From Pelagibacterium flavum (GTDB lineage: Bacteria; Pseudomonadota; Alphaproteobacteria; Rhizobiales; Devosiaceae), in contig NZ_CP107716.1 of assembly GCF_025854335.1 (NCBI RefSeq), positions 3,651,001 through 3,715,000 on the forward strand: a stretch of DNA of 64,000 nt. Reading direction: 5' to 3'. Positions 1 to 64,000 of this stretch are shown here, in pieces (positions within the stretch are counted from its first letter, which is position 1; the number at the start of each line of letters is the position of its first letter). Position numbers and translations under genes: made by a program. The notes beneath the pieces are model-generated. The model did not search any database. It worked only from the letters and a program-made list of their open reading frames with translations, and was not told the DNA's origin.

Positions 1-733
1 GGGCGGCAATGGCACCCAATTCGGTGGGCGTGAAAAGCCCTATCCGCAGGCCAAACAGCAGCATGACCGGCATTGCGAGTGCCCACAACGCCGCCCAGCC
101 ATTCCGGCCGATCTCGCCGAGGCTGGCACGCGTTGAACGCGATGGAGCATAATTGCGCCGCCCCGCGGTCCAGCGAACCATCAGCATCAGTGCGATACCG
201 ATAATGATTGCCGGTACCACGCCGCCCATGAACAGCCGGCCGATAGAGGTATTCGTCAACAGACCGTAAACGATCAGCGCAATTGACGGTGGCATGATAG
301 GCGCGATGATCGAGGACGCAGCGCTGACCACTGAACCATAAGCGTTGGAATAGCCCCTCTGGCGCATCACCGGCACAATCGTGCGCGCATCGATGGCGGC
401 ATCGGCATTGGCCGATCCCGACATCGCTCCCATGAACACCGAATTGAGCACCGCTACCTGCGCCAGTCCGCCCTTCCAGTGGCCCACGAGGCTTTCGGCG
501 AACCCGTAGAGCTTTTCTGCTATTCCTCCTCGCGCCATCGCGCAGCCAGCCACGACAAACAGGGGAATGGCCAGCAAGGGAAACGATTCCATGCTCGACC
601 CCATGCGCTGAGCGAGGATACTCGCCATCATCGGGTTCAACGCGAAATAGGCCGCTGAGGCACCCAGCATGGTAAATCCGATGGGAACGCGCAGGATGAT
701 AAGCGCCACAAAAGCGATTACGGCAACGGTCAT
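1..733 (-). CDS. dctM: TRAP transporter large permease DctM (C-terminus outside window)
   Basis: This is the large membrane subunit of a tripartite ATP-independent periplasmic transporter, which moves a carboxylate-like solute with sodium. Translating the minus strand from the ATG at 733 gives 244 residues without a stop: hydrophobic helices, the segment NSVFMGAMSGSANAD typical of DctM, and IIAPIMPPSIALIVYG, the conserved helix-break region. The family is about 425 residues, so roughly the last 40 % lies beyond base 1. Its ATG overlaps the stop of dctQ by four bases (ATGA), showing translational coupling. The substrate cannot be read from the sequence. Confidence 0.93.
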   Translation of the reverse strand, partial: MTVAVIAFVALIILRVPIGFTMLGASAAYFALNPMMASILAQRMGSSMESFPLLAIPLFVVAGCAMARGGIAEKLYGFAESLVGHWKGGLAQVAVLNSVFMGAMSGSANADAAIDARTIVPVMRQRGYSNAYGSVVSAASSIIAPIMPPSIALIVYGLLTNTSIGRLFMGGVVPAIIIGIALMLMVRWTAGRRNYAPSRSTRASLGEIGRNGWAALWALAMPVMLLFGLRIGLFTPTELGAIAA

Positions 734-1206
734 GATCTTGCCTTGGCCTCTCTCACTTCCTCGACTATTGCCAGAACCTGCACGACGATGATCCCGCCCA
801 TGCCGACGGCAAGCAACGCGGCCATGATCCACTTGGGCCAGCCCAAGGCAAGAAATGTCGTGAACCGGGCCGTCGATATCTGGGCGATGGCAGCCTGAAT
901 GACCGACACCGATATGGCTATGACAAGCAAATGAGAGACAATTGAAGCTGGCGTTCTGGCTCGTCTCGGCAAAAGCTCGACAAAAAAGCCGATGCCGAAG
1001 AGCTGACCATAGAGCGCAGCGCCAACCAGCCCCAGCCACACAGTCGCAGAAAAGGCCAATATGGCCAGGTCGTGGGCGGCATAAAAGGGAACGCGCAGCA
1101 CGTTGCGCGCAATGACGTCAGCTGAGACAACGATAACAAGACAGGCGATAAACAGCGCGGGCAAGACCGAGCCTGTTAGCTCGACCACGCGTCGGATCGT
1201 TACCAT
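730..1206 (-). CDS. dctQ: TRAP transporter small permease DctQ
   Basis: This 158-residue protein has four hydrophobic segments and the length and layout of the DctQ family, the four-helix subunit that pairs with DctM. I start it at the ATG at 1206 (MVTIRRVVELTG) because the longer frame upstream is arginine-rich and runs back through the intercistronic gap and into dctP. It sits between dctP and dctM on the same strand and overlaps dctM by four bases. A stem-loop lies in the 56-base gap upstream. Confidence 0.9.
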   Translation of the reverse strand: MVTIRRVVELTGSVLPALFIACLVIVVSADVIARNVLRVPFYAAHDLAILAFSATVWLGLVGAALYGQLFGIGFFVELLPRRARTPASIVSHLLVIAISVSVIQAAIAQISTARFTTFLALGWPKWIMAALLAVGMGGIIVVQVLAIVEEVREAKARS

Positions 1207-1224
1207 TGACTCACCCCTGTGTGT

Positions 1225-1251
1225 GCGCCGCCCGGTTTGACAGGGCGGCGC
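1225..1251 (-). other. Stem-loop between dctP and dctQ
   Basis: The arms 1225-1233 (GCGCCGCCC) and 1243-1251 (GGGCGGCGC) are perfect reverse complements, nine G/C-rich pairs around a nine-base loop. There is no T-run after the stem in the direction of transcription, so it is unlikely to be a full terminator. Its position directly after the binding-protein gene fits an mRNA-protecting or attenuating hairpin, as is known for malE-malF type operons. The same layout recurs after ugpB, tctC and dppA in this window. Confidence 0.6.
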
Positions 1252-1262
1252 TGATCCTTGTC

Positions 1263-2270
1263 TTATTCGCCTGTGGCAGCAGCGCGAACCTGATCGTAAA
1301 GCCCTTCGGGCCAATCAGGAAAGCTTGTGTAAAAGCTCGCCGTCTGGTCTCTGTAAGCTTGAACGTCCGCTTCGTGGAAGGTCACGCCCTGCTCTTCAAA
1401 TTCGGCCCGAACCTCATCTTCGAGACCCTTGGACAGCGCTGTAAGGTCCTGGCCGCCTACACGGAACTCTTCCATCAAAATGGCTCGGTCCTCTTCGCTG
1501 AGAGCCTGATAGGTCTCTTCGCTCATCACCCAGCCGAGAAACAGATTGAAGTGCCCGGTCAGCGTAATGTGCTTGGCCACTTCCTGCCAGCCGCTCGCAC
1601 GCAGCCCCGTCAACGGGGCTTCTGCCGCCGACACCACACCCTGAGATAGAGCGGAATAGACTTCAGCGGCCTCGACGGTCGTTGCCAACACGTCGAGAGG
1701 TTCAAAAGTCTTGATCCAGGTTTCGACCGGCGGCACACGCATGCGCACGCCTTCAAGATCATCGGGGTGAGGATAGCCAGCATTGCCAATCATATGCCGG
1801 GGTCCATCAAACCAGTTCAGCGCTACAACGCGAATTCCTGCAGTCTGTGCAAGATCATCGTAGTAGCCCATCATGAGATCGGAAAACGCCAGTCGTTCGG
1901 CTTCCTCGGTGTTTTCAACAATAAAGGGACCTTCCACGATCGCGAGCTCCGGCACACCAAAACCGGCCAGAAAGGACGCCGAAGTGAACGTCATCACGGG
2001 CTGCCCCTGGCTGGCCTGCTCGATGGAATCGGTGGTCGAGCCAAGCTGAGCAGAAGGGAACATCTGGAACTGAACACGCCCTTCGGTGCGCTCGGTGACC
2101 CTCTCGGCAGCCTCTTCGGCCATGATGAAGGATTCGCCGGTGGGCGGATTGACAGTGGCAAGGCGGATCGTCACCTCCTGAGCGAGGGCGGGCGCGCTCA
2201 TAAGACCCAATGCCGAGGTGGCCGCAAGTAGCTTGCCCAGTGCCCGACGGCTAATCATTGACGAAATCAT
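1263..2270 (-). CDS. dctP: TRAP transporter substrate-binding protein DctP
   Basis: This is the 335-residue periplasmic solute receptor of the TRAP system. The start at 2270 (MISSMISRRALGKLL) is chosen because GGGAG lies about seven bases upstream and it begins a signal peptide with a twin arginine, ending at APALAQ near residue 31. The mature protein opens with VTIRLATVNPPTG and contains VRMRVPPVETWIKTF and the SxWxxVAKH-like stretch seen in DctP proteins. It is followed by dctQ and dctM. The ligand is unknown; proximity to the lysine/fructoselysine genes is suggestive only, because a separate regulatory region of 470 bp precedes it. Confidence 0.92.
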   Translation of the reverse strand: MISSMISRRALGKLLAATSALGLMSAPALAQEVTIRLATVNPPTGESFIMAEEAAERVTERTEGRVQFQMFPSAQLGSTTDSIEQASQGQPVMTFTSASFLAGFGVPELAIVEGPFIVENTEEAERLAFSDLMMGYYDDLAQTAGIRVVALNWFDGPRHMIGNAGYPHPDDLEGVRMRVPPVETWIKTFEPLDVLATTVEAAEVYSALSQGVVSAAEAPLTGLRASGWQEVAKHITLTGHFNLFLGWVMSEETYQALSEEDRAILMEEFRVGGQDLTALSKGLEDEVRAEFEEQGVTFHEADVQAYRDQTASFYTSFPDWPEGLYDQVRAAATGE

Positions 2271-2404
2271 CGTGTTACTCCCTTTGGCTGCGCTAGCATC
2301 ATTTCGGTTCCGGGGTCGTGCAGCATCGACCCCACCCTCTGTTTCGCTCTCCTTGAGGAGAGCTGTTTTCACCTGCGCCGCAGGATTCTCACCCAATGAA
2401 AATA

Positions 2405-2420
2405 TGTTCCATATGGAACA
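2405..2420. promoter_or_regulatory. Perfect 16-bp palindrome, candidate operator of dctPQM
   Basis: TGTTCCATATGGAACA is its own reverse complement. It lies about 135 bp upstream of the dctP start. The shape (GTTCC-N4-GGAAC) resembles operators of IclR-type regulators, but that assignment is inference. A second copy of the arms is at 2676-2689. Confidence 0.5.
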
Positions 2421-2675
2421 ACATTGGTCAATGGTCGCCCGCCCGGCCGCGCAGGCATCTTCTCAAAACCGCGGAAGCGGCCCAGAAAGCCACGCTCAGA
2501 CCGCCGAAAGGCGGAACCGGCCAATTCGGAAATCAGTACCAAAATCGGGCCGGCCTTGGCAAAATCTGACGATAAACTGATCGACTCTCCAATTCATCAT
2601 ACCGCATAACGGCACAAAATTGCCCGGAACTCGCGGCCTACCGAACCGCGCGCCGGCACCCTCGCCTTCATATTA

Positions 2676-2689
2676 GTTCCTTATGGAAC
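2676..2689. promoter_or_regulatory. Second GTTCC-N4-GGAAC inverted repeat
   Basis: GTTCC at 2676-2680 and GGAAC at 2685-2689 flank TTAT. The arms and spacing equal those of the palindrome at 2405-2420, which suggests one regulator binds both sites, possibly by looping. Confidence 0.4.
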
Positions 2690-2741
2690 GATAAGTCAAC
2701 AGCCCGTGGATGTCCTTTCTTCCCGGTCAAGCAGACGGAGG

Positions 2742-3641
2742 CTAGTCGTTATCCGTTCTCGACAGCGAGATGATCCAGTCACGGAAAGCCTTTAGGGGAC
2801 GGTGGCTGGCATGGGCTGGCGGCCAAACGAGAAAGTAGCGCTCGCGGCTGAGCATTGGCGCGTTCAGGATGGGAACCAGATCACCCCGCTCCAGGTCGCT
2901 TTCGATCAAAAAGCGCGGCAAAAGCGCAAGGCCCAGGCCCGAACTGGCAGCCTGGGCCGCCGTTGCGAACTGATCAAACAGCATGCCGCGCAAACGCCCG
3001 GCATCGACGTTTTGTTGTGCAAACCAACGCTCCCACTGATCGGCTCGGCTCGCCAAATGGAGCAGAGGAGCCCCGAGACAATCCTGGGCGGTGTTTATCG
3101 TGTGGCGCTCCAGAAACCCAGGTGACGCAACCGGGATGACCGTTTCGGTCATCAGCTCCACGCCTTCGGTTCCCGGCCATGGGTTGTCGCCAAAATGAAT
3201 GGCCGCATCGAAAGGGTCGGCGCGAAAGTCAAATGCCTCGAGCCGCGTGGTAAGATTGATGGTCACACCAGGTTGCCGCTCCAAAAACATCGGAAGTCGC
3301 GGCGCCAGCCAGCGTGTTCCGAATGTAGGCAAAATGGCCAAATTGAGCGTCCCCCCGTACGGATTGGCGCGCAGGTTGAGCGAGGCACTGCCAATTCGTT
3401 GCAGAGCTTCGCGAATTTCGCGCGCATAGGTGGCTCCGGCCTCGGAAAGCCGGACTGTCTGCCTGTCCCGTACAAAAAGCTTGCTTCCAATCTGCTCTTC
3501 GAGCAGCCGGATCTGACGAGAGACTGCACTTTGAGAGACAGACAGTTCTTCTGCAGCAGCTGTGAAGCTTTCATGGCGTGCCGCGGCCTCGAACGCCGAG
3601 AGCAACGACATGGAGGGAAGGAAGCGACGCGGAATGGCCAT
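2742..3641 (-). CDS. LysR-family regulator, GcvA-like
   Basis: A 299-residue LysR transcription factor. The winged-helix domain begins right after the start (LLSAFEAAARHESFTAAAEELSVSQSAVSRQIRLLE) and the effector domain contains DPFDAAIHFGDNPWPG, as in the GcvA-like branch. I use the ATG at 3641 (MAIPRRFLPS), which fits the family; a longer frame to 3794 would overlap the end of ydiJ. It is the last gene behind frlD-aminotransferase-amaB-hglS-ydiJ on the same strand, 61 bases after ydiJ, so it is a natural candidate regulator of lysine catabolism. The effector is unknown. Confidence 0.88.
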   Translation of the reverse strand: MAIPRRFLPSMSLLSAFEAAARHESFTAAAEELSVSQSAVSRQIRLLEEQIGSKLFVRDRQTVRLSEAGATYAREIREALQRIGSASLNLRANPYGGTLNLAILPTFGTRWLAPRLPMFLERQPGVTINLTTRLEAFDFRADPFDAAIHFGDNPWPGTEGVELMTETVIPVASPGFLERHTINTAQDCLGAPLLHLASRADQWERWFAQQNVDAGRLRGMLFDQFATAAQAASSGLGLALLPRFLIESDLERGDLVPILNAPMLSRERYFLVWPPAHASHRPLKAFRDWIISLSRTDND

Positions 3642-3702
3642 GGGTTCACCAGAGGGGCGGAGTGGGAAAGCCCTCAAATTAACAGACCCTTGGGGGGACG
3701 CA

Positions 3703-6651
3703 TTATCCATTTTGCCGCCCCCCATAGCCACTCCCCTGCCCGGCAACGTGACAGGCCAGAACTTCAAGGGGATGGGGCACCCGCCCTTGCCCAAAGCGTT
3801 TGGTCTGACATCGGCAGGAAAAGCCCGTCGCCATGGCGCCGCCTCTTGCTATCGGATCAGCCCATGAAAGCTCAAAAATCGCGCGCGACATCTCCTTGTG
3901 TTCAGCCTCATGCCCAAACAATCCACTCATTCCGCAACAGCCGACACTGACGACATCCACCTCGATTCCGAAATGGGCAAAGATCTTCTGCCAGCGGCCA
4001 CCGGCCTTGGGATCGCTGGTTGCTTCCGTGCAATGAAGAAACAGACTGCCGCCGTCTCTGATGCGTTCGAAATTGCCATCCCCTGCCAGCTGCCGCTCAA
4101 GGAACACATCAATCGGGAGCAGGAAGTCGGCGCCATGCCTGCGGGCATCGATCGTGGTTGCCGGTTCAACGGCGACCAGGGGCCATCCTAGTGCAGCGTA
4201 CAAACGCAGAGTCCGCTGGAGATGCCGGTTTGACTTGGCGTGGGCCCGACCGAAACCGCGCACCTCGAGCGCTTTGCCGTTGGCCAGAACAGGTGCCACA
4301 ACCGGTTTGAACCCAAGTAGGCTCAACATCCTGGCAGTGGCAATCAGCGGCCCGATGTCAAAACTGGCAAGAAAGCTGTCAGGGACAATAATCACACTTC
4401 CCGACTCTGTGGGAGGGCGGGACAGATCGAGGAGCGCAATTCCTTCCTCGCGCAGTCGGCTTTCCAGAGTCCGGTCACAGAACCCTGGCAGGTCCACCAG
4501 CCCAAGAGCGGTCAGCACCCGCTTTGCCGGCCAACTGTCCAGCACGGCATTTGACGGTCGCGCGAAGCGACGGGCGGTGAGGAGCGCCGGTTCCATAAGC
4601 CTGACAACGTAGTCGCGCATCGGGCGGCGATGCCGTGCATAATAGGTCTCGAGAAACGACGCCTTCATCGTCGGAATGTCGACCTTGACCGGACAAGCCG
4701 ATGCGCAGGCACGACAGGACAGGCACGTATCAAGACTGGACTTGAGTGCCGCCTCGGCCTCGGGATCGGGTGTCCGCGCCCATGCTCTTAGAAGCGCGGC
4801 GCGACCATTTGGCGATTGCGTCTTGTCCCTGCTGACCTTGTAGGAGGGACACATCGGGTCGGCAGGATCCCAATCGTGACAGGCGCCGTTGCCATTGCAG
4901 TCAATGGCATTTTGCACCATCGGCCGACGGTGAGCGGGAATTTCGGCGTCGGTTTCGCCGCGGAAAGGCACCTCGTCGATTCGCAGCACACCAACCTCGC
5001 TGCCGGCAGGCGCTGCAAGTTTGCCCGGGTTGAGCCGGTTGCCAGGATCGAAGAGGGACTTGATACGCTGCACAACCGGGTAGAGATCTGGCCCGAAGAC
5101 CTCTTCAAGGTATTCCCCACGTACACCGCGTCCGTGCTCGCCCCAAATCAAGCCGCCATATGCGCGGGTTAATGCTTGGACGCCATCGGAAACGGTACGG
5201 ATCAACTCTCGGTCGGCCGCATCGCGCATGTCGAGCGTAGGACGAACATGCAGGCATCCCACATCAGCATGGCCGAACATGCCATAGGAAAGGCCGTGTT
5301 GATCAAGAAGTGCACGGAATTCGGCAACATAGGCGGCGAGGTTTTCAGGCGGCACCGCGGTATCCTCGACAAAGGGATAGGCTTTCCGTTTCCCTTCGAG
5401 AGCACCAAGGAGCCCAACGGACTTCGCCCGGAGTGACCACGCCGCCTTTATGGCGGCAGGATCGATTACAGAACGTGTCAAAAAGGCTGTGTCATCACCT
5501 TCAAGATGAGAAGCCAGCGTCGCCAGCTTTGCGCTGACCTCCACTGAACTGTCTCCAGCCACCTCCACAAAATTGACGGCCCCGACACGACCATCGACCT
5601 CCCCTAACAGCGATCCGAGCTCTGCCCAGACAGGGTCGTTCTGCGCCAGGCTCAAAATCTTGTCGTCAAGGATCTCTACTGCCAGCGGATCTGCCTCGAC
5701 GAGACGGGGCACATGGCCGAGGGCACTGGCAAAGCTGTGGTAGAACAGCACCATGAGCCCCTTCGATTTTGGCGTTCGCCGCAAGCGCAGGGTAATGGCT
5801 GCCGTGATCGCCAAGGTGCCTTCCGAGCCTGAAAGAATCTTGCACAAATTCAGACCGCCCTTCTCTGGGAGGGCCTCTTTGAGATTGTAGCCAGTCAGGC
5901 CGCGGTTCATCCTGGGAAAGACGTGCTGGAAATGGTGCTTTGCCGCCTCCAGCATCACCTTGACTTCGGCGGCAAGAAGCGAACCCCTGTCGTCGCGCCC
6001 AGCGACGTTGGCGGCTTGAGTCTCGTCCAAGGGCGCAATCGTTAAGGGCGTACCGTCCGCGAGAACCACGTCCATCGATGCGATATAGTCCGAGGTTCTG
6101 CCGTATTGGCGCGATCCTTTGCCAGACGCATCGGTTGCAACCATGCCCCCGATCGTTGCGCGGCTGGCCGTCGAGACGCTCGGGGGAAAGAACCAGCCAT
6201 GGGGGGCGAGAAACGCGTTGAGCTCATCAAGAACCACACCTGGTTCCACGCGCACAATTCCAGCTTCGGCATCAAACCCGATAATGGACCTGAGGTATCG
6301 CGAGGTGTCGAGAATGATCCCGTCATTGAGAGACTGCCCATTCGTGCCGGTACCTCCACCTCTGGCCGTCAGGCTCAGGGGCTCGGGCCCCGATTGATCG
6401 AGTGCGCGGACGGCAATCTCGATATCATTGGGTCGGCGTGGGAATATCGCTGCCAAGGGAGGCACCCGATAGACCGAATTGTCGATCGCCAAAACCTCTC
6501 GGGTTCCCAATCCGGTATCAATGTCGCCTGCAAAACCGCCGGCCTTGAGCGCCTTGATGAAGCGCTTGAGGCGAGCGTCTTTTGTGGGAGAGCGGGCGTG
6601 CACTCTCGCTCTCAGCTCGCTTGAGTTCGTGACAGGCCCAGTGCATCCCAT
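3703..6651 (-). CDS. ydiJ: FAD/4Fe-4S D-2-hydroxyglutarate dehydrogenase (YdiJ type)
   Basis: This 982-residue protein matches the YdiJ family throughout: an N-terminal PCMH FAD domain (TARGGGTGTNGQSLNDGIILD, ATIGGMVATDASGKGSRQYGRTSD), an FAD-oxidase C domain (YGMFGHADVGCLHVRPTLDMRD), then an iron-sulfur region with CNGNGACHDWDPADPMCP and CLSCRACASACP, and a C-terminal cysteine-rich domain (VGCCGMSGLFGHEAEH). YdiJ enzymes oxidise D-2-hydroxyglutarate to 2-oxoglutarate. The upstream neighbour hglS makes exactly that substrate, which supports the role. The ATG at 6651 lies inside the end of hglS (40-base overlap); a GTG at 6603 would remove the overlap and is a credible alternative start. Confidence 0.9.
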   Translation of the reverse strand: MGCTGPVTNSSELRARVHARSPTKDARLKRFIKALKAGGFAGDIDTGLGTREVLAIDNSVYRVPPLAAIFPRRPNDIEIAVRALDQSGPEPLSLTARGGGTGTNGQSLNDGIILDTSRYLRSIIGFDAEAGIVRVEPGVVLDELNAFLAPHGWFFPPSVSTASRATIGGMVATDASGKGSRQYGRTSDYIASMDVVLADGTPLTIAPLDETQAANVAGRDDRGSLLAAEVKVMLEAAKHHFQHVFPRMNRGLTGYNLKEALPEKGGLNLCKILSGSEGTLAITAAITLRLRRTPKSKGLMVLFYHSFASALGHVPRLVEADPLAVEILDDKILSLAQNDPVWAELGSLLGEVDGRVGAVNFVEVAGDSSVEVSAKLATLASHLEGDDTAFLTRSVIDPAAIKAAWSLRAKSVGLLGALEGKRKAYPFVEDTAVPPENLAAYVAEFRALLDQHGLSYGMFGHADVGCLHVRPTLDMRDAADRELIRTVSDGVQALTRAYGGLIWGEHGRGVRGEYLEEVFGPDLYPVVQRIKSLFDPGNRLNPGKLAAPAGSEVGVLRIDEVPFRGETDAEIPAHRRPMVQNAIDCNGNGACHDWDPADPMCPSYKVSRDKTQSPNGRAALLRAWARTPDPEAEAALKSSLDTCLSCRACASACPVKVDIPTMKASFLETYYARHRRPMRDYVVRLMEPALLTARRFARPSNAVLDSWPAKRVLTALGLVDLPGFCDRTLESRLREEGIALLDLSRPPTESGSVIIVPDSFLASFDIGPLIATARMLSLLGFKPVVAPVLANGKALEVRGFGRAHAKSNRHLQRTLRLYAALGWPLVAVEPATTIDARRHGADFLLPIDVFLERQLAGDGNFERIRDGGSLFLHCTEATSDPKAGGRWQKIFAHFGIEVDVVSVGCCGMSGLFGHEAEHKEMSRAIFELSWADPIARGGAMATGFSCRCQTKRFGQGRVPHPLEVLACHVAGQGSGYGGRQNG

Positions 6652-8012
6652 ACAGCGTCAAGCGAAGCGTCCTCAAGGGCCTGGTAGAGCGCAAATTCGT
6701 CTGCGACAGGCGCTCCCAGGGCCGCCTCAAAGCTCTGCTGGTGGGACTTTTCCAGCCGGTCCCTGGCAGAATTGTCGCCCAGATTCGACTGGAATATGCC
6801 TGCGGCCGAAACGGGGAGAAAATCTTCGTACACGATGGGATCAGTCCCCACATACCCAGAGTCAATCAGCGATTCGATATCGTGTGACAGTTCATGGCGC
6901 GACGCCGACTTGCCTTGCTCTGTCACGTAGTAGTGGAAATAGGCCAACCCTTGCGCGCGCAAGTTCTCATAAGAATCCGGCATGGGTGCAAAGACTTCAC
7001 GCAGCGCTCTCATATATTGAGCTGTGTTGGAGCCATCTGCCTTGGGCTGAGCCAGTCCGCGGGCACTGTCGAGCAACTCATCGTAGAGCCTGCGGCCCTT
7101 GGGTTTGAGCGCGACCCCACGCTGCTCGATTTCACCGAACCGCGCCGTATGCCTGCCTGGAACGCGATTGCCGTCTTTCCCAATAAAGGCAATCTGTTCC
7201 TGGAGCGCCTTGAAACTGGTCTGGCGCAGCAGGATCGGGCATTGGCGTGGCGGCGGCCCTTCGATCACGGCCTTGGGCGTGATGCCGCGTTCGGGCATCA
7301 GGCGCTGGACAGCATCGATATCGAGGGTGCGCGGCGTAAGATGATTGATATGGGGACCGCGAAAGCTCACCACGTCCGCGACCAAACGATGAGCGTCATG
7401 GAGCTCCTGATAGGTCGCTTCGGACACAGTGGCGTTCGAGTGCCAGCGGAAAGTTCCGAGAGCCTCGGAAATGAAAGCCTCGGCATCAGCCTCGTTCAGG
7501 CCGCCCTCAGATTCGGATTTGTCGATCAGAAACCGCACGTGCTGAGAAAAGATATCGCGCTCGGCAAGCGTCAACTCGGCTGCCTCGCGCAAATTCTTGT
7601 CTTCAATAAGCTCCAAACGCAAAAGCGAGGTGAAAACGCGGAACGGGCTGCGCTTGAGTGCCTCGCTCTGGGTGGGGCGAAAAGCCGTGGAATGGACGGG
7701 AATTCCCGCCACCGAGAGGTCGTAATAACCAACCGGCTCCATACCCATGACGTCAAACAGGCGCCGCATCGTGAAAAGCTCGTCCGCCTTGCCAAGCCGA
7801 ATGGCCCCGTGACGCTCTTCAGAGAGTCGATCGAGATTGTCGAGCGCTTCAAGTCGCGCTTTGAGATCTGGATCGTTGGCCAGGACATCATTGTTGACGT
7901 CGCGGACCAGATCAATGAGGTCTCCATAAAGGGGAACCTCCTTCTTGTACATCTCGGACATGGCCCGGCAAAAGCGGGCTCTGATTTCGCTTTTGGACAG
8001 AAAGTCGGTCAT
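6612..8012 (-). CDS. hglS: 2-oxoadipate dioxygenase/decarboxylase HglS (YdcJ, DUF1338)
   Basis: A 466-residue DUF1338 protein of the VOC fold. HglS of Pseudomonas putida converts 2-oxoadipate, O2 and water to D-2-hydroxyglutarate and CO2 with Fe(II). The metal triad I recall for that enzyme (His70, His226, Glu294) has clear counterparts here: His68 in EERHGAIRLG, His224 in PHINHLTPR and Glu294 in RFGEIEQRG; the substrate arginine four residues after the first histidine is also present (Arg72). Its start overlaps the stop of amaB by four bases (ATGA), and it is followed by ydiJ, which would use the product. Function by homology and context is strong. Confidence 0.93.
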   Translation of the reverse strand: MTDFLSKSEIRARFCRAMSEMYKKEVPLYGDLIDLVRDVNNDVLANDPDLKARLEALDNLDRLSEERHGAIRLGKADELFTMRRLFDVMGMEPVGYYDLSVAGIPVHSTAFRPTQSEALKRSPFRVFTSLLRLELIEDKNLREAAELTLAERDIFSQHVRFLIDKSESEGGLNEADAEAFISEALGTFRWHSNATVSEATYQELHDAHRLVADVVSFRGPHINHLTPRTLDIDAVQRLMPERGITPKAVIEGPPPRQCPILLRQTSFKALQEQIAFIGKDGNRVPGRHTARFGEIEQRGVALKPKGRRLYDELLDSARGLAQPKADGSNTAQYMRALREVFAPMPDSYENLRAQGLAYFHYYVTEQGKSASRHELSHDIESLIDSGYVGTDPIVYEDFLPVSAAGIFQSNLGDNSARDRLEKSHQQSFEAALGAPVADEFALYQALEDASLDAVWDALGLSRTQAS

Positions 8013-9514
8013 GGCATGGCCTTGATGTCGAATGTGATCCCTTGGGCGAGCGGCAGTTCGCGGGAATAGTTCACAGTGTTGGTTTGGCGGCGCATATAGG
8101 CCTTCCAGGCGTCAGATCCACTTTCGCGTCCACCTCCGGTCTCCTTTTCGCCGCCGAAGGCCCCGCCAATCTCCGCGCCAGAGGGACCGATATTAACGTT
8201 GGCGATGCCACAGTCCGATCCCACTGCAGAGAGGAATGTCTCGGTCTCGCGCACGTCGGTTGAAAAAATGCAGCTCGAGAGCCCCTGCGGCACCCCGTTC
8301 TGCAACGCGATCGCCTCATCGAGCGTCTTGTAGGTCATAACGTACAGGATAGGCGCGAAGGTTTCGGTGCAAACGATATCGGTCTGGTCGGGCATTTCAA
8401 CGATGGCCGGGTGCACGTAGGCTCCCCCCTCAACGCCGTCTGCGCTTCCACCGCCGGTGACCGTTCCACCCTGCGCCCTGGCCGCGCTGAGCGCCTCTTC
8501 CATCATCCGCGCCGCGTCCCCATCGATGAGCGGCCCCACAAGCGTCCCCGCTTCAAGCGGATTGCCGATGGGCAGGCCCTGGTAAACAGCCTTGAGGCGC
8601 TCGACAAGCGTGTCGCGAACATCTTCGTGCACGATCACCCGGCGCAGGCTCGTGCAGCGCTGGCCACACGTCCCGACGGCCGAAAACACAATGGCCCGCA
8701 CCGCGTTGTCCAGATCGGCGGACGGGGCGACGATCATGGCGTTGTTGCCGCCCAACTCCAGGATAGACTTGCCAAACCGTTCGGCCACGACCGGCCCTAC
8801 CGCGCGGCCCATGCGGGTCGAGCCGGTTGCCGAGATGATCGGAACGTCCTTTGATCGGGTCAGAACTTCGCCCACTTCGCCTGCACCCAGAGCAATCTGG
8901 AGGAGATCGGCCGGAGCATCGCCGAATTTCTCGACTGCTCGCTCGAAGAGTTTCGCCGTGGCCAGGGCACAAAGCGGCGTCTTTTCCGAGGGTTTCCAGA
9001 TAACCGGGTCGCCACAGACGATTGCGAGGCAGAAATTCCAGGCAAAGGGGGCGACGGGGAAGTTGAAGGCGGTAATGACTCCGGCAACCCCCATGGGATG
9101 CCAGGTTTCGCGCATGGCATGCCCGGGACGTTCAGAGGCGATGGTGAGACCGAACAGTTGCCGCGACTGGCCGACGGCGAGGTCGCAGATGTCGATCATC
9201 TCCTGGACCTCACCGAGACCCTCTTGTAGGATTTTACCGCATTCGAGCGTTACGAGCGCTCCAAGTTCAGACTTGGCGGCGCGCAATTCTTCCCCGAAGA
9301 GCCGGATCAACTCGCCGCGTCTTGGCGCGGGCACCCGACGCCAGGCGTCGAACGTTGCCTTGGCGCGAGCGATCATTGCTTCGACGTCGGACGGCGTGTG
9401 GGTCTTGATCTCGGCGATCATGGCGCCGTCGACAGGCGAGAAGACCTTGAGATCGCCGCCGCTGAGTTCGTCTTGGGTCAGACCGGCGTTGGATAAAGTG
9501 TCATTGTGGGCCAT
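8009..9514 (-). CDS. amaB: ALDH7-type L-2-aminoadipate 6-semialdehyde dehydrogenase
   Basis: A 501-residue aldehyde dehydrogenase of the antiquitin (ALDH7) family, which oxidises aminoadipate semialdehyde/piperideine-6-carboxylate to 2-aminoadipate with NAD. Catalytic residues are visible: Asn151 (TAFNFPVAPF), Glu253 (ILELGGNN) and Cys287 (GTCGQRCTSLRR). The C-terminal stretch GSDAWKAYMRRQTNTVNYS followed by LPLAQGI is diagnostic of ALDH7 and not of general ALDHs. It lies between the aminotransferase (20-base gap) and hglS (ATGA overlap), as expected for the saccharopine-independent lysine route. Confidence 0.92.
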   Translation of the reverse strand: MAHNDTLSNAGLTQDELSGGDLKVFSPVDGAMIAEIKTHTPSDVEAMIARAKATFDAWRRVPAPRRGELIRLFGEELRAAKSELGALVTLECGKILQEGLGEVQEMIDICDLAVGQSRQLFGLTIASERPGHAMRETWHPMGVAGVITAFNFPVAPFAWNFCLAIVCGDPVIWKPSEKTPLCALATAKLFERAVEKFGDAPADLLQIALGAGEVGEVLTRSKDVPIISATGSTRMGRAVGPVVAERFGKSILELGGNNAMIVAPSADLDNAVRAIVFSAVGTCGQRCTSLRRVIVHEDVRDTLVERLKAVYQGLPIGNPLEAGTLVGPLIDGDAARMMEEALSAARAQGGTVTGGGSADGVEGGAYVHPAIVEMPDQTDIVCTETFAPILYVMTYKTLDEAIALQNGVPQGLSSCIFSTDVRETETFLSAVGSDCGIANVNIGPSGAEIGGAFGGEKETGGGRESGSDAWKAYMRRQTNTVNYSRELPLAQGITFDIKAMP

Positions 9515-9534
9515 GGGCTAATGCAGTTCCTGGT

Positions 9535-10773
9535 TCACGTGAGGGAGGAGAGTGCGGCGCTGGCGGCCGCGATGCGTTCGAGCGCCTGCTCGAGCGCCGA
9601 TTGGGCATAGGCATAAGACAGTCTAAAATGTCCCGGTGCCCCGAAAGCCACTCCGGGCACGACAGCAACGCCTGCCCGATCAAGGAAATACTCGCAAAGT
9701 TCGGTGTCCGTGGTAATCAGCCTGCCGCCGGGCGCCCTGCGTCCGAGGAGCCCCGTGCAGTCTGGAAAGGCGTAGAAGGCGCCTCGCGGCCTGGAACAAA
9801 CCAAGCCATCAATGGCATTGAGCCCAGCCACCACCAAATCCCGCCGGCGTTCAAAATCGGCACGACGTTCCTTCAGCACGGCGATTGGACCCTCCAAGGC
9901 TCCAATCGCCGCTGCTTGGGAAATAGAGGATGGCGCAGACGTTGCCTGCCCCTGCACCGCTGCCATTGCACCAATCAATACCTCTGGACCAATACCGTAA
10001 CCGAGCCGCCATCCGGTCATGGCATACGCTTTGGAAACGCCGTTCACCACAAGGGTTCGCTCGGCGAGTTCAGGCAGAGCTTCCAATGCCGAGACAAAGG
10101 AAAAGTCATCATAGACAAGATGCTCATATATCTCGTCCGACATCAGGCCCACATGCCGCTGCCGCTCGAAAACCGGCAGCAGGGCGCGCAGCTGATCGTG
10201 ATCGTATGCCCCGCCTGAGGGGTTGGACGGGGAATTGAGCAACACCCACTTCGTACGCGGGGTGATCGCCTGCTCCAGCGCTTGCGGGGATACAACAAAA
10301 CCTTCTCTGGCGCTCGTCGGTATCGTTACAGGCACACCTTCACACATCGAAACCATGTCGACATAGCTTGTCCAGTAGGGCGCCGGGATCACCACTTCGT
10401 CGCCCTCATCGAGCGTTGCCATAAAGGCATTGAACAAGACCTGTTTGGCCCCGGCCGATGCGATGATGTTTTTGGGGCCGATGCCAATGCCCTTGTTTCG
10501 GTAGTTCGCCACAATGGCAGTCTTAAGCGCCGCGGTTCCCGTATTGGCGGTATATCGCGTCTCGCCGCGCTCCATTGCTGCGCGCGCTGCGTCCAGAACG
10601 AAATCGGGAGTGCCGAAATCGGGCTCGCCCGTTCCAAGCGAGATCACATCCTCGCCAGCTGCCTTGCGCGCGGCGGCGGTCTCACTCAGGCGCACGATCA
10701 GAGAGACCTCGATGGAATTTACCCGGTGGGCCAACTTGAGATGGTCACCAAGCGAGGGTTTTGTCACAGCCAT
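9535..10773 (-). CDS. Class I PLP aminotransferase, probable 2-aminoadipate aminotransferase
   Basis: A 412-residue fold-type I aminotransferase of the AspC-like class. The PLP lysine is Lys248 in NGVSKAYAMTGWRLGYG; Asn184 (SPSNPSGG), Asp213 and Tyr216 (SDEIYEHLVYD) are the usual cofactor contacts. Position between frlD and amaB-hglS implies it deaminates 2-aminoadipate to 2-oxoadipate, the substrate of HglS. The family is broad (aspartate, prephenate, aromatic, aminoadipate), so the substrate is inferred from context. It could also work on another lysine-derived amine; class I enzymes do not normally remove the epsilon-amino group of lysine. Confidence 0.85.
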   Translation of the reverse strand: MAVTKPSLGDHLKLAHRVNSIEVSLIVRLSETAAARKAAGEDVISLGTGEPDFGTPDFVLDAARAAMERGETRYTANTGTAALKTAIVANYRNKGIGIGPKNIIASAGAKQVLFNAFMATLDEGDEVVIPAPYWTSYVDMVSMCEGVPVTIPTSAREGFVVSPQALEQAITPRTKWVLLNSPSNPSGGAYDHDQLRALLPVFERQRHVGLMSDEIYEHLVYDDFSFVSALEALPELAERTLVVNGVSKAYAMTGWRLGYGIGPEVLIGAMAAVQGQATSAPSSISQAAAIGALEGPIAVLKERRADFERRRDLVVAGLNAIDGLVCSRPRGAFYAFPDCTGLLGRRAPGGRLITTDTELCEYFLDRAGVAVVPGVAFGAPGHFRLSYAYAQSALEQALERIAAASAALSSLT

Positions 10774-10886
10774 TATTCACTCTGGTTTGAAAGTCTCGCA
10801 CCCAAGGTCCTACACATCCTCGCGAAGCCCGGGAAACGCCCAATGGTGCTGAGGTCATGCCAAAAGCTCATGAGCGGGCGGCGCCA

Positions 10887-11732
10887 TCAAACACCAAGGC
10901 CCTTTAGAACCGGCACGTCGGCGCAAATTTCAATCGGGGTGCCATACCCTACGGCACCGTAGTATCGACACGTGTCGGCCGCCGCCTGCGCCGCTGACGC
11001 CAAAATTTCATCTGCCCCCTCACCTTTGAGCAAGCCAAACAGTGTCCTGGCAGTAAAGGTATCCCCCGCTCCCAGCGTGTCGACAACTTGAGTGGAAACT
11101 GCTGCCACTGAGTGAACCCGGCGTCCATCCGAGAGGATCGCTCCGGCCTTGCCACGGGTGACCAGCGCCCAGTTGGCTCCCGCATCAAGCATGCGTTGCT
11201 GGAGGGCCAGGGCCTCTCTCTCAGCTATGTCACCGGCCGAAGCGGCAGCGAGGTAGCAGAGTGGGGCAACAGCCTCGACGTGCTCGGCTTCGTACCTGGT
11301 GGAAAAGTCGTAGGACAGCCGCGTCCGTCCAGCCAGCTTGGCCAGATGATCATCGAGTCCACTGGAGCGACCGATATGGACGGCGTCATAGCCAGAAGCG
11401 AACTCGATATCGCTCTGGGTCGGCTCAAACATCGAGACGCCGAGGTCAAAGGTGAGAAAGACCCTGTCGCCCTTCTCGTGGCCGACGACGCAATAGGCCG
11501 TCATGCCTTGATCGAGCACCTGCAAATGGGAGACATCGACCCCTTCTGATTCAAGCGCTGCGCAGATATGGCGCCCTGCAGGATCGTCAGCAACGCGACC
11601 GATATAGGCCGATAGCCCGCCGAACCGGCGGATGAAGACAGCGGCATTTAGTGTATTTCCGCCAGGATACATCATCCCGTTGGCGACATAGCAATCCACC
11701 ACGTTGTCGCCCATTGCTGCGATTCTGACCAT
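10887..11732 (-). CDS. frlD: Fructoselysine 6-kinase-like PfkB kinase
   Basis: A 281-residue PfkB/ribokinase-family sugar kinase. It begins IAAMGDNVVDCYVANGMMYPGGNTLNAAV, the pattern of E. coli FrlD (GDNxVDxY and GGNxxNxAV), and ends with the anion-hole/catalytic motif DTLGAGDTFTA (catalytic base Asp224). FrlD phosphorylates the C6 hydroxyl of the sugar moiety of fructoselysine, giving the FrlB substrate. Partners frlB (divergent, 175 bases between starts) and frlC are both present, which makes this call firm. It heads the minus-strand series leading to the lysine genes; 113 bases separate it from the aminotransferase. Confidence 0.9.
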   Translation of the reverse strand: MVRIAAMGDNVVDCYVANGMMYPGGNTLNAAVFIRRFGGLSAYIGRVADDPAGRHICAALESEGVDVSHLQVLDQGMTAYCVVGHEKGDRVFLTFDLGVSMFEPTQSDIEFASGYDAVHIGRSSGLDDHLAKLAGRTRLSYDFSTRYEAEHVEAVAPLCYLAAASAGDIAEREALALQQRMLDAGANWALVTRGKAGAILSDGRRVHSVAAVSTQVVDTLGAGDTFTARTLFGLLKGEGADEILASAAQAAADTCRYYGAVGYGTPIEICADVPVLKGLGV

Positions 11733-11769
11733 CTGACCCTTCTGAAGCGAATTTTCGTGTTGACTCTGT

Positions 11770-11785
11770 GTGAGAACGTTCGCAC
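11770..11785. promoter_or_regulatory. Palindromic operator in the frlD/frlB divergent promoter
   Basis: GTGAGAACGTTCGCAC: the arms GTG-n-GAAC and GTTC-n-CAC are perfect reverse complements around a central CG. A palindrome with this centre is the usual shape of LacI-family operators. The core TGnGAACGTTCnCA is repeated upstream of frlC at 13914-13927. It sits 38 bp upstream of frlD and 123 bp upstream of frlB. Confidence 0.6.
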
Positions 11786-11907
11786 TTTATCAGGACAGTT
11801 GTCAACGCGGCACGCTGAACTTCTGCGCGACGCACATTTTTCAACCCGCCCTGGCTCCAAGCGCCAGACCGTCCCCCCATTTGGACCTGCCAATGCAAGA
11901 GGCCTTT

Positions 11908-12909
11908 ATGAAAACCGAACTCAACCCCGATATCTCAAAAGCTCTGAGCGCCATAAGGGGTCGCGAGATCAGGAACGTCTTTCTCGTCGCCTGTGGCGGA
12001 TCCCTTTCAATCATGCACCCGGGCAAGTACTTTCTCGACCGCCATTCCAAGACACTGAACTCTGACGTTTACAACGCCGACGAGTTCATCGCGCGCAATC
12101 CCCTCAAGCTTGACGAAAACGCCCTGGTCATCCTTTGCTCTCAGACCGGCACCACAAAAGAAACTGCCGCCGCAGCCGAGTTCGCGCGCTCAAGGGGCGC
12201 TGCCACGATAGCCATGACACTGGACTCGGACTCCCCGCTCGGCCGGACCGCCGAACATGTTCTCAACTATCAGGCGTTCTACACGACCGGCATTCCCATC
12301 GACGCTGCCGAGTCCAATTATGGCGTGCTCTACATGCTGCTGGCCGGTCTGGTGAACCAGACCGACGGAGTCGATATCATACCTTCACTCCTGTCGAGCC
12401 TGAGCCATCTTCAGCCGGCCATCGACAAGGCCCATGAGGTCTTTGCTCCCATGTTCGATGACTATGCACCCCGGCTCGCCAAGAAAGACGTCATCTATAC
12501 GCTTGCCAGCGGCGCCAACTACGGCGCAGCCTACTCCTTCTCGATCTGTGTGTTGATGGAGATGCAGTGGATCAATTCTCAGGCCATTCACGCCAACGAA
12601 TATTTCCATGGCCCGTTCGAAGTCACCGACGAGGACGCAAGCTTCATCGTCATGGTCGGTCTTGATGAGACCCGCCGCATGGAGGAAAGAGCAAGAGACT
12701 TCGCACTCCGGTTTGGTTCGGAAAAGAACGTCATGGTCCTCGATGCAAAAAAGCTCGACCTCAGCGGCATTGACGAAGCCTTCCGCGGCTATCTTGTTCC
12801 ACTGGTGTTCTTCGACACGTTGTGGCGCTTTGCCTATAGAATTGCTGATCTGCGCAACCAGCCCATGCTGGAGGGCCGGCGCTATATGAAAAAGATCTCC
12901 GACTACTGA
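11908..12909 (+). CDS. frlB: Fructoselysine-6-phosphate deglycase-like SIS protein
   Basis: A 333-residue protein with two SIS sugar-phosphate isomerase domains, like E. coli FrlB (about 340). The first SIS domain shows FLVACGGSLSIMHPGKY and CSQTGTTKETAAAAEFAR; the second contains HANEYFHGPFEVTDED, equivalent to the E. coli FrlB active-site segment with its glutamate and histidine. FrlB splits fructoselysine 6-phosphate into glucose 6-phosphate and lysine. The ATG at 11908 is preferred because AGAGG lies five bases upstream; an in-frame ATG at 11893 is possible. It is transcribed divergently from frlD. Confidence 0.9.
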   Translation: MKTELNPDISKALSAIRGREIRNVFLVACGGSLSIMHPGKYFLDRHSKTLNSDVYNADEFIARNPLKLDENALVILCSQTGTTKETAAAAEFARSRGAATIAMTLDSDSPLGRTAEHVLNYQAFYTTGIPIDAAESNYGVLYMLLAGLVNQTDGVDIIPSLLSSLSHLQPAIDKAHEVFAPMFDDYAPRLAKKDVIYTLASGANYGAAYSFSICVLMEMQWINSQAIHANEYFHGPFEVTDEDASFIVMVGLDETRRMEERARDFALRFGSEKNVMVLDAKKLDLSGIDEAFRGYLVPLVFFDTLWRFAYRIADLRNQPMLEGRRYMKKISDY

Positions 12910-12949
12910 TCACAGTTTCTGACCCGCCAGGCAGGGAAAAGCCGCATTT

Positions 12950-12979
12950 GCGCCGGTATCGGAAAACCGATTCCGGCGC
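12950..12979. terminator. Interrupted hairpin between convergent frlB and frlC
   Basis: GCGCCGG (12950-12956) pairs with CCGGCGC (12973-12979), and inside it TCGG (12959-12962) pairs with CCGA (12967-12970) around AAAA. It lies 41 bases after the frlB stop and 23 bases beyond the frlC stop, so it may end transcription from both sides; the sequence also resembles REP-like extragenic palindromes of Hyphomicrobiales. No clear T-run follows. Confidence 0.5.
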
Positions 12980-13001
12980 GTTCTATTTGCTCGGGCCCTG
13001 T

Positions 13002-13844
13002 CTATGCCAAGCGCCCGATGGCTGCAGAGAGCTTTTCCACGCTCTGCTTGAGAGCGGGCTTTGGATCAAGATAATATCTCGAATTGGTCAACTCGAGCGA
13101 AAGGGCCCCCTGGTAGCCAATGGTTTGGAGCTCGGCAAGGTAGAGATCGAGGTCGAGCATGCCATCTCCCCAAGCCAGATGACTGCCCGCGACATCTGCA
13201 TCCGTCATGTGCATGTGAGCGAAACCGGATTTCAGCTCGGTCGCGTAATCGGAAACACTTTCTTCCGACAGAACCGCTGCCGAGGTATCCATCATTGATC
13301 GGATTGCCGGTGAGCCGACGACAGCGAGCAGCCGGGCAAGATCGCGTGCCGTGGTTGCCACATTGCTCCATGCCGGTGGCAGGCACTCGAGATAAAGGGT
13401 TATGCCAAGCTCTTCTGCGCGTTTTGAAATCGTTCCAAGCGAATTCACACACCGATCCCACGCCAGTGCCGCCGGCTCATTGGCATATCCCGAGCCTGGT
13501 GTAACCAGCAGCGCAGGACTTGCCATCTCCGCACACATCTCCAGGCATTGCTCAAAATAGCGAACGCTGCGATTTCTAAGCTTTTCTTGAGGTGATGCGA
13601 GATTGATCGGGTAGACGCATTGTTCCGGTGTGAAACAGGCGATCTTTAGGTTGCGCGTGCGAATCTGGTTTCTCAATTCGCGTGCATCACTCAGTGTCCG
13701 GTCGCCCACATAAAAGTGTGGCGCGGCGCCCCAGATCTCGACCTGGGTAAGACCGAGTTCGGCGGCATCGTCAAGGAATGCCTCGAGCGGATAGCGCTGG
13801 TAGTGGAAGTTCATCGCGCAGATATTGTCGAACGACAAAGGCAC
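13002..13844 (-). CDS. frlC: Fructoselysine 3-epimerase-like TIM-barrel isomerase
   Basis: A 280-residue sugar phosphate isomerase/epimerase of the AP-endonuclease-2 fold, aligned by eye with E. coli FrlC (HQRLPIEHAFRDASELG against YQRYPLEAFLDDAAELG; EIWGGRPHAF against EIWGAAPHFYV). FrlC interconverts fructoselysine and psicoselysine. Metal ligands expected for the fold are Glu153 (YLECLPP), Asp186 (MMDTSAA), His212 (MHMTDAD) and Glu251 (SLELTN). I start at the GTG at 13844, which has AGGAG eight bases upstream and gives the family length; the internal ATG at 13814 is less likely. An IS21-type element ends 142 bases upstream. Confidence 0.87.
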   Translation of the reverse strand: MPLSFDNICAMNFHYQRYPLEAFLDDAAELGLTQVEIWGAAPHFYVGDRTLSDARELRNQIRTRNLKIACFTPEQCVYPINLASPQEKLRNRSVRYFEQCLEMCAEMASPALLVTPGSGYANEPAALAWDRCVNSLGTISKRAEELGITLYLECLPPAWSNVATTARDLARLLAVVGSPAIRSMMDTSAAVLSEESVSDYATELKSGFAHMHMTDADVAGSHLAWGDGMLDLDLYLAELQTIGYQGALSLELTNSRYYLDPKPALKQSVEKLSAAIGRLA

Positions 13845-13913
13845 GGGCCTGCTCCTATTTCTGATCCATCGATGCCGCGTTCGGGCGAAAGAACCGGACA
13901 GTCGGCTCCATAC

Positions 13914-13927
13914 TGTGAACGTTCTCA
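13914..13927. promoter_or_regulatory. Palindromic operator upstream of frlC
   Basis: TGTGAACGTTCTCA shares the core TGnGAACGTTCnCA with the site between frlD and frlB (11770-11785). It lies 70 bp upstream of the frlC start and 59 bp from the IS end, so frlC keeps its own control site despite the insertion. Confidence 0.55.
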
Positions 13928-13992
13928 TTCCTTTATACAACGGGCAAGATGGGTCGGCCGATTTTGTCACTGAACCGCCAAGAGGTGTCAAC

Positions 13993-14035
13993 GGCGGGGT
14001 AAAAGTCGGCCATTGGGCGGCGCAAAACCAGGCCA
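13993..14035 (+). repeat. IS21 left-end multiple terminal repeats L1 and L2
   Basis: L1 is 13993-14012 and L2 is 14016-14035. Both fit GGCGG-N3-AAAA-N3-G-N-CCA and point inward. These are the expected transposase-binding repeats on the istB side. Confidence 0.75.
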
Positions 14036-14039
14036 CTTG

Positions 14040-14100
14040 ATGTTGGGGGTATCGAGCGCCGGGAGGGCGTAGCCCGAGCGGTGTTCGATACCCCCAACAT
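14040..14100. repeat. Long hairpin inside the IS beyond istB
   Basis: 14040-14055 (ATGTTGGGGGTATCGA) and 14085-14100 are perfect reverse complements over 16 bases, with a 29-base loop. It begins 9 bases after the istB stop. No T-run follows on the minus strand, so it may act as a barrier to transcription crossing the IS end or as a recombination-related structure. Confidence 0.6.
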
Positions 14101-14108
14101 TGCGTTTT

Positions 14109-14876
14109 TCAGGACGTGCGGCTGGCTTTGCGTGCCCGGCTTTGGGCGAGGCGATAGCTGTCACCATTCATCTCGAGGATGCTGACGTGATGGGTCAGGC
14201 GGTCGAGGAGCGCGCCGGTGAGGCGCTCGGACCCGAAGGTCTCGGTCCATTCGTCGAAAGGCAGATTGCTGGTGATCAGGGTGGAGCCGCGCTCGTAACG
14301 CTGCGAGATCAACTCGAACAGCAACTCGGCCCCGGTCTTGGACAGCGGCACGAAGCCCAGTTCGTCGATGATGAGCAGCTTGTAGCCAGCCATCTGCTTC
14401 TGGAAGCGCAGAAGGCGACGTTCGTCGCGCGCCTCCATCATCTCGCTGACCAGGGCGGCTGCGGTGGTAAAGCCGACGGACAATCCCCTCTGGCAGGCTG
14501 CCAGGCCAAGACCGATCGCAACATGGGTCTTGCCCGTGCCACTGGGTCCGAGCGCGATAACATTCTCGCGCCTTTCGATCCATTCGCAGCGCGCCAGTTC
14601 CAGCACCAGCATCTTGTTGAGCTTGGGGATGGCGGCAAACTCGAAGCTGTCGAGGCTTTTGGCGGCCGGGAACCGGGCGGCCTTGATGCGACGCTCGACC
14701 ATGCGCCGTTCCCGGTCGATCAGTTCGAGTTCGACAAGTCGGGCAAGATAGCGGACATGATCCACGTCCTCGAGCGCGCATTGGCGGGCAAGCTTGTGGT
14801 GCTCGCGCAGGAAGGTCGGCAGCTTGAGCGCTTTGAGGTGGCTGGCAAGCAGGAGTTCGGGAGCATCGCTGCTCAT
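14109..14876 (-). CDS. istB: IS21-family helper ATPase IstB
   Basis: A 255-residue AAA+ ATPase that assists the IstA transposase in target choice. It shows Walker A GPSGTGKTHVA, Walker B LLIIDELGFVPL and the IstB signature ITSNLPFDEWTETFGSERLTGALLDRLTHH. The ATG at 14876 overlaps the istA stop (ATGA), the normal IS21 arrangement. It is intact. Confidence 0.95.
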   Translation of the reverse strand: MSSDAPELLLASHLKALKLPTFLREHHKLARQCALEDVDHVRYLARLVELELIDRERRMVERRIKAARFPAAKSLDSFEFAAIPKLNKMLVLELARCEWIERRENVIALGPSGTGKTHVAIGLGLAACQRGLSVGFTTAAALVSEMMEARDERRLLRFQKQMAGYKLLIIDELGFVPLSKTGAELLFELISQRYERGSTLITSNLPFDEWTETFGSERLTGALLDRLTHHVSILEMNGDSYRLAQSRARKASRTS

Positions 14877-16366
14877 GCCAGTTCCTCCTCGCGGTCCAGC
14901 AGACCCATATAGGCCTTGGCCGAGGTCGTCTCGACACTGGCTCTGGGCAGATAGGGGTAGATGGCAAGGTCGAGCCTGGGTGGCCGGCGTTCGGCCCGGC
15001 ACAGGACGAGATGCTTGATGGCATCGAAGCTTATGGCGCCCAGGTGCAGCGCCTGCTTTATGGCCGCATGCAGGTCGGCCAGATCGAAGCTTTCCAGAAG
15101 ACGCAACACTTGCACATAGGCGCGCCGGCCCTGCTTGCCCATCCGCGCTTCCATCAGGCGACGCAGTGTGGCGAACGCCTCGGGAAGTTCCCAGCCCTGG
15201 AGCGGGGCCGCCTGGTCGAGCGCATTGATCTTGTGCTCGATCAGCGGCAGGTAATGCAGTGGGTCAAAGACGATGTCTTCGCGCCCATAACTGCGCGGAT
15301 GACGGGCGATGGTCTCCCCGCCGCAGCCGATCACCACCTCATCGACATAGCCACGGATCCAGGCGTCCTGATGGCCATAGGCAACAGGGACGGAATAGTC
15401 GTTGGTTCTGTAGCGCACCAGCGCCTGGGAGGAGACCCGGCCGCTGGCCTGGTCGCAGGCCTCGAAGGGCGATGCCGGCAGCGGCCGCATCGCCGCCAGA
15501 TCGCGTTGCAGCCGTTCGCCGATCGTCTCGCTCTCCCCGCGTAGCCGATCGCCCTGGCGCCTGCGGCACTGCTCCTCGAGCCACAGGTTGAACGCGTCCC
15601 AGGTTGCAAATCGGGGGATCGGCACCATGAAGTTGCGGCGGGCATAGCCCACAAGTCCTTCAACACTGCCCTTGTCATTGCCCTTGCCGGGGCGGCCATA
15701 ACGGTCCCGGATCAGGTAGTGGGACAAAAACCCGCTGAACAGCGTTGCCCGCTTGCGCGTGCCGTCAGGAAGAATTTTTGCCACCAGGCAGCGGTCGTTG
15801 TCGTAGACGATCGATTGCGGCACTGCGCCCAGAAAGGCGAACGCGTGGATATGGCCGTCCACCCATGCTTCAGCCACAGCTGCCGGATAAGCCCGGACAT
15901 AGCAGGCGTCGCTGTGGGGCAGATCGAGCACGAAAAAGTGCGCCTTCTGTTCCACCCCGCCGATGATAACCACAGCCTCCCCGAAATCGGCCTGTCCATG
16001 TCCGGCAGGATGGGCCAGCGGCACAAATACTTCCTGACCGCGCCGGTCCCGCTCGCGCATGTAGTCCTTGATGATCGTGTAGCCGCCGGCAAACCCATGT
16101 TCGTCACGAAGGCGATCAAAAACGCGTTTGGCCGTATGACGCTGCTTGCGCGGGACCGCCCGGTCCTCGTCAAGCCACCGATCAATGATCGCGATGAACG
16201 CGTCCAGCTTCGGGCGTCGCACCGGCGCCTGCCGCCGATAGCCCGGCGGAACAGAATACGCCATCATCTTGCGAACCGTATCGCGCGAGATGCCGAAATG
16301 CCTGGCTGCTTCGCGCTGGCTCATGCCGCCATCGCAAGCCAGACGAACCTTCAAATATAAGTCCAC
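14873..16366 (-). CDS. istA: IS21-family transposase IstA
   Basis: A transposase of about 497 residues. An N-terminal helix-turn-helix (MSQREAARHFGISRDTVRKMM) is followed by an rve DDE integrase core: first Asp in GHGQADFGEAVV, second in QSIVYDNDRCL, and Glu in GNDKGSVEGLVGYARR, then the Mu C-like C-terminal region. No ATG lies at the family position; I start at the GTG at 16366 (VDLYLKVRLACDGG), consistent with other IstA proteins that begin (M)YTVDLYL. A longer ATG frame to 16447 runs into the terminal repeats. Confidence 0.92.
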   Translation of the reverse strand: MDLYLKVRLACDGGMSQREAARHFGISRDTVRKMMAYSVPPGYRRQAPVRRPKLDAFIAIIDRWLDEDRAVPRKQRHTAKRVFDRLRDEHGFAGGYTIIKDYMRERDRRGQEVFVPLAHPAGHGQADFGEAVVIIGGVEQKAHFFVLDLPHSDACYVRAYPAAVAEAWVDGHIHAFAFLGAVPQSIVYDNDRCLVAKILPDGTRKRATLFSGFLSHYLIRDRYGRPGKGNDKGSVEGLVGYARRNFMVPIPRFATWDAFNLWLEEQCRRRQGDRLRGESETIGERLQRDLAAMRPLPASPFEACDQASGRVSSQALVRYRTNDYSVPVAYGHQDAWIRGYVDEVVIGCGGETIARHPRSYGREDIVFDPLHYLPLIEHKINALDQAAPLQGWELPEAFATLRRLMEARMGKQGRRAYVQVLRLLESFDLADLHAAIKQALHLGAISFDAIKHLVLCRAERRPPRLDLAIYPYLPRASVETTSAKAYMGLLDREEELA

Positions 16367-16414
16367 GGTGTAGATCCCTCGTCCCTCCCGCACAAATTGC
16401 AGAAGGAAAATAGG

Positions 16415-16481
16415 TGGACGACTTTTAAGCCGCCCGCAGCAGGACAATCCAGCCGCTACCGTGGACTAATTTTGCACCGCC
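16415..16481 (-). repeat. IS21 right-end multiple terminal repeats R1 and R2
   Basis: On the minus strand R1 is 16481-16462 and R2 is 16434-16415. Both fit GGCGG-N3-AAAA-N3-G-N-CCA with the R2 form GGCGGCTTAAAAGTCGTCCA, matching L1 closely. They lie between the outer tip and the istA start, so they may overlap the istA promoter. Confidence 0.75.
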
Positions 16482-16713
16482 GTTCTCACTGGGGTGTGCC
16501 CGATCCGGCGATCAGGGCGAAATCTGACGCTCGCTTTCAAGCTGCTGCAGACCGCCTGCCAGTCATCAGGCGTCGTGGGTGAGGCGACCCAGTTGTGCGG
16601 CTGCGCGTTTTGCGGCGCCGGTCACAGCCGGAACCGTCGGTCGCCGGGCTGCATTGGCTTAGACAGCCGGCTTCATTGGGATGCCGGCACGGAACAATTC
16701 AACGGAGGATGAG

Positions 16714-17127
16714 ATGGCTGAAGTCAAAGGAGAGCTTTTGTCCCTCAACGATACTCAGTTAACGACCAAGGAGTCCGCCGAGGACATCAGAGGGCGCGAT
16801 GTGCTGGATGCATCCGGAGACAAGATCGGTCACGTCAGCGACCTCCTGGTCGATGACGGCGAAAAAAAGGTCCGCCTCATGGAAGTCGCCCACGGTGGGC
16901 TTTTGGGCATTGGCGAGGAAAAGGTGTTCGTGCCCATCGACGCAATCACGGATATAGGCGCCGATGCAGTGCACATCGATCGATCGCGCGAGCATGTGGC
17001 CCGTGCACCCGTCTACGATCCCGAGATCGGGGAAAGGCGGGACTATTATGAAGGTCTTTACGACTATTACGGATATGCGCCGTTCTGGGGGCCCGGTTAC
17101 GCTTATCCCGCCTATCCGTACTTCTGA
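16714..17127 (+). CDS. PRC-barrel domain protein
   Basis: A 137-residue cytoplasmic protein with a PRC-barrel domain in its first half (SAEDIRGRDVLDASGDKIGHVSDLLVDDGEKKVRLMEVAHGG, ending PIDAITDIG). Its C-terminal tail is rich in tyrosine, glycine and proline (YYEGLYDYYGYAPFWGPGYAYPAYPYF), unusual and probably disordered. The ATG at 16714 follows AACGGAGGATGAG, a strong ribosome site. PRC-barrel proteins in alphaproteobacteria are often stress-induced, but no specific role can be assigned. It is the first gene to the right of the IS. Confidence 0.82.
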   Translation: MAEVKGELLSLNDTQLTTKESAEDIRGRDVLDASGDKIGHVSDLLVDDGEKKVRLMEVAHGGLLGIGEEKVFVPIDAITDIGADAVHIDRSREHVARAPVYDPEIGERRDYYEGLYDYYGYAPFWGPGYAYPAYPYF

Positions 17128-17346
17128 ACGCCGCGGGACACCACGGCTGGGCCGAAGCTGCTGCCCCAAACCGCGAGGGCAATTTTCGTCCGCACCCCCT
17201 GGTGTGGCTGCGGCTTGGCGCTGAATCGGTTCGCTATCCTGAGTTTAGAGATTGCCTCGCGTTCTCGGCAACCGGCAACTTTCTCCAAGTGAGCTCATTG
17301 GCCATAGCCAAACGGGATGTCATGCAGCCACCGAAAGGAGCGCGTT

Positions 17347-17766
17347 ATGAGACACTGTTTCAAGGCCCTTGCGACCTTTGCCCTTGTCGCTTCCACCTCC
17401 CCTGCCATCCTGGCACAGGAGTCCAATGGAAACGATGGAGCAGCAGCCGAGGGTCAGCCGGTAGCCGAGCGATCGATTGGGCCGGTGACGGTCGACCAGA
17501 TCGTGGGGTTCGACGAGGGCCGCAGCCTCGTCGTCATTGCGGTTGAACAAGAAGGCGAGGGCGATGCGGACAATGATGACATCGGCATAGAGGCGATGGT
17601 CGATGATCAGTCGGCGGACTTCGAGGCCATCCTCGATGCCATCGAAGAGAACCCTGTCATTTACGAGCAACTGCGCGCGGAAGGCTACGAGCGCGGCGAT
17701 ATACTTGCCGTGGGCCTGGACGACGACCGCGCACTCACGATCAGGGTTCACGCCGACAGCGAATAG
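17347..17766 (+). CDS. Small exported acidic protein of unknown function
   Basis: A 139-residue protein with a clear signal peptide (MRHCFKALATFALVASTSPAILAQ) and a very acidic mature part (EEGEGDADNDD-type stretches, DGRALTIRVHADSE-like end). AAAGGAGCGCGTT gives a good ribosome site before the ATG at 17347. I do not recognise a family. It stands alone, 219 bases after the PRC-barrel gene and convergent with ugpC. Confidence 0.7.
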   Translation: MRHCFKALATFALVASTSPAILAQESNGNDGAAAEGQPVAERSIGPVTVDQIVGFDEGRSLVVIAVEQEGEGDADNDDIGIEAMVDDQSADFEAILDAIEENPVIYEQLRAEGYERGDILAVGLDDDRALTIRVHADSE

Positions 17767-17854
17767 GCACGCCTTCGCAAGGAACACAATGTGAGCCACC
17801 GCGCTGTCCGGAATGGCGCGGCGGTTCTGCGGACAAACGCGGCCGGAGCATGTT

Positions 17855-18925
17855 CTATAGCGAGGCGGGTGACGATTTTGATTCCAGCCGCTGCCCGGTG
17901 CCAGAGTTGAACAAATGAAGGTTTGCAAGGGGCAGAATGAGTTTCTCGGTTGCTCCGGCGTACCATCGGCCGCCAGCAGCCCTTACCGTCACCAGTTCAT
18001 CGACCCCATCCACGGCAACGTAGACGAGCGATTCCTTGCCAAGGATTTCCACCGCCTCGATCCGTCCTGCAAGCGAAATGGCCGGACGGGGATCGTCGCC
18101 CAGAACGATATCTTCGGGGCGTATCCCGATGGTGCACCCTGCCTGCGGGACAATATGGGGCAGATCAACACCATGAGCTGCAAGGGCAGCCGCCTCGAGC
18201 AGGTTCATGCCCGGCGAGCCGATGAAACGCGCAACGAAGGTCGTGCGGGGCCGCTCGTAGAGTTCGGTGGGCGTTCCGACCTGCTCGATATTGCCTGCGT
18301 TCATGACAACGAGGCGATCGGCCAGGGTCATGGCTTCGAGCTGGTCGTGAGTGACGTAGATCGCCGTGGTGTCGAGCGTCTTTTGCAGCCGGCGGATTTC
18401 AACCCGCATCTGTCCGCGCAGCTTGGCGTCCAGATTGGAGAGGGGCTCGTCAAACAGGAAGGCGCGGGGCTTGCGAACGATGGCACGCCCCATGGCGACG
18501 CGCTGGCGCTGCCCGCCCGATAGCGCTGCCGGGCGGCGCTCAAGATAGGGTTCGAGTTCGAGGATGCGGGCAGCCTCGGCTACGAGAGCCTGACGGTCCT
18601 GCTTGCCGACACCGCGATTCTTCAATCCGTATTCGAGATTGCCGCGCACGGACATGTGCGGATAGAGCGCGTAATTCTGGAACACCATGGCAATGTCGCG
18701 GGCGGCAGGTTCGACGGTGTTGACCACGCGCCCGTCAATGGCGATCGTCCCGCTGGTGATGGTTTCAAGGCCGGCAATCATCCGCAGAAGCGTCGATTTT
18801 CCGCAGCCGGACGGGCCGACCAGAACCATGAGTTCCCCCGGTTCGACGGCAAGGTCGATGCCGTGCAGGGCCGTGACATTGCCCGAATAGACTTTCCGGG
18901 CCTGATTGATTGCAATGCTCGACAT
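17855..18925 (-). CDS. ugpC: ABC transporter ATP-binding protein, UgpC/MalK type
   Basis: A 356-residue ATPase of the carbohydrate-uptake-1 family. Walker [10 protein letters not shown] (37-45), signature LSGGQRQRV (135-143), Walker [15 protein letters not shown], switch His in [10 protein letters not shown], and a C-terminal TOBE/OB domain ([13 protein letters not shown]). It is last in the operon after the HAD gene (16-base gap) and would energise UgpA-UgpE for glycerol 3-phosphate or glycerophosphodiester uptake. Confidence 0.88.
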
Positions 18926-18941
18926 TTTCCAGTTTCCGTCC

Positions 18942-19622
18942 TTAGAGGGTTGAGGGCGCCAGATCGGCGACGATCAGCGCGGCCAGATCCTGCGCGCCCA
19001 CGGCCACGCCGGCAGCGCCGGCCGCCAGCAGCACTTCGCGCCGGTCGGGGCGCGGATCGTTGGGATCGACAAAGCCGATGGCCTTGACCCCGGCGGCGCG
19101 GGCGGCCTGGATGCCATGATGGCTATCGTCGACCATGATTGAGCGTTCCGGGCGCGCATCGAAAGCCGCGAGGCAGTAGAGCACCAGATCGGGCGCCGGT
19201 TTGGGCCTGGCGACCATTTCGGCACTGAAGATATGGGGGGCAAAAATATCCCATAGCTCAAGCAGTCCGAGGCTGTTTTTCAGGCGTGCCATCGTGCTGT
19301 TCGAGGCAACGCATTTTGGCACATCAAGCGCCCGCAGCAGCGGCTCTATACCGGCCATGGCGCGCAATTCCCGCGCAAACGCCGCGTACACATCGGAATG
19401 CCAGCTCGAAAACAGGCTATCGAGCGCGGTGATGCCCGCTGCTTCGAAATAGAAGCGCAAATCGCTTTCGGACTTTCCGGTGAAGGTGCGATGAGCTTCT
19501 TCGGCGCTCATCGAAAGGCCGGCGGCGCTGAGGGATTGGGCCAGAGTGCGGCTGGCGATCGGCTCGCTGTCGATGAGCACGCCGTCGCAATCGAAAATGA
19601 CGAGATCGAGCGGCCGGGTCAT
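18942..19622 (-). CDS. HAD-superfamily phosphatase, phosphoglycolate/beta-PGM-like
   Basis: A 226-residue HAD hydrolase with motif [17 protein letters not shown] (nucleophile Asp10, acid Asp12), motif [13 protein letters not shown], motif III lysine in ARPKPAPD and motif [14 protein letters not shown]. It overlaps the end of phoD by four bases, so it belongs to the same operon and probably dephosphorylates a small phosphoester taken up or produced by the other enzymes. Substrate not readable. Confidence 0.87.
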
Positions 19623-21148
19623 AGGCGGTTCACTCCCGCCATTCCATCGAGCACGGCAAAGCTTTGGAAGATCGCGGCGCTGGCATTCGGGTCCTTGCGG
19701 TCGGACACCGCGACGAAATCGGCCCGCGCCTGTTCAGACGAGAGCGAAAGAATGGCATAGCCATGCTCGCGGCTGCTGGCGAATTTGAGGTGCGGGTTTT
19801 CGGCCAAAGCCGTCGAGACACTTGCTTGGCTTGGCCCATCGGAGGTGATCGACCCGGTCACAAATTCGGTGGCGAGGGTTGCGCTGTCAGGATTTGCGAA
19901 ATCCTCTTTGACGTCGGCGGCGTAGAACGCATGCAGATCACCACCGATGACCAGCGGATTGGCCGTGCCCGAGGCGCGCACCGAATCGAGAAGCCGGGTG
20001 CGGGCCGAGCGGTATCCATCCCAGCCATCGAGATTGTACCCGGTTGCGTCTCCCGCCTTTGTGTCGCGTTCGGAGAGCAGCGTCTGCTGGGCGATGACCG
20101 TCCATTTGGCGTGCGAGGCATCGAGGGTTGCGTCGAACCAGGCTTCCTGCGCGTCACCGAGCATGGTGCGTCCGGGCACATCTTCGGAGACTTCGAGCGG
20201 TGCCGAACGGTATTGGCGGGTGTCGAGCATGGCGATGTCGAGCAAATGCCCGAACCCGTGCCGTCCATAGATTTTGAAATCGGTAAAATCGCGGCTGGTG
20301 ATTGGCGGAACGGGCATATGCTCGTACCAGGCCTGGTAGGCCGCAGCCCGCTGGCGCAAGAATTTTTCGCCTCCGACGACATTGGGGGCGTCGTCATCGG
20401 CGTAATTGTTGATGACTTCGTGGTCGTCCCAGACGGCGAGCCAGGGGAAACTGGCGTGGGCGGCCTGCAGGTCGGGATCGGATTTGTACTGGGCGTGCCG
20501 CTCCCGGTATTCGCTCAAAAGGGTTGGCGGCCAGCCATTGCCGTGCCGGCGCACCAGATGGGTGCCGTAGCTGACCTCGTAGATATAATCGCCCAGATGG
20601 ACGACGAGATCGAGGTCGCGTTGGGCCATGTCGCGATAGGCGCTGTAATAGCCCTGCTCATATTGCTGGCACGACGCGAAGGCGAAGGTGAAACGATCGT
20701 TTGCCGCGTCGGCGGCGGGCGCAGTGCGAGTGCGGCCGACCCTGCTTTCGGCATTGCCGCAGCGGAAGCGATAGAAATACCAGCGGCCGGCCCCAAGACC
20801 CGTCACCGCCACATGGACCGAATGGCCCCATTCCTGAACCGCCCGATAGATGCCGGAGCGGACCGGCCGGGAAAATGCTTCATCCTCGGCCACCTCCCAG
20901 AAAACTTCCATTGGGGGAATGGCGACCTCAGGGATCGGCGCGAAGGGATCAGCGAGCGGGACCGCCTCGACCGGAAAGACCAGTCGCGTCCAGAGGATGA
21001 CGCCGTCGGGCGTCGGGCAGCCTGATGCCACGCCGAGGGAAAACGGATCGGTGTCGAAAGTTTGCGCACGCGCGCTTCCAAGGCTTGGCCAAATAGCGGC
21101 GGCGGCCAGGCCGGTGCCGAGAAAAAGGCGGCGGTTCAATAAGGGCAC
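19619..21148 (-). CDS. phoD: Tat-exported PhoD-type alkaline phosphatase/phosphodiesterase
   Basis: A 509-residue PhoD-family metallophosphoesterase. The N-terminus carries a twin-arginine signal (LNRRLFLGTGLAAAAIWPSLGSARAQ). Family motifs include FAFASCQQYEQGYYSAYRDMA, DLVVHLGDYIYE and WLAVWDDHEVINNYADDD. PhoD enzymes use Fe/Ca in the periplasm on phosphomonoesters and diesters. The GTG at 21148 is chosen: GGAG lies six bases upstream and the Tat motif follows directly. It lies between the GDPD gene and the HAD phosphatase, suggesting that extracellular phosphodiesters are cut before or alongside uptake. Confidence 0.9.
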   Translation of the reverse strand: MPLLNRRLFLGTGLAAAAIWPSLGSARAQTFDTDPFSLGVASGCPTPDGVILWTRLVFPVEAVPLADPFAPIPEVAIPPMEVFWEVAEDEAFSRPVRSGIYRAVQEWGHSVHVAVTGLGAGRWYFYRFRCGNAESRVGRTRTAPAADAANDRFTFAFASCQQYEQGYYSAYRDMAQRDLDLVVHLGDYIYEVSYGTHLVRRHGNGWPPTLLSEYRERHAQYKSDPDLQAAHASFPWLAVWDDHEVINNYADDDAPNVVGGEKFLRQRAAAYQAWYEHMPVPPITSRDFTDFKIYGRHGFGHLLDIAMLDTRQYRSAPLEVSEDVPGRTMLGDAQEAWFDATLDASHAKWTVIAQQTLLSERDTKAGDATGYNLDGWDGYRSARTRLLDSVRASGTANPLVIGGDLHAFYAADVKEDFANPDSATLATEFVTGSITSDGPSQASVSTALAENPHLKFASSREHGYAILSLSSEQARADFVAVSDRKDPNASAAIFQSFAVLDGMAGVNRL

Positions 21149-21177
21149 GAAGGTCTCCACACAAGTGCTTTCAGTTT

Positions 21178-21921
21178 TCAGGCCGAAAGGGCAAGCCGGT
21201 CGCGAACGGACAGGGCGAGGACCGGATCGTCCGAGGTCAGATAGCCGGTGCGGCGCTCGAGCCAGAACGCGATATCCTCTTCGGTGTTGGGCACCCAGGC
21301 GCCGAGTTGCTCGAGCGGCAATATGGCGAGAACCGCGTCCCAGTGTTCGGCGAGCAGGGATTTTTCGATGGCAATGATGTCCGCACGATCCAAAGCCGCC
21401 CGCAGCGTCTGCTCGAGTCCGCGCGTTTGCGCCGATTTGTGGTTGACCGAGCAGAGCCGCGGAATGTCGGGGGCAGCGACTTTGCAAGCGTCCAGCACGT
21501 CAAGGTTGAAGCTGGTCATGTGGCTCCTGCCGGCCAGCCCGAACCGGATAAGGGTCGCGGCCACCCGCTCGGGGAGACCGGGATAGGGGGTGCCCGTTTC
21601 GTCGGATTTGAGCTCGACATGGAGATGGCAATTGCCTTCGGCCAGCACCTCGAGCACTTCGGCCAGGGTGGGCAGGGTGTCGGGGCTGTCCTTTAGACGC
21701 AGCGTGCGGCGCTGTTGGGGGGTGACCAGCCGCACGGGACCGGAGCCCTCCGCGGTGCGGGCCAGCGTCGCGTCGTGGATCACCAGAAGTTCGCCGGCAT
21801 CGGAGAGATGCACGTCGAATTCGACAGCGTCGACCCCTGTTCCGAGCACGTTGCGGAAACCGGTCAGCGAATTTTCCGGCCAGAGATTGCGGCCACCGCG
21901 ATGGCCTACGATCTGAGTCAT
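21178..21921 (-). CDS. ugpQ: Glycerophosphodiester phosphodiesterase
   Basis: A 247-residue cytoplasmic GDPD-family enzyme with no signal peptide. The catalytic pair His7-Arg8 (VGHRGGRNLWPENSLTGF), Glu34/Asp36 (VEFDVHLSDAGELLVIHD) and His49 are visible. It hydrolyses glycerophosphodiesters to glycerol 3-phosphate and an alcohol. Start ATG at 21921. It lies directly after ugpE, as ugpQ does after the ugp genes in enterobacteria, which supports a glycerophosphodiester role for the transporter. Confidence 0.9.
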   Translation of the reverse strand: MTQIVGHRGGRNLWPENSLTGFRNVLGTGVDAVEFDVHLSDAGELLVIHDATLARTAEGSGPVRLVTPQQRRTLRLKDSPDTLPTLAEVLEVLAEGNCHLHVELKSDETGTPYPGLPERVAATLIRFGLAGRSHMTSFNLDVLDACKVAAPDIPRLCSVNHKSAQTRGLEQTLRAALDRADIIAIEKSLLAEHWDAVLAILPLEQLGAWVPNTEEDIAFWLERRTGYLTSDDPVLALSVRDRLALSA

Positions 21922-21944
21922 TTTTGAGAACCTTTGGGTTGAAG

Positions 21945-22868
21945 TTATTTGCCCGAATCCACCAGCCCTCTGGCGAACCAGCGCTGGAGAACGAGAATGA
22001 CGACGGTGGGCGGAAGCATCACGACAAAGGAAGCCGCCATGGCGTAGCTCCACCAGGCTGCCGGATCGCTTGGTCCGGGCATCAGGCCCTTGAGCGCGAT
22101 GATGACGGTCATCATGTCCTTTTGCGTCGTGAACAGCAGGGGCCAGAGATACTGGTTCCAGCCATAGACAAAGAGGATGATGGCCAGCGCGGCGATGTTG
22201 GGGAGCGAAAGAGGCAGCAGGATATCGCGCAGGAATTTCATGGGCGTGGTGCCGTCGAGCTTGGCGGCCTCGCACAGATCTTCGGGCACGGTCATGAAAA
22301 ATTGCCGGAACAGGAACACCGCCGTTGCCGACGCGATGAGCGGCAGCGTCAGGCCCGGATAGGTGTTGACCAGGTTCCAGTTAAAGCGTGCATCGACGGT
22401 GTATCCGGTGAGCATTTCGATCAGAAACGAGATGCCGGTTGTGTCCATCAACCAGCGGATCGGCCCGGCCACGTCGGCCACCGATTCATAGGTTGGCAGG
22501 ATGCGCACCTCGACCGGCAGCATGAGCGACATGAAGATCAGCCAGAAGGCGGTCAGCCGGAAGGGAAACCGAAAATAGGTGATGGCAAAGCCAGCAAGGA
22601 TCGACAGGACGATCTTGCCCACCACGATGCCGGTGGTAACGATGAGCGTGTTGATAAAGGACTGCCCGAAATCGGCGGTTTCCCATGCGATCGCCAGGTT
22701 CTCGAAAAACATCTCGCCGGGCACCATCGGCATGGGGACCTGCTGGATGGCCTGCCCGGTGTGCGAGCCGGCCACGAAGGCGAAATAGAGCGGCGCGCAA
22801 ACGATGATCGCCCCGACGATCAGGATGACGTGGCAGACGATAGTGAGGACGGGACTACGCTCGATCAT
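21945..22868 (-). CDS. ugpE: ABC transporter permease, UgpE type
   Basis: A 307-residue inner-membrane permease with six hydrophobic helices and the EAA loop EDLCEAAKLDGTTPMKFLRDILLPLSLP. The length and ending (RWFARGLVDSGK) are typical of MalG/UgpE proteins, whose C-termini read GLxxGAxK. It starts two bases after the ugpA stop and precedes the GDPD gene. Confidence 0.92.
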   Translation of the reverse strand: MIERSPVLTIVCHVILIVGAIIVCAPLYFAFVAGSHTGQAIQQVPMPMVPGEMFFENLAIAWETADFGQSFINTLIVTTGIVVGKIVLSILAGFAITYFRFPFRLTAFWLIFMSLMLPVEVRILPTYESVADVAGPIRWLMDTTGISFLIEMLTGYTVDARFNWNLVNTYPGLTLPLIASATAVFLFRQFFMTVPEDLCEAAKLDGTTPMKFLRDILLPLSLPNIAALAIILFVYGWNQYLWPLLFTTQKDMMTVIIALKGLMPGPSDPAAWWSYAMAASFVVMLPPTVVILVLQRWFARGLVDSGK

Positions 22869-22870
22869 GG

Positions 22871-23860
22871 CTAAACCTGATAGTTGACCTTGCGGTCCAT
22901 GGCGCGGAACTGGAGCACGGTGAAGGTGACCGCGAGGATCATCAGGATAACCGACTGGGCGGCGGACGAGCCCAGATTGAGCATGACGAAGCCGTCCTGA
23001 TAGACCTTGTAGACCAGCGTTGTGGTCGAGCCGGCAGGCCCGCCGCTGGTCACCGCATCAATGATCGGAAAGGTGTCGAAGAGCCCATAGACCATGTTGA
23101 TGATGAACAGGTACATGATCGTGGGCGTGATGAGGGGCAGCGAGATCGTGAAGAACCGCTTGAGCTGGCCGGCGCCGTCGATGGCGGCTGCCTCACGCAG
23201 GGATTGCGGCACGGCCAGCATGGCGGCCACGAGGAATATGTAATCGTAGCAGATGTGCTTCCAGACCGCCGAAATGGTAATCAGGATAAGCGCGTCGCCC
23301 GAGCGCAGGTTCGGATCCCAGGGCAGGCCCATGGCGTGGATACCCATGGCGACCGGGCCGACAGTGGGGTTGAACAGATAAGCCCAGATGGCGCCCGAGA
23401 TCACCGGCGCAATGGCGTAGGGCAGCAACAGGATGCTGCGATAGGCGAAGCGGCCGCGAATGATGTGGTCGGTGGCGAAAGCCAGTGCCCCGGCCAATGC
23501 CAGCGTCGCGATGTTCTGGACGATGGTGAACCAGAAGGTCAGCCATGCGCTGTTGCGGTAGGACTCGCTTGCGAACAGCTCGGTAAAGTTGCGCCAGCCG
23601 ACAAACAGCGATTTCCCGCCGAACGGGTCGACCTGGACGAAAGCGAGCGAGAGCGCTTTCCAGGAGGGAATGAAAAAGAAGAACAAGAGGATGATCAGTT
23701 GCGGCGAGAGCAGCGCCGCAGCGATCCAGTGGTTCTTGAAATGCGCGCGCTTGAGGCCGTCTTCGCTGGACCGCGTGAGCCTTTCAAACAGGCGACGGCC
23801 ATCGAAGAGAGGGGTGCCTTTCGGCACCCCTGCGGGGACGAGAACGTCAGCTGCCGGCAT
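22871..23860 (-). CDS. ugpA: ABC transporter permease, UgpA type
   Basis: An inner-membrane permease of 318-329 residues with the EAA motif LREAAAIDGAGQLKRFFTISLPLITPT. The start is uncertain: the ATG at 23860 overlaps ugpB by 14 bases and puts the intercistronic hairpin inside the coding frame, while a GTG at 23827 lies in the hairpin itself; no ATG occurs in frame after the hairpin until well into the protein. Homologues usually begin near KNHWIAAALLSPQL, so the first 30-40 residues may be a family-specific extension. Partner of UgpE. Confidence 0.87.
   Translation of the reverse strand: MPAADVLVPAGVPKGTPLFDGRRLFERLTRSSEDGLKRAHFKNHWIAAALLSPQLIILLFFFFIPSWKALSLAFVQVDPFGGKSLFVGWRNFTELFASESYRNSAWLTFWFTIVQNIATLALAGALAFATDHIIRGRFAYRSILLLPYAIAPVISGAIWAYLFNPTVGPVAMGIHAMGLPWDPNLRSGDALILITISAVWKHICYDYIFLVAAMLAVPQSLREAAAIDGAGQLKRFFTISLPLITPTIMYLFIINMVYGLFDTFPIIDAVTSGGPAGSTTTLVYKVYQDGFVMLNLGSSAAQSVILMILAVTFTVLQFRAMDRKVNYQV
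23810..23831 (-). other. Stem-loop at the ugpB-ugpA junction
   Basis: AGGGGTGCC (23810-23818) and GGCACCCCT (23823-23831) are perfect reverse complements around a four-base loop (TTTC on the plus strand, GAAA on the minus, a GNRA tetraloop in the RNA). It starts 16 bases after the ugpB stop in the direction of transcription. It may protect the ugpB transcript and restrict ribosome access to ugpA. Confidence 0.65.
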
Positions 23861-25169
23861 GGAGCTGCTCGAACTGGCGCAGGATTTCGTTGCCACGGGC
23901 AACCGAGCTGTCCAAGGCCTCCTGCGCGGATTTCTGATCGGTCCAGACCGCTTCGAGTTCCTCGAGCAGCACGGCCCACCACTGGTTGGAATTGCCAAAT
24001 CGCATGCCGCGCGAGTTTTCGGTCGGCTCGTGACGGGTGAGCTGAAGCAGCGCAATTTCGCGGGTCGGATGCTCCTCGAAGAAGCCCTGCTCGGCCATCA
24101 GCTCGTAGGCTGCGTTGGTGACCGGGATATAGCCGGTCTGTTCGCTCCACCAGGCCTGGGTTTCGGGCTGGGCAACGAAGTCGATGAAGGCGGCAGCCGC
24201 GGCGTATTCCTCGTCGGCCTTGCCCTGGAGAACCCAGAGGGCCGCGCCGCCAATGTTGGAATTGTGGGGTTCGACGCCAGCCTCGTGGGGCTGAAGGGTG
24301 GCGCTCCAGTTGAACTGGGCCTCGGCCTCGACGCCGGCATGGGAGGCCGTTGAGGCCGACCAGGTCGAACACGTGCCCGAATTGAACAGCTGGGCGGGCG
24401 ACATGCCATTGCCCGAGAGCTGGATGATGCCGTCATCGATCCAGCGCTTGAGACGCTCGACCTGCTGGACCACCGGGGTTGTGTTGTAGACATATTCGGT
24501 GCCAAGCCCGTCAAAGCCATTGGCTTGCGTCCCGAAGGGATAGTCGTTGATGGTCGAGTAGCCTTCGAGCAGGCTCCAGGGGAAGTCTGAGTTCAGCACC
24601 ATTCCGCATTCGGAGATGCCCTGGTCCTTTATCGCGTAGAGCTGCTGTTCGAATTCGTCCCAGGTTTCGGCCGGCTTGTCGAACCCGGCTGCCTCGAAAT
24701 GATCGGCATTGAACCACATGATGCCGGTCGAGGAGTTGAACGGCAGGGCGGCTGGCGCGCCATCGACCACGTAGAAATCGGCGACAGGGGCAATAAAATC
24801 GCTCCAGTCGGTGTCATAGCCCTGCTCGGCCATCAGCTGGTTCACCGGAACCGCGGCATCCGAAAAGAGCATCGTGAGGAAGCTGCGTTCCGTGGCCTGG
24901 ATGATGGTGGGATGCTGGCCGACGCGATAGGCTGCAATCATGGCGGCGAAGGTTTCTTCGTAATTGCCCTTGCGAACACCGACGACTTCATAATCGTCCT
25001 GACTGGTGTTGAAGTCGGCAATCATTTCCTGAATGGCCTCTTCGATGCGGCCGCCATTGGCGTACCACCATTCGATGGTCGTCTTGTCCTGGGCCAGAGC
25101 GGGCAGCGCCATAACGGCAAGCGATCCCGCGAGGGCCGTCAGAGCGGCGCCCCTGAAAATCGTGTTCAT
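23847..25169 (-). CDS. ugpB: ABC transporter substrate-binding protein, UgpB type
   Basis: A 440-residue family 1 extracellular solute-binding protein. Signal peptide MNTIFRGAALTALAGSLAVMALPALAQ, then TTIEWWYANGGRIEEAIQEMIADFN as in UgpB (EWWHxxxG). The stretch ALPFNSSTGIMWFNADHFEAAGFD is typical of glycerol-3-phosphate binders. ATG 25169 follows GAGGACG. It is first in the operon and divergent from the SorC regulator. Binding of glycerol 3-phosphate or its diesters is inferred from the GDPD and PhoD neighbours. Confidence 0.9.
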   Translation of the reverse strand: MNTIFRGAALTALAGSLAVMALPALAQDKTTIEWWYANGGRIEEAIQEMIADFNTSQDDYEVVGVRKGNYEETFAAMIAAYRVGQHPTIIQATERSFLTMLFSDAAVPVNQLMAEQGYDTDWSDFIAPVADFYVVDGAPAALPFNSSTGIMWFNADHFEAAGFDKPAETWDEFEQQLYAIKDQGISECGMVLNSDFPWSLLEGYSTINDYPFGTQANGFDGLGTEYVYNTTPVVQQVERLKRWIDDGIIQLSGNGMSPAQLFNSGTCSTWSASTASHAGVEAEAQFNWSATLQPHEAGVEPHNSNIGGAALWVLQGKADEEYAAAAAFIDFVAQPETQAWWSEQTGYIPVTNAAYELMAEQGFFEEHPTREIALLQLTRHEPTENSRGMRFGNSNQWWAVLLEELEAVWTDQKSAQEALDSSVARGNEILRQFEQLHAGS

Positions 25170-25274
25170 CGTCCTCGTCCTTGTTTCGATCCGTTTCTGA
25201 ATGAAACGGGTTGAATTTCTCGCCGTTCGCGGCAATTGAACTCATGCCGCCTTGCGGTCGCTCGATACCGTTAC

Positions 25275-25308
25275 GTTACATATGTTACGGTCGCGTGACA
25301 TATGTAAC
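25275..25308. promoter_or_regulatory. Two tandem operators between ugpB and the SorC gene
   Basis: GTTACATATGTTAC (25275-25288) and GTGACATATGTAAC (25295-25308) are near-palindromes with the same consensus GTTACATATGTAAC. Their centres are 20 bp apart, two helical turns, so dimers would sit on the same face. They lie directly in front of the regulator gene and about 106 bp from ugpB, as expected for autoregulation plus control of the operon. Confidence 0.7.
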
Positions 25309-25322
25309 AATGAGGGATGACG

Positions 25323-26276
25323 ATGCAGGACGAGAGCGAGGACCTCATGGTTCAGGCCGCGTGGTACTATCATGTCGAGGGCATGACCCAGGCCGGCATC
25401 GGCGAGCGGCTGAACCTGACGCGCAGACGGGTCAACGAAATGCTGGCGCAAGCCCATGAAACTGGGCTGGTTTCGGTGCATTTCAACTCCCCACTCAGCC
25501 TGTGTGCCGAACTCGAATCGCGGCTGTGCAACAGGTTCGGGCTCGAGGCAGCGGTGGTTGTGCCCACCCCCTCGGATCCGGCGCTCGCGCACAAGGTGCT
25601 GGGCAAGGCGACGGCCGACTATCTCACGCGGCTGATCAGTGCACGCAAACCGCACGCCATCGGCCTGGGTTGGGGCACGACTCTGCGCGAGACCATAATG
25701 TCGGCCCGGCCGCAGAATTTCGAACGCCTGGAAGTCTATTCGATAATGGGCGGGCTGACCCACGGCACCGAGATCAACACCTTTGAGATCGTGCGCAGTT
25801 TTGCCGAGCGTTTCGGGGCCAGCGGCAATTATCTGGTCGCCCCGATCTATATGGACAGCGCCGAAGCCCGCGAGGCAATCGTTGCCCAGAGCAGCTTTCG
25901 CAAGGCGCTCGAGGCGATCTGCAATGCCGATGTTGGACTGGTCAGCGTCGGCGACGTGTCGGACAAGTCGCTTCAGGTCCGCTACGGACTGCCCGAAGGG
26001 GTAACACCCCACGATCTGGTGAGCGCCGGAGCCGTGGGCGATGTCATTGGCCGCTATGTCGACGGCGAAGGGCGGCAGATCGACCACCCGCTCAACCATC
26101 AGGTCATGTCACCCGAGCTCGACGATTTCAGGAAGATCCCTACCCGCATCGTCGCCTCGGGCGGACAGCACAAGCACGCCATCATGCGTGCGGTCGTTGC
26201 CGCCGGGCACGTCAATGTCGTGATCACCGATGCAGACTGCGCGAACCATCTTCTTGCCGATGGGGCGGAGCCCTGA
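25323..26276 (+). CDS. SorC/DeoR-type sugar-responsive regulator
   Basis: A 317-residue regulator: N-terminal helix-turn-helix (YYHVEGMTQAGIGERLNLTRRRVNEMLAQAHETGLVSV) and a large SorC effector domain with the phosphosugar-binding pattern AIGLGWGTTLRETI, NYLVAPIYMDS and VIRIVASGGQHK-like end. The second ATG (25323) is preferred over 25317 because GAGGG is six bases upstream. It is divergent from ugpB across two operators and probably senses a phosphorylated metabolite of the pathway. Confidence 0.86.
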   Translation: MQDESEDLMVQAAWYYHVEGMTQAGIGERLNLTRRRVNEMLAQAHETGLVSVHFNSPLSLCAELESRLCNRFGLEAAVVVPTPSDPALAHKVLGKATADYLTRLISARKPHAIGLGWGTTLRETIMSARPQNFERLEVYSIMGGLTHGTEINTFEIVRSFAERFGASGNYLVAPIYMDSAEAREAIVAQSSFRKALEAICNADVGLVSVGDVSDKSLQVRYGLPEGVTPHDLVSAGAVGDVIGRYVDGEGRQIDHPLNHQVMSPELDDFRKIPTRIVASGGQHKHAIMRAVVAAGHVNVVITDADCANHLLADGAEP

Positions 26277-26293
26277 CCGCTTCCGGAGCGGTC
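26275..26293. terminator. Hairpin at the end of the SorC gene
   Basis: GACCGCT (26275-26281) pairs with AGCGGTC (26287-26293) around a five-base loop. It overlaps the stop codon region of the regulator and lies before the convergent sulP gene. No T-run is seen, so termination is possible but unproven. Confidence 0.4.
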
Positions 26294-26315
26294 CACTCGC
26301 CAGCCGGGATTTCCA

Positions 26316-28016
26316 TTATTCCAGTTCGGCGATGGCCTGATGCTGGCTGAGAAACACTTTGCCGCTCAGGCGCTCGAGAAAGTCGGTGTGCCTGAGCCTG
26401 TCCATGACCGGCCCCTTGACCTCGGACAGGTGAAGGTCGATCCCCTGGTCAGCCAGCCGCATGTTGATGGCTTCGAGGCTTTCGAGCGCTGACATGTCGA
26501 TGGCGTTTATCGCAGGGCACATGAGAACCACGTGCCTGATCCCGGGCTGCTCCGCAACCAGACCGGCAATGCGGTCTTCGAGGAACCGGGCATTGGCGAA
26601 ATAGAGACTTTCGTCCACGCGCAGAGACAGGATATGGGGGGCCACTTCCACCTCATGGCGCAACACGTTGCGGAAATGCTCGGTGCCGGGAACGCGGCCA
26701 ACCACGGCCGTATGCGGCCTGGAGGTGCGATAAAGAAAGATCGCGATAGAGGCGATGATGCCCGATGAGATGCCCGGCTCGACGCCTGCGACCAGTGTCA
26801 CCCCGAGGGTGATCGCAACGGCCGCAAAATCGGCGCGGGCGTAGTTGAGCGCCTTTTTCAGGATCGAGAGATCAACCAGGGAAAGCACCGCGACAATGAT
26901 CGTTGCGGCCAGAACGGCCTTGGGCAACAACGCCAGGAAAGGCGTGAGCACGATAGTGGCGATGGCTATTCCGACGGCGGTGAAGGCCCCGGCGGCGGGT
27001 GTTGCGGCGCCGGCATCGTGGTTGACCACCGATCGGGCAAAGCCCCCGGTCACCGGATAGCCCGAGCCGATAGCAGCGGCGATATTGGCGGCGCCGAGCC
27101 CAATCAATTCCTGGTCGGGATCGATCCGTTCGCGCTTTTTTGCGGCCAGCGTCTGGGCGACCGAAATCGACTCCACGAATCCCACAACGGTGATGATGAA
27201 AGCGGGGCCGGCAAGGGCGAGAACCAGATCGAGGCTGAGATTGGGCAAGGAGAGCATGGGCAGGCCCTGCGGCACATCGCCGACCAGCGCCACGCCCTTG
27301 TCCCCCAACCCGAAGATGGCTGAGGCGGCGATTGCGACAAGGACCACGGCGACGGGCCCTGCCCGAACGGCAAAAATCGCTGCGGCCGGCGACACGCCGA
27401 TTGCCAGGAGTTGGCTTTTCAACCCGGTTCTGATCCAGACCAGCGCCACGAGCGAGGCCGCGCCGACCGCGAGGGTGTAGAGATTGATCTGATCGATATG
27501 GACCCAAAGGGAAGTAACGAGCTCGGGCATGGCGTGGCCGTGGCTGGAAATGCCCAGCAGAGCGCCCAATTGGCTCGTGGCGATGATGATTCCCGAGGCT
27601 GAAATAAAGCCCGCGATCACGGGATGGGACAGAAAGTTGGCGAGAAAGCCGAGCTTGAACAGGCCCAGAACAACCAGCATGCCCCCCGAGAGCAATGCCA
27701 GCACGATGGCCGCGCTGGCATAATCGGCGGTGCCTTCGGCCGCAAGCCGCCCGACCGCGGCCGCTGTCATGAGGGAAACAACAGCCACGGGCCCCACCGC
27801 AAGCGAGGTGGACGACCCAAAGATCGCGTAGGCAATCAGCGGCAGGATGGACGCATAGAGTCCAACCTCCGGTGGCAGCCCGGCAAGGAGGGCATACGCC
27901 AGCGATTGCGGGATCAGCATGATCGTGACGATTATCGCCGCGACGGCGTCACGGCCAAACCGATCCCGGTTATAGTGCCGGCCCCAGTCGAGGATGGGAA
28001 TATATCGGGCAAGCAC
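26316..28016 (-). CDS. SulP-family sulfate/anion permease with STAS domain
   Basis: A 566-residue membrane protein: about 11-12 helices with SulP signatures (IIVTIMLIPQSLAYALLAGLPPEVGLYASILPLIAYAIFG, GSGYPVTGGFARSVVNHDAGA) and a C-terminal STAS domain (HVVLMCPAINAIDMSALESLEAINMRLADQGIDLHLSEVKGPVMDRL). It starts at a GTG (28016) with AGGAG eight bases before it, overlapping the end of the DUF442 gene region, so it is the last gene of the blh-bigR operon. In that setting it probably exports or imports sulfate or sulfite formed from sulfide. Confidence 0.9.
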   Translation of the reverse strand: MLARYIPILDWGRHYNRDRFGRDAVAAIIVTIMLIPQSLAYALLAGLPPEVGLYASILPLIAYAIFGSSTSLAVGPVAVVSLMTAAAVGRLAAEGTADYASAAIVLALLSGGMLVVLGLFKLGFLANFLSHPVIAGFISASGIIIATSQLGALLGISSHGHAMPELVTSLWVHIDQINLYTLAVGAASLVALVWIRTGLKSQLLAIGVSPAAAIFAVRAGPVAVVLVAIAASAIFGLGDKGVALVGDVPQGLPMLSLPNLSLDLVLALAGPAFIITVVGFVESISVAQTLAAKKRERIDPDQELIGLGAANIAAAIGSGYPVTGGFARSVVNHDAGAATPAAGAFTAVGIAIATIVLTPFLALLPKAVLAATIIVAVLSLVDLSILKKALNYARADFAAVAITLGVTLVAGVEPGISSGIIASIAIFLYRTSRPHTAVVGRVPGTEHFRNVLRHEVEVAPHILSLRVDESLYFANARFLEDRIAGLVAEQPGIRHVVLMCPAINAIDMSALESLEAINMRLADQGIDLHLSEVKGPVMDRLRHTDFLERLSGKVFLSQHQAIAELE

Positions 28017-28027
28017 CGAAGCGGCTC

Positions 28028-28354
28028 CTAGCGCTTGAGGGTGGCGTAAAGGCTACCGGCGCGGGCACCCGACCGGCAATACCCGAGGACGGGTCCGTCG
28101 ATTTGGGCCATCGCTTCATGGAAGCGGATGATCTGCCCCTCGCCCAGCATGCCCGAAACCGGAATGTGGACGATGTGCAGCCCGTGCTGTTCGGCCGCTT
28201 TTGCAACCTCGTCGAACGCGGGCTGGCCGCGCTCTTCGTCATCGGGGCGTGCGCAAACGATGCCGGAAAAGCCAAGCCTTGCGATCTCGGCCATATCGGT
28301 GGGGGTGATCTGGCCGGTGGTTGCGAACCGGTCGTCGATCCTGTTGATGTTCAT
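28028..28354 (-). CDS. DUF442 (TIGR01244) sulfurtransferase-like protein
   Basis: A 108-residue protein of the DUF442 family, which has a tyrosine-phosphatase-like fold and is often fused to or next to Blh. The P-loop C93-R-S-G-A-R98 (LGYCRSGARAGSLYA) is the putative catalytic site. GAGGTGA precedes the ATG at 28354. It sits between the YeeE/YedE genes and sulP in a persulfide operon. Confidence 0.87.
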   Translation of the reverse strand: MNINRIDDRFATTGQITPTDMAEIARLGFSGIVCARPDDEERGQPAFDEVAKAAEQHGLHIVHIPVSGMLGEGQIIRFHEAMAQIDGPVLGYCRSGARAGSLYATLKR

Positions 28355-28388
28355 TGGTGTCACCTCAGTTATCAGGTTGAGTGAAAGA

Positions 28389-28832
28389 TCAGGCGCTCTG
28401 GGCGCCAAGGCGCGTGGCGAGAGCATGACGGGCGGAGCGCGCCAGGGCTATTCCCCCGATCATGGCGGCAACGAAAACCGCCGCGTCGAGCTCACCCAGT
28501 CCAAGAGCCGGAATGGCGCCGCCGGGGCAGAACCCGGTTATGCCCCATCCGATCCCGAAGACCGCCGATCCGGCCAGCAAGGGCAGATCGACGCGCCGGG
28601 AGGTGGGCAGATGGAAGGTGCGGTCAAAAAGCGGGGCCCGACGCTTGAGCACCAGGCGGTAGCCCAAGGCGGTCACGATCAGCGCGCCGCCCATAACAAA
28701 GGCCAGCGAGGGATCCCAGGTGCCGAAAAAATCGAAGAAATTGAGCACCTTGGCCGGATTGGCCATGCCCGAGATGGCGATGCCGGCGCCGAAAATGAGA
28801 CCGATAAGGGCTGCGAACAGTGGCTTTTGCAT
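28389..28832 (-). CDS. YeeE/YedE-family membrane protein, second half (DUF6691 type)
   Basis: A 147-residue membrane protein with four hydrophobic segments and the motif GITGFCPGGAIPALG, containing the conserved cysteine of YeeE-type thiosulfate/sulfur importers. Together with its upstream neighbour it makes a split YeeE/YedE transporter. ATG 28832 shares one base with the preceding stop (TGATG). Confidence 0.88.
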   Translation of the reverse strand: MQKPLFAALIGLIFGAGIAISGMANPAKVLNFFDFFGTWDPSLAFVMGGALIVTALGYRLVLKRRAPLFDRTFHLPTSRRVDLPLLAGSAVFGIGWGITGFCPGGAIPALGLGELDAAVFVAAMIGGIALARSARHALATRLGAQSA

Positions 28833-29260
28833 CAAAGACCTCCGAGGACGTGGCGGACAACAAAGACGGTTGCGGCCGTTGCGGCCATGAAGACGCCGGT
28901 TGCAACCAGAGAGCGCGGCGAGAGGCGGGCGATGCCGCACACACCATGGCCGGAGGTGCAACCCGACCCGAAGTAAACGCCGATGCCGACAATCACCCCG
29001 CCCCCAATGAGCCAGGGCATGGGAATAGCGCTCTGGAAATCGATCACATTCCCCCAAAGGGCGGTGATCATCGCCGGCGCGGCGATAGCGCCAAGAAGGA
29101 AAGTGGCGCGCCATGCCCAGTCGGGCGAAACCGGTGGCACAACGGCCGAAAGGATACCGGTCATGCCGGCAATTCGGCCGTGGAAGGCCATGAGTAGCAC
29201 CGAGGCCAGCCCGATGAGGGCGCCGCCGGCGAGCGAGAGGAATGGGGTAAATTCAGTCAA
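28832..29260 (-). CDS. YeeE/YedE-family membrane protein, first half
   Basis: A 142-residue membrane protein with the signature GVYFGSGCTSGHGVCGIARLSPRS, the cysteine-bearing core of YeeE transporters of sulfur-containing ions. The TTG at 29260 (MTEFTPFLSLAGGALIG) is preferred: AAGGGA lies nearby upstream and homologues start this way; an ATG at 29278 is the alternative. It follows bigR. Confidence 0.86.
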   Translation of the reverse strand: MTEFTPFLSLAGGALIGLASVLLMAFHGRIAGMTGILSAVVPPVSPDWAWRATFLLGAIAAPAMITALWGNVIDFQSAIPMPWLIGGGVIVGIGVYFGSGCTSGHGVCGIARLSPRSLVATGVFMAATAATVFVVRHVLGGL

Positions 29261-29327
29261 TGGAGATCCCTTTCGCAAACCCGATGATGGGGACGGACGG
29301 GCCGCCCAAGGGTTTGCTGATTTCGTG

Positions 29328-29657
29328 TTACTGGCCGGCGGGCGCGCAGAAGAGTTCGTACATGGTGCCGATCACTGCGCGGACCTTGGGGTCAGCGATA
29401 TGGTAGTAGACGGCCTTGCCTTGCTTGCGACCGGCAATCATGCCGGCGGTGCGCAGCTCGGCCAACTGCTGGGACAGACCGGGCTGACGGATATCGAGCA
29501 GGTCCTCGAGTTCGCGCACGCTGCGCTCACCCTCGGCCAATGCGCAGACAACAAGCAGCCGGTCACGATTGGCGAGCTTTTTGAGAAAGCTCGATGCTTC
29601 ATCGACCCTGGACTTGATGGTGCGCGTTTCGGCCGACAGTTCGGCGTTCTGGGTCAT
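29328..29657 (-). CDS. bigR: BigR, persulfide-responsive ArsR-family repressor
   Basis: A 109-residue winged-helix repressor with the ArsR recognition region QPGLSQQLAELRTAGMIAGRKQGKAVYYHI. Two cysteines, Cys38 (LLVVCALAEG) and Cys104 (ELFCAPAG), match the reactive pair of BigR/SqrR that forms a polysulfide or disulfide bridge and releases DNA. It starts at the ATG at 29657, four bases after the blh stop. It likely represses this operon. Confidence 0.92.
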   Translation of the reverse strand: MTQNAELSAETRTIKSRVDEASSFLKKLANRDRLLVVCALAEGERSVRELEDLLDIRQPGLSQQLAELRTAGMIAGRKQGKAVYYHIADPKVRAVIGTMYELFCAPAGQ

Positions 29658-29661
29658 TGGG

Positions 29662-30540
29662 CTACCATGCTGTCTCATGGAGAACGTTGAGCGGAATCTT
29701 GAGGTAGCGTCTGCCGTTGTCTTCGGGCTCGGGCAAGCGCCCCCCGTTGGTGTTTATCTGGAGCGCGTGCAGGATCAGCTTGGGCATCGGCAGGGTCTTG
29801 TCGCGCGCCTCACGCGCCGCGACGAAGTCGTCCACTGTCTTGAATTTGGACATGTGGATGTTTTTTGCCTTTTGCTCGGCCACGGTCGTTTCCCACCGCG
29901 GTTCGCGACCACCCGGCTGGTAGTCGTGGCCGGTAAAGATGCGGGTCTCGTCGGGAAGTGCCAGAATGGCCTGAATCGAATTCCACAGAACCCTTGCATC
30001 TCCGCCCGGGAAATCGGCGCGCGCGGTGCCGCTGTCTGGCATGAACAAGGTGTCATGCACAAAGGCAGCGTCGCCGATGACGTAGGTGATCGATGCCAGC
30101 GTGTGGCCGGGCGAAAACATGACGCGAGCCGGGATGTTGCCGAGCTTGAAGGTTTCGCCATCGGCGAACAGCTTGTCCCATTGGGATCCGTCGTCGCGGA
30201 AATCAGGCCAGTTGTAGATGCCCTTCCAGAGCCTTTGCACATCGGTCACCCGCTCGCCGATTGCAGTGGGGGCGCCGGTCTTTTCCTTGATGTAGCTGGC
30301 CGCCGAGAAATGGTCGGCGTGAGGATGTGTGTCGAGAATCCACTCGAGCTCATAGCTACGCTCGGCAATGAAGGCCAGAATCTTGTCGGCCTGCTCGGTC
30401 CCGGTGGTGCCGGACTTTTCGTCATAGTCGAGCACCGGGTCGATGATGGCGCATTTCCCGGTTTCGGGATCCGCCACAACGTACTGGATGGACCAGGTGC
30501 GAGGCTCGAAAAAACCGGTGACTTCGGGTTTGGTACTCAT
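29662..30540 (-). CDS. blh: Beta-lactamase-like hydrolase Blh, persulfide dioxygenase type
   Basis: A 292-residue metallo-beta-lactamase-fold enzyme with the metal motif THPHADHFSAASYIKEKTGAP, the GHTLAS histidine and the aspartate in VHDTLFMPDSG. This is the ETHE1/Blh persulfide dioxygenase pattern, converting glutathione persulfide and O2 to sulfite. It opens the operon blh-bigR-YeeE-YedE-DUF442-sulP, a known sulfide-detoxification module of rhizobia. Confidence 0.92.
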   Translation of the reverse strand: MSTKPEVTGFFEPRTWSIQYVVADPETGKCAIIDPVLDYDEKSGTTGTEQADKILAFIAERSYELEWILDTHPHADHFSAASYIKEKTGAPTAIGERVTDVQRLWKGIYNWPDFRDDGSQWDKLFADGETFKLGNIPARVMFSPGHTLASITYVIGDAAFVHDTLFMPDSGTARADFPGGDARVLWNSIQAILALPDETRIFTGHDYQPGGREPRWETTVAEQKAKNIHMSKFKTVDDFVAAREARDKTLPMPKLILHALQINTNGGRLPEPEDNGRRYLKIPLNVLHETAW

Positions 30541-30597
30541 ATGGGTGTCCTGCAGAGTTCAGTGTGTGATAGGTCGGTTATTGGCTATATAATTTTG

Positions 30598-30615
30598 CTT
30601 GCATTTTTTTGCAAG
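30598..30615. promoter_or_regulatory. Inverted repeat upstream of blh, candidate BigR site
   Basis: CTTGCA (30598-30603) and TGCAAG (30610-30615) flank six T residues, within an AT-rich stretch that also holds CTATATAATTTT (30584-30595). It is 58 bp upstream of the blh start. BigR sites are AT-rich palindromes, so this is plausible, but I cannot match a consensus. Confidence 0.4.
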
Positions 30616-30814
30616 TAAAAAAAATTCACTTTGGTCTGCATCGAATTTCCGCCCTGACCGAACGGCCGGAACGGCCAGACTTGCCCGGGCCGAATGTGCT
30701 GGCCGCACCCCGCCCAAGGGCAGCCGATTGTCGGATTTCTTCAATCGTGGGCACGGCGCGAGATCTATAACCGACGACATCAACTCCGGCCCTTTACCAA
30801 CAAGGAGAATTTTG

Positions 30815-31645
30815 ATGTCTGTTTCAGCGAAAAGAGTTGCCGCCACGCTCGCATTGGGTCTGCTCTCGAGCGTTTCCCTCGGGGCCGAAACGGTGGTCGA
30901 CCTGCCCAACGGGATCAGGGGGACGCTTGCCGTTCCCGACAGTGGCGCGAGCGGCGCTGCGGTTGTCGTGCTGCACGGCTTTGGCAGCTCGCGTGACGAA
31001 GTCGGCGGACTGTTTGCCGTGCAGGCGGCAGATCTCGCTGCCAAGGGCATCGCCTCGCTGCGCATCGATTTTCGCGGATATGGCGAGAGTGAGGGCGAGA
31101 TGGCCGACACCACGCTTGAGGGATTGATTGCCGACGCGGCAACCGCCCGTACCTTCCTTGCGGGCGTCGAGGGCGTGGATGGCGCCCGTCTCGGAGTGAT
31201 CGGCTACAGCTTCGGCGCGGCCGTGGCAATGCTGGAGCCCGACGATTTCAAGACGGTTGTCGTCTGGGGTCAGATGGGCGATCTGCAGACCGAATTCCAC
31301 GAATTTCTGGGACAGGAGTTCTATGACAGAGCGGCGGCCGATGGCGTCGCCAGCGCCGATCTGGGGTGGCGGACAATCTCTCTCAAGCAGTCCTTTTTCG
31401 AGAGCCTTGCCCGGCACGACCTGGCGGATCGCTTCGCAGGCTATGCCGGGTCATTCCTCACCATTGCCGGCGCCGCCGACCCTGCTGTGAACTATTTCGA
31501 CCAGTATTTGAGCCTTGCGGCGGGGCGAACCGATGCGGTGGTGATACCGGGAGCGGACCACATGCTCGGCGTTTTCAGCGACCAGCCCGAAATTGGCCAG
31601 CAGGTCATCGACAAGACCACCGCATGGCTTGGCCAAACACTCTAG
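30815..31645 (+). CDS. Exported alpha/beta hydrolase
   Basis: A 276-residue protein with a signal peptide (MSVSAKRVAATLALGLLSSVSLGAE) and an alpha/beta-hydrolase fold: oxyanion segment VVVLHGFGSSRDEVGG, nucleophile elbow GYSFGAA (Ser in G-Y-S-F-G), and catalytic His in VIPGADHMLG. CAAGGAGAAT precedes the ATG at 30815. Probably a periplasmic esterase or peptidase; the substrate is unknown. It stands alone between the blh operon and an AraC gene. Confidence 0.85.
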   Translation: MSVSAKRVAATLALGLLSSVSLGAETVVDLPNGIRGTLAVPDSGASGAAVVVLHGFGSSRDEVGGLFAVQAADLAAKGIASLRIDFRGYGESEGEMADTTLEGLIADAATARTFLAGVEGVDGARLGVIGYSFGAAVAMLEPDDFKTVVVWGQMGDLQTEFHEFLGQEFYDRAAADGVASADLGWRTISLKQSFFESLARHDLADRFAGYAGSFLTIAGAADPAVNYFDQYLSLAAGRTDAVVIPGADHMLGVFSDQPEIGQQVIDKTTAWLGQTL

Positions 31646-31757
31646 CCGTAAGCGTTGAAGGGTGCGGGCCGGACGTAAAGTCCGGTCCGCCCTTGTTTGC
31701 CGATTGCATAAATTGCTGATCGTGTCAGAGTTGCCGCAGCGAAATCGGGCTGGCGGC

Positions 31758-32423
31758 ATGCATCGCGTCGTGAAATTGGAAGGGTGGACGTCTCCGGTCG
31801 TGGAGTCGGTGACCCACACCACATTCGAAGAAGACGGCAGCACATTGATGCGGCCCGATGGCCGCTGGGACTTCGTGATGATGAAGACCGCGGCAGGCGT
31901 TCTGGTGCTGCGCACCGGCCTTACCACGACGGCCGTTACGCACAGTTTCTCTGCCGGTGATGAAATCCTCTCCATTGCCTTCAAGCCTTCCAGCTATATG
32001 TCGCTGATGCCGGGCGAGCGGATGCGGGACGAGGGCGTGGTCCTCCCAGACGCCGGCCAGGGCCGTTTCTGGTTGGGGACGGATGTGCTGGAAATCCCCA
32101 CCTTCGACACAGTGGATCGGTTCGTGGACAAGCTGGTTCGAGGCGGTATTGTCGAGGACAACATCGTGGTGGCGTCCGTCGTATCGGGGCACCCGATGGC
32201 GATGTCGGAGCGCACGATGCAGCGGCATTTTCTGAAAACCACGGGGCTTACCTACAAGGCCTTTACCCAGATCGAACGGGCCCAGAAGGCGCTGGCCCTG
32301 CTGCAGCAGGGACGCCCCGCCGCGGACGTCGCCTTTGCCCTGGGCTATGCCGACCAGCCCCATATGATCCGCTCGCTCAAGGCGATCATGGGCCAGACCC
32401 CAAGGCAGGTCGCCACTCTCTAA
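31758..32423 (+). CDS. AraC-family regulator
   Basis: A 221-residue protein. The C-terminal part carries an AraC DNA-binding domain (MSERTMQRHFLKTTGLTYKAFTQIERAQKALALLQQGRPAADVAFALGYADQPHMIRSLKAIMGQTPRQ) and the N-terminal part a ligand-binding region. I chose the ATG at 31758; a GTG at 31722 in the same frame is possible. It stands 78 bases upstream of the epoxide hydrolase on the same strand and is its likely regulator. Confidence 0.86.
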   Translation: MHRVVKLEGWTSPVVESVTHTTFEEDGSTLMRPDGRWDFVMMKTAAGVLVLRTGLTTTAVTHSFSAGDEILSIAFKPSSYMSLMPGERMRDEGVVLPDAGQGRFWLGTDVLEIPTFDTVDRFVDKLVRGGIVEDNIVVASVVSGHPMAMSERTMQRHFLKTTGLTYKAFTQIERAQKALALLQQGRPAADVAFALGYADQPHMIRSLKAIMGQTPRQVATL

Positions 32424-32501
32424 TCTGTCGGAAATCTTCAATCGCTGCGTCGATGCGCTGGTTAGAAAGGGTGCACTTTCAACCCAGCAAGGACGCAGAA
32501 G

Positions 32502-33626
32502 ATGACCGATATCACCCCCTTTGAGATTGCCATTCCGGAAAGCAAGCTGGCCGATTTGCGCCAGCGGCTGGCCAACACCAATTTCGCCAACGAGATAGTC
32601 GGCGGGGGCTGGAGCTACGGTCCGACGGGCGAATTTGTCGGCCGCATGGTCGAGCGCCTGCTCAACGGTTTCGACTGGCGCAAACAGGAAGCGGCCATTA
32701 ACCGCCATCCACAATTTATGACCGAGATCGATGGCCAGACCATCCATTTCCTCCACGTCAAATCGGGTCAGCCCGAAGCCACGCCTCTCCTGTTGCTGCA
32801 TGGCTGGCCGGGCTCGTTCGTTGAATTTCTCGATGCCATCGCGCCGCTTACGGCGGCCGGTTTTGATCTTGTCATTCCCTCGCTGCCGGGCTTTGGCTTT
32901 TCGGGACCGACGCGGGACGCGGGCTGGAACGACGGGCGCATTGCCAACGCGCTGCTCGAGCTGATGACACGGCTCGACTATGAGCGGTTCGGTGTCCAGG
33001 GCGGGGACGCGGGAGCGGTAATCGCGCCGACCATCGCCCGCGCCGCGCCCGAGCGGGTTACCGGGGTTCACGTCAATGCGGCGACCATGGGCTTTATTCC
33101 CATGGGCCCGATCGAACCGAGCGAAATCGCGACCTTCAGCGATGCGGAAAAGACGCGGTTGCAGCGCCTGCAACAGTTCATGGCGGAACGTTTCGGTTTC
33201 AACGCCCTGCAATCGAGCCGGCCGCAGACAGTGGCCTATGGCATCACCGACTCACCGGCCGGGCTGATCGCCTGGCTTGGCGACATGTTCGCCGGGTTCG
33301 GCGACAGCCCCGACGCTGTGGAGCAGGACAAATTCCTCACCAATGTGCTGATCTACTGGTTCACGGGAACGGCTGCCTCGTCGATCCGGCTCTACTACGA
33401 GAACGCCCACGACCCTGAAGCCTGGTCGCCCAAGCCCAATTCCGGCGTGCCGACCGGTGTTGCGATCTTCGGCCGCGACGAGGTCGCCATCCGCCGCTAT
33501 GGCGAGACCGGCAACACCATCGTGCGCTGGACTGAACTGGACACCGGCGGCCACTTTGCCGCGATGGAGGTGCCCGAGGTTTGGGCTGGAGAGGTCGCCG
33601 CCTTCTTTTCGAATCTCAAATCATGA
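32502..33626 (+). CDS. Epoxide hydrolase (EphA/microsomal type)
   Basis: A 374-residue alpha/beta hydrolase with the N-terminal EHN domain of microsomal-type epoxide hydrolases (PFEIAIPESKLADLRQRLANTNF). The oxyanion motif HGWPGSFVEFL, nucleophile Asp in VQGGDAGAVIAP and the late catalytic His in DTGGHFAAMEVP form the expected triad. It would open an epoxide to a diol in the cytoplasm. AGGACGCAGAAG precedes the ATG. Confidence 0.9.
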   Translation: MTDITPFEIAIPESKLADLRQRLANTNFANEIVGGGWSYGPTGEFVGRMVERLLNGFDWRKQEAAINRHPQFMTEIDGQTIHFLHVKSGQPEATPLLLLHGWPGSFVEFLDAIAPLTAAGFDLVIPSLPGFGFSGPTRDAGWNDGRIANALLELMTRLDYERFGVQGGDAGAVIAPTIARAAPERVTGVHVNAATMGFIPMGPIEPSEIATFSDAEKTRLQRLQQFMAERFGFNALQSSRPQTVAYGITDSPAGLIAWLGDMFAGFGDSPDAVEQDKFLTNVLIYWFTGTAASSIRLYYENAHDPEAWSPKPNSGVPTGVAIFGRDEVAIRRYGETGNTIVRWTELDTGGHFAAMEVPEVWAGEVAAFFSNLKS

Positions 33627-33636
33627 GCGTGAGCGT

Positions 33637-33653
33637 GGCGGCCGTGGGCCGCC
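33637..33653. terminator. Hairpin after the epoxide hydrolase gene
   Basis: GGCGGCC (33637-33643) pairs with GGCCGCC (33647-33653). A second nested inverted repeat follows at once: GTTAC-CCCACC (33656-33666) with GGTGGG (33669-33674) and GTAAC (33677-33681). They separate the hydrolase from the binding-protein gene. Termination without a T-run is uncertain; the second repeat could be an operator. Confidence 0.45.
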
Positions 33654-33757
33654 GCGTTACCCCACCCCGGTGGGACGTAACAATCGCGATAGGGCAGTTG
33701 CCCTGCCTGCCAAACTCCGGCACGCTGCTTGACCTGAACGTTGCGAGGAGAATGAGA

Positions 33758-35329
33758 ATGCGCGGGCTTTACCGGATTGCAGGCATCTTGTTGGCGACGA
33801 CAGCCATGGCTGGGGCCGCTCATGGCGAGACGCTCCGATGGTCGGCGACGACCGATCCATCGACGATGGACCCGCACGCGGCCAATCTGGCGCCAGTGAC
33901 CTCGTTTCTCAACAATATTTACGAAGGACTCATCCGGCGCGGCAAGGACATGACGCTCGAGCCCTCGCTGGCCACCAGTTGGGAGCCGCTCGAAAACGAG
34001 GACGGCTGGCGGTTCAATTTGCGCGAGGGTGTGACCTTCCACGACGGATCGGCGTTCACGGCCGATGATGTGCTGTTTTCCTATGAGCGGGGCATTTCCG
34101 AGCAATCCGATGTCCGGTCCTGGTTTGCGCCGGTGTCCGAAGTGCGGGTGGTCGACGAGCTTACGGTCGATATCGTGCTTAGCGCGCCCAATCCGATCTT
34201 TCCCGACTCCATTGCCAACTGGATGATCATGGACCGCGACTGGACCGAGGCCAACGGCTCGGCCCAACCGGCGCGGGACGCGGTGACCGCAACAACGCTC
34301 GAGGCCAACGGAACCGGACCGTTCATGCTTGAGGCACGTGAGCCGGGCGTGCGGACAACCCTGGCGCCAAACCCCGATTGGTGGGACACGCCCGAGCACA
34401 ATATCACCGAGGCAATCTTTACGCCCATCACCAGTGCCGCAACCGCGATTGCCGCACTGGTGTCGAGCGAAATCGACCTGCTCACCTCCGTTCCCGTGCA
34501 GGATGTCGACCGGCTGCGCGACAGTGAAGAGATTACGGTATTTGAAGGGCTCGAAGCCCGCGTCATCATGGTCGGGTTCGGTCACGACAAGGAAACACTT
34601 TATGGCGGGGACGGCGCCGTGGAGGGCAATCCGTTTCAGAATGTGCTGGTGCGCGAGGCGGTGGCCCATGCGATCGATGTCGATGCGATCGATCAGGTTC
34701 TCATGGACGGGCTCGCCGAACCGGCCAGCCAGCTTCAGCCGGCGGGGCTCTCGGGATATTCCGAGGAGCATGCCGCACGGCCTGCCTATGACCTTGACCT
34801 GGCGACCAGACTCTTAAGTGAGGCGGGGTATGCTGACGGGTTCAGCTTCAATTTCAAATGCACCAATGACCGCTACCTCAACGACGCCGAAGTCTGTCAG
34901 GCGATCGTCTCCATGCTGGCCCAGATCGGCCTTGAGGCTCAGCTTGAAACCATCCCGGTTGCCGGCTACTGGACCGAGCTGCGCGAGGGCAATTATGACA
35001 TGTTCCTGCTCGGCTGGTCGCCCGGCACTTTCGATGCCGAGCACCCCATCCGCTTTCTGGCGCACACCCCGACCGACACGCTGGGAACCTGGAATTTCGG
35101 CGGCTATTCCAACGAGCGGGTCGACGAGCTGCTCCCCCTGGTGCAGTCCGAGCTCGATGCCGCGGCCCGTCAGGACATGCTCGACGAAATCGCCGGCATC
35201 TTGCAGGAGGAGGTCGCTTATGTGCCGCTCTATGAGGAGCCTTTGGTCTGGGCAGCCCGCAACGGCATTTCGGTGGTCCAGCGCCCCGACAACTTCTTCA
35301 TGCTGCGTTGGGTGACCATCGACCAATAG
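33758..35329 (+). CDS. Orphan ABC-type peptide/nickel-family substrate-binding protein
   Basis: A 523-residue family 5 extracellular solute-binding protein (DppA/OppA type). Signal peptide MRGLYRIAGILLATTAMAGAAHGE, then TLRWSATTDPSTMDPHAANLAPVTSFLNNIYEGLIRRGKD, and the family hallmark REGVTFHDGSAFTADDVLFSYER. GAGGAG sits seven bases before the ATG at 33758. No permease or ATPase gene is next to it; the next gene is a LysR regulator. It may work with permeases elsewhere. Confidence 0.9.
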   Translation: MRGLYRIAGILLATTAMAGAAHGETLRWSATTDPSTMDPHAANLAPVTSFLNNIYEGLIRRGKDMTLEPSLATSWEPLENEDGWRFNLREGVTFHDGSAFTADDVLFSYERGISEQSDVRSWFAPVSEVRVVDELTVDIVLSAPNPIFPDSIANWMIMDRDWTEANGSAQPARDAVTATTLEANGTGPFMLEAREPGVRTTLAPNPDWWDTPEHNITEAIFTPITSAATAIAALVSSEIDLLTSVPVQDVDRLRDSEEITVFEGLEARVIMVGFGHDKETLYGGDGAVEGNPFQNVLVREAVAHAIDVDAIDQVLMDGLAEPASQLQPAGLSGYSEEHAARPAYDLDLATRLLSEAGYADGFSFNFKCTNDRYLNDAEVCQAIVSMLAQIGLEAQLETIPVAGYWTELREGNYDMFLLGWSPGTFDAEHPIRFLAHTPTDTLGTWNFGGYSNERVDELLPLVQSELDAAARQDMLDEIAGILQEEVAYVPLYEEPLVWAARNGISVVQRPDNFFMLRWVTIDQ

Positions 35330-35570
35330 GGACTGTGCCCGGCTTCAAGCTTTTTGCTACCTTGATGCGTGATCTCGTTCGCTCCGGGTCCGCAGGGCTC
35401 GGCGTAAATCACCTAGCCCAGGCATGTGAACGAGAAGATTTCCCGGCCCAGGGGCGATGCCATTGCCAATCTTTTCTTTCCGGTTGTGACACAATTACTG
35501 GCTTATCGCCCGGTCGCGGGGCATAAAGTTGTTGTCCTTCAACACCTTCATGGTCGGCGACCGGAGAAAT

Positions 35571-36752
35571 ATGGCACCATACACGCTCAATCTGCGCCAT
35601 TTGCGTCTTGTGCTTGCCGTTGCCCAGACGGGTTCGGTCACAAAGGCCGCACAGATATGCAATATTTCCCAGCCGGCGGTGACCCAGGCGCTCAAGAAGC
35701 TCGAAACCCATTTCGGCAGCCCGCTGTTCGACCGCAACCTGAACGGCGTTTTCGTCAATGCCACCGGCCGCATTCTCGCCTCGCGGGTGGAGCGGGCTAT
35801 GGACCTGCTCGACCGGGCAGTGAGCGCTCTTGGCACGGCGCCAAGGCTGACGGCGAGCACAGCCCGTCTCAAGGCGCTGATCGAGATGGCTCATTCTGAA
35901 AATTTTTCCATAGCGGCGCGCAATCTAGGCATCGCGCAGCCGACCATACATCGGGCGATCACCCAGTTGGAGGAGGAGGTTGGGCGCGTGCTGTTTCAGC
36001 GCACCCAGTTCGGCTCGATCCCCACGCGGTCGGGCCAAATGCTGGCCCAGGCGGCGCAACTGGCGTTTGCCGAACTGGCGCAAGCCGAGATGGAGATTGC
36101 CGAGGCGATCGGACAGGGCACGCTTTCGATCACCATCGGTGGCATGCCGCTTTCGCGCTCCTACGTCCTGCCCGGAACCATCGCAGATTTTCAAACCATG
36201 CACCCGCAGGTGCATTTCAGAATTGTCGAAGGGCCCTATGAGACGCTGCTTGCAGGACTGCGGCGGGCGGAAATCGACTTGCTGTTCGGGGCCTTGCGGT
36301 CTCCGGCGCCGGTCGATGACATCTTACAGGAGCACCTCTTCAATGACGAGCTGGTGATTGTCGCGGCGCCGCAGCATCCATTGAGTCAGGGCGCAGCACC
36401 CGACTTCGCCCAGGCGATGGAATTTCCATGGGTTGTAGCAATCCCGGGCACGCCCGCCCGTGACCAGTTCGATGCCCATATTCTCAAATCGGGGCTATCG
36501 CTGCCGGCAACGCTGGTCGAGACAAGCTCGATGATCCTGATGCGCGAACTGCTGCACAAGGGACCTTATCTGGGCGTTGTCTCCCGGCTGCAGGCGGAAA
36601 GTGAAATCGGCAAGGGACTGATGACCGCTTTGCCGCTGGGGATAGCGGAAAGCCGGCGCGCAATCGGGCTGACCGTACGCGCCAACTGGAAGCCAACCCG
36701 GATACAGAACGAATTTCTCGATCTGATCCGGGCCGAGTTCAAGAGCCGCTAG
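35571..36752 (+). CDS. LysR-family regulator with two helix-turn-helix domains
   Basis: A 393-residue protein, about 90 longer than usual LysR proteins. It carries two LysR-type winged-helix domains in tandem: residues 9-70 (LRLVLAVAQTGSVTKAAQICNISQPAVTQALKKLE) and 99-160 (LKALIEMAHSENFSIAARNLGIAQPTIHRAITQLEEE), each followed by an LFxR and TxxG/TRSG wing, then a normal effector domain (LSITIGGMPLSRSYVLPGTIADFQ). The ATG at 35571 has GGAGAAAT before it. Its stop is three bases from the convergent galD stop. GalR-like control of the 4-oxalomesaconate genes is inferred from location. Confidence 0.88.
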   Translation: MAPYTLNLRHLRLVLAVAQTGSVTKAAQICNISQPAVTQALKKLETHFGSPLFDRNLNGVFVNATGRILASRVERAMDLLDRAVSALGTAPRLTASTARLKALIEMAHSENFSIAARNLGIAQPTIHRAITQLEEEVGRVLFQRTQFGSIPTRSGQMLAQAAQLAFAELAQAEMEIAEAIGQGTLSITIGGMPLSRSYVLPGTIADFQTMHPQVHFRIVEGPYETLLAGLRRAEIDLLFGALRSPAPVDDILQEHLFNDELVIVAAPQHPLSQGAAPDFAQAMEFPWVVAIPGTPARDQFDAHILKSGLSLPATLVETSSMILMRELLHKGPYLGVVSRLQAESEIGKGLMTALPLGIAESRRAIGLTVRANWKPTRIQNEFLDLIRAEFKSR

Positions 36753-36755
36753 TTT

Positions 36756-37868
36756 TTAGAACACCATGCCATCGGCAAGTTTTCGTGCTGTTCTGAGGAC
36801 GCCTGCGGAGAGGAGCTCTCCGTTCTGGTCGAGCTTTGCGATGACCGTGAATTCGCCGGTCGGGTGTTCGACGGACATGGATTTTTCCTGTCCTTCGGCA
36901 ATTTGGGCGTATCGAGCCGCAGGTCCCTGGGGCAACAGGCAGGCGCTGGCAACGCTGACCGCAGCCAGAACACCGATCGCCTCGTGGCATTTATGGGGGA
37001 TGAAGCTGCGTGTGGAAATGGCACCGCCGTTTTGGGCGGGACTGACCAGTGTCATCTTGGGGACCGATTTGGCCGAGACATCGCCCAGATTCATCATCGG
37101 GCCAACGGCGAGCCGGATCTCTTCAAGGCGCGCCTTTAGAGGTTCGTTGGCGTCCAGTTCAGCCGGAGACTCGGTGCCGGCGATGCCGAAATCGGCGACA
37201 TCGAGAATGACGCAGGGCATGCCGTTGTCGATCATGGTGACTTCGATGCCATTGACACTGTCCACGGCGTTGCCGGTGGGCAGCAACGCGCCACAGGTCG
37301 AACCTGCCGTGTCCTCGAAAACAATTGGCATGGGGGCCGAAGTTCCCGGAACGCCATCGATACGGGCTTCGCCGGAGTAATCGACAACGCCGCCGGGAGT
37401 CTTGACGCTGGCGGTTGCGATCTGGCTGGTGTTTTCCATGAAGATCCGGACGTCGGTGACCCCGTCGCGCGGCGCGACCAGCCCGCGCTCGATGGCGAAC
37501 GGGCCGACCCCGGCAAGGATATTGCCGCAATTCTGGCCGTCAGTGACGATGGGCTTGTCGACAAAGACCTGCAGGAACAGATAGTCGACGTCGACCCCTT
37601 CGCGTGTCGAGGGTTTGACCACGGCGACCTTGGAGGTCAGCGGGTGGGCGCCCCCCATGCCGTCGATCTGGCGTGGATCGGGCGAGCCCATGATCCTGAG
37701 CAGCAACGCATCGCGTTCGGCGGTGTCCAAGGGCAGGTCGGACGCAAGGAAGTAGCCGCCCTTTGAGGTACCGCCGCGCATCCACATGGCGCGTGTGCCG
37801 CTCTCTTTACTGGTCGCAATTCCGGACGGAAAACCGCTGGGCACTTTTCCTGGAGTTGCTTCAGACAT
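36756..37868 (-). CDS. galD: 4-oxalomesaconate tautomerase (PrpF family)
   Basis: A 370-residue PrpF-fold isomerase with the entry motif [16 protein letters not shown] and [17 protein letters not shown], the usual cysteine site. GalD of Pseudomonas putida tautomerises 4-oxalomesaconate between keto and enol forms. The gene overlaps the end of galC by eight bases and follows galB and galC, which settles the call over the methylaconitate isomerase alternative. Confidence 0.9.
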
Positions 37869-38532
37869 ACTTCAAACCCTTTTCGGCGAGCCGCTCGCGC
37901 ATGCCGTAGATGTCGAGGCCGAGTTCGCCCGCCGCCAGACGCTTGCGCTTGGACTCTTCATTGGCGACGCGCTTCTGCGACGCTTCGAGCACTTCGGCGG
38001 CTTCCTCGCGGCGGACAACGCAGACCCCGTCATCATCGGCAACAATGATATCGCCGGGATTGACCAGTTCGCCCGCGCACACGATGGGCACATTGACCGA
38101 GCCGAGGGTTTCCTTGACGGTGCCTTGCGCAAAGATTGCCTTGGACCAGACAGGGAATTTCATGGTCGTGAGGTCGGCCACGTCGCGCACGCCGGCATCT
38201 ATGATGAGGCCCTTGCAGCCGCGCGCCTGGGCCGAGGTGGCCAGCAGATCGCCGAAATAGCCGGCATCGGAGGGCGAGGTCGGCGCAAGGACGAGAATGT
38301 CGCCGTCCTTGAGCTGTTCGATGGCCACATGGACCATCCAGTTGTCGCAGGGTGGGGCCGAGATGGTTACTGCCGATGCCGCCAGCCGTGCGCCCGAATA
38401 GATGGGCCGCATATAGGCAGCAAGAAGCCCCTTGCGGCCCTGGGCTTCATGCACGGTGGCCACGCCGCATTCAGCAAGACCGGCGATGATTTCAGGATCG
38501 GCCCGTTCGATGGTCTGGACGACGACACCCAT
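37861..38532 (-). CDS. galC: 4-carboxy-4-hydroxy-2-oxoadipate aldolase (RraA fold)
   Basis: A 223-residue RraA-like class II aldolase. Family residues are in [24 protein letters not shown] (Arg-Asp pair for metal and substrate) and [16 protein letters not shown]. GalC/LigK/ProA splits 4-carboxy-4-hydroxy-2-oxoadipate into pyruvate and oxaloacetate. Its ATG shares one base with the galB stop (TAATG). Confidence 0.92.
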
Positions 38533-39263
38533 TAAAGTTCATCCACTGTGCGAGGATAGATCGACTGGAAGCCTTCGGCGTATTTTGCCGCCCGTCCGCC
38601 CGACTGTCCGCCCGAGTTGCGGGCGAAATGGTTGGCGCGGTTCTGGGCAACGTTTTCGTAATAGTGCCAGAGGTGCTCCTGGCCTTCCATGCACTGGATG
38701 GCCGCCCACTTCTTGTCCCACACCGGGGTGATGTCGAGGAAGGTGTCGGGCTTCCAGTCCATCTGTTCGGTCTGGTGCGGCTCGAACAGATAGACCTGCG
38801 GCGCGCCGAGAATCTTCTCGCCCGGGTTGTGGCCCCAGGCCTGCGCGATGGCGCGACATTCGAGGGTCCACTGCGACACATACATGTGGTCGGTGTTGTA
38901 GGGATCGTACTTGGAGTGCGTCATCATGAAGGATGGCTGCACCTTGCGCATGACACCGACAAGCCGATCCTTGGATTCGCGGGTCATCTCCAGCGGATAG
39001 TCGCCAAGATCGAAGAATTCGATGTCGTGGACGTCGAGCGCCTTGGCGGCGTTTTCGGCTTCCTTGCGGCGCTCGGTCTTGACCTTTTCCAAGGTCATGT
39101 CCGCGTGCTTCCAGAGCTTGGCGCTCTCGCCGCGCTCGCCGTAGGACAGGCACACGACGGTGACGTCATAGCCGAGCGAGGCGTGCAGAGCGATGGCACC
39201 ACCACATCGCCAGACAAAGTCTGCCGAGTGCGCTGAAACGATAAGAGCTGTCTTGTTTGCCAT
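38532..39263 (-). CDS. galB: 4-oxalomesaconate hydratase (PIG-L/LmbE fold)
   Basis: A 243-residue LmbE-like zinc protein. The N-terminus ([42 protein letters not shown]) carries the His/Asp of the AHxDD zinc motif in modified form, and [12 protein letters not shown] supplies the second histidine. In P. putida GalB this fold acts as a hydratase making 4-carboxy-4-hydroxy-2-oxoadipate. The galB-galC-galD order identifies it as hydratase and not deacetylase. Confidence 0.88.
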
Positions 39264-39299
39264 GTGTTTCTGTCCTTGATGTCCTGGAGCGTTGAGCTC

Positions 39300-40262
39300 C
39301 TAGTTGTTTTTCTCCACGGGCGGCGTGCCGTGGGTGTGGAAGGTTTCGATCGTCTTAAGCCCCCAGGCCTGCCCCTTCTTGCGGTCGGCTTCGGTCCAGA
39401 CCACGGGCTTCCAGTCGGGCGCCAGGATCAGGCGGGCGCCGGCATTGGCCAGTTCCACCCGGTTGCCCGCAGGCTCCCAGACATAGAGGAAGAAGGTGCC
39501 CTGGATGGCATGCTTGTGGGGGCCGGTTTCGATATGGACGCCGTTCTCGAGAAAGATATCGGCGGCGCGCAGAACATCCTCGCGCTGATCGGTGGCGTAG
39601 GTGACGTGATGGAAACGGCCCTGCCCGCCACCATGCTCCTCGGTGCAGGCAAGGTCATAGGTCTTGTTGTTGACGGTGAACCAGCACCCGCCCAGCCGAC
39701 CATTGTCGAGCGCGATCATCTCGGTGACGCGACTGCCCAGGCATGTCTCCATGAACGCACGGAACTCGGTGACATCTTCTGCCAAAAGATTGAGGTGATC
39801 GATCCGGCGCGGACTGCAGCCCTGCCCATGATAGCGACTGGCCAGATTCTTGAGCGCCGAGGCATCCTCGGGTGCAGGCTCATAGACCCTTGTGTCCCAA
39901 TAGATCTCGAAGACGTGCCCGAACGGATCCTCGAACCGGAACGCCTTGCCGTGACCGAGGTCACCGTCCACCCAGCCGATCGATTTGAACCGGCTGGCCT
40001 CAATGGCTTTCACCCGCCGCATCAGCGCCGCTTCGGACGACGCCCGATAGGCCACATGGCCAATGCCCGTCGTCTCCGAGCGCGTCAGCTTTAGCGTATG
40101 GAATTCGTAATCGTCCCAGGCCCGAAGATAAACGCTGTCGCCCTCACGACCGCTTACCTTGAGACCATAAACCCGCGTGAAAAAATCGAAGCTCTCCTCG
40201 AAGCGATTGCTCAGAAGTTCAACGTGACCCAAATGGGCGATATCGTAACAAGGCTCAGACAA
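39300..40262 (-). CDS. Class I extradiol ring-cleavage dioxygenase (catechol 2,3-dioxygenase-like)
   Basis: A 320-residue two-domain VOC dioxygenase. Fe(II) ligands are visible in the C-terminal domain: His in RIDHLNLLAEDV, His in GRFHHVTYATD and Glu in GNRVELANAG. I start at the TTG at 40262 (MSEPCYDIAHLGHVELLS), with AGG upstream, because homologues begin here; the ATG at 40385 adds about 40 non-conserved residues. It leads the operon with galBCD. Known gallate and protocatechuate 4,5-cleaving enzymes are LigAB/GalA type, so a class I enzyme here is unusual. The substrate is not readable. Confidence 0.85.
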   Translation of the reverse strand: MSEPCYDIAHLGHVELLSNRFEESFDFFTRVYGLKVSGREGDSVYLRAWDDYEFHTLKLTRSETTGIGHVAYRASSEAALMRRVKAIEASRFKSIGWVDGDLGHGKAFRFEDPFGHVFEIYWDTRVYEPAPEDASALKNLASRYHGQGCSPRRIDHLNLLAEDVTEFRAFMETCLGSRVTEMIALDNGRLGGCWFTVNNKTYDLACTEEHGGGQGRFHHVTYATDQREDVLRAADIFLENGVHIETGPHKHAIQGTFFLYVWEPAGNRVELANAGARLILAPDWKPVVWTEADRKKGQAWGLKTIETFHTHGTPPVEKNN

Positions 40263-40592
40263 AAAACCTGACTCCACTGGCTGGATCGAGGGCCAAATAT
40301 GCCGGCACCGTAGGCGAGGTGGCCCGGCTATCACAAATTGATTTCTAAGCCCTAGATATAACTTTATGCTATACGTAATTGCCATCCAAACCGGGGACGA
40401 CCATTGATTAGCCTAGCAGAGCGATGACGATGCTATAGCAATGCGCTCTATGAGATATTGAATCTGGCTATTGGCTGCGCTGCATGGTCCAGCTAATGAC
40501 ACCATGAACAAGAGGCGGCGGCAGAGCGAAAGAGGGACAATGCGATCGACCGAACGATCCCACGAAGAAAGCCAAGGCGTCAACAGATCAGC
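40263..40592. other. Divergent promoter region, dioxygenase operon and MFS gene
   Basis: No gene is seen in these 330 bases. They should hold the promoters for the galBCD operon (minus) and the MFS carrier (plus). AT-rich patches occur around 40352-40384. A 10-bp palindrome TGCTATAGCA lies at 40431-40440, and TAAGCC at 40346-40351 resembles the GGCTTA motif seen before the double-domain LysR gene. Confidence 0.5.
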
Positions 40593-41852
40593 GTGCCGGT
40601 CGTGGTAACTGCATCCGACCGAGAGCCCGCGGGGCGGCTCGCGGCGTTTTCCAGCCCAGGCTACCGATTCTACTGGTTCGCCTTGATCCTTAACGGCTTC
40701 GCCGTGCAGATTCAGACGGTCGCCGTGGGGTGGTATATCTACGATCTGACCCGCAATCCCCTGGACCTGGGCATTGTGGGGTTGTCGCAGTTCATGCCGG
40801 CACTGCTGCTGGTGCTTGTCACAGGGCAAGTGGCCGATCGCTTCTCGCGCCGCTCGATCATGGGCGTGTGCATTGCTGCCGAAGCGATCGTTGCTACGCT
40901 GTTGCTGCTGGCCGCGTTGCTTGGCCTTGCGTCTCCGCTGCCGATCTTTGTCATCATTGCGCTGTTTGGCGTGGCGCGCGCCTTTTACAATCCGGCGCGA
41001 CAATCGATCGTACCCAATCTCGTTCCGCCTGCGCATCTGCCCAACGCCATAGCGGCCAATTCCACCGGCAATCAGTTTGCAACGATCTGTGGCCCGGTCG
41101 CCGGGGGACTGCTTTATGCCATCGGGCCCGAATATGCCTATGGTGCGACAATTGGCCTGCTCATTGTGGCTTCGGCGCTGGTCTTCATCGGCGTTCCGCG
41201 TCTCAACAGCGCCAGTGGCCGGGCGCCCGCGAGCTGGCAGACCATCAGTGCGGGATTTCGCTATATCTGGAACAACAAGCCTTTGCTGGGCGCGATTTCG
41301 CTCGATCTGTTTGCCGTGCTCTTCGGGGGCGCACTGGCGCTGCTGCCGGTCTATGCGCGCGACATTCTGGCTGTGGGGCCCGAGGGGCTGGGGCTGTTGC
41401 GCGCCGGACCGGCGATCGGCGCGATTGCCGTGGGCATCGTGCTGATGACCCGCCCGATCCGCAACCATGCAGGCCTTATCATGTTCGTTTCGGTGGCCAG
41501 TTTTGGCCTGGCCACGTGGATATTTGCAGTTTCCCAGTCTCTCTGGCTGTCCTTTGCCATGCTGGTGCTGGTCGGCGGTTTCGACATGATCAGCGTCAAT
41601 ATTCGCTCCATACTGGTCCAGGTCTGGACGCCGGATGCGGTACGCGGGCGGGTCAACGCCGTCAACCAGGTGTTCATCGGCGCTTCGAACGAATTGGGCG
41701 CCTTCAGGGCCGGCGTGATGGCGGTGTGGGTTGGGCCGATCGCCGCGGTTGCCCTGGGCGGCGCCTTCATCGTCGGCATTTCGGCCGTCTGGGCCCTCAT
41801 GTTCCCGCAACTCAGACGTGTGCAAAGGCTCGGGGACCAGCCCGGGCGTTAG
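40593..41852 (+). CDS. MFS transporter (MFS_3/EntS type)
   Basis: A 419-residue major facilitator protein with about 12 helices; it shows the family 3 pattern SPGYRFYWFALILNGFAVQIQTVAVGWYIYDLTRNPLDLGIVGLSQFMPALLL and the loop motif GQVADRFSRRSIM. This branch is usually annotated as exporter. The start is GTG at 40593, with no strong ribosome site; an in-frame GTG at 40602 is equivalent. It is divergent from the dioxygenase operon and may carry an aromatic acid, which is inference. Confidence 0.87.
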   Translation: MPVVVTASDREPAGRLAAFSSPGYRFYWFALILNGFAVQIQTVAVGWYIYDLTRNPLDLGIVGLSQFMPALLLVLVTGQVADRFSRRSIMGVCIAAEAIVATLLLLAALLGLASPLPIFVIIALFGVARAFYNPARQSIVPNLVPPAHLPNAIAANSTGNQFATICGPVAGGLLYAIGPEYAYGATIGLLIVASALVFIGVPRLNSASGRAPASWQTISAGFRYIWNNKPLLGAISLDLFAVLFGGALALLPVYARDILAVGPEGLGLLRAGPAIGAIAVGIVLMTRPIRNHAGLIMFVSVASFGLATWIFAVSQSLWLSFAMLVLVGGFDMISVNIRSILVQVWTPDAVRGRVNAVNQVFIGASNELGAFRAGVMAVWVGPIAAVALGGAFIVGISAVWALMFPQLRRVQRLGDQPGR

Positions 41853-41882
41853 CCGTGGTTACCGGCCCGGCCCGAGGTTCAA

Positions 41883-41902
41883 TTATGAAACCCAATTCAT
41901 AA
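41883..41902. promoter_or_regulatory. Inverted repeat upstream of the DUF1932 gene
   Basis: TTATGAA (41883-41889) and TTCATAA (41896-41902) are perfect reverse complements with a six-base spacer, 73 bp upstream of the start. A related ATGAA-N5-TTCAT repeat lies at 44755-44771 upstream of tctC. Longer arms TAGCCGTGG (41850-41858) and CCACGGCTA (41904-41912) enclose it. Confidence 0.45.
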
Positions 41903-41974
41903 GCCACGGCTATAAGTTGTTGGCAATTTCTCCCGATTGCAGCACCGTTCCAGCTAACACAGTCTGGAGGAAGC

Positions 41975-42850
41975 ATGACCGACACCAATGGCAAATTGGC
42001 CCTCGCATTGCGGGGGTTCGGCGAAGCGGCAACGGCCTTTGCATCGGGCTGGAACCGAGACGCGCTGCACTCGCTGCGCGCTTTTGACGAAAAGATCGGT
42101 TCGGCAGATGAGCGCCAGGCGATTGTTGACCGGTGCCAACAAAATTCGGTCATCTGTTGCGATACGCCGCGGGAGGCCTATGCCGAGGCCGATATCGTCG
42201 TCAGCCTCGTTTACGCGGACCGGGCACTCGATGCGGCAAGAGACACGGCGCAATATCTCAGGCCCGGCACGCTCTATATCGACGGTAACTCATGTTCGCC
42301 CCAGACCAAGGCGCGTGCCGCCAGCGCATTGGAGCCGAGCGGCACCGACTATATCGACATGGCCGTCATGGCCCCGGTCTATCCCAAGAGGGAAAAGACG
42401 CCGATCCTTCTAGCCGGTCCGAAGGCCGAGCACGCGTCGGCGATCCTTGCGAAGCTGGGAATGGCGCCGCGCGTGGTGGGCGAGCGCGTGGGACAGGCAT
42501 CGGCTATCAAGCTCACCCGCTCGGTGATGATAAAGGGCATGGAGGCCATTGTCGCCGAGTGCTTTCTTGCAGCGCGGCTTGGCGGTGTCGAAGATGAGGT
42601 TCTCGCTTCGCTCGAAGCGAGCGATCCTGAGATCGACTGGCACAAAAAGCGTGCCTATACGATGGACCGCATGACGGTCCACGGACGCCGGCGGGCGGCC
42701 GAGATGGTGGAAGCGGCCAATATGGTTGCCGAACTGGGGCTTCCCGACGACATGGCGCGCGCCACTGCGAAATGGGAACAGCTTCTGGGCGATCTGCCGG
42801 TCAAAACCGACTCGGTCGATGAGGTTCTTGCCGCTCTAGGCAAGATCTGA
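41975..42850 (+). CDS. NAD(P)-dependent dehydrogenase with DUF1932 domain
   Basis: A 291-residue 6-phosphogluconate/hydroxyisobutyrate-dehydrogenase-like protein. The N-terminal Rossmann fold is shortened and reads ALRGFGEAATAFASGW (GxGEAA type); the middle has LYIDGNSCSPQTKARAASAL and YIDMAVMAPVYP, and the catalytic lysine is expected in SAIKLTRSVMIKGMEA. The C-terminal DUF1932 helix bundle closes it. CTGGAGGAAGC gives a clear ribosome site. Such proteins occur in aromatic-acid clusters, but the substrate is unknown. Confidence 0.84.
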   Translation: MTDTNGKLALALRGFGEAATAFASGWNRDALHSLRAFDEKIGSADERQAIVDRCQQNSVICCDTPREAYAEADIVVSLVYADRALDAARDTAQYLRPGTLYIDGNSCSPQTKARAASALEPSGTDYIDMAVMAPVYPKREKTPILLAGPKAEHASAILAKLGMAPRVVGERVGQASAIKLTRSVMIKGMEAIVAECFLAARLGGVEDEVLASLEASDPEIDWHKKRAYTMDRMTVHGRRRAAEMVEAANMVAELGLPDDMARATAKWEQLLGDLPVKTDSVDEVLAALGKI

Positions 42851-42968
42851 AACCCATTCCTGCGGGGTCGAGCGGGCGGGGTTTACCCGATATCGGGCCG
42901 CGTGCTCTATCTAGGGCACCCACATGGAACGGGCCATGGCCGTGACCGGCCGCGCCGGAGGAAACAAG

Positions 42969-44759
42969 ATGAGCTTTACCACCCGGCCCGAGCTTTCCGG
43001 AACGTTCGGCATGGTGGCATCGACGCACTGGATCGCGTCGGCCACGGGCATGTCGATTCTCGAAAAGGGCGGCAATGCCTATGATGCTGCGGTCGCCACG
43101 GCGTTCGTGCTCAATGTGGTCGAACCGCATCTGAACGGTCCGCTGGGCGACCTGGTGGGCATGATCTGGCCGCGGGGAGAGGAGGCACCGACCGCTGTTT
43201 GCGGACAGGGCACGGCCCCTGCGGGCGCGACCATTGCGCATTATCGGTCCGAGGGGCTCGAACTGGTTCCGGGTTCGGGGCTGCTGGCGACGGTCATCCC
43301 CGGAGCGTTCGATGCGTTGATGCTCATTTTGCGCGACCACGGCACGATGGGGCTCGAAGACGTTCTTGTCCCGGCGATTGGCTATGCCGAAAACGGCCAT
43401 CCAATGTTGCCGCAGGTCGCCAGTTCCATTTCGGGCCTTGCTGATTTCTTTAGCGATGAATGGCCAAGCTCGGCGCAAGTCTGGCTGAAAGGCGGATCGG
43501 CACCAAGGGCAGGCGAGCGTTTTGCCAACCCCGATCTCGCCCGTACATGGACCCGTCTGTTAAAGGAAACGGCAGCGATTGCCGATCGGAACGAACGGAT
43601 CGAGGCCGCGCGGGACTGTTTTTACCGCGGGTTCGTGGCCGAGGCGATCCAGACCTATCTCGGCGATGCCTGCGTGATGGATGCGACCGGCGAGCGGCGC
43701 AGGGGCGTGCTGTCGGCTCAGGACATGGCCGGCTGGCGGGCCGGTTTCGAACCGGCGATTGCCGGGTCCTACGGGCAATGGTCGCTCTGGAAGTGCGGGC
43801 CGTGGACACAGGGACCGGTGCTGCTTCAGGCGCTCAACATGCTCGAGGGCACAGGTATTGCCGATGCCGATCCGCGCGGACCCGAGTTCGTCCATTGGGT
43901 TACAGAAGCGCTCAAGCTGGCCTTTGCGGACCGGGAAGCCTATTACGGCGACCCGGATCATTTCGATATTCCGTTGTCCACTCTGCTGTCGAAAGATTAT
44001 GCGGCGCAGAGGCGTGAAATGATCGGCACTACGGCTTCTCACGACATGCGACCCGGAACCATCGATGGTTATGAAGGGTTGGCGCGGGCCGCGATCGAGC
44101 GCAGCGGCATGGCCGCAATCGTCGGGGATGGGCCCGGTATTGGCGAGCCGACCATGGCCCACCTTACATCCCGGCGCGGAGATACCGTTCACTTCGATAT
44201 CGTCGACCGCTGGGGCAACATGATTTCAGCGACGCCTTCGGGCGGCTGGCTGCAATCCTCGCCGGTCATTCCCGGATTGGGCATGCCGCTTAACAGCCGA
44301 GCGCAGATGTTCTGGCTTACCGAAGGGCTCCCAACGTCCCTGGCGCCCGGGCGACGGCCCCGCACCACGCTGACCCCATCCATGGCGCTGAGCCCCGATG
44401 GGCGGCGACTGGCGTTCGGCACACCCGGAGGAGACCAGCAGGACCAATGGCAATTGAGCTTTTTCCTGCGGCTGGCCGATCACGACATGAATTTGCAGGA
44501 AGCAATCGATGCGCCGCTGTTCCACACCGGGCACCTGCAGGCCTCATTTTATCCGCGCCAGTTCAAGCCCGGGCACCTTCTGGTCGAACCGGCTTTCAGC
44601 GAAGAGACGATTGGTGTCCTGAGAAGCAAGGGCCACAATATCGAGGTTTCAGCGCCGTGGGCGGCGGGACGTCTGACCGCTGTGAGCCAGGACAGCGGCG
44701 GAATTTTCAGGGGCGCTGCAACGCCCCGGCTGATGCAGGCCTATGCCATCGGTAGATGA
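42969..44759 (+). CDS. Gamma-glutamyltransferase-family protein
   Basis: A 596-residue NTN-hydrolase of the GGT family. The large-subunit region has SATGMSILEKGGNAYDAAVATAFVLNVVEPHLNGPLGDL, and the autoprocessing/nucleophile threonine is most likely Thr406 in GDTVHFDIVDRWGNMIS, where the classical motif is TTHxSVVDxxGN. Only one threonine stands at the cleavage site. GGCG-type GGSGGG pocket features are altered to SGGWLQSSPVIPGLG. No signal peptide is seen. True transfer from glutathione is therefore uncertain; it may act on another gamma-glutamyl or amide compound. Confidence 0.82.
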   Translation: MSFTTRPELSGTFGMVASTHWIASATGMSILEKGGNAYDAAVATAFVLNVVEPHLNGPLGDLVGMIWPRGEEAPTAVCGQGTAPAGATIAHYRSEGLELVPGSGLLATVIPGAFDALMLILRDHGTMGLEDVLVPAIGYAENGHPMLPQVASSISGLADFFSDEWPSSAQVWLKGGSAPRAGERFANPDLARTWTRLLKETAAIADRNERIEAARDCFYRGFVAEAIQTYLGDACVMDATGERRRGVLSAQDMAGWRAGFEPAIAGSYGQWSLWKCGPWTQGPVLLQALNMLEGTGIADADPRGPEFVHWVTEALKLAFADREAYYGDPDHFDIPLSTLLSKDYAAQRREMIGTTASHDMRPGTIDGYEGLARAAIERSGMAAIVGDGPGIGEPTMAHLTSRRGDTVHFDIVDRWGNMISATPSGGWLQSSPVIPGLGMPLNSRAQMFWLTEGLPTSLAPGRRPRTTLTPSMALSPDGRRLAFGTPGGDQQDQWQLSFFLRLADHDMNLQEAIDAPLFHTGHLQASFYPRQFKPGHLLVEPAFSEETIGVLRSKGHNIEVSAPWAAGRLTAVSQDSGGIFRGAATPRLMQAYAIGR

Positions 44760-44771
44760 ATAATATTCATC
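44755..44771. promoter_or_regulatory. Palindrome at the end of the GGT gene, before tctC
   Basis: GATGAAT (44755-44761) and ATTCATC (44765-44771) are perfect arms around AAT. It overlaps the GGT stop codon. A possible -10 element TATAAT lies at 44795-44800, so the palindrome sits where an operator for the tct operon could be. Confidence 0.45.
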
Positions 44772-44929
44772 GACCTATGAGATGAAAGAAATTCTATAAT
44801 ACATTAGCACGTGGCAATCTGGTGTCGTCCGCCGAGGAGGGTGGATCTGTCATTCAGGGCGCAGCCTTGGATGTGCAGAATTTCAAATCCATAAGTGCCC
44901 GCATCCATGCAGGGCACCGGGAGGAAGAC

Positions 44930-46021
44930 ATGAAAGCACATACAATGGGCCGCCGGGCCTTGGGCGCTCTTGCGATTGGTCTGATGGCCACAATCGCCAT
45001 GCCCGCAGCCGCCCAGGATCTTTCGGGAAAGACCGTCGAATTCGTGATCCCGTTCTCGGAATCGGGTGGTTCTGCCGCATGGGCCAACTTCTTTGCTCCG
45101 CTTTTGCGCGAGCATTTACCGGGCAATCCCACAACTGTCGTTCGATATCGGCCGGGCGCGGGCTCGACGGCCGGCGCGAACTGGTTCCAGGAGCAGACAA
45201 CCGATGACGGCACGCTGATCTTCGGCTCTTCGGGCTCGACTCAGTTCCCCTATCTGCTGGGTGATCCGCGCGTGCGTTACGAATATCGCGACTGGCAGCC
45301 GGTCCTTGCCTCGGGCACCGGTGGCGTCGTCTATCTGCCGCCCGATCTGGGCGCGCGCTTCGATGGCGATTTCGACGATTTGCAGGACGAGTTCTTTATC
45401 TATGGCTCGCAGGGCGCGACGACGCTCGACCTTGTGCCGCTGCTCTCGTTCAAGATGCTCGGGCTCGATGTCGAGCCGGTGTTCGGTGTCGAAGGGCGCG
45501 GTGACGGACGGCTGATGTTCGAGCGTGGCGAAGCCAACATCGATTATCAGACTTCCTCGGCCTACATCCAGAACGTAGAGCCGCTCATCGAGCAAGGCCT
45601 TGCCGTTCCGGCATTTACGTTTGGCGCTCTCGATGATGCCGGCAATATCGTTCGCGATCCGACCTTCCCTGACCTTCCGAGCTTCAAGGAAGTCTGCGAA
45701 GCGACGGCCGAGTGTGAAACATCGGGCGTTGCCTGGGATGCGTGGAAAGCATTCTTCGTTGCCGGCTTTGCGGCGCAGAAGATGGTGTTTTTGCCCGGCA
45801 CGGCCTCCGATGAGGTGGTCGAAATGTACTATACGGCCTTTGAGGAAATGACGGCTCGTGACGACTTCGCGGAGATGGCCGAAGCTACACTGGGCGTCTA
45901 TCCGCAGTTGACCCGCGCCGCCGGCCAGGGCGCTTATGAGGCGGCGATCTCCGTGCCTGCTGAAGCCAAGCAGTATGTGCTTGACTGGCTTGCCGAGGAC
46001 TATGGCGTGACGCTGGAATAA
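44930..46021 (+). CDS. tctC: Tripartite tricarboxylate transporter binding protein TctC
   Basis: A 363-residue periplasmic receptor of the Bug/TctC family. Signal peptide MKAHTMGRRALGALAIGLMATIAMPAAAQ; then VEFVIPFSESGGSAAWANFFAPLLREHLPGNPTTVVRYRPGAGSTAGANWF, the Bug pattern. GGGAGGAAGAC precedes the ATG at 44930. It is about 40 residues longer than usual Bug proteins. The fused tctAB gene follows after a stem-loop. In this aromatic-acid region an aromatic or tricarboxylic acid ligand is plausible. Confidence 0.88.
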   Translation: MKAHTMGRRALGALAIGLMATIAMPAAAQDLSGKTVEFVIPFSESGGSAAWANFFAPLLREHLPGNPTTVVRYRPGAGSTAGANWFQEQTTDDGTLIFGSSGSTQFPYLLGDPRVRYEYRDWQPVLASGTGGVVYLPPDLGARFDGDFDDLQDEFFIYGSQGATTLDLVPLLSFKMLGLDVEPVFGVEGRGDGRLMFERGEANIDYQTSSAYIQNVEPLIEQGLAVPAFTFGALDDAGNIVRDPTFPDLPSFKEVCEATAECETSGVAWDAWKAFFVAGFAAQKMVFLPGTASDEVVEMYYTAFEEMTARDDFAEMAEATLGVYPQLTRAAGQGAYEAAISVPAEAKQYVLDWLAEDYGVTLE

Positions 46022-46027
46022 GTCACA

Positions 46028-46053
46028 GGGCTTCCGGGACTACCCGGAAGCCC
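46028..46053 (+). other. Stem-loop between tctC and tctAB
   Basis: GGGCTTCCGGG (46028-46038) and CCCGGAAGCCC (46043-46053) form a perfect 11-pair stem with a four-base loop, starting seven bases after the tctC stop. It is followed by GTTTGCCCTT, a weak T-stretch, so it may both protect tctC mRNA and partly terminate. Confidence 0.7.
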
Positions 46054-46090
46054 GTTTGCCCTTGCACATCAGCGACGACAAGAGGCCGCC

Positions 46091-48106
46091 ATGGAACTGT
46101 TTTCAACCGCGTTGCCCCAGCTTGGCGACGCTCTCGCTCTCGTTCTTCAGCCCGAGCAACTCATGTTCATGCTGGCGGGCGTTCTTTTGGGCCTTTCGGT
46201 CGGCGTGCTGCCCGGCCTGGGCGGGATTGCAGGACTTTCCCTGGTCCTGCCGTTCGTTTACGGCATGGATCCGGTATCCGGCCTGGCTCTCATGGTGGGG
46301 CTGGTGGCGGTCATTCCCACCTCCGATACGTTTTCATCGGTCCTGATGGGGATTCCCGGATCGTCGGCGTCTCAAGCCACAGTGCTTGACGGATTTCCCC
46401 TGGCAAAAAGGGGTGAGGCGACACGCGCATTGTCGGCAGCCTTTGTGTCCTCGCTGTTCGGCGGACTGTTTGGCGCCATTATTCTTACGTTCTTCATTTT
46501 GATCGCTCGCCCGATCGTTCTGAGTTTCGGGCTTCCCGAAATGATGATGATGACGTTCCTTGGCATGTCCATGGTCGCTATTCTTGCCGGCCGCGTGCCG
46601 CTCAAGGGCGTCGTTGCCGGCGGCCTGGGGCTGATGGTGGGAACGATCGGCGCTGCCGGCGCGGGCGGCAGCCTGCGCATGGCGACATACGACATCCCCT
46701 ATCTCGTCGACGGCCTGCAACTGGTGATCGTCGGGCTGGGCATCTATGCCATTCCCGAAATCGTATCACTGCTGCGTCAGGACCGGCCCATCTCCAAAAC
46801 GGAAACGCTGGGCGCGGGGTGGGCGGCCGGCTTGCGCGACTGGTGGATCAATCGCTGGCTTTCGCTGCGCTCGGCAACCATCGGCGTGCTGATCGGGGTC
46901 ATCCCCGGCCTTGGCGGCTCGGTCGTGGATTGGATTGCCTATGGACACGCTGTCCAAAGCTCGAAAAATCGCGAGAATTTCGGCAAGGGCGACATTCGCG
47001 GCGTGATTGCCCCGGAGTCCTCGAACAACGCAAAGGAAGGCGGGGGACTGGTTCCCACGCTCATGTTCGGCATTCCCGGTTCGGGATCGATGGCGGTGTT
47101 TCTGGGTGGGCTTGCGTTGCTCGGGCTTTCGCCCGGCCCGCATATGGTGCGCCAGGACCTCAACATCACCTATACGATCGTATGGTCGCTCGCCATCGCC
47201 AACGTCATGGGAACGGCCCTTTGCATACTTGCTTCGCGCCAGATCGCGCGGCTGACCACGATCCGGTTCACGCTGCTTGCGCCGTTCCTTTTGCTCATCA
47301 TCACGTTCGCGGCGTTTCAGGCGCAGCAATCGATCGGCGATCTGATCACGCTTGTGATCATCGGCGTTCTGGGCATTCTTTTGCGCCGGTTCGACTATTC
47401 GCGCCCGGCCTTCCTGATCGGCTTCGTTTTGGCTCATCAGGCCGAAAACTTCACCAATTCGGCCATCCAGATTGCCGGCGCCCGGTTCCGGCGCGATCTG
47501 GAAACCGGATTTGAGTATATCTTCACGCCCATCACCATCACCTTGCTGGTGATCACGCTTGCTTCGATCTTCATCGGCATCAAGCAGTCCAAAAACATCC
47601 GGGAAAACCTCGAGACGCCAACCGGCACCAAGCGGGCGCCGTTGATTTTCCTTCTGGCGATCGCGGCCTATCTTGCCGTGGCAGTGGCTGATGCCTGGTC
47701 GATCTCGCGTCTTGGCGACAAGATTTTCCCGCTGGTTGTGGGTTCGGTTACCCTGCTCGCCAGCATCGTGTTGCTGATCCGCATGCGGCTCAGGCCCGAG
47801 AGCGACGATGTGTTCATCGACTACGAACTGGGCCAGGACGATGGCAGCGCCCCACACGGGTTATGGCGGACGCTCGGCTGGTTCCTGGGGCTGCTGGCTC
47901 TGACTGGGCTGTTCGGGTTCATCATCGGGCTCGTGCTGTTCCTGCCGCTGTTTTTCCGGGTTCGAGCCGGTGTCAGCTGGATGAAGACCATCCTGCTTTC
48001 GGCTGGCGGCATCGCGTTCATCCTTGCCCTGGCCTACATTCTGGGCCGCGACTTCCCCGGCGGATTGCTGCAGGCCTATACCAACTTCGGGTGGCCCTTC
48101 AGATGA
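46091..48106 (+). CDS. tctA: Tripartite tricarboxylate transporter permease, TctA-TctB fusion
   Basis: A 671-residue membrane protein. Residues 1 to about 500 are TctA (GVLPGLGGIAGLSLVLPFVYGMDPVSGLALMVGL, GVIPGLGGSVVDWIAYGHAVQ, VPTLMFGIPGSGSMAVFLGGL). From about residue 515 a second segment (APLIFLLAIAAYLAVAVADAWSISRLGDKIFPLVVGSVTLLASIVLLI, then GLWRTLGWFLGLLALTGLFGF) has the four-helix layout of TctB. No separate tctB gene is present, so the subunits appear fused. It follows tctC by 69 bases. Confidence 0.9.
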   Translation: MELFSTALPQLGDALALVLQPEQLMFMLAGVLLGLSVGVLPGLGGIAGLSLVLPFVYGMDPVSGLALMVGLVAVIPTSDTFSSVLMGIPGSSASQATVLDGFPLAKRGEATRALSAAFVSSLFGGLFGAIILTFFILIARPIVLSFGLPEMMMMTFLGMSMVAILAGRVPLKGVVAGGLGLMVGTIGAAGAGGSLRMATYDIPYLVDGLQLVIVGLGIYAIPEIVSLLRQDRPISKTETLGAGWAAGLRDWWINRWLSLRSATIGVLIGVIPGLGGSVVDWIAYGHAVQSSKNRENFGKGDIRGVIAPESSNNAKEGGGLVPTLMFGIPGSGSMAVFLGGLALLGLSPGPHMVRQDLNITYTIVWSLAIANVMGTALCILASRQIARLTTIRFTLLAPFLLLIITFAAFQAQQSIGDLITLVIIGVLGILLRRFDYSRPAFLIGFVLAHQAENFTNSAIQIAGARFRRDLETGFEYIFTPITITLLVITLASIFIGIKQSKNIRENLETPTGTKRAPLIFLLAIAAYLAVAVADAWSISRLGDKIFPLVVGSVTLLASIVLLIRMRLRPESDDVFIDYELGQDDGSAPHGLWRTLGWFLGLLALTGLFGFIIGLVLFLPLFFRVRAGVSWMKTILLSAGGIAFILALAYILGRDFPGGLLQAYTNFGWPFR

Positions 48107-48130
48107 TCGACAGCACCATTAGCTGAATGC

Positions 48131-48154
48131 GGAAAGGCGGACGCCCGCCTTTCC
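48131..48154. terminator. Hairpin after tctAB
   Basis: GGAAAGGCGG (48131-48140) and CCGCCTTTCC (48145-48154) form a perfect 10-pair stem with loop ACGC, 24 bases after the tctAB stop. There is no T-run, so readthrough into the TPP enzyme gene is possible. Confidence 0.55.
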
Positions 48155-48246
48155 CTCGCAAACCAAATCTTTCGGGACGGCGCGCCGCCTGGCGCGGCGA
48201 GCGCAGACCCGAGTCCTTTTCATGCCCAATACAGAGTGAGCAATCG

Positions 48247-49905
48247 ATGAGCACCCCCAAGACCTATGAAGTTCTCGCAAGAGCCTTCGCGCAGGAGCAG
48301 ATCGACACGTGCTTTGCCTTGCTGGGCGATGCGAACATGAATTGGGGGACGACGCTGGCCGGGCTCGGGACCCGGATGATCTACGTTCGTCACGAACATT
48401 GCGCCGTCGCCGCGGCCATGGCGTATGCACGCAAGAGCGGCAAGACCGGGGTTGCCACGGTGACGTGCGGACCCGGACTGACCCAACTGATGACCGCCCT
48501 GCCCGCAGCCGTGCGGGCCAATTTGCCGCTTGTCATTTTTGCCGGCGAGGCGCCGCTGAAATCGGGCTGGTACAACCAAGGGATCGATCAGGCGCCATTC
48601 ATCCGCGCTACGGGCGCGGCCTATCATTCGCTCCATCACATACCACGGATGCCTGAAGCCATTCGCGATGCGTTCCTGCAAGCGCGGATGACCCGGAAGC
48701 CCGTCGTTCTGGGTGTTCCTTTCGATTTGCAGGATCGCGACTGGCCGGGCGAGATGAGCCTGCCGGCGCCCTCGGCGGAATTGGTGCCCGATGTCGGGCC
48801 CGTCCCGCCAAATCCCGACGACATAGCCCGCGCCGCAACTGTCTTGCGCGACAGCAAAAAGGTTGTCGTGATGGCCGGCATGGGGGCCGTAATGGCCGAT
48901 GCGGGCGAAGCGTGCAGGCGGCTCGCCGAGAAGTGCGACGGGCTGCTGGCGACGACGTTGCCAGCTCGCGGACTGTTCTACGATGATCCCTACTGCTTCG
49001 GCGTCGCCGGCGGTTTTTCCACCGAAGCCGGGCGCAAGCTCATGGCCGAAGCCGACCTCGTCATTGCAGTGGGCACCATCCTGGCCCATCACAATGCCGA
49101 TGGCGGCAAGCTGTTCGGCAAGGCCCATGTGCTCCAGATCGATATCGAGCCGATTGCCGTGAGCCAGGGGCGTATTGCAGCGCACAGCCATATCCGCGCC
49201 GATGCGCGGCTGGGCATCGAGGCACTGACGGAAACAATCGAGGCGCGCGCCCGCCAGTGGCGCACGGAAGAAACGGCAAACCTTATTCGCGAAACGCGGC
49301 CCGATCCAGAGCCGTTCACGATCGAGGACGGAGTGCTGGACCCGCGGGCCGTTGTCGATGCTCTCGAAAAACATCTCCCGGCCAACTGGGAGATGGTCAA
49401 CTCATCGGGCCATTGCTCCTATTTCTTTGCCCAGATGCCCTCGCGTCCGCAGCACCGGTTCCTGACCATTCGCGAGTTCGGGGCGATCGGCAACGGCATC
49501 TCGTTTGCGATGGGGGTGGCTGCCGCGCGGCCCAACGATACAGTCGTGCTGTTTGACGGCGATGGCAGCCTGATGATGCATATCCAGGAGATCGAGACCA
49601 TTGCCCGGCACGGGCTCAATATCCTTATCTGCATTCTCAATGATGGCGCTTATGGATCGGAAATCCACAAGCTGCGCTCCGAGGGCCTGTCCGATGATGG
49701 TGCCGTGTTCGGTCGGCCCGACTTCGCCTCAATCGCCAGGGGATTTGGCATTGGCGGGCAAACGATCACCGATCTCGCCACCCTTCCGGCTTTGATCGAG
49801 GATTTCCGCGAGAAGGGCGGCGCGGCGATCTGGAATTTTCCGATTTCCGATCAGGTGATTTCGCCAGTGATCCGACGGGCCCACCCGCCGGCTTCTCACG
49901 CGTGA
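48247..49905 (+). CDS. Thiamine-diphosphate-dependent decarboxylase/lyase (acetolactate-synthase-like)
   Basis: A 552-residue ThDP enzyme with all three domains. The catalytic glutamate is Glu50 in YVRHEHCAVAAAMAYAR; TVTCGPGLTQLMTAL is the conserved N-domain segment; the ThDP-Mg motif is GDGS (438-441) to Asn465 in CILNDGAYGSEIHK. The family includes acetolactate synthase, benzoylformate decarboxylase and others, and I cannot choose between them. The ATG at 48247 follows a weak GAGTGAG. It follows the tct genes and ends ten bases inside the convergent LysR gene. Confidence 0.86.
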   Translation: MSTPKTYEVLARAFAQEQIDTCFALLGDANMNWGTTLAGLGTRMIYVRHEHCAVAAAMAYARKSGKTGVATVTCGPGLTQLMTALPAAVRANLPLVIFAGEAPLKSGWYNQGIDQAPFIRATGAAYHSLHHIPRMPEAIRDAFLQARMTRKPVVLGVPFDLQDRDWPGEMSLPAPSAELVPDVGPVPPNPDDIARAATVLRDSKKVVVMAGMGAVMADAGEACRRLAEKCDGLLATTLPARGLFYDDPYCFGVAGGFSTEAGRKLMAEADLVIAVGTILAHHNADGGKLFGKAHVLQIDIEPIAVSQGRIAAHSHIRADARLGIEALTETIEARARQWRTEETANLIRETRPDPEPFTIEDGVLDPRAVVDALEKHLPANWEMVNSSGHCSYFFAQMPSRPQHRFLTIREFGAIGNGISFAMGVAAARPNDTVVLFDGDGSLMMHIQEIETIARHGLNILICILNDGAYGSEIHKLRSEGLSDDGAVFGRPDFASIARGFGIGGQTITDLATLPALIEDFREKGGAAIWNFPISDQVISPVIRRAHPPASHA

Positions 49906-50801
49906 GCGTCGTCGACCTCCGAGAGCCGTTTGCGGATCATGGCGAGCAGGCTTTCGGCGGCATCTGACAAGGGCACGGCGCGCCGTGTGACGGCGACGAC
50001 CGCGCGGGTCAGATCGACATCGTCAAAACTCAAGCCCACCAATTGGTGGGGTGCCTGATACATGGTCAGTCGCGGCAGCACGGTGATGGCGGTTCCCGCC
50101 GCCACAAGGTTCATTGCCGTGGCAGCATTTTGAACCTCAAAGCGCCAGTCGAGCTCCCTGCTGACGCTCCCCAGAGAATCCTCGATCAACTGACGGTTGG
50201 TGGACTGGGTGCGGATGCGGACCAGCGGCTCACCGAGCAGATCCTCGCGCCGCACGGACTTGCGCCCGGCCAGTCTGTGCTTGCGGTTGACCAGGAGAAC
50301 ATAGGGCTCGGTACACAGATATTCGGATTCGATGTCCCAGGGGGTGGCGCCGGTGATGGTGATGCCGAATTCGGCCTCGCCACGCTGGACGGTGCTGACA
50401 ACTGCGGCTGCAGGCTGGTCGAGCAAAATGACGCTGAGGCCCTGATTGGCCTCTGAAAAAGTCTGCATCAATCCGGCCAGATAATAGCCGGCAATGGTTG
50501 GAACCGAGGCGAAGACCACCTTGCGCATGGCTTCCCTGCCACTGTTGCGCACGGTGCCGTAGAGCTCGGCCAGCGTCTCGAGGCGGCCACGCACCTGCGG
50601 CAGAAGGGCCTGACCGGCCATGGTCAGCGAAACCTCGCGTGAGGTGCGCACCAAAAGGCGTGTGCCCAAATCCTCCTCGATCTTGCGGATGCGGTGACTG
50701 AGCGCGGTCTGGGTCAGATTGAGCCGCTGCGCGGCGCGCGAAAAGCTGCCCAGCTCCGCCACTGCGACAAACGCTTCGAGCCCAAGATAATCGACGCGCA
50801 T
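49896..50801 (-). CDS. LysR-family regulator
   Basis: A 301-residue LysR protein: helix-turn-helix LEAFVAVAELGSFSRAAQRLNLTQTALSHRIRKIEEDLGTRLLVRTSREVSLT and a normal effector domain. The second ATG (50801, MRVDYLGLEAF) is preferred because GGAGG lies seven bases before it but only one base before the first ATG at 50807. It is convergent with the TPP enzyme gene and divergent from the TetR gene, so it could control either. Confidence 0.88.
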   Translation of the reverse strand: MRVDYLGLEAFVAVAELGSFSRAAQRLNLTQTALSHRIRKIEEDLGTRLLVRTSREVSLTMAGQALLPQVRGRLETLAELYGTVRNSGREAMRKVVFASVPTIAGYYLAGLMQTFSEANQGLSVILLDQPAAAVVSTVQRGEAEFGITITGATPWDIESEYLCTEPYVLLVNRKHRLAGRKSVRREDLLGEPLVRIRTQSTNRQLIEDSLGSVSRELDWRFEVQNAATAMNLVAAGTAITVLPRLTMYQAPHQLVGLSFDDVDLTRAVVAVTRRAVPLSDAAESLLAMIRKRLSEVDDAHA

Positions 50802-50904
50802 CGCCATGCCTCCAGATTCGGCGTGTCATACAGCTGTGCCTGGCAAATATGCCCCCTGCAAGCGATGAGCTTACACGGCTGGCAGCGGAAGGGACAGTTT
50901 CTTG

Positions 50905-50938
50905 TTGACTCGCACAAGCAATTTGTACATTTGTACAA
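50905..50938 (+). promoter_or_regulatory. Promoter and palindromic operator of the TetR-TRAP-ligI operon
   Basis: TTGACT at 50905-50910 looks like a -35 element, with a TACATT-like -10 near 50926. The palindrome TTGTACA-TT-TGTACAA (50923-50938, perfect arms of seven) overlaps the -10. It lies 36 bp before the TetR start, fitting an autoregulated repressor. Confidence 0.6.
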
Positions 50939-50973
50939 GAAAGACGTACTAACGTCCGAATTGGGAGGTTCAT

Positions 50974-51639
50974 GTGTCTCGAGGTAATGTGCGCGAAGCG
51001 CTGTTGAGTGCTGCGGTCACGCTGTTTTCATCCAACGGCTATAACGCGGTCTCGCTGCGCGAGATCGCCAAGGCCGCCGGCGCCAATGTCGGGAGCCTGA
51101 CCTACCATTTCGGGTCAAAGGCCGCCCTTTTGCGAGAAATCTACCAGCGACACACCGAGCCAATGAACAATCGGCGTATGGAATTGCTGGGCGAAGCCCG
51201 CCGCATCCATGATCCCGAAGAGCGCCTGATGGCTATCCTGCGCGCCTATGTGCTGCCGGCCTTTTCGTCCTCATCGGATTTCGATGGTGGCGGCGTGGAA
51301 TTCACGCGTATGCGGGCTGTGCTTTCGGCCGAGGGCAATGAGGACGCGCGCACCATTATTGCCGGAGCGTTCGACGTGACGAGCCGGGCCTTTCTCGATG
51401 CAATTGCCGATTGCCTGCCCGGCGCCGACCGCGAAGGTCTGGTCTGGCGCAGCCATTTTCTGCTTGGGGCGCTCTACTACGCCCTGATCAACCCCCAACG
51501 TGTCACCCGCCTTTCAGACGGCGCGGTGGACGGAAACGACCGCAATACCGCGGTCAACCAGATCGTGGAGGCCAGCTTTGCCAGCTTCCGCTCTCTGGAC
51601 ACGAGCGGTCGCGAAAAGCGGCCAGACCACGCGGCCTGA
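50974..51639 (+). CDS. TetR-family repressor
   Basis: A 221-residue TetR protein: REALLSAAVTLFSSNGYNAVSLREIAKAAGANVGSLTYHFGSKAALLREIYQRH is the DNA-binding domain. It starts with GTG at 50974, preceded by GGGAGGT. It lies 31 bases upstream of the TAXI receptor on the same strand and probably controls the TRAP-ligI operon through the palindrome upstream. Confidence 0.9.
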   Translation: MSRGNVREALLSAAVTLFSSNGYNAVSLREIAKAAGANVGSLTYHFGSKAALLREIYQRHTEPMNNRRMELLGEARRIHDPEERLMAILRAYVLPAFSSSSDFDGGGVEFTRMRAVLSAEGNEDARTIIAGAFDVTSRAFLDAIADCLPGADREGLVWRSHFLLGALYYALINPQRVTRLSDGAVDGNDRNTAVNQIVEASFASFRSLDTSGREKRPDHAA

Positions 51640-51670
51640 TGGCCACCTTTTCTTTATGGGAGGTTCTAGC

Positions 51671-52603
51671 ATGAACTTTAAACAACTGCTCGCCGGCGCG
51701 GGCCTGGCGATCGGACTTCTGGCCTCGCCAGCCCTGGCCCAGGAGCGCGTCTCCATCGGCACGGGCGGCACCGGCGGCCTGTTCTACATCATCGGCGCCG
51801 GCATGGCCGAAGTGCTCAACCAGCACATGGAAAACACCACCGCGCGCGCTGAAGTAACCGGCGCCTCGGTTGAAAACATCCGCCGCGTCGCGGCCGATCA
51901 GATGACCTTCGGGTTCTCCTCGTCCTCGACACTTTACGAGGCCAGCGTGGGCGAGGGTCCGTTCGAGGAAGCGCTTCCGGTGGCCGCCATGGCCTATCTC
52001 TATCCGGCCGTGCTCCAGATCGCGACAACCAGCGATACCGGTATCACCTCCATGGAGGAGCTGTCGGGAAAACGCATCAACCTCGGCCCTCCGGGTTCCA
52101 ATTCGGCGGTTCTGGTTCAGCGCCTGATGGAAGCGTATGGCGTCTTTGATCCGGCCAATGCCCAGTTCCTCTCCTACACCGAAGGCACCGCGGCGCTGAT
52201 GAACGGCCAGGTGGACGCTACTGTGGTTCTGGCCGGTGCCCCGACCGCTGCCCTTATCGATCTGGGTGCGCAGCGCGACATGGTCCTGCTTTCGATCGAC
52301 GAGGAAACGGTTGCTCCCATGCTGGCGGAATACCCGTTCTATCAGGTCTATGAGATGGCTGCCGGCACTTACGAAGGCCAGGACGAACCGGTCATGGTCA
52401 TCAACGACCCGGCGACGATCTTTACCAGCCAGTTTGCGAGCGACGAGCAGGTCTATGCCATCACCAAGGCGCTGTTCGACAATCTCGACGAGTTGGCACA
52501 GGTCCATCCCGAAGCCGCGAAAATCACTGTCGAGACGGCTGTGAACACGCCCATTGGCCTGCACCAGGGCGCACAGCTCTATTTCGACGAACAGGCCCAG
52601 TAA
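51671..52603 (+). CDS. TAXI-type TRAP transporter receptor
   Basis: A 310-residue periplasmic TAXI-family solute receptor. Signal peptide MNFKQLLAGAGLAIGLLASPALAQ, then VSIGTGGTGGLFYIIGAGMAEVLNQ (the TAXI GTGGxxGxYY pattern), and GKRINLGPPGSNSAVLVQRLMEAYGV. GGGAGGTTCTAGC precedes the ATG. The fused TRAP permease follows after 15 bases. Confidence 0.92.
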   Translation: MNFKQLLAGAGLAIGLLASPALAQERVSIGTGGTGGLFYIIGAGMAEVLNQHMENTTARAEVTGASVENIRRVAADQMTFGFSSSSTLYEASVGEGPFEEALPVAAMAYLYPAVLQIATTSDTGITSMEELSGKRINLGPPGSNSAVLVQRLMEAYGVFDPANAQFLSYTEGTAALMNGQVDATVVLAGAPTAALIDLGAQRDMVLLSIDEETVAPMLAEYPFYQVYEMAAGTYEGQDEPVMVINDPATIFTSQFASDEQVYAITKALFDNLDELAQVHPEAAKITVETAVNTPIGLHQGAQLYFDEQAQ

Positions 52604-52618
52604 CGGAAAGCCTTGATC

Positions 52619-54565
52619 ATGTCGTTCCTGTCCCAACTTTACAGCAAGATCGCGCTGCCCAATGAGCATGGAACAAAGAAGGAGGCGATCATCGCCTCCT
52701 TCCTTTACACCATACTTGCCGTCGGCGTGACCGCCATCGTCATCTGGGGCGCCTATTTCGGGGGCATCACCGCCCTTGTCTTGCGCTCGATGTTCTATTC
52801 CATGGTGGCAATGGCGGGTTTGTTTGCCGTCAGTCTGGAGACACGGTTCGTCCCAACGCGTGTGATCTTCTACATTCTGGGGATCATCGCCCTGGTGCCA
52901 GGGATTTATCTCTGGCACTCCTATTTCGACATCGTCATGCGCGGCGCGCTCTCGACCCAGGTCGACGAGTGGATGTTCATTGCGCTTGTCATCATCACGC
53001 TCATTCTGGTGCGCAAGACGCTCGGCTGGGCGTTGCTCATCCTTTCGGTCACTGCACTGCTCTATGCCTATTTCGGCTATGTCATTCCCGGAAAATACGG
53101 CCATGGCGGCTATGATCTCGCCCGTCTGGCATCGACATTGTTCCTCTCCACCGAAGGCTTTTATGGCGCGCCGATGGGCGTGGCGGTCGAATACATTTTC
53201 CTGTTTGCCCTGCTCGGCACACTGCTCATGCAGATCGGGACCGGCGAAGTGTTCGTCGACGTGGCCCGCGGGGTTACCGGCCGCATCCAGGGCGGGCCGG
53301 GGCTTTCCGCCGCCGTATCGAGCACGCTGGTCGGCACCATCAACGGCAGCGCCGTCGCCAATGTGGTGACGACAGGGACATTCACCATTCCCCTCATGAA
53401 GCGCGTGGGCTATTCGGCCAAGCTGGCCGGCGCCATCGAAGCGGCTGCATCGTCGGCGGGACAGATATTGCCGCCGGTCATGGGTGCTGCTGCTTTCCTG
53501 ATGGCGGAAATTATCGGGGTCCCCTATTCAACCATTGCGCTCGCGGCCCTCGTGCCCGGATTGCTTTACGTTCTGGCGCTGCTGGTCGCAGTGCGACTGG
53601 AGGCCGGCAAGCTGGACCTGGCGCGCGACACAACCGGCGGCGTCGGGTTTCTCATCGAAACGCTCAAGACGCGCGGCTATCTGCTGCTGCCGCTTATCGG
53701 CATCATCGTGCTTTTGTTCATGGGCATGACCCCAACGCGGGCTGCTGTCTACTGCATCGGCTTCGCGCTGCTCATCAGCCCGTGGCGCAAGGAAACGCGG
53801 ATCGGGCTGACCGGACTTCTGGTTGTGTGCCGCAACACGCTTTTCGCAACACTGCCCATCGTGGCGGCTGTCGCGGCGGCCGGTATCGTCATCGGCGTGC
53901 TCAATCTCACCGGCATGGGGCTGATGCTTTCGAGCCTCATCGTTGAGGTGGGTGCGGGCAATATCTGGGCAATCCTGCTGCTAACGGCCCTCGCCTCATT
54001 TGTCCTGGGCATGGGGCTGCCGACTTCGGCCGCCTATCTGCTGCTGGCCGTGCTTGTGGCGCCGGCGCTGACGCAGCTCGGTCTGCCGGCGATCTCGGCG
54101 CACATGTTCATCTTCTATTTCGGGCTGGTCTCGGCGATCACCCCGCCGGTCGCGCTCGCCGCCTATGCGGCGGCCTCGATTTCGGGCGCCGATGCCAATG
54201 AGACGGCAGTGGAATCGATCCGGCTCGGGTTCGTCAAACTGCTCGTGCCATTCCTTTTCGTGACCATGCCAGGGATTTTGATGATCGGCACGCCGCTGCA
54301 GATCGTGCTCGGTATCGTGTTTGCAGCGTTCGCCGTCATTTCGATCACCGTCGCCTTTGCGGGCTGGCTGGTTCGCCCCATCTCCTGGCTGGAGCGCGGG
54401 GCGCTGGTTGTGGGCACGGCGCTGGTCTGCTGGCCGACCCCGGTGGACGCCACCGATGCGGTAACGCTCGGCGCGCGACTTGCCGGGCTGGCCATCATCG
54501 GCCTTTCGATCTTTCGCATGGTCACGGCCGCACCACGTCCCACCATTGAAGTCCAACCCAACTAA
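52619..54565 (+). CDS. Fused TRAP transporter permease (4TM-12TM)
   Basis: A 648-residue permease uniting small and large TRAP subunits, as is usual with TAXI receptors. About 16-19 hydrophobic segments; DctM-like motifs STLVGTINGSAVANVVTTGTFTIPLMKRVGYSAKLAGAIEAAASSAGQILPPVMGAAAFLMAEI and GMGLPTSAAYLLLAVLVAPAL. The ATG at 52619 is used rather than the TTG at 52613. The ligI-type gene follows after 14 bases, suggesting the solute is 2-pyrone-4,6-dicarboxylate or a close relative. Confidence 0.92.
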   Translation: MSFLSQLYSKIALPNEHGTKKEAIIASFLYTILAVGVTAIVIWGAYFGGITALVLRSMFYSMVAMAGLFAVSLETRFVPTRVIFYILGIIALVPGIYLWHSYFDIVMRGALSTQVDEWMFIALVIITLILVRKTLGWALLILSVTALLYAYFGYVIPGKYGHGGYDLARLASTLFLSTEGFYGAPMGVAVEYIFLFALLGTLLMQIGTGEVFVDVARGVTGRIQGGPGLSAAVSSTLVGTINGSAVANVVTTGTFTIPLMKRVGYSAKLAGAIEAAASSAGQILPPVMGAAAFLMAEIIGVPYSTIALAALVPGLLYVLALLVAVRLEAGKLDLARDTTGGVGFLIETLKTRGYLLLPLIGIIVLLFMGMTPTRAAVYCIGFALLISPWRKETRIGLTGLLVVCRNTLFATLPIVAAVAAAGIVIGVLNLTGMGLMLSSLIVEVGAGNIWAILLLTALASFVLGMGLPTSAAYLLLAVLVAPALTQLGLPAISAHMFIFYFGLVSAITPPVALAAYAAASISGADANETAVESIRLGFVKLLVPFLFVTMPGILMIGTPLQIVLGIVFAAFAVISITVAFAGWLVRPISWLERGALVVGTALVCWPTPVDATDAVTLGARLAGLAIIGLSIFRMVTAAPRPTIEVQPN

Positions 54566-54579
54566 GAAGACGCCAATAC

Positions 54580-55446
54580 ATGTCCTTGCCTCCCCATCCC
54601 TCTCCCAAAAAGCCCGATCTGGTTCTGCCTGAGGGTGCGTGCGATGCCCATTGCCACGTTTTCGGCCCCGGAGACATATTTCCTTACTCCAGCTCTGCGA
54701 CCTATCGGCCCGAGGACGCACCAAAGGAAAGACTGTTCGCGCTCCACAAGCATCTGGGGCTGTCGCGCTCAGTGATCGTTCAGGCAAGCTGCCATGGGAC
54801 CGACAACAGGGCGATGGTTGATGCGCTCAGGGCCGGCGCGGGCAATTACCGCGGCATCGCCATGGTGGAGCGCGATGTGACCGAGGCTGAGCTTCAGGAC
54901 CTTCATGACGCCGGGGTGCGTGGCGTACGGTTCAACTTTGTTGCCCATCTGGGCGATGCCGCCAATCAGGAGGCCGTGCGCGACATCGTTGCCAAAATCA
55001 AGCCGCTGGGCTGGCACATCGTTGTGCATTTCGATTCCCACTGGCTAAAGGATCTGGCCCCGTTCCTGAAAGAGCTCGATATCGTTACCGTGATCGATCA
55101 CATGGGGCGGATCGACGCCGGCGCCGGCGTCGGGCAGCAGGCTTTCCAGCTGCTCCTGGAGTTGATGGAAGACGAGCGCTTCTGGGTCAAGGTTTGCGGT
55201 TCCGAGCGGCTCTCGCGATCCGAGCCGCCCTTTCACAAGGCCGCCGAATATGGCCGGATGCTTGTCGAAAAATTCCCCCATCGCGTCTTGTGGGGCACCG
55301 ACTGGCCGCATCCCAATATCAACGTCAACATGCCAGATGACGGGGAGCTGGTGGATTTGCTCAAGATCATCGCTCCCACGCCAGAAAGCCTGCAGCGACT
55401 GGTCGTGGACAACCCGACCCGGCTCTATTGGCCCGAAACGCTGTAA
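54580..55446 (+). CDS. ligI: 2-pyrone-4,6-dicarboxylate hydrolase (LigI-like amidohydrolase)
   Basis: A 288-residue amidohydrolase_2 protein close to Sphingobium LigI. Shared features: DAHCHVFGPGDIFPYSS (metal-type HxH, His24 and His26), SVIVQASCHGTDNRAMVDAL, GVRGVRFNFVAHL, VIDHMGRIDAG, RVLWGTDWPHPNINVNMPDDGELVDLL and the end LVVDNPTRLYWPE. LigI opens the PDC lactone to 4-oxalomesaconate/4-carboxy-2-hydroxymuconate, which GalD/GalB use; those genes lie about 16 kb away. It is the last gene of the TetR-TRAP operon. Confidence 0.9.
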   Translation: MSLPPHPSPKKPDLVLPEGACDAHCHVFGPGDIFPYSSSATYRPEDAPKERLFALHKHLGLSRSVIVQASCHGTDNRAMVDALRAGAGNYRGIAMVERDVTEAELQDLHDAGVRGVRFNFVAHLGDAANQEAVRDIVAKIKPLGWHIVVHFDSHWLKDLAPFLKELDIVTVIDHMGRIDAGAGVGQQAFQLLLELMEDERFWVKVCGSERLSRSEPPFHKAAEYGRMLVEKFPHRVLWGTDWPHPNINVNMPDDGELVDLLKIIAPTPESLQRLVVDNPTRLYWPETL

Positions 55447-55453
55447 TCGAGAG

Positions 55454-55489
55454 GGGCCGCCGGAGTTTCTCCAAGCGGCCCTTTTGTTT
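55454..55489 (+). terminator. Intrinsic terminator after ligI
   Basis: GGGCCGC (55454-55460) pairs with GCGGCCC (55475-55481); GGAG and CTCC pair inside; TTTTGTTT follows. It starts eight bases after the ligI stop, the best intrinsic terminator in the window. Confidence 0.85.
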
Positions 55490-55493
55490 GCGG

Positions 55494-56468
55494 TCAGTGG
55501 TGATGGGCCGGTTCGGACAGGGGGCAATCGGAGGGGTAGCTTTCCCAATTGATCTCCACTGTGGCGTGGCCGATATCATAGCGCTGGGCGAGGGTTCTTT
55601 TGACCCGCTCTGAAATCGTACGATAGTCGGCTCCGGGTTTGAGCGAGACTTCCATGGTCGCTGCGGGCTTGCCCGAGGTTATCGACCATACATGGACGTG
55701 AGAAACGTCTTCGATATCAGGCACGGTATCGAGAATGTGCCTGCGGAGCGCATCGATTTCGACGTTTCCGGGCGTCCCCTCCATCAGGATTTGCACGGCA
55801 TTGCGCAACAGCGCCCAGGCGGCGCGCAGAATCAGTACCGATAGCAGTACCGAGAGGATCGGATCGATCGGCGTCCAGCCGGTGAGATAGATCACAGCTG
55901 CCGCAACGATCGCGGCAACCGACCCCAGCAAATCCCCAAGGACGTGCAGCAGGGCACCACGAATGTTGACATGGTTGGTGTCGCCCTGGCGAAGCATGAA
56001 GAACACGGCGATATTGACGACCAGGCCCAGAACGGCGACCACCATCATGGGCCCGGCCAGAACCGGGTGGGGCATAAACAGGCGCTGAATGGCTTCGTAG
56101 GTGATCCAGGCGACCAGCGCAAAGAGCGTGATGGCATTGACGAAGCCCGCGAGCACTTCGAGCCGCATATAGCCGAACGTGCGCTTTGAATCGGAAAGCT
56201 TGCGGCCGAACCGAAAGCCTGCCCAGGCGAGCGCCAATGCCGCCGCGTCGGTCAGCATGTGCCCGGCATCGGCCACCAACGCCAAAGAGCCTGAGAGGAT
56301 GCCGCCGATCAACTCGGCCACCATGAATCCGGCGGTCAGGGCGAACCCTGCAAGGACCACCCGTTCGTTGTTCTCGCCGACTTGGGGCGCATGGCTGTGG
56401 TGCCCTTGGCCATGGTGATGGTCGGACTGAGCGTGGCTATGGGGTGCGTCGCCGTGCTGGGTCGTCAT
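55494..56468 (-). CDS. Cation diffusion facilitator (CzcD/DmeF-like) metal exporter
   Basis: A 324-residue CDF protein. The N-terminus is histidine-rich (HGDAPHSHAQSDHHHGQGHHSH); six helices follow with the metal sites SLALVADAGHMLTDAAALALAW (HxxxD) and GALLHVLGDLLGSVAAI (HxxxD), then a ferredoxin-like cytoplasmic domain (SHVHVWSIT). It exports Zn, Co or similar ions with protons. The AT-rich upstream region holds an inverted repeat that may bind a metal sensor. Confidence 0.92.
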   Translation of the reverse strand: MTTQHGDAPHSHAQSDHHHGQGHHSHAPQVGENNERVVLAGFALTAGFMVAELIGGILSGSLALVADAGHMLTDAAALALAWAGFRFGRKLSDSKRTFGYMRLEVLAGFVNAITLFALVAWITYEAIQRLFMPHPVLAGPMMVVAVLGLVVNIAVFFMLRQGDTNHVNIRGALLHVLGDLLGSVAAIVAAAVIYLTGWTPIDPILSVLLSVLILRAAWALLRNAVQILMEGTPGNVEIDALRRHILDTVPDIEDVSHVHVWSITSGKPAATMEVSLKPGADYRTISERVKRTLAQRYDIGHATVEINWESYPSDCPLSEPAHHH

Positions 56469-56518
56469 TGCGTGTCAAATTTCCGGGTCGATCATTTGTT
56501 CCAACATATCAATATATA

Positions 56519-56536
56519 TTCATTTGTAAATATGAA
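56519..56536. promoter_or_regulatory. TTCAT-N8-ATGAA repeat upstream of the CDF gene
   Basis: TTCAT (56519-56523) and ATGAA (56532-56536) lie in an AT-rich stretch 51 bp upstream of the CDF start. The layout recalls operators of ArsR-type metal sensors, but no sensor gene is in view. Confidence 0.35.
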
Positions 56537-56617
56537 ATACGGCGTCGACTGATCGACAGACAGCGGACTTGACGAGCGGCCAACGCTCTGCTCTCATAAC
56601 AGAACAATGAAATATAT

Positions 56618-56631
56618 TACATAATTATGTA
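56618..56631. promoter_or_regulatory. Perfect palindrome upstream of dppA
   Basis: TACATAATTATGTA is its own reverse complement and sits 25 bp before the dppA start, just ahead of the ribosome site. It resembles GntR-type operators; the regulator is not in the window. Confidence 0.5.
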
Positions 56632-56655
56632 TCATTGAACAAAGGGAGCATCGTT

Positions 56656-58188
56656 ATGAAGACTTTTCTCAAGGCAGCGGCCATCGCTGCCCTGGCCGGC
56701 ATTTCATTGCCAAGTTTTGCCGTGGCGCAAACCGAAGGTGGCGCAATCGACGTCGCGACCATTGGCGAGCCGCCCACCCTCGACCCCATGACATCGACCG
56801 CCGATCTGGTCGGCATCATCACCCAGCACATGTTTGAAACGCTCTATACGTTCGATGCCAACTGGGCCGTCGTGCCGCTGCTGGCAGCGGACATGCCGGA
56901 GATTTCCGAAGACGGCACCGTCTATACAATCGCGCTGCGTGAAGGCGTTACCTTCCATGACGGCTCGGACATGACCGCCGAGGATGTCGTGGCCTCGCTC
57001 GAGCGCTGGCTGCGTATCGCAAGCCGCGGCATGCAGACGGCGGAAACCGTCGAAAGCGTCGAGGCCGTGGATGATTACACGGTGCAGATTACTCTGAGCG
57101 GACCCTATGCACCGCTTTTGTCCCTCTTGTCGCTCAACAACTCGGCCGCCATCGTCATTCCGTCGGAAATCGCCAGCGAAGACGTCATGGAAGATTTTGT
57201 CGGCACCGGGCCCTACCAGCTGGCCGAACGCCGCCCGGATCAATATATCCAGCTTACGCGGTTCGAGGACTACGCCTCGCGTGACGAAGAGTCCAACGGC
57301 TATGGCGGCGGGCGCCATCAGTATCTCGATGAAATCCGGTTCGTTCCCGTCCCCGACCCCAACACCCGCATCGAAGGTGCTGTCGCGGGCCAGTTCGATT
57401 ATGTAGATTCCATTGCCGTGGAAGCCTATGACCGTATCGCTTCGGGCAATACCGAACCGGTGATGCTGGCTCCGTTCGGCTGGCCGGTGTTCGTGATGAA
57501 CACTGCCGAAGGCGTCAACTCCGATATCGCCGTACGCAAGGCCATCCAGGCGGCGCTTGCTCCGCAGGACATGCTGCTGGCCGCGTTCGGGTCGGAAGAA
57601 TTCTTTAAGGCCGATGGGGCGATGTATCCTGAAGGGTATGTCTGGCACACCGAGGCAGGCACCGAACCGTACAAACCGATGGGCGATACGGAACTGGCAA
57701 GCCAGTTGCTGGAAGACTCCTCTTACGACGGGTCGCCGCTGCGCATCCTCACCTCGCGCCAATACGAGTTCCATTACACGATGGCTCAGGTTGCCGAAGC
57801 CTATCTCGAGGCAGCCGGGTTCGACGTGCAGCTCGACGTTGTGGAATGGGCAACGCTGACCCAGCGGCGCACCGATCCGGCGCTGTGGGACATCTATATC
57901 ACCCACTCGCCCTTCCTGCCCGAACCGTCTCTGACCGGCATCATGTCGGATTCCTCGCCCGGCTGGTGGGTGTCCGATGCCAAACATGAAGCGCTTGGCG
58001 CGTTCAATGCCGAAGCCGATCCAGAAGCCCGCGTCGAACTCTGGGCGGCGGTGCAGGAAGTGATCTATGAGGAAGTGCCTGCCTTCAAGGTCGGCAATTT
58101 CAATGCCGTTGCCGCCCAATCGCCGACCCTCGAAGGCATGAACCCCGCGCCATGGCCCTATTTCTGGAACGCCTGGCTGGAAGAATAA
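56656..58188 (+). CDS. dppA: ABC transporter substrate-binding protein, dipeptide family
   Basis: A 510-residue family 5 solute-binding protein. Signal peptide MKTFLKAAAIAALAGISLPSFAVAQ, then VATIGEPPTLDPMTSTADLVGIITQHMFETLYTFD and REGVTFHDGSDMTAEDVVASLERW. AAAGGGAG precedes the ATG at 56656. The operon continues with two permeases, an amidohydrolase, two ATPases and RidA. The ligand may be a modified amino acid or peptide acted on by the amidohydrolase; dppA is used as family label only. Confidence 0.88.
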   Translation: MKTFLKAAAIAALAGISLPSFAVAQTEGGAIDVATIGEPPTLDPMTSTADLVGIITQHMFETLYTFDANWAVVPLLAADMPEISEDGTVYTIALREGVTFHDGSDMTAEDVVASLERWLRIASRGMQTAETVESVEAVDDYTVQITLSGPYAPLLSLLSLNNSAAIVIPSEIASEDVMEDFVGTGPYQLAERRPDQYIQLTRFEDYASRDEESNGYGGGRHQYLDEIRFVPVPDPNTRIEGAVAGQFDYVDSIAVEAYDRIASGNTEPVMLAPFGWPVFVMNTAEGVNSDIAVRKAIQAALAPQDMLLAAFGSEEFFKADGAMYPEGYVWHTEAGTEPYKPMGDTELASQLLEDSSYDGSPLRILTSRQYEFHYTMAQVAEAYLEAAGFDVQLDVVEWATLTQRRTDPALWDIYITHSPFLPEPSLTGIMSDSSPGWWVSDAKHEALGAFNAEADPEARVELWAAVQEVIYEEVPAFKVGNFNAVAAQSPTLEGMNPAPWPYFWNAWLEE

Positions 58189-58200
58189 GCAATCCTCCTG

Positions 58201-58243
58201 CGGGCGCTGGCGTTTCCTGTCCTCCGGACAATGGCGGCGCCCG
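58201..58243 (+). other. Compound stem-loop between dppA and dppB
   Basis: CGGGCGC (58201-58207) pairs with GCGCCCG (58237-58243) and inside it TGTCC (58218-58222) pairs with GGACA (58226-58230). It starts 12 bases after the dppA stop. It is the fourth case in the window of a hairpin placed directly after a binding-protein gene. Confidence 0.6.
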
Positions 58244-58338
58244 GGGAGATATCGAAGGGAGGGAGGGCCAGCAGTCCATTGCCAGTCCTTTCCGGCATGG
58301 CCATCCTTCCCTTCGCGTCCTTTTTTGAAAGTCGTTCC

Positions 58339-59280
58339 ATGCTTGGCGCTGCGCTTAACAGATTGATCGGCATGCTCACGGTGATGGCCATCGTCGTGAC
58401 GATTGTCTTTATCATTGTCCGGGTGACTCCGGGCGATCCGGCTGCGGTCATGCTCGGCCCCGATGCCACTGCGGCCGATGTCGAGGCACTGCGTCAACGG
58501 CTGGGCCTCGATGGCACGATCCTCGAGCAGTTCATCTCCTATGTCGGAGGCATTTTCCGCGGCGATCTCGGCCAGTCGATCTTTCTTGGCCAGCCGGTGA
58601 CAACCGCGCTATGGATGCGGGCCGAGCCGACCTTTTTCCTCACCATCTTCTCGCTCGCCATTGCCACGGTGATCGCGCTGCCGATCGGTGTCGCTTCGGC
58701 CTATTGGCGCGGGTCGTGGTTCGATCAGGCCATGACCTCGCTGGCCATGTTCGCGGCTTCGGTTCCCAGTTTCTGGCTGGGGCTGATCTTCATCCAGACC
58801 TTCGCAGTGAGCCTTGGTTGGTTTCCGACCTCGGGCTATGGCGGGCCCTATTCGCCACTTGGCGAGCGGCTCTATCATCTGGTTCTGCCCGCCACGACGC
58901 TGGGGATCGTCTCGTCGGCGCTCATCATGCGCTTTACCCGCGCCTCAATGCTCGACGTTCTCAACGATGATTATGTGCGCACGGCGCGTTCCAAGGGCAT
59001 GAGCGAGTGGCGCGTCGTCGTCCGCCATGCGCTCAAGAATGCTCTGATCCCAATTCTCACTGTTGTCGGGCTGACGGCGGCGCTGCTGATTTCAGGCGCC
59101 ATCGTCACAGAGACGGTGTTCGCGCTACCCGGCGTCGGCAACCTGATCGTTTCGGCGGTGTTGCGGCGCGACTATCCGGTTATCCAGGGGGCGCTGCTGA
59201 TCGTTGCCGGGCTCTATGTTCTGGTCAATTTCGTCATCGACATGCTCTATCTGCTCGTCGATCCGCGTGTGAGGTACTGA
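58339..59280 (+). CDS. dppB: Dipeptide-family ABC permease DppB
   Basis: A 313-residue permease with six helices, RVTPGDPAAVMLGPDATAADVEALRQRLGLD (DppB N-terminal loop) and the EAA region DYVRTARSKGMSEWRVVVRHALKNALIPILTVVG. The ATG at 58339 gives MLGAALNRLIGMLTVMAIVV, the usual N-terminus. It ends with TGATG, sharing its last base with dppC. Confidence 0.93.
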   Translation: MLGAALNRLIGMLTVMAIVVTIVFIIVRVTPGDPAAVMLGPDATAADVEALRQRLGLDGTILEQFISYVGGIFRGDLGQSIFLGQPVTTALWMRAEPTFFLTIFSLAIATVIALPIGVASAYWRGSWFDQAMTSLAMFAASVPSFWLGLIFIQTFAVSLGWFPTSGYGGPYSPLGERLYHLVLPATTLGIVSSALIMRFTRASMLDVLNDDYVRTARSKGMSEWRVVVRHALKNALIPILTVVGLTAALLISGAIVTETVFALPGVGNLIVSAVLRRDYPVIQGALLIVAGLYVLVNFVIDMLYLLVDPRVRY

Positions 59281-60146
59281 TGGCCGCGCTCGCTTCGTCC
59301 GCACAGGGCAAATCACCCAACCTCTTGATCCGCCTTCTGGCGAGACCCACCGCTGCCGCCGGGCTGGTCGTCATCGTGCTGGTGGTGCTGGCCGCGATCC
59401 TTGCGCCGCTGCTTACGCCCCACAGCCCAAGCCAGCTTTCGATCGTCAACCGTCTGACCGCGCCCAACAATCAGTTCTGGCTGGGAACCGACGATCTGGG
59501 TCGCGATATTCTTACACGGGTACTCTATGCCGGGCAGACTTCGCTTTCGGTGGCCTTTTCGGTGGTTATCGTCGCCTCGCTGATCGGCATCGTGCTCGGG
59601 CTCGTGGCCGGATTTTTTCGTAAAGCCGACGCGCCGGTCTCGCGGGTGATCGATGCCATGATGGCGTTTCCCGATATCCTTTTGGCCATTGCGCTGGTTG
59701 CGGCGCTGGGCGCTTCGGCGTTCAACGTGGTTCTGGCCCTGGGGATCGTTTATGCGCCGCGCATGGCGCGGGTGGTGCGCGCCTCGACGCTGGTGATCCG
59801 GGAATTGCCCTATGTGGAGGCGGCCCGCGCGCTGGCGGTGCCGACCCCGGTTATTCTCGTGCGACACGTCTTGCGCAATGTCACCTCGCCGCTTCTGGTA
59901 CAGGGCACCTTCATTTTCGCGCAAGCCATTCTGGCCGAAGCAGGATTGTCGTTTCTCGGAGTGGGCATTTCGCCCGATATCCCGACCTGGGGCACGATGA
60001 TTTCGGCTGGCCGGCAATTCATGAATTCGGCAAGCTGGCTGCTGTTTTATCCGGGCCTCGCCATCGTCATCACCGTTCTGGCGCTCCAGCTTTTGGGCGA
60101 CGGCCTGCGCGACCTCCTCGACCCCCGTCTTGCAAAGGACATCTAA
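59280..60146 (+). CDS. dppC: Dipeptide-family ABC permease DppC
   Basis: A 288-residue permease. N-terminal hydrophilic head, then a helix and the conserved periplasmic FWLGTDDLGRDILTRVLYAGQTSL, and the EAA motif ELPYVEAARALAVPTPVILVRHVLRNVTSPLLV, ending GDGLRDLLDPRL. It overlaps dppB by one base and abuts the amidohydrolase start directly. Confidence 0.93.
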   Translation: MAALASSAQGKSPNLLIRLLARPTAAAGLVVIVLVVLAAILAPLLTPHSPSQLSIVNRLTAPNNQFWLGTDDLGRDILTRVLYAGQTSLSVAFSVVIVASLIGIVLGLVAGFFRKADAPVSRVIDAMMAFPDILLAIALVAALGASAFNVVLALGIVYAPRMARVVRASTLVIRELPYVEAARALAVPTPVILVRHVLRNVTSPLLVQGTFIFAQAILAEAGLSFLGVGISPDIPTWGTMISAGRQFMNSASWLLFYPGLAIVITVLALQLLGDGLRDLLDPRLAKDI

Positions 60147-61360
60147 ATGATCGGCAATCAGTTTCCCCCCGCCGAAAAGCCGCTTCTGATCCGCAACGCA
60201 AAGCCCGTCGGTTTTGCCGGCGTTAAGTCGTCGGCCATCGATATCCTTGTCGGCAAGGACGGGAAGATCATCGAGACCGGAACCGCCATCGCCGTGCCCG
60301 ATGACGCGGAAATCCTCGATGTTGGTGGCAGTTTTCTTTCGGCCGGCTGGACCGATATCCACACCCATATCTGGTATGGTGGTACCGATATTTCGCTCAG
60401 GCCCGAACAGTGCGGCGCGCGGCATGGAGTGACCACGATGGTCGATGCCGGCTCGGCGGGCGAGGCCAATTTCCATGGTCTGCGCGAGCTGATGATCGAG
60501 CCGGCGCTGGAAAATGTCTATGCGTTCTTAAACATCGGCTCGATCGGTCTGGTCGCCTGCAACCGGGTGACCGAGCTTCAGGACATGCGATCGATCGATA
60601 TCGACCGGATCGCCGCCACTGTCGAAGCCAATCGCGACGTGATCGTCGGGCTCAAAGTCCGGGCCAGCGCGGTGATTTCCGGTGGCTGGGATCTGGTGCC
60701 GGTCAAGCTGGCCAAAAAGCTCGGCCGGGTGCTCAAGCTGCCGATCATGGTGCATGTGGGCGAGCCGCCCCCGCTTTACGATGATATTCTTTCGCTGCTG
60801 ACCGAGGGCGACATCGTCACCCATTGTTTCAACGGCAAGGTGGGTGGCTCGATCCTCGAAGACGAAGATCTTTACGCTCTCGTCGAGGATGCGGCGGCGC
60901 GTGGTGTGGTGCTCGACGTCGGGCATGGCGGGGCGTCATTTTCGTTCGAGGTGGCCAAGGCAGCGCTCGAAAAGAACATGCTGCCCCAGACCATCTCGAC
61001 CGATCTGCACAATCGCTCCATGGATGGCGCGGTTTGGGACATGGGCACCACCATGTCCAAATTGCTCTCGCTGGGCATGGGGTTTGAGCAGGTTATCCAC
61101 GCGGCAACCATTGCCCCGCGCAAGGCGATACGGCGCGATCACACCGACCTGCTCGCCAAGGGAAAGCCGGCGGAATTTACGATTTTTGATCTCGAAAAAA
61201 GCGATATCGAAGTCAAGGATTCCAAGGGCATCACATCGACGCTGCACGAGATTTTCGAGCCGCGCCACGCCGTTCTCGGTGCGCGAGCCATCGCTGCGCA
61301 TCGCTACCAGCCGGCGCCGGGTGCGCAACTGGCCAACTGCCCCCATTGCGGGTGGGCGCT

Positions 61361-61364
<4 letters not shown>
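60147..61364 (+). CDS. Amidohydrolase/deacetylase family metallohydrolase
   Basis: A 405-residue dihydroorotase-like amidohydrolase (the PRK09237 type). Likely metal ligands: His72 and His74 (TDIHTHIWYGG), the carbamylated Lys170 (VIVGLKVRAS), His203 (IMVHVGEPP), His226 (IVTHCFNG) and the Asp in STDLHNRSMDG. It starts right after the dppC stop and its end overlaps dppD by four bases. It probably hydrolyses an N-acyl or cyclic amide compound brought in by the transporter. It ends with a CPHCGW motif, an unusual cysteine pair. Confidence 0.87.
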
Positions 61365-62373
<1,009 letters not shown>

Positions 62374-62377
<4 letters not shown>

Positions 62378-63357
62378 GCGTCGCAATGGAAACGGCTCCG
62401 CTGCTGGCCATAGAGGGACTGGTCAAACGTTTTTCGGGACGTGGCGGCAGGACCGTTCATGCTGTCGAGGATGTGAGCTTTTCGATCAAGCGCGGCACGA
62501 CCGTGGGGCTGGTGGGCGAATCGGGATCCGGCAAGACCACGGCCGGACGCACCCTGTTGCGGCTGATCGAGCCCACCGGCGGCAAGGCGGTGTTTGACGG
62601 CGTCGATATCTTTGCGCTGTCCGAGCGCGACATGCGAGCCTATCGCCAGCGCATGCAGATCATTTTTCAGGACCCGTTCTCCTCGCTCAACCCGCGCATG
62701 CGGATCGAGGCGATCCTTGGGGAGGCGCTCGACGCCTGCAATTACCCCAAGGGCGCAAAACGCAAGGAGCGGGTTGCAGAGCTTCTGACGCTTGTGGGAC
62801 TTGCCCCCGAGCACGCCAGACGGTTCCCGCATGAATTTTCCGGCGGCCAGCGCCAGCGCATCGGGATCGCCCGGGCGCTTGCGGTCGAGCCTGAATTCGT
62901 GGTCGCCGACGAACCGGTTTCGGCGCTCGACGTCTCGGTGCAGGCGCAGGTGCTCAACTTGCTCAGCGATCTGCAGAAACGGCTGGGCCTGACGCTGCTG
63001 TTCATCGCCCATGACCTCTCGGTCGTTGAATATCTCTGTGACGAGGTGGTGGTGATGTATCTGGGGCGTGTCATGGAACGGGGCCCGTCGCGGACGGTCT
63101 ATGCCAATCCGCGCCATCCCTATACGAAGGCTCTGCTGGCCACGGCGCCGGTCCCCGATCCGACGCGCCGCCGCGAACATGTACCGCTGGCCGGCGACAT
63201 CCCCAGCCCTATCAACCCACCATCGGGATGCGTGTTTCGCACCCGCTGCCCGCATGCCGTCGCGGCGTGTGCCGAAATCATCCCGCCTACCGACCATCTG
63301 GGCGGCGATCACCACGTTGCCTGCATCCGCCACGAAGAGTTGGCGCAGGCGTCCTAG
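62374..63357 (+). CDS. dppF: Dipeptide-family ABC ATPase DppF
   Basis: A 327-residue ATPase. Walker A VGESGSGKTTAGRTLL, Q-loop QIIFQDPFSSLNPRM, signature FSGGQRQRIGIARAL, Walker B FVVADEPVSALDV, and the C-terminal CVFRTRCPHAVAAC region. It starts inside dppD (ATGA overlap). A hairpin at its stop codon separates it from ridA. Confidence 0.93.
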
Positions 63358-63389
63358 AACCCCAGCCCAGTTGAATTGGGCTAGGGTTC
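63357..63389 (+). terminator. Hairpin after dppF
   Basis: GAACCCCAGCCCA (63357-63369) pairs with TGGGCTAGGGTTC (63377-63389), 13 pairs with one C/A mismatch, loop of seven. CCTTGTTTTG follows after seven bases. It could act as a partial terminator between dppF and ridA. Confidence 0.5.
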
Positions 63390-63406
63390 CAGGTCCTTGT
63401 TTTGTC

Positions 63407-63469
63407 GTGCGATCGAACCGGAAAAGTCCGCAACTTTTCGCTTCGCGGCCCTCCGGGTCCTGATCGCAC
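63407..63469. repeat. Nested inverted repeat, REP-like
   Basis: GTGCGATC (63407-63414) pairs with GATCGCAC (63462-63469); inside, GAAAAGT (63421-63427) pairs with ACTTTTC (63433-63439), followed by a GC-rich arm. It looks like an extragenic palindromic element of the kind dispersed in Hyphomicrobiales genomes. It ends 17 bases before the ridA start. Confidence 0.5.
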
Positions 63470-63486
63470 TCTAACTGGAGTTTCCT

Positions 63487-63981
63487 ATGACTGTCTCCGA
63501 GGCGAAAAAGCGCGCGGATCAAAGCCCCTACGACCGGCTGACCGCTTTGGGGCTGACCTTGCCCCCGGCCGCGCCGCCGATCGCCAACTTCGTCACCCAT
63601 GTGATTGAAGGCAATATGCTCTATCTCTCGGGCCAGGGGCCGACCTATCCCGATGGCCGGCGCCATTCGGGCAAAGTGGGCGATGCCGTCTCCACCGAGG
63701 AGGCCTATGAACACGCCAAACTGACCGGACTCAATCTGATTGCCGTGATGGAGGAGGCGCTGGGCGATCTGGGCCGGGTGCGCCGCATCGTCAAGGTGCT
63801 GGGCATGGTCAATGCCACCGCTGACTTTATCGAGCATCCGCAGGTCATCAATGGCTGTTCGGACCTGTTCAATGCCGTATTTGCCGAGAAAGGCATTCAT
63901 GCCCGTTCGGCCGTCGGCTTTTCCTCGCTCCCCAATGCGATCACGGTGGAAATCGAAGCCATCGTGGCCATAGACATCTGA
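63487..63981 (+). CDS. RidA (YjgF) family protein
   Basis: A 164-residue RidA-family protein, slightly longer than the 130-residue canonical form, of the Rid subgroup with an N-terminal extension (MTVSEAKKRADQSPYDRLTALGLTLPP). The body shows ANFVTHVIEGNMLYLSGQGP, LIAVMEEALGDLGRVRRIVKVLGMVNA and ARSAVGFSSLPNAITVEIEAIVAI; RidA proteins hydrolyse reactive enamine/imines, and the Arg in HARSAVG is the position of its catalytic arginine. ACTGGAGTTTCCT precedes the ATG. It follows the dpp-amidohydrolase operon and may clear imines formed there. Confidence 0.9.
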   Translation: MTVSEAKKRADQSPYDRLTALGLTLPPAAPPIANFVTHVIEGNMLYLSGQGPTYPDGRRHSGKVGDAVSTEEAYEHAKLTGLNLIAVMEEALGDLGRVRRIVKVLGMVNATADFIEHPQVINGCSDLFNAVFAEKGIHARSAVGFSSLPNAITVEIEAIVAIDI

Positions 63982-63991
63982 GTACAGTTCA

Positions 63992-64000
63992 ATGACCGAT
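63992..64000 (+). CDS. Possible start of a further gene, cut by window end
   Basis: An ATG at 63992 follows the ridA stop by ten bases and opens MTD before the window ends. Spacing suggests the operon continues, but nothing can be said about the product. Confidence 0.3.

Follow-up and report, generated by a model that had tools for sequence, protein, structure and literature searches.

The window, that is the whole stretch of 64,000 nucleotides analysed here, derives from a Pelagibacterium genome (Devosiaceae) consisting of one contig of 3.93 Mb, and near its left edge genes of fructosamine (frl) type adjoin genes of lysine and pipecolate degradation. A TRAP transporter that is a candidate importer (1–2396, minus strand; dctM, which runs past the window edge, dctQ, and dctP at 1263–2396) is followed on the same strand by a LysR regulator of the GcvA type accompanying the lysine genes (2742–3641), a YdiJ-like D-2-hydroxyglutarate dehydrogenase (FAD, Fe-S; 3703–6651), the 2-oxoadipate dioxygenase/decarboxylase HglS (6612–8012), the L-piperidine-6-carboxylate/aminoadipate semialdehyde dehydrogenase ALDH7 (8009–9514), a class I aminotransferase (9535–10773) and an FrlD-like PfkB kinase (fructosamine 6-kinase; 10887–11732). 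An FrlB-like SIS-domain fructosamine-6-phosphate deglycase lies on the plus strand (about 11893–12909) and an FrlC-like epimerase on the minus strand (13002–13844, start at 13814 or 13844); the start codons of these gene calls are our choice. Between the divergent frlD and frlB, directly 3' of TTGACT, there is a LacI-type operator-like motif, GTGAGAACGTTCGCAC (11770–11785), and a second, weaker copy with three mismatches to the exact 16-mer is found upstream of frlC (13913–13928, minus strand). An IS21-type istA/istB pair (14109–16447) flanks frlC; at this place the same-species genome UBA3584 (L014) carries, as judged by eye, genes for a glyoxalase-like protein, a permease, a flavodoxin-like protein and a LysR regulator instead. 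The coordinates and families of frlD, frlB and frlC beside the aminotransferase, ALDH7, HglS and YdiJ genes agree with the preliminary description, and so does its statement that frlD and the four lysine genes, to which the lysR gene can be added, are co-directional with short gaps or overlaps: frlD and the aminotransferase gene are separated by 113 nt, the latter and ALDH7 by 20 nt, ALDH7 and hglS overlap by 4 nt, and hglS and ydiJ overlap if ydiJ starts at its first ATG. The GC content at third codon positions (GC3) of the island is 0.657 compared to 0.743 in the remaining window, which weakly hints at acquisition, but other genomes of the genus vary widely in GC3.

The three frl proteins are best matched by the fructoselysine models, yet they score far under the cut-offs (FrlB 111 of 430 bits, FrlC 163 of 305, FrlD 167 of 247), so that by the NCBIfam equivalog cut-offs they would not be classed as enzymes of the E. 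coli-type fructoselysine (epsilon) pathway. The solved chain nearest to FrlB is PDB 3eua (319 bits; next best 197), presumably a B. subtilis protein, which itself reaches 146 of 430 bits on the fructoselysine FrlB model. FrlB is closer to this Bacillus-type deglycase than to other solved chains, and a PfkB kinase and a SIS deglycase are encoded together as in frl-type pathways. For the B. subtilis enzymes FrlD and FrlB, a specificity for alpha-glycated amino acids is stated in the portion of the source used here (PMC12632257). Since the nearest solved relative of FrlB is the Bacillus-type deglycase, fructoselysine, which the preliminary description had named as the substrate, is reduced to one candidate.

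Within the lysine gene set, HglS and ALDH7 exceed the cut-offs of their models (NF049974, 736 bits, cut-off 550; NF050084, 803 bits, cut-off 730), while the YdiJ-like protein is the best match of its NCBIfam model yet stays under the cut-off (NF049975, 1010 vs 1350 bits). HglS keeps the histidine and the arginine of the HGAIR stretch, identical to 6w1g, where they are numbered H70 and R74; arginine 74 of P. putida HglS sets the substrate specificity, as stated in the consulted part of PMC7286885. The nearest solved chain of the aminotransferase is 6f35 (aspartate aminotransferase B), and it would act on 2-aminoadipate. Directly left of the window (left-flank locus L015, in which the window position equals the L015 position minus 10001) there are an L-pipecolate-oxidase-like gene, amaA (405 bits, cut-off 600, next family 108), a gene for a piperideine-2-carboxylate reductase-like protein, P2CR (Pyr2C/P2C reductase, ornithine-cyclodeaminase family; 305 bits, cut-off 322), a lacI gene and the remainder of the TRAP transporter. 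Candidates are therewith present for AmaA, ALDH7, aminotransferase, HglS and YdiJ, with AmaA and YdiJ under their cut-offs. AmaA, P2CR and LacI, encoded outside the window, suggest that the amino-acid half would follow the pipecolate/aminoadipate/HglS route, and the position of P2CR 3' of frlB together with AmaA points to lysine, D-lysine or pipecolate as a putative amino half. A role of P2CR as lysine cyclodeaminase was considered and judged unlikely (68 bits, vs 203 for mu-crystallin-type and 124 for Pyr2C-reductase chains). In P. lacus the block of TRAP, P2CR, AmaA and LacI genes is located on the frlB contig, about 22 kb off, and is 67–87% identical. Among the nine of 13 Pelagibacterium genomes searched (E <= 1e-60), LacI was restricted to the three frl-bearing and AmaA to the five hglS-bearing genomes, so that LacI tracks frl, and AmaA tracks the lysine genes.

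Several further copies and neighbors of these genes were observed. A protein of 171–177 amino acids is encoded beside P2CR in both Pelagibacterium species (L015 8848–9381; L145 9593–10108). A partial copy of the LacI region (1121 nt, 99.7% identity; L144 7323–8443, G000:C1 about 322 kb) adjoins, by eye, an IS3-type transposase gene and looks like a recent partial duplication. A second, N-terminally truncated hglS (residues 149–457 only, 84.5% identity to that of genome G124; L005 9309–10565, G000:C1 about 2497–2499 kb) adjoins an ABC transporter 98% identical to one beside the lysine operon of G124, and it looks like a remnant of the other lysine locus of the genus. A second ALDH7 (L017 8952–10445, G000:C1 826951–828444) is 78% identical to that of the window, and the ALDH7 of the P. 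lacus cluster is closer to this second copy (87%) than to the window copy (79%).

A scan of named genomes with an alignment of six FrlB sequences yielded 97 relatives, of which the best 80 were retained, and neighbors were counted in a flank of up to 10 kb a side, less at contig ends, using bit-score thresholds chosen by us. In these best 80 of 97 loci, frlB is accompanied by FrlD (77 loci), LacI (69), P2CR (56), dctP (25), FrlC (24), LysR (12), AmaA (11; 40–48% identity), ALDH7 (7), HglS (6), the aminotransferase (5) and YdiJ (3). HglS or ALDH7 occurs near frlB in eight of the 80 loci, in five families according to the tree labels and in several gene orders; two of the eight are Pelagibacterium loci, and the others belong to Paracoccus rhizosphaerae, an uncultured Rhodobacteraceae bacterium, Aureimonas psammosilenae, Aquibium, Aquamicrobium aerolatum and Pararhizobium mangrovi. 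At least one of HglS, ALDH7, AmaA and YdiJ is encoded in 16 loci, L104 being counted solely by a 38% YdiJ-like match, and all four are absent from the up to 10 kb a side of the remaining 64. The arrangement of the frl genes recurs as well: frlD and frlB are divergent within 400 nt in 55 of the 80 loci; in 39, P2CR is encoded at most 1.2 kb 3' of frlB and on its strand; and dctP, whose homologues in the 25 loci are 64–79% identical outside their own species, follows 3' of frlD on the same strand in ten (132–272 nt between matches). In the window, frlD and dctP are separated by the lysine operon, all on one strand. A gene for a GlpD-like FAD enzyme is present in 21 frl loci and one for an OYE/FadH-like flavoenzyme in 18, both proteins scoring under the model cut-offs (e.g., L081 8364–9887, L087 5337–7415). 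On the FrlB tree the HglS/ALDH7 label requires seven changes, at least six of them forced by well-supported branches, and it is not more clustered than in shuffles (302 of 500 as low), so the linkage has been gained or lost many times.

FrlB was found in four and HglS in nine of 136 genomes of the family, and both together in three, all of them Pelagibacterium (two species); among the 13 Pelagibacterium genomes frlB is present in three and hglS in five. The lysine operon occurs without frl in genomes G124 and G125, with ydiJ, and in G049, without ydiJ. Across 397 genomes of the order HglS was detected in 24 and FrlB in 23, a close FrlB type (at least 63% identity) being present in six, three of which encode HglS, in one case unlinked (about 110 kb); HglS was found in none of the 17 genomes with an FrlB type of 38–40% identity. 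As these groups differ in taxonomy, the co-occurrence is suggestive and the physical linkage is the stronger fact. In a hand-picked set of 41 of the 80 named loci, which contains all four linked HglS cases, HglS is encoded in 21 genomes by 23 copies, of which four lie within 10 kb of frlB; the expectation from genome sizes is about 0.1 for these 41 genomes and about 0.2 for all 78. The linkage of frl and hglS in relatives, to which the preliminary description had looked for support, was thus encountered: hglS is found no more than 10 kb from frlB in another Pelagibacterium species, in Paracoccus rhizosphaerae and in Aureimonas, Pararhizobium and Aquamicrobium, and both genes are also linked on plasmids of Sulfitobacter and Paracoccus.

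FrlB (E <= 1e-90) is encoded in 19 plasmid records and HglS in 76, and four of the 19 FrlB records were viewed gene by gene. The mobilizable plasmid NZ_CP034817.1 of Paracoccus sp. Arc7-R13 (33,154 bp) bears both gene sets, namely frlB, frlD, frlC (which spans the record start), hglS, ALDH7, aminotransferase, a 39% ydiJ, amaA, P2CR, lacI and TRAP genes. On pDSM14862_b of Sulfitobacter indolifex the genes form one run, hglS-ALDH7-aminotransferase-amaA-lysR-TRAP-frlD followed by the divergent frlB-P2CR-lacI, and ydiJ and frlC are absent from the stretch viewed. A plasmid of Sulfitobacter sp. D7 carries TRAP-FrlD-FrlB-P2CR-LacI, with HglS absent from the stretch viewed, and on the Microvirga VF16 plasmid AmaA is present and HglS absent from the stretch viewed. 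As far as genome sequences can tell, the coupling has good support as an association of genes that recurs, and because it is seen in other families the pairing exceeds chance.

The regulation of the two gene sets was examined by means of the putative operator. In 70 of the 80 loci the motif GTGAGAACGTTCGCAC, with up to three mismatches, occurs in the 400 nt upstream of frlB, compared to 0 of 80 shuffled sequences and five out of no more than 400 pieces drawn at random from these loci, some of them possibly containing true sites. Searched across the genome, a degenerate form matches perfectly at one place, between frlD and frlB, and with one mismatch upstream of frlC and at 2766 kb; with two mismatches allowed there are 29 genome matches vs 15 for a reversed control pattern. 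The motif was not found near the lysine, TRAP, AmaA or LacI genes in the genome of the window, and in the 80 loci no start of an AmaA, ALDH7, HglS or aminotransferase gene has it within 450 nt; of the further sites in these loci, many lie by LacI, FrlD or FrlC starts, and 22 have no query gene in their vicinity. One LacI operator serving both gene sets was therefore rejected, and the shared induction expected in the preliminary description finds no counterpart in an operator that occurs at frlD/frlB and frlC only. A simple scan of the 113-nt gap between frlD and the aminotransferase gene gave neither a terminator-like nor a promoter-like site on the strand of these genes, so that read-through from frlD is possible; the scan also marked a weak terminator-like site of five pairs inside the end of frlD, and it says little, as its terminators were no more numerous than those in shuffles (10 vs 11.4). 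Apart from such possible read-through, the regulation of the frl and the lysine genes looks separate. A second palindrome (CATATGACGTCATAAT-like) was seen in the frlD-frlB region of L079, L089, L097, L115, L117 and L123, all of which carry AmaA or lysine genes; the palindrome is missing from other AmaA loci (L111, L133).

The preliminary description had lysine itself degraded to 2-oxoglutarate, and of this route the later part is supported by HglS and ALDH7 above their cut-offs, with pipecolate predicted to enter via AmaA, while the locus was found to encode no clear enzyme that would turn lysine into aminoadipate semialdehyde or into P2C. About 180 kb away (G000:C1 about 3841.7–3842.9 kb) there is a lysine-dehydrogenase-like gene, which has saccharopine-dehydrogenase domains and adjoins, by eye, an Lrp-type gene; its product has no NCBIfam match at 1e-10, and its nearest chain is 3abi, which we take to have lysine dehydrogenase activity. 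The aminotransferase could act on lysine too. A flavin amine oxidase encoded near the Sulfitobacter cluster was considered as the enzyme from lysine to P2C, but the genome of the window gave one weak match only (E 9.8e-4). Neighbors annotated as flavin amine oxidase, cytochrome c and RidA are seen at the Sulfitobacter indolifex cluster (L142 21034–23637), and in Pseudotabrizicola (L104 18857–20991) the gene that comes after the aminotransferase homologue is of the 2-oxoacid dehydrogenase E1 type, and its product might provide another route for 2-oxoadipate. Pipecolate is described as an intermediate of lysine degradation in the alphaproteobacterium Phaeobacter inhibens in the section of PMC5653290 relied on here.

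From the gene families, their order, the operator-like motif and the recurrence of the pairing we infer the following scheme. An Amadori compound would probably be taken up by the TRAP transporter, FrlC may interconvert epimers, FrlD would phosphorylate the fructosamine at C6, and FrlB would split the product into glucose 6-phosphate and a free amino acid. AmaA would convert pipecolate into P6C, which is in equilibrium with aminoadipate semialdehyde, ALDH7 would yield 2-aminoadipate and the aminotransferase 2-oxoadipate, from which HglS would form D-2-hydroxyglutarate and YdiJ 2-oxoglutarate. If L-lysine is the product, its entry might be through the lysine-dehydrogenase-like enzyme encoded far from the locus, or through P2C, formed by transamination and then acted on by P2CR. 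The LacI repressor, by binding to the motif, would govern frlD, frlB and frlC; the lysine genes would have their own LysR and, in Pelagibacterium, maybe also read-through from frlD. The pairing recurs in other families and on a small plasmid, which suggests a pathway consuming both halves; of the earlier proposal that both halves of the Amadori product are used, the recurrent linkage of the gene sets (eight of 80 loci, two plasmids) has held up, and the metabolic flow is a prediction. We put at roughly 55% the probability that the locus forms a catabolic unit whose substrate is a glycated (Amadori) lysine or lysine-derived amino acid, both halves of which are used. A more specific form, an undescribed alphaproteobacterial and partly plasmid-borne pathway leading from an Amadori amino acid into the pipecolate-HglS route, with alpha-glycated lysine or glycated pipecolate rather than epsilon-fructoselysine as substrate and P2CR as a working part, can be put forward tentatively, with the odds against it.

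Other explanations have to be weighed against this catabolic unit. The Amadori module, for compounds of plant litter, and the pipecolate/lysine module may travel together as their foods co-occur in one niche, with no metabolite passing from FrlB to HglS. Separate regulators and operators, the two transporters (TRAP and ABC) in Paracoccus, and the finding of each module also alone and of both on plasmids would suit such an island, which we nevertheless regard as rather unlikely, given that P2CR stands directly 3' of frlB in 39 of the 80 loci, that the lysine operon of the window is placed between frlD and dctP, and that the linkage persists through different gene orders. That frl landed beside a lysine operon in Pelagibacterium by chance would fit the presence of frlB in three of 13 genomes of the genus and the lysine operons without frl in two others, but four of 23 HglS copies within 10 kb of frlB in the 41 hand-picked genomes, where about 0.1 is expected, and two plasmids with both sets speak against it; given this recurrence across families and on two plasmids, chance adjacency is very improbable and was rejected.

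The substrate could also be the Amadori compound of pipecolate, a secondary amine as in fructosyl-proline. FrlB would then release pipecolate directly to AmaA and the locus would be without a gap, with a candidate gene for every step to 2-oxoglutarate within about 18 kb; the Bacillus-type affinity of FrlB and the presence of AmaA within 10 kb in 11 of the 80 loci are in line with this. However, P2CR would be left without a task, AmaA was not seen in 69 of the 80 loci (up to 10 kb a side), and no paper on such a compound in bacteria was among the matches of the literature search, so this substrate appears improbable. Under the preferred reading of a catabolic unit, a recurrent, partly plasmid-borne cluster with an amino-acid route would show how such bacteria use the whole molecule, the amino-acid half would strongly hint at what a large clade of FrlB proteins really acts on, and the cluster could serve as a ready-made gene set with which to degrade glycated lysine.

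In decaying plant matter and in heated food, much carbon and nitrogen is held in a large pool of Amadori products, and the best-known bacterial systems for them end at a sugar phosphate and an amino acid. The fructoselysine pathway of E. coli ends at lysine and glucose 6-phosphate; its frlABCDR genes have the functions and models of FrlB, FrlC and FrlD in common with Pelagibacterium, whose proteins score far under the cut-offs. The D-lysine/pipecolate route of P. putida includes AmaA, ALDH7 (AmaB), LysR and YdiJ, and to our knowledge no frl genes are joined to it. The HglS step is common to this route and the one proposed here (chemistry as covered in PMC7286885). The operon frlBONMD-frlP of B. 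subtilis shares the kinase FrlD and the deglycase FrlB with Pelagibacterium but has an ABC importer and FrlR, and the consulted part of PMC12632257 describes no lysine or pipecolate genes with the operon. Amadori catabolism in alphaproteobacteria is also represented by the deoxyfructosyl-glutamine (soc) genes of Rhizobiaceae, as mentioned in the same source (PMC12632257). Of six loci of the 38–40% FrlB type that were viewed, which might correspond to these genes, four lie, by eye, beside an amino-acid-type ABC transporter and a lacI gene. Among the top matches of a literature search that covered few subscription journals, no title or abstract joined frl to HglS or pipecolate genes. The preliminary description knew of no described system coupling the two sets, but a coupling of fructoselysine and lysine degradation is reported for Intestinimonas AF211, which grows on fructoselysine and in whose model both halves are used, leading to butyrate; there the locus tags place the frl cluster (AF_00949-00955) close to a lysine operon (AF_00976-00982), and frl proteins were up to 25-fold higher on lysine, as given in the part of the study used (PMC4697335). 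Judged from that part, Intestinimonas AF211 resembles the arrangement proposed here in the proximity of frl and lysine genes and the use of both halves, and it differs in that it ferments lysine to butyrate with other lysine enzymes encoded 20 locus tags apart, whereas in Pelagibacterium the genes of the pipecolate/HglS route directly adjoin frl. While the coupling of fructoselysine to lysine degradation is itself already known from Intestinimonas, the direct adjoining of frl and the pipecolate/HglS route is new as far as the literature search reached.
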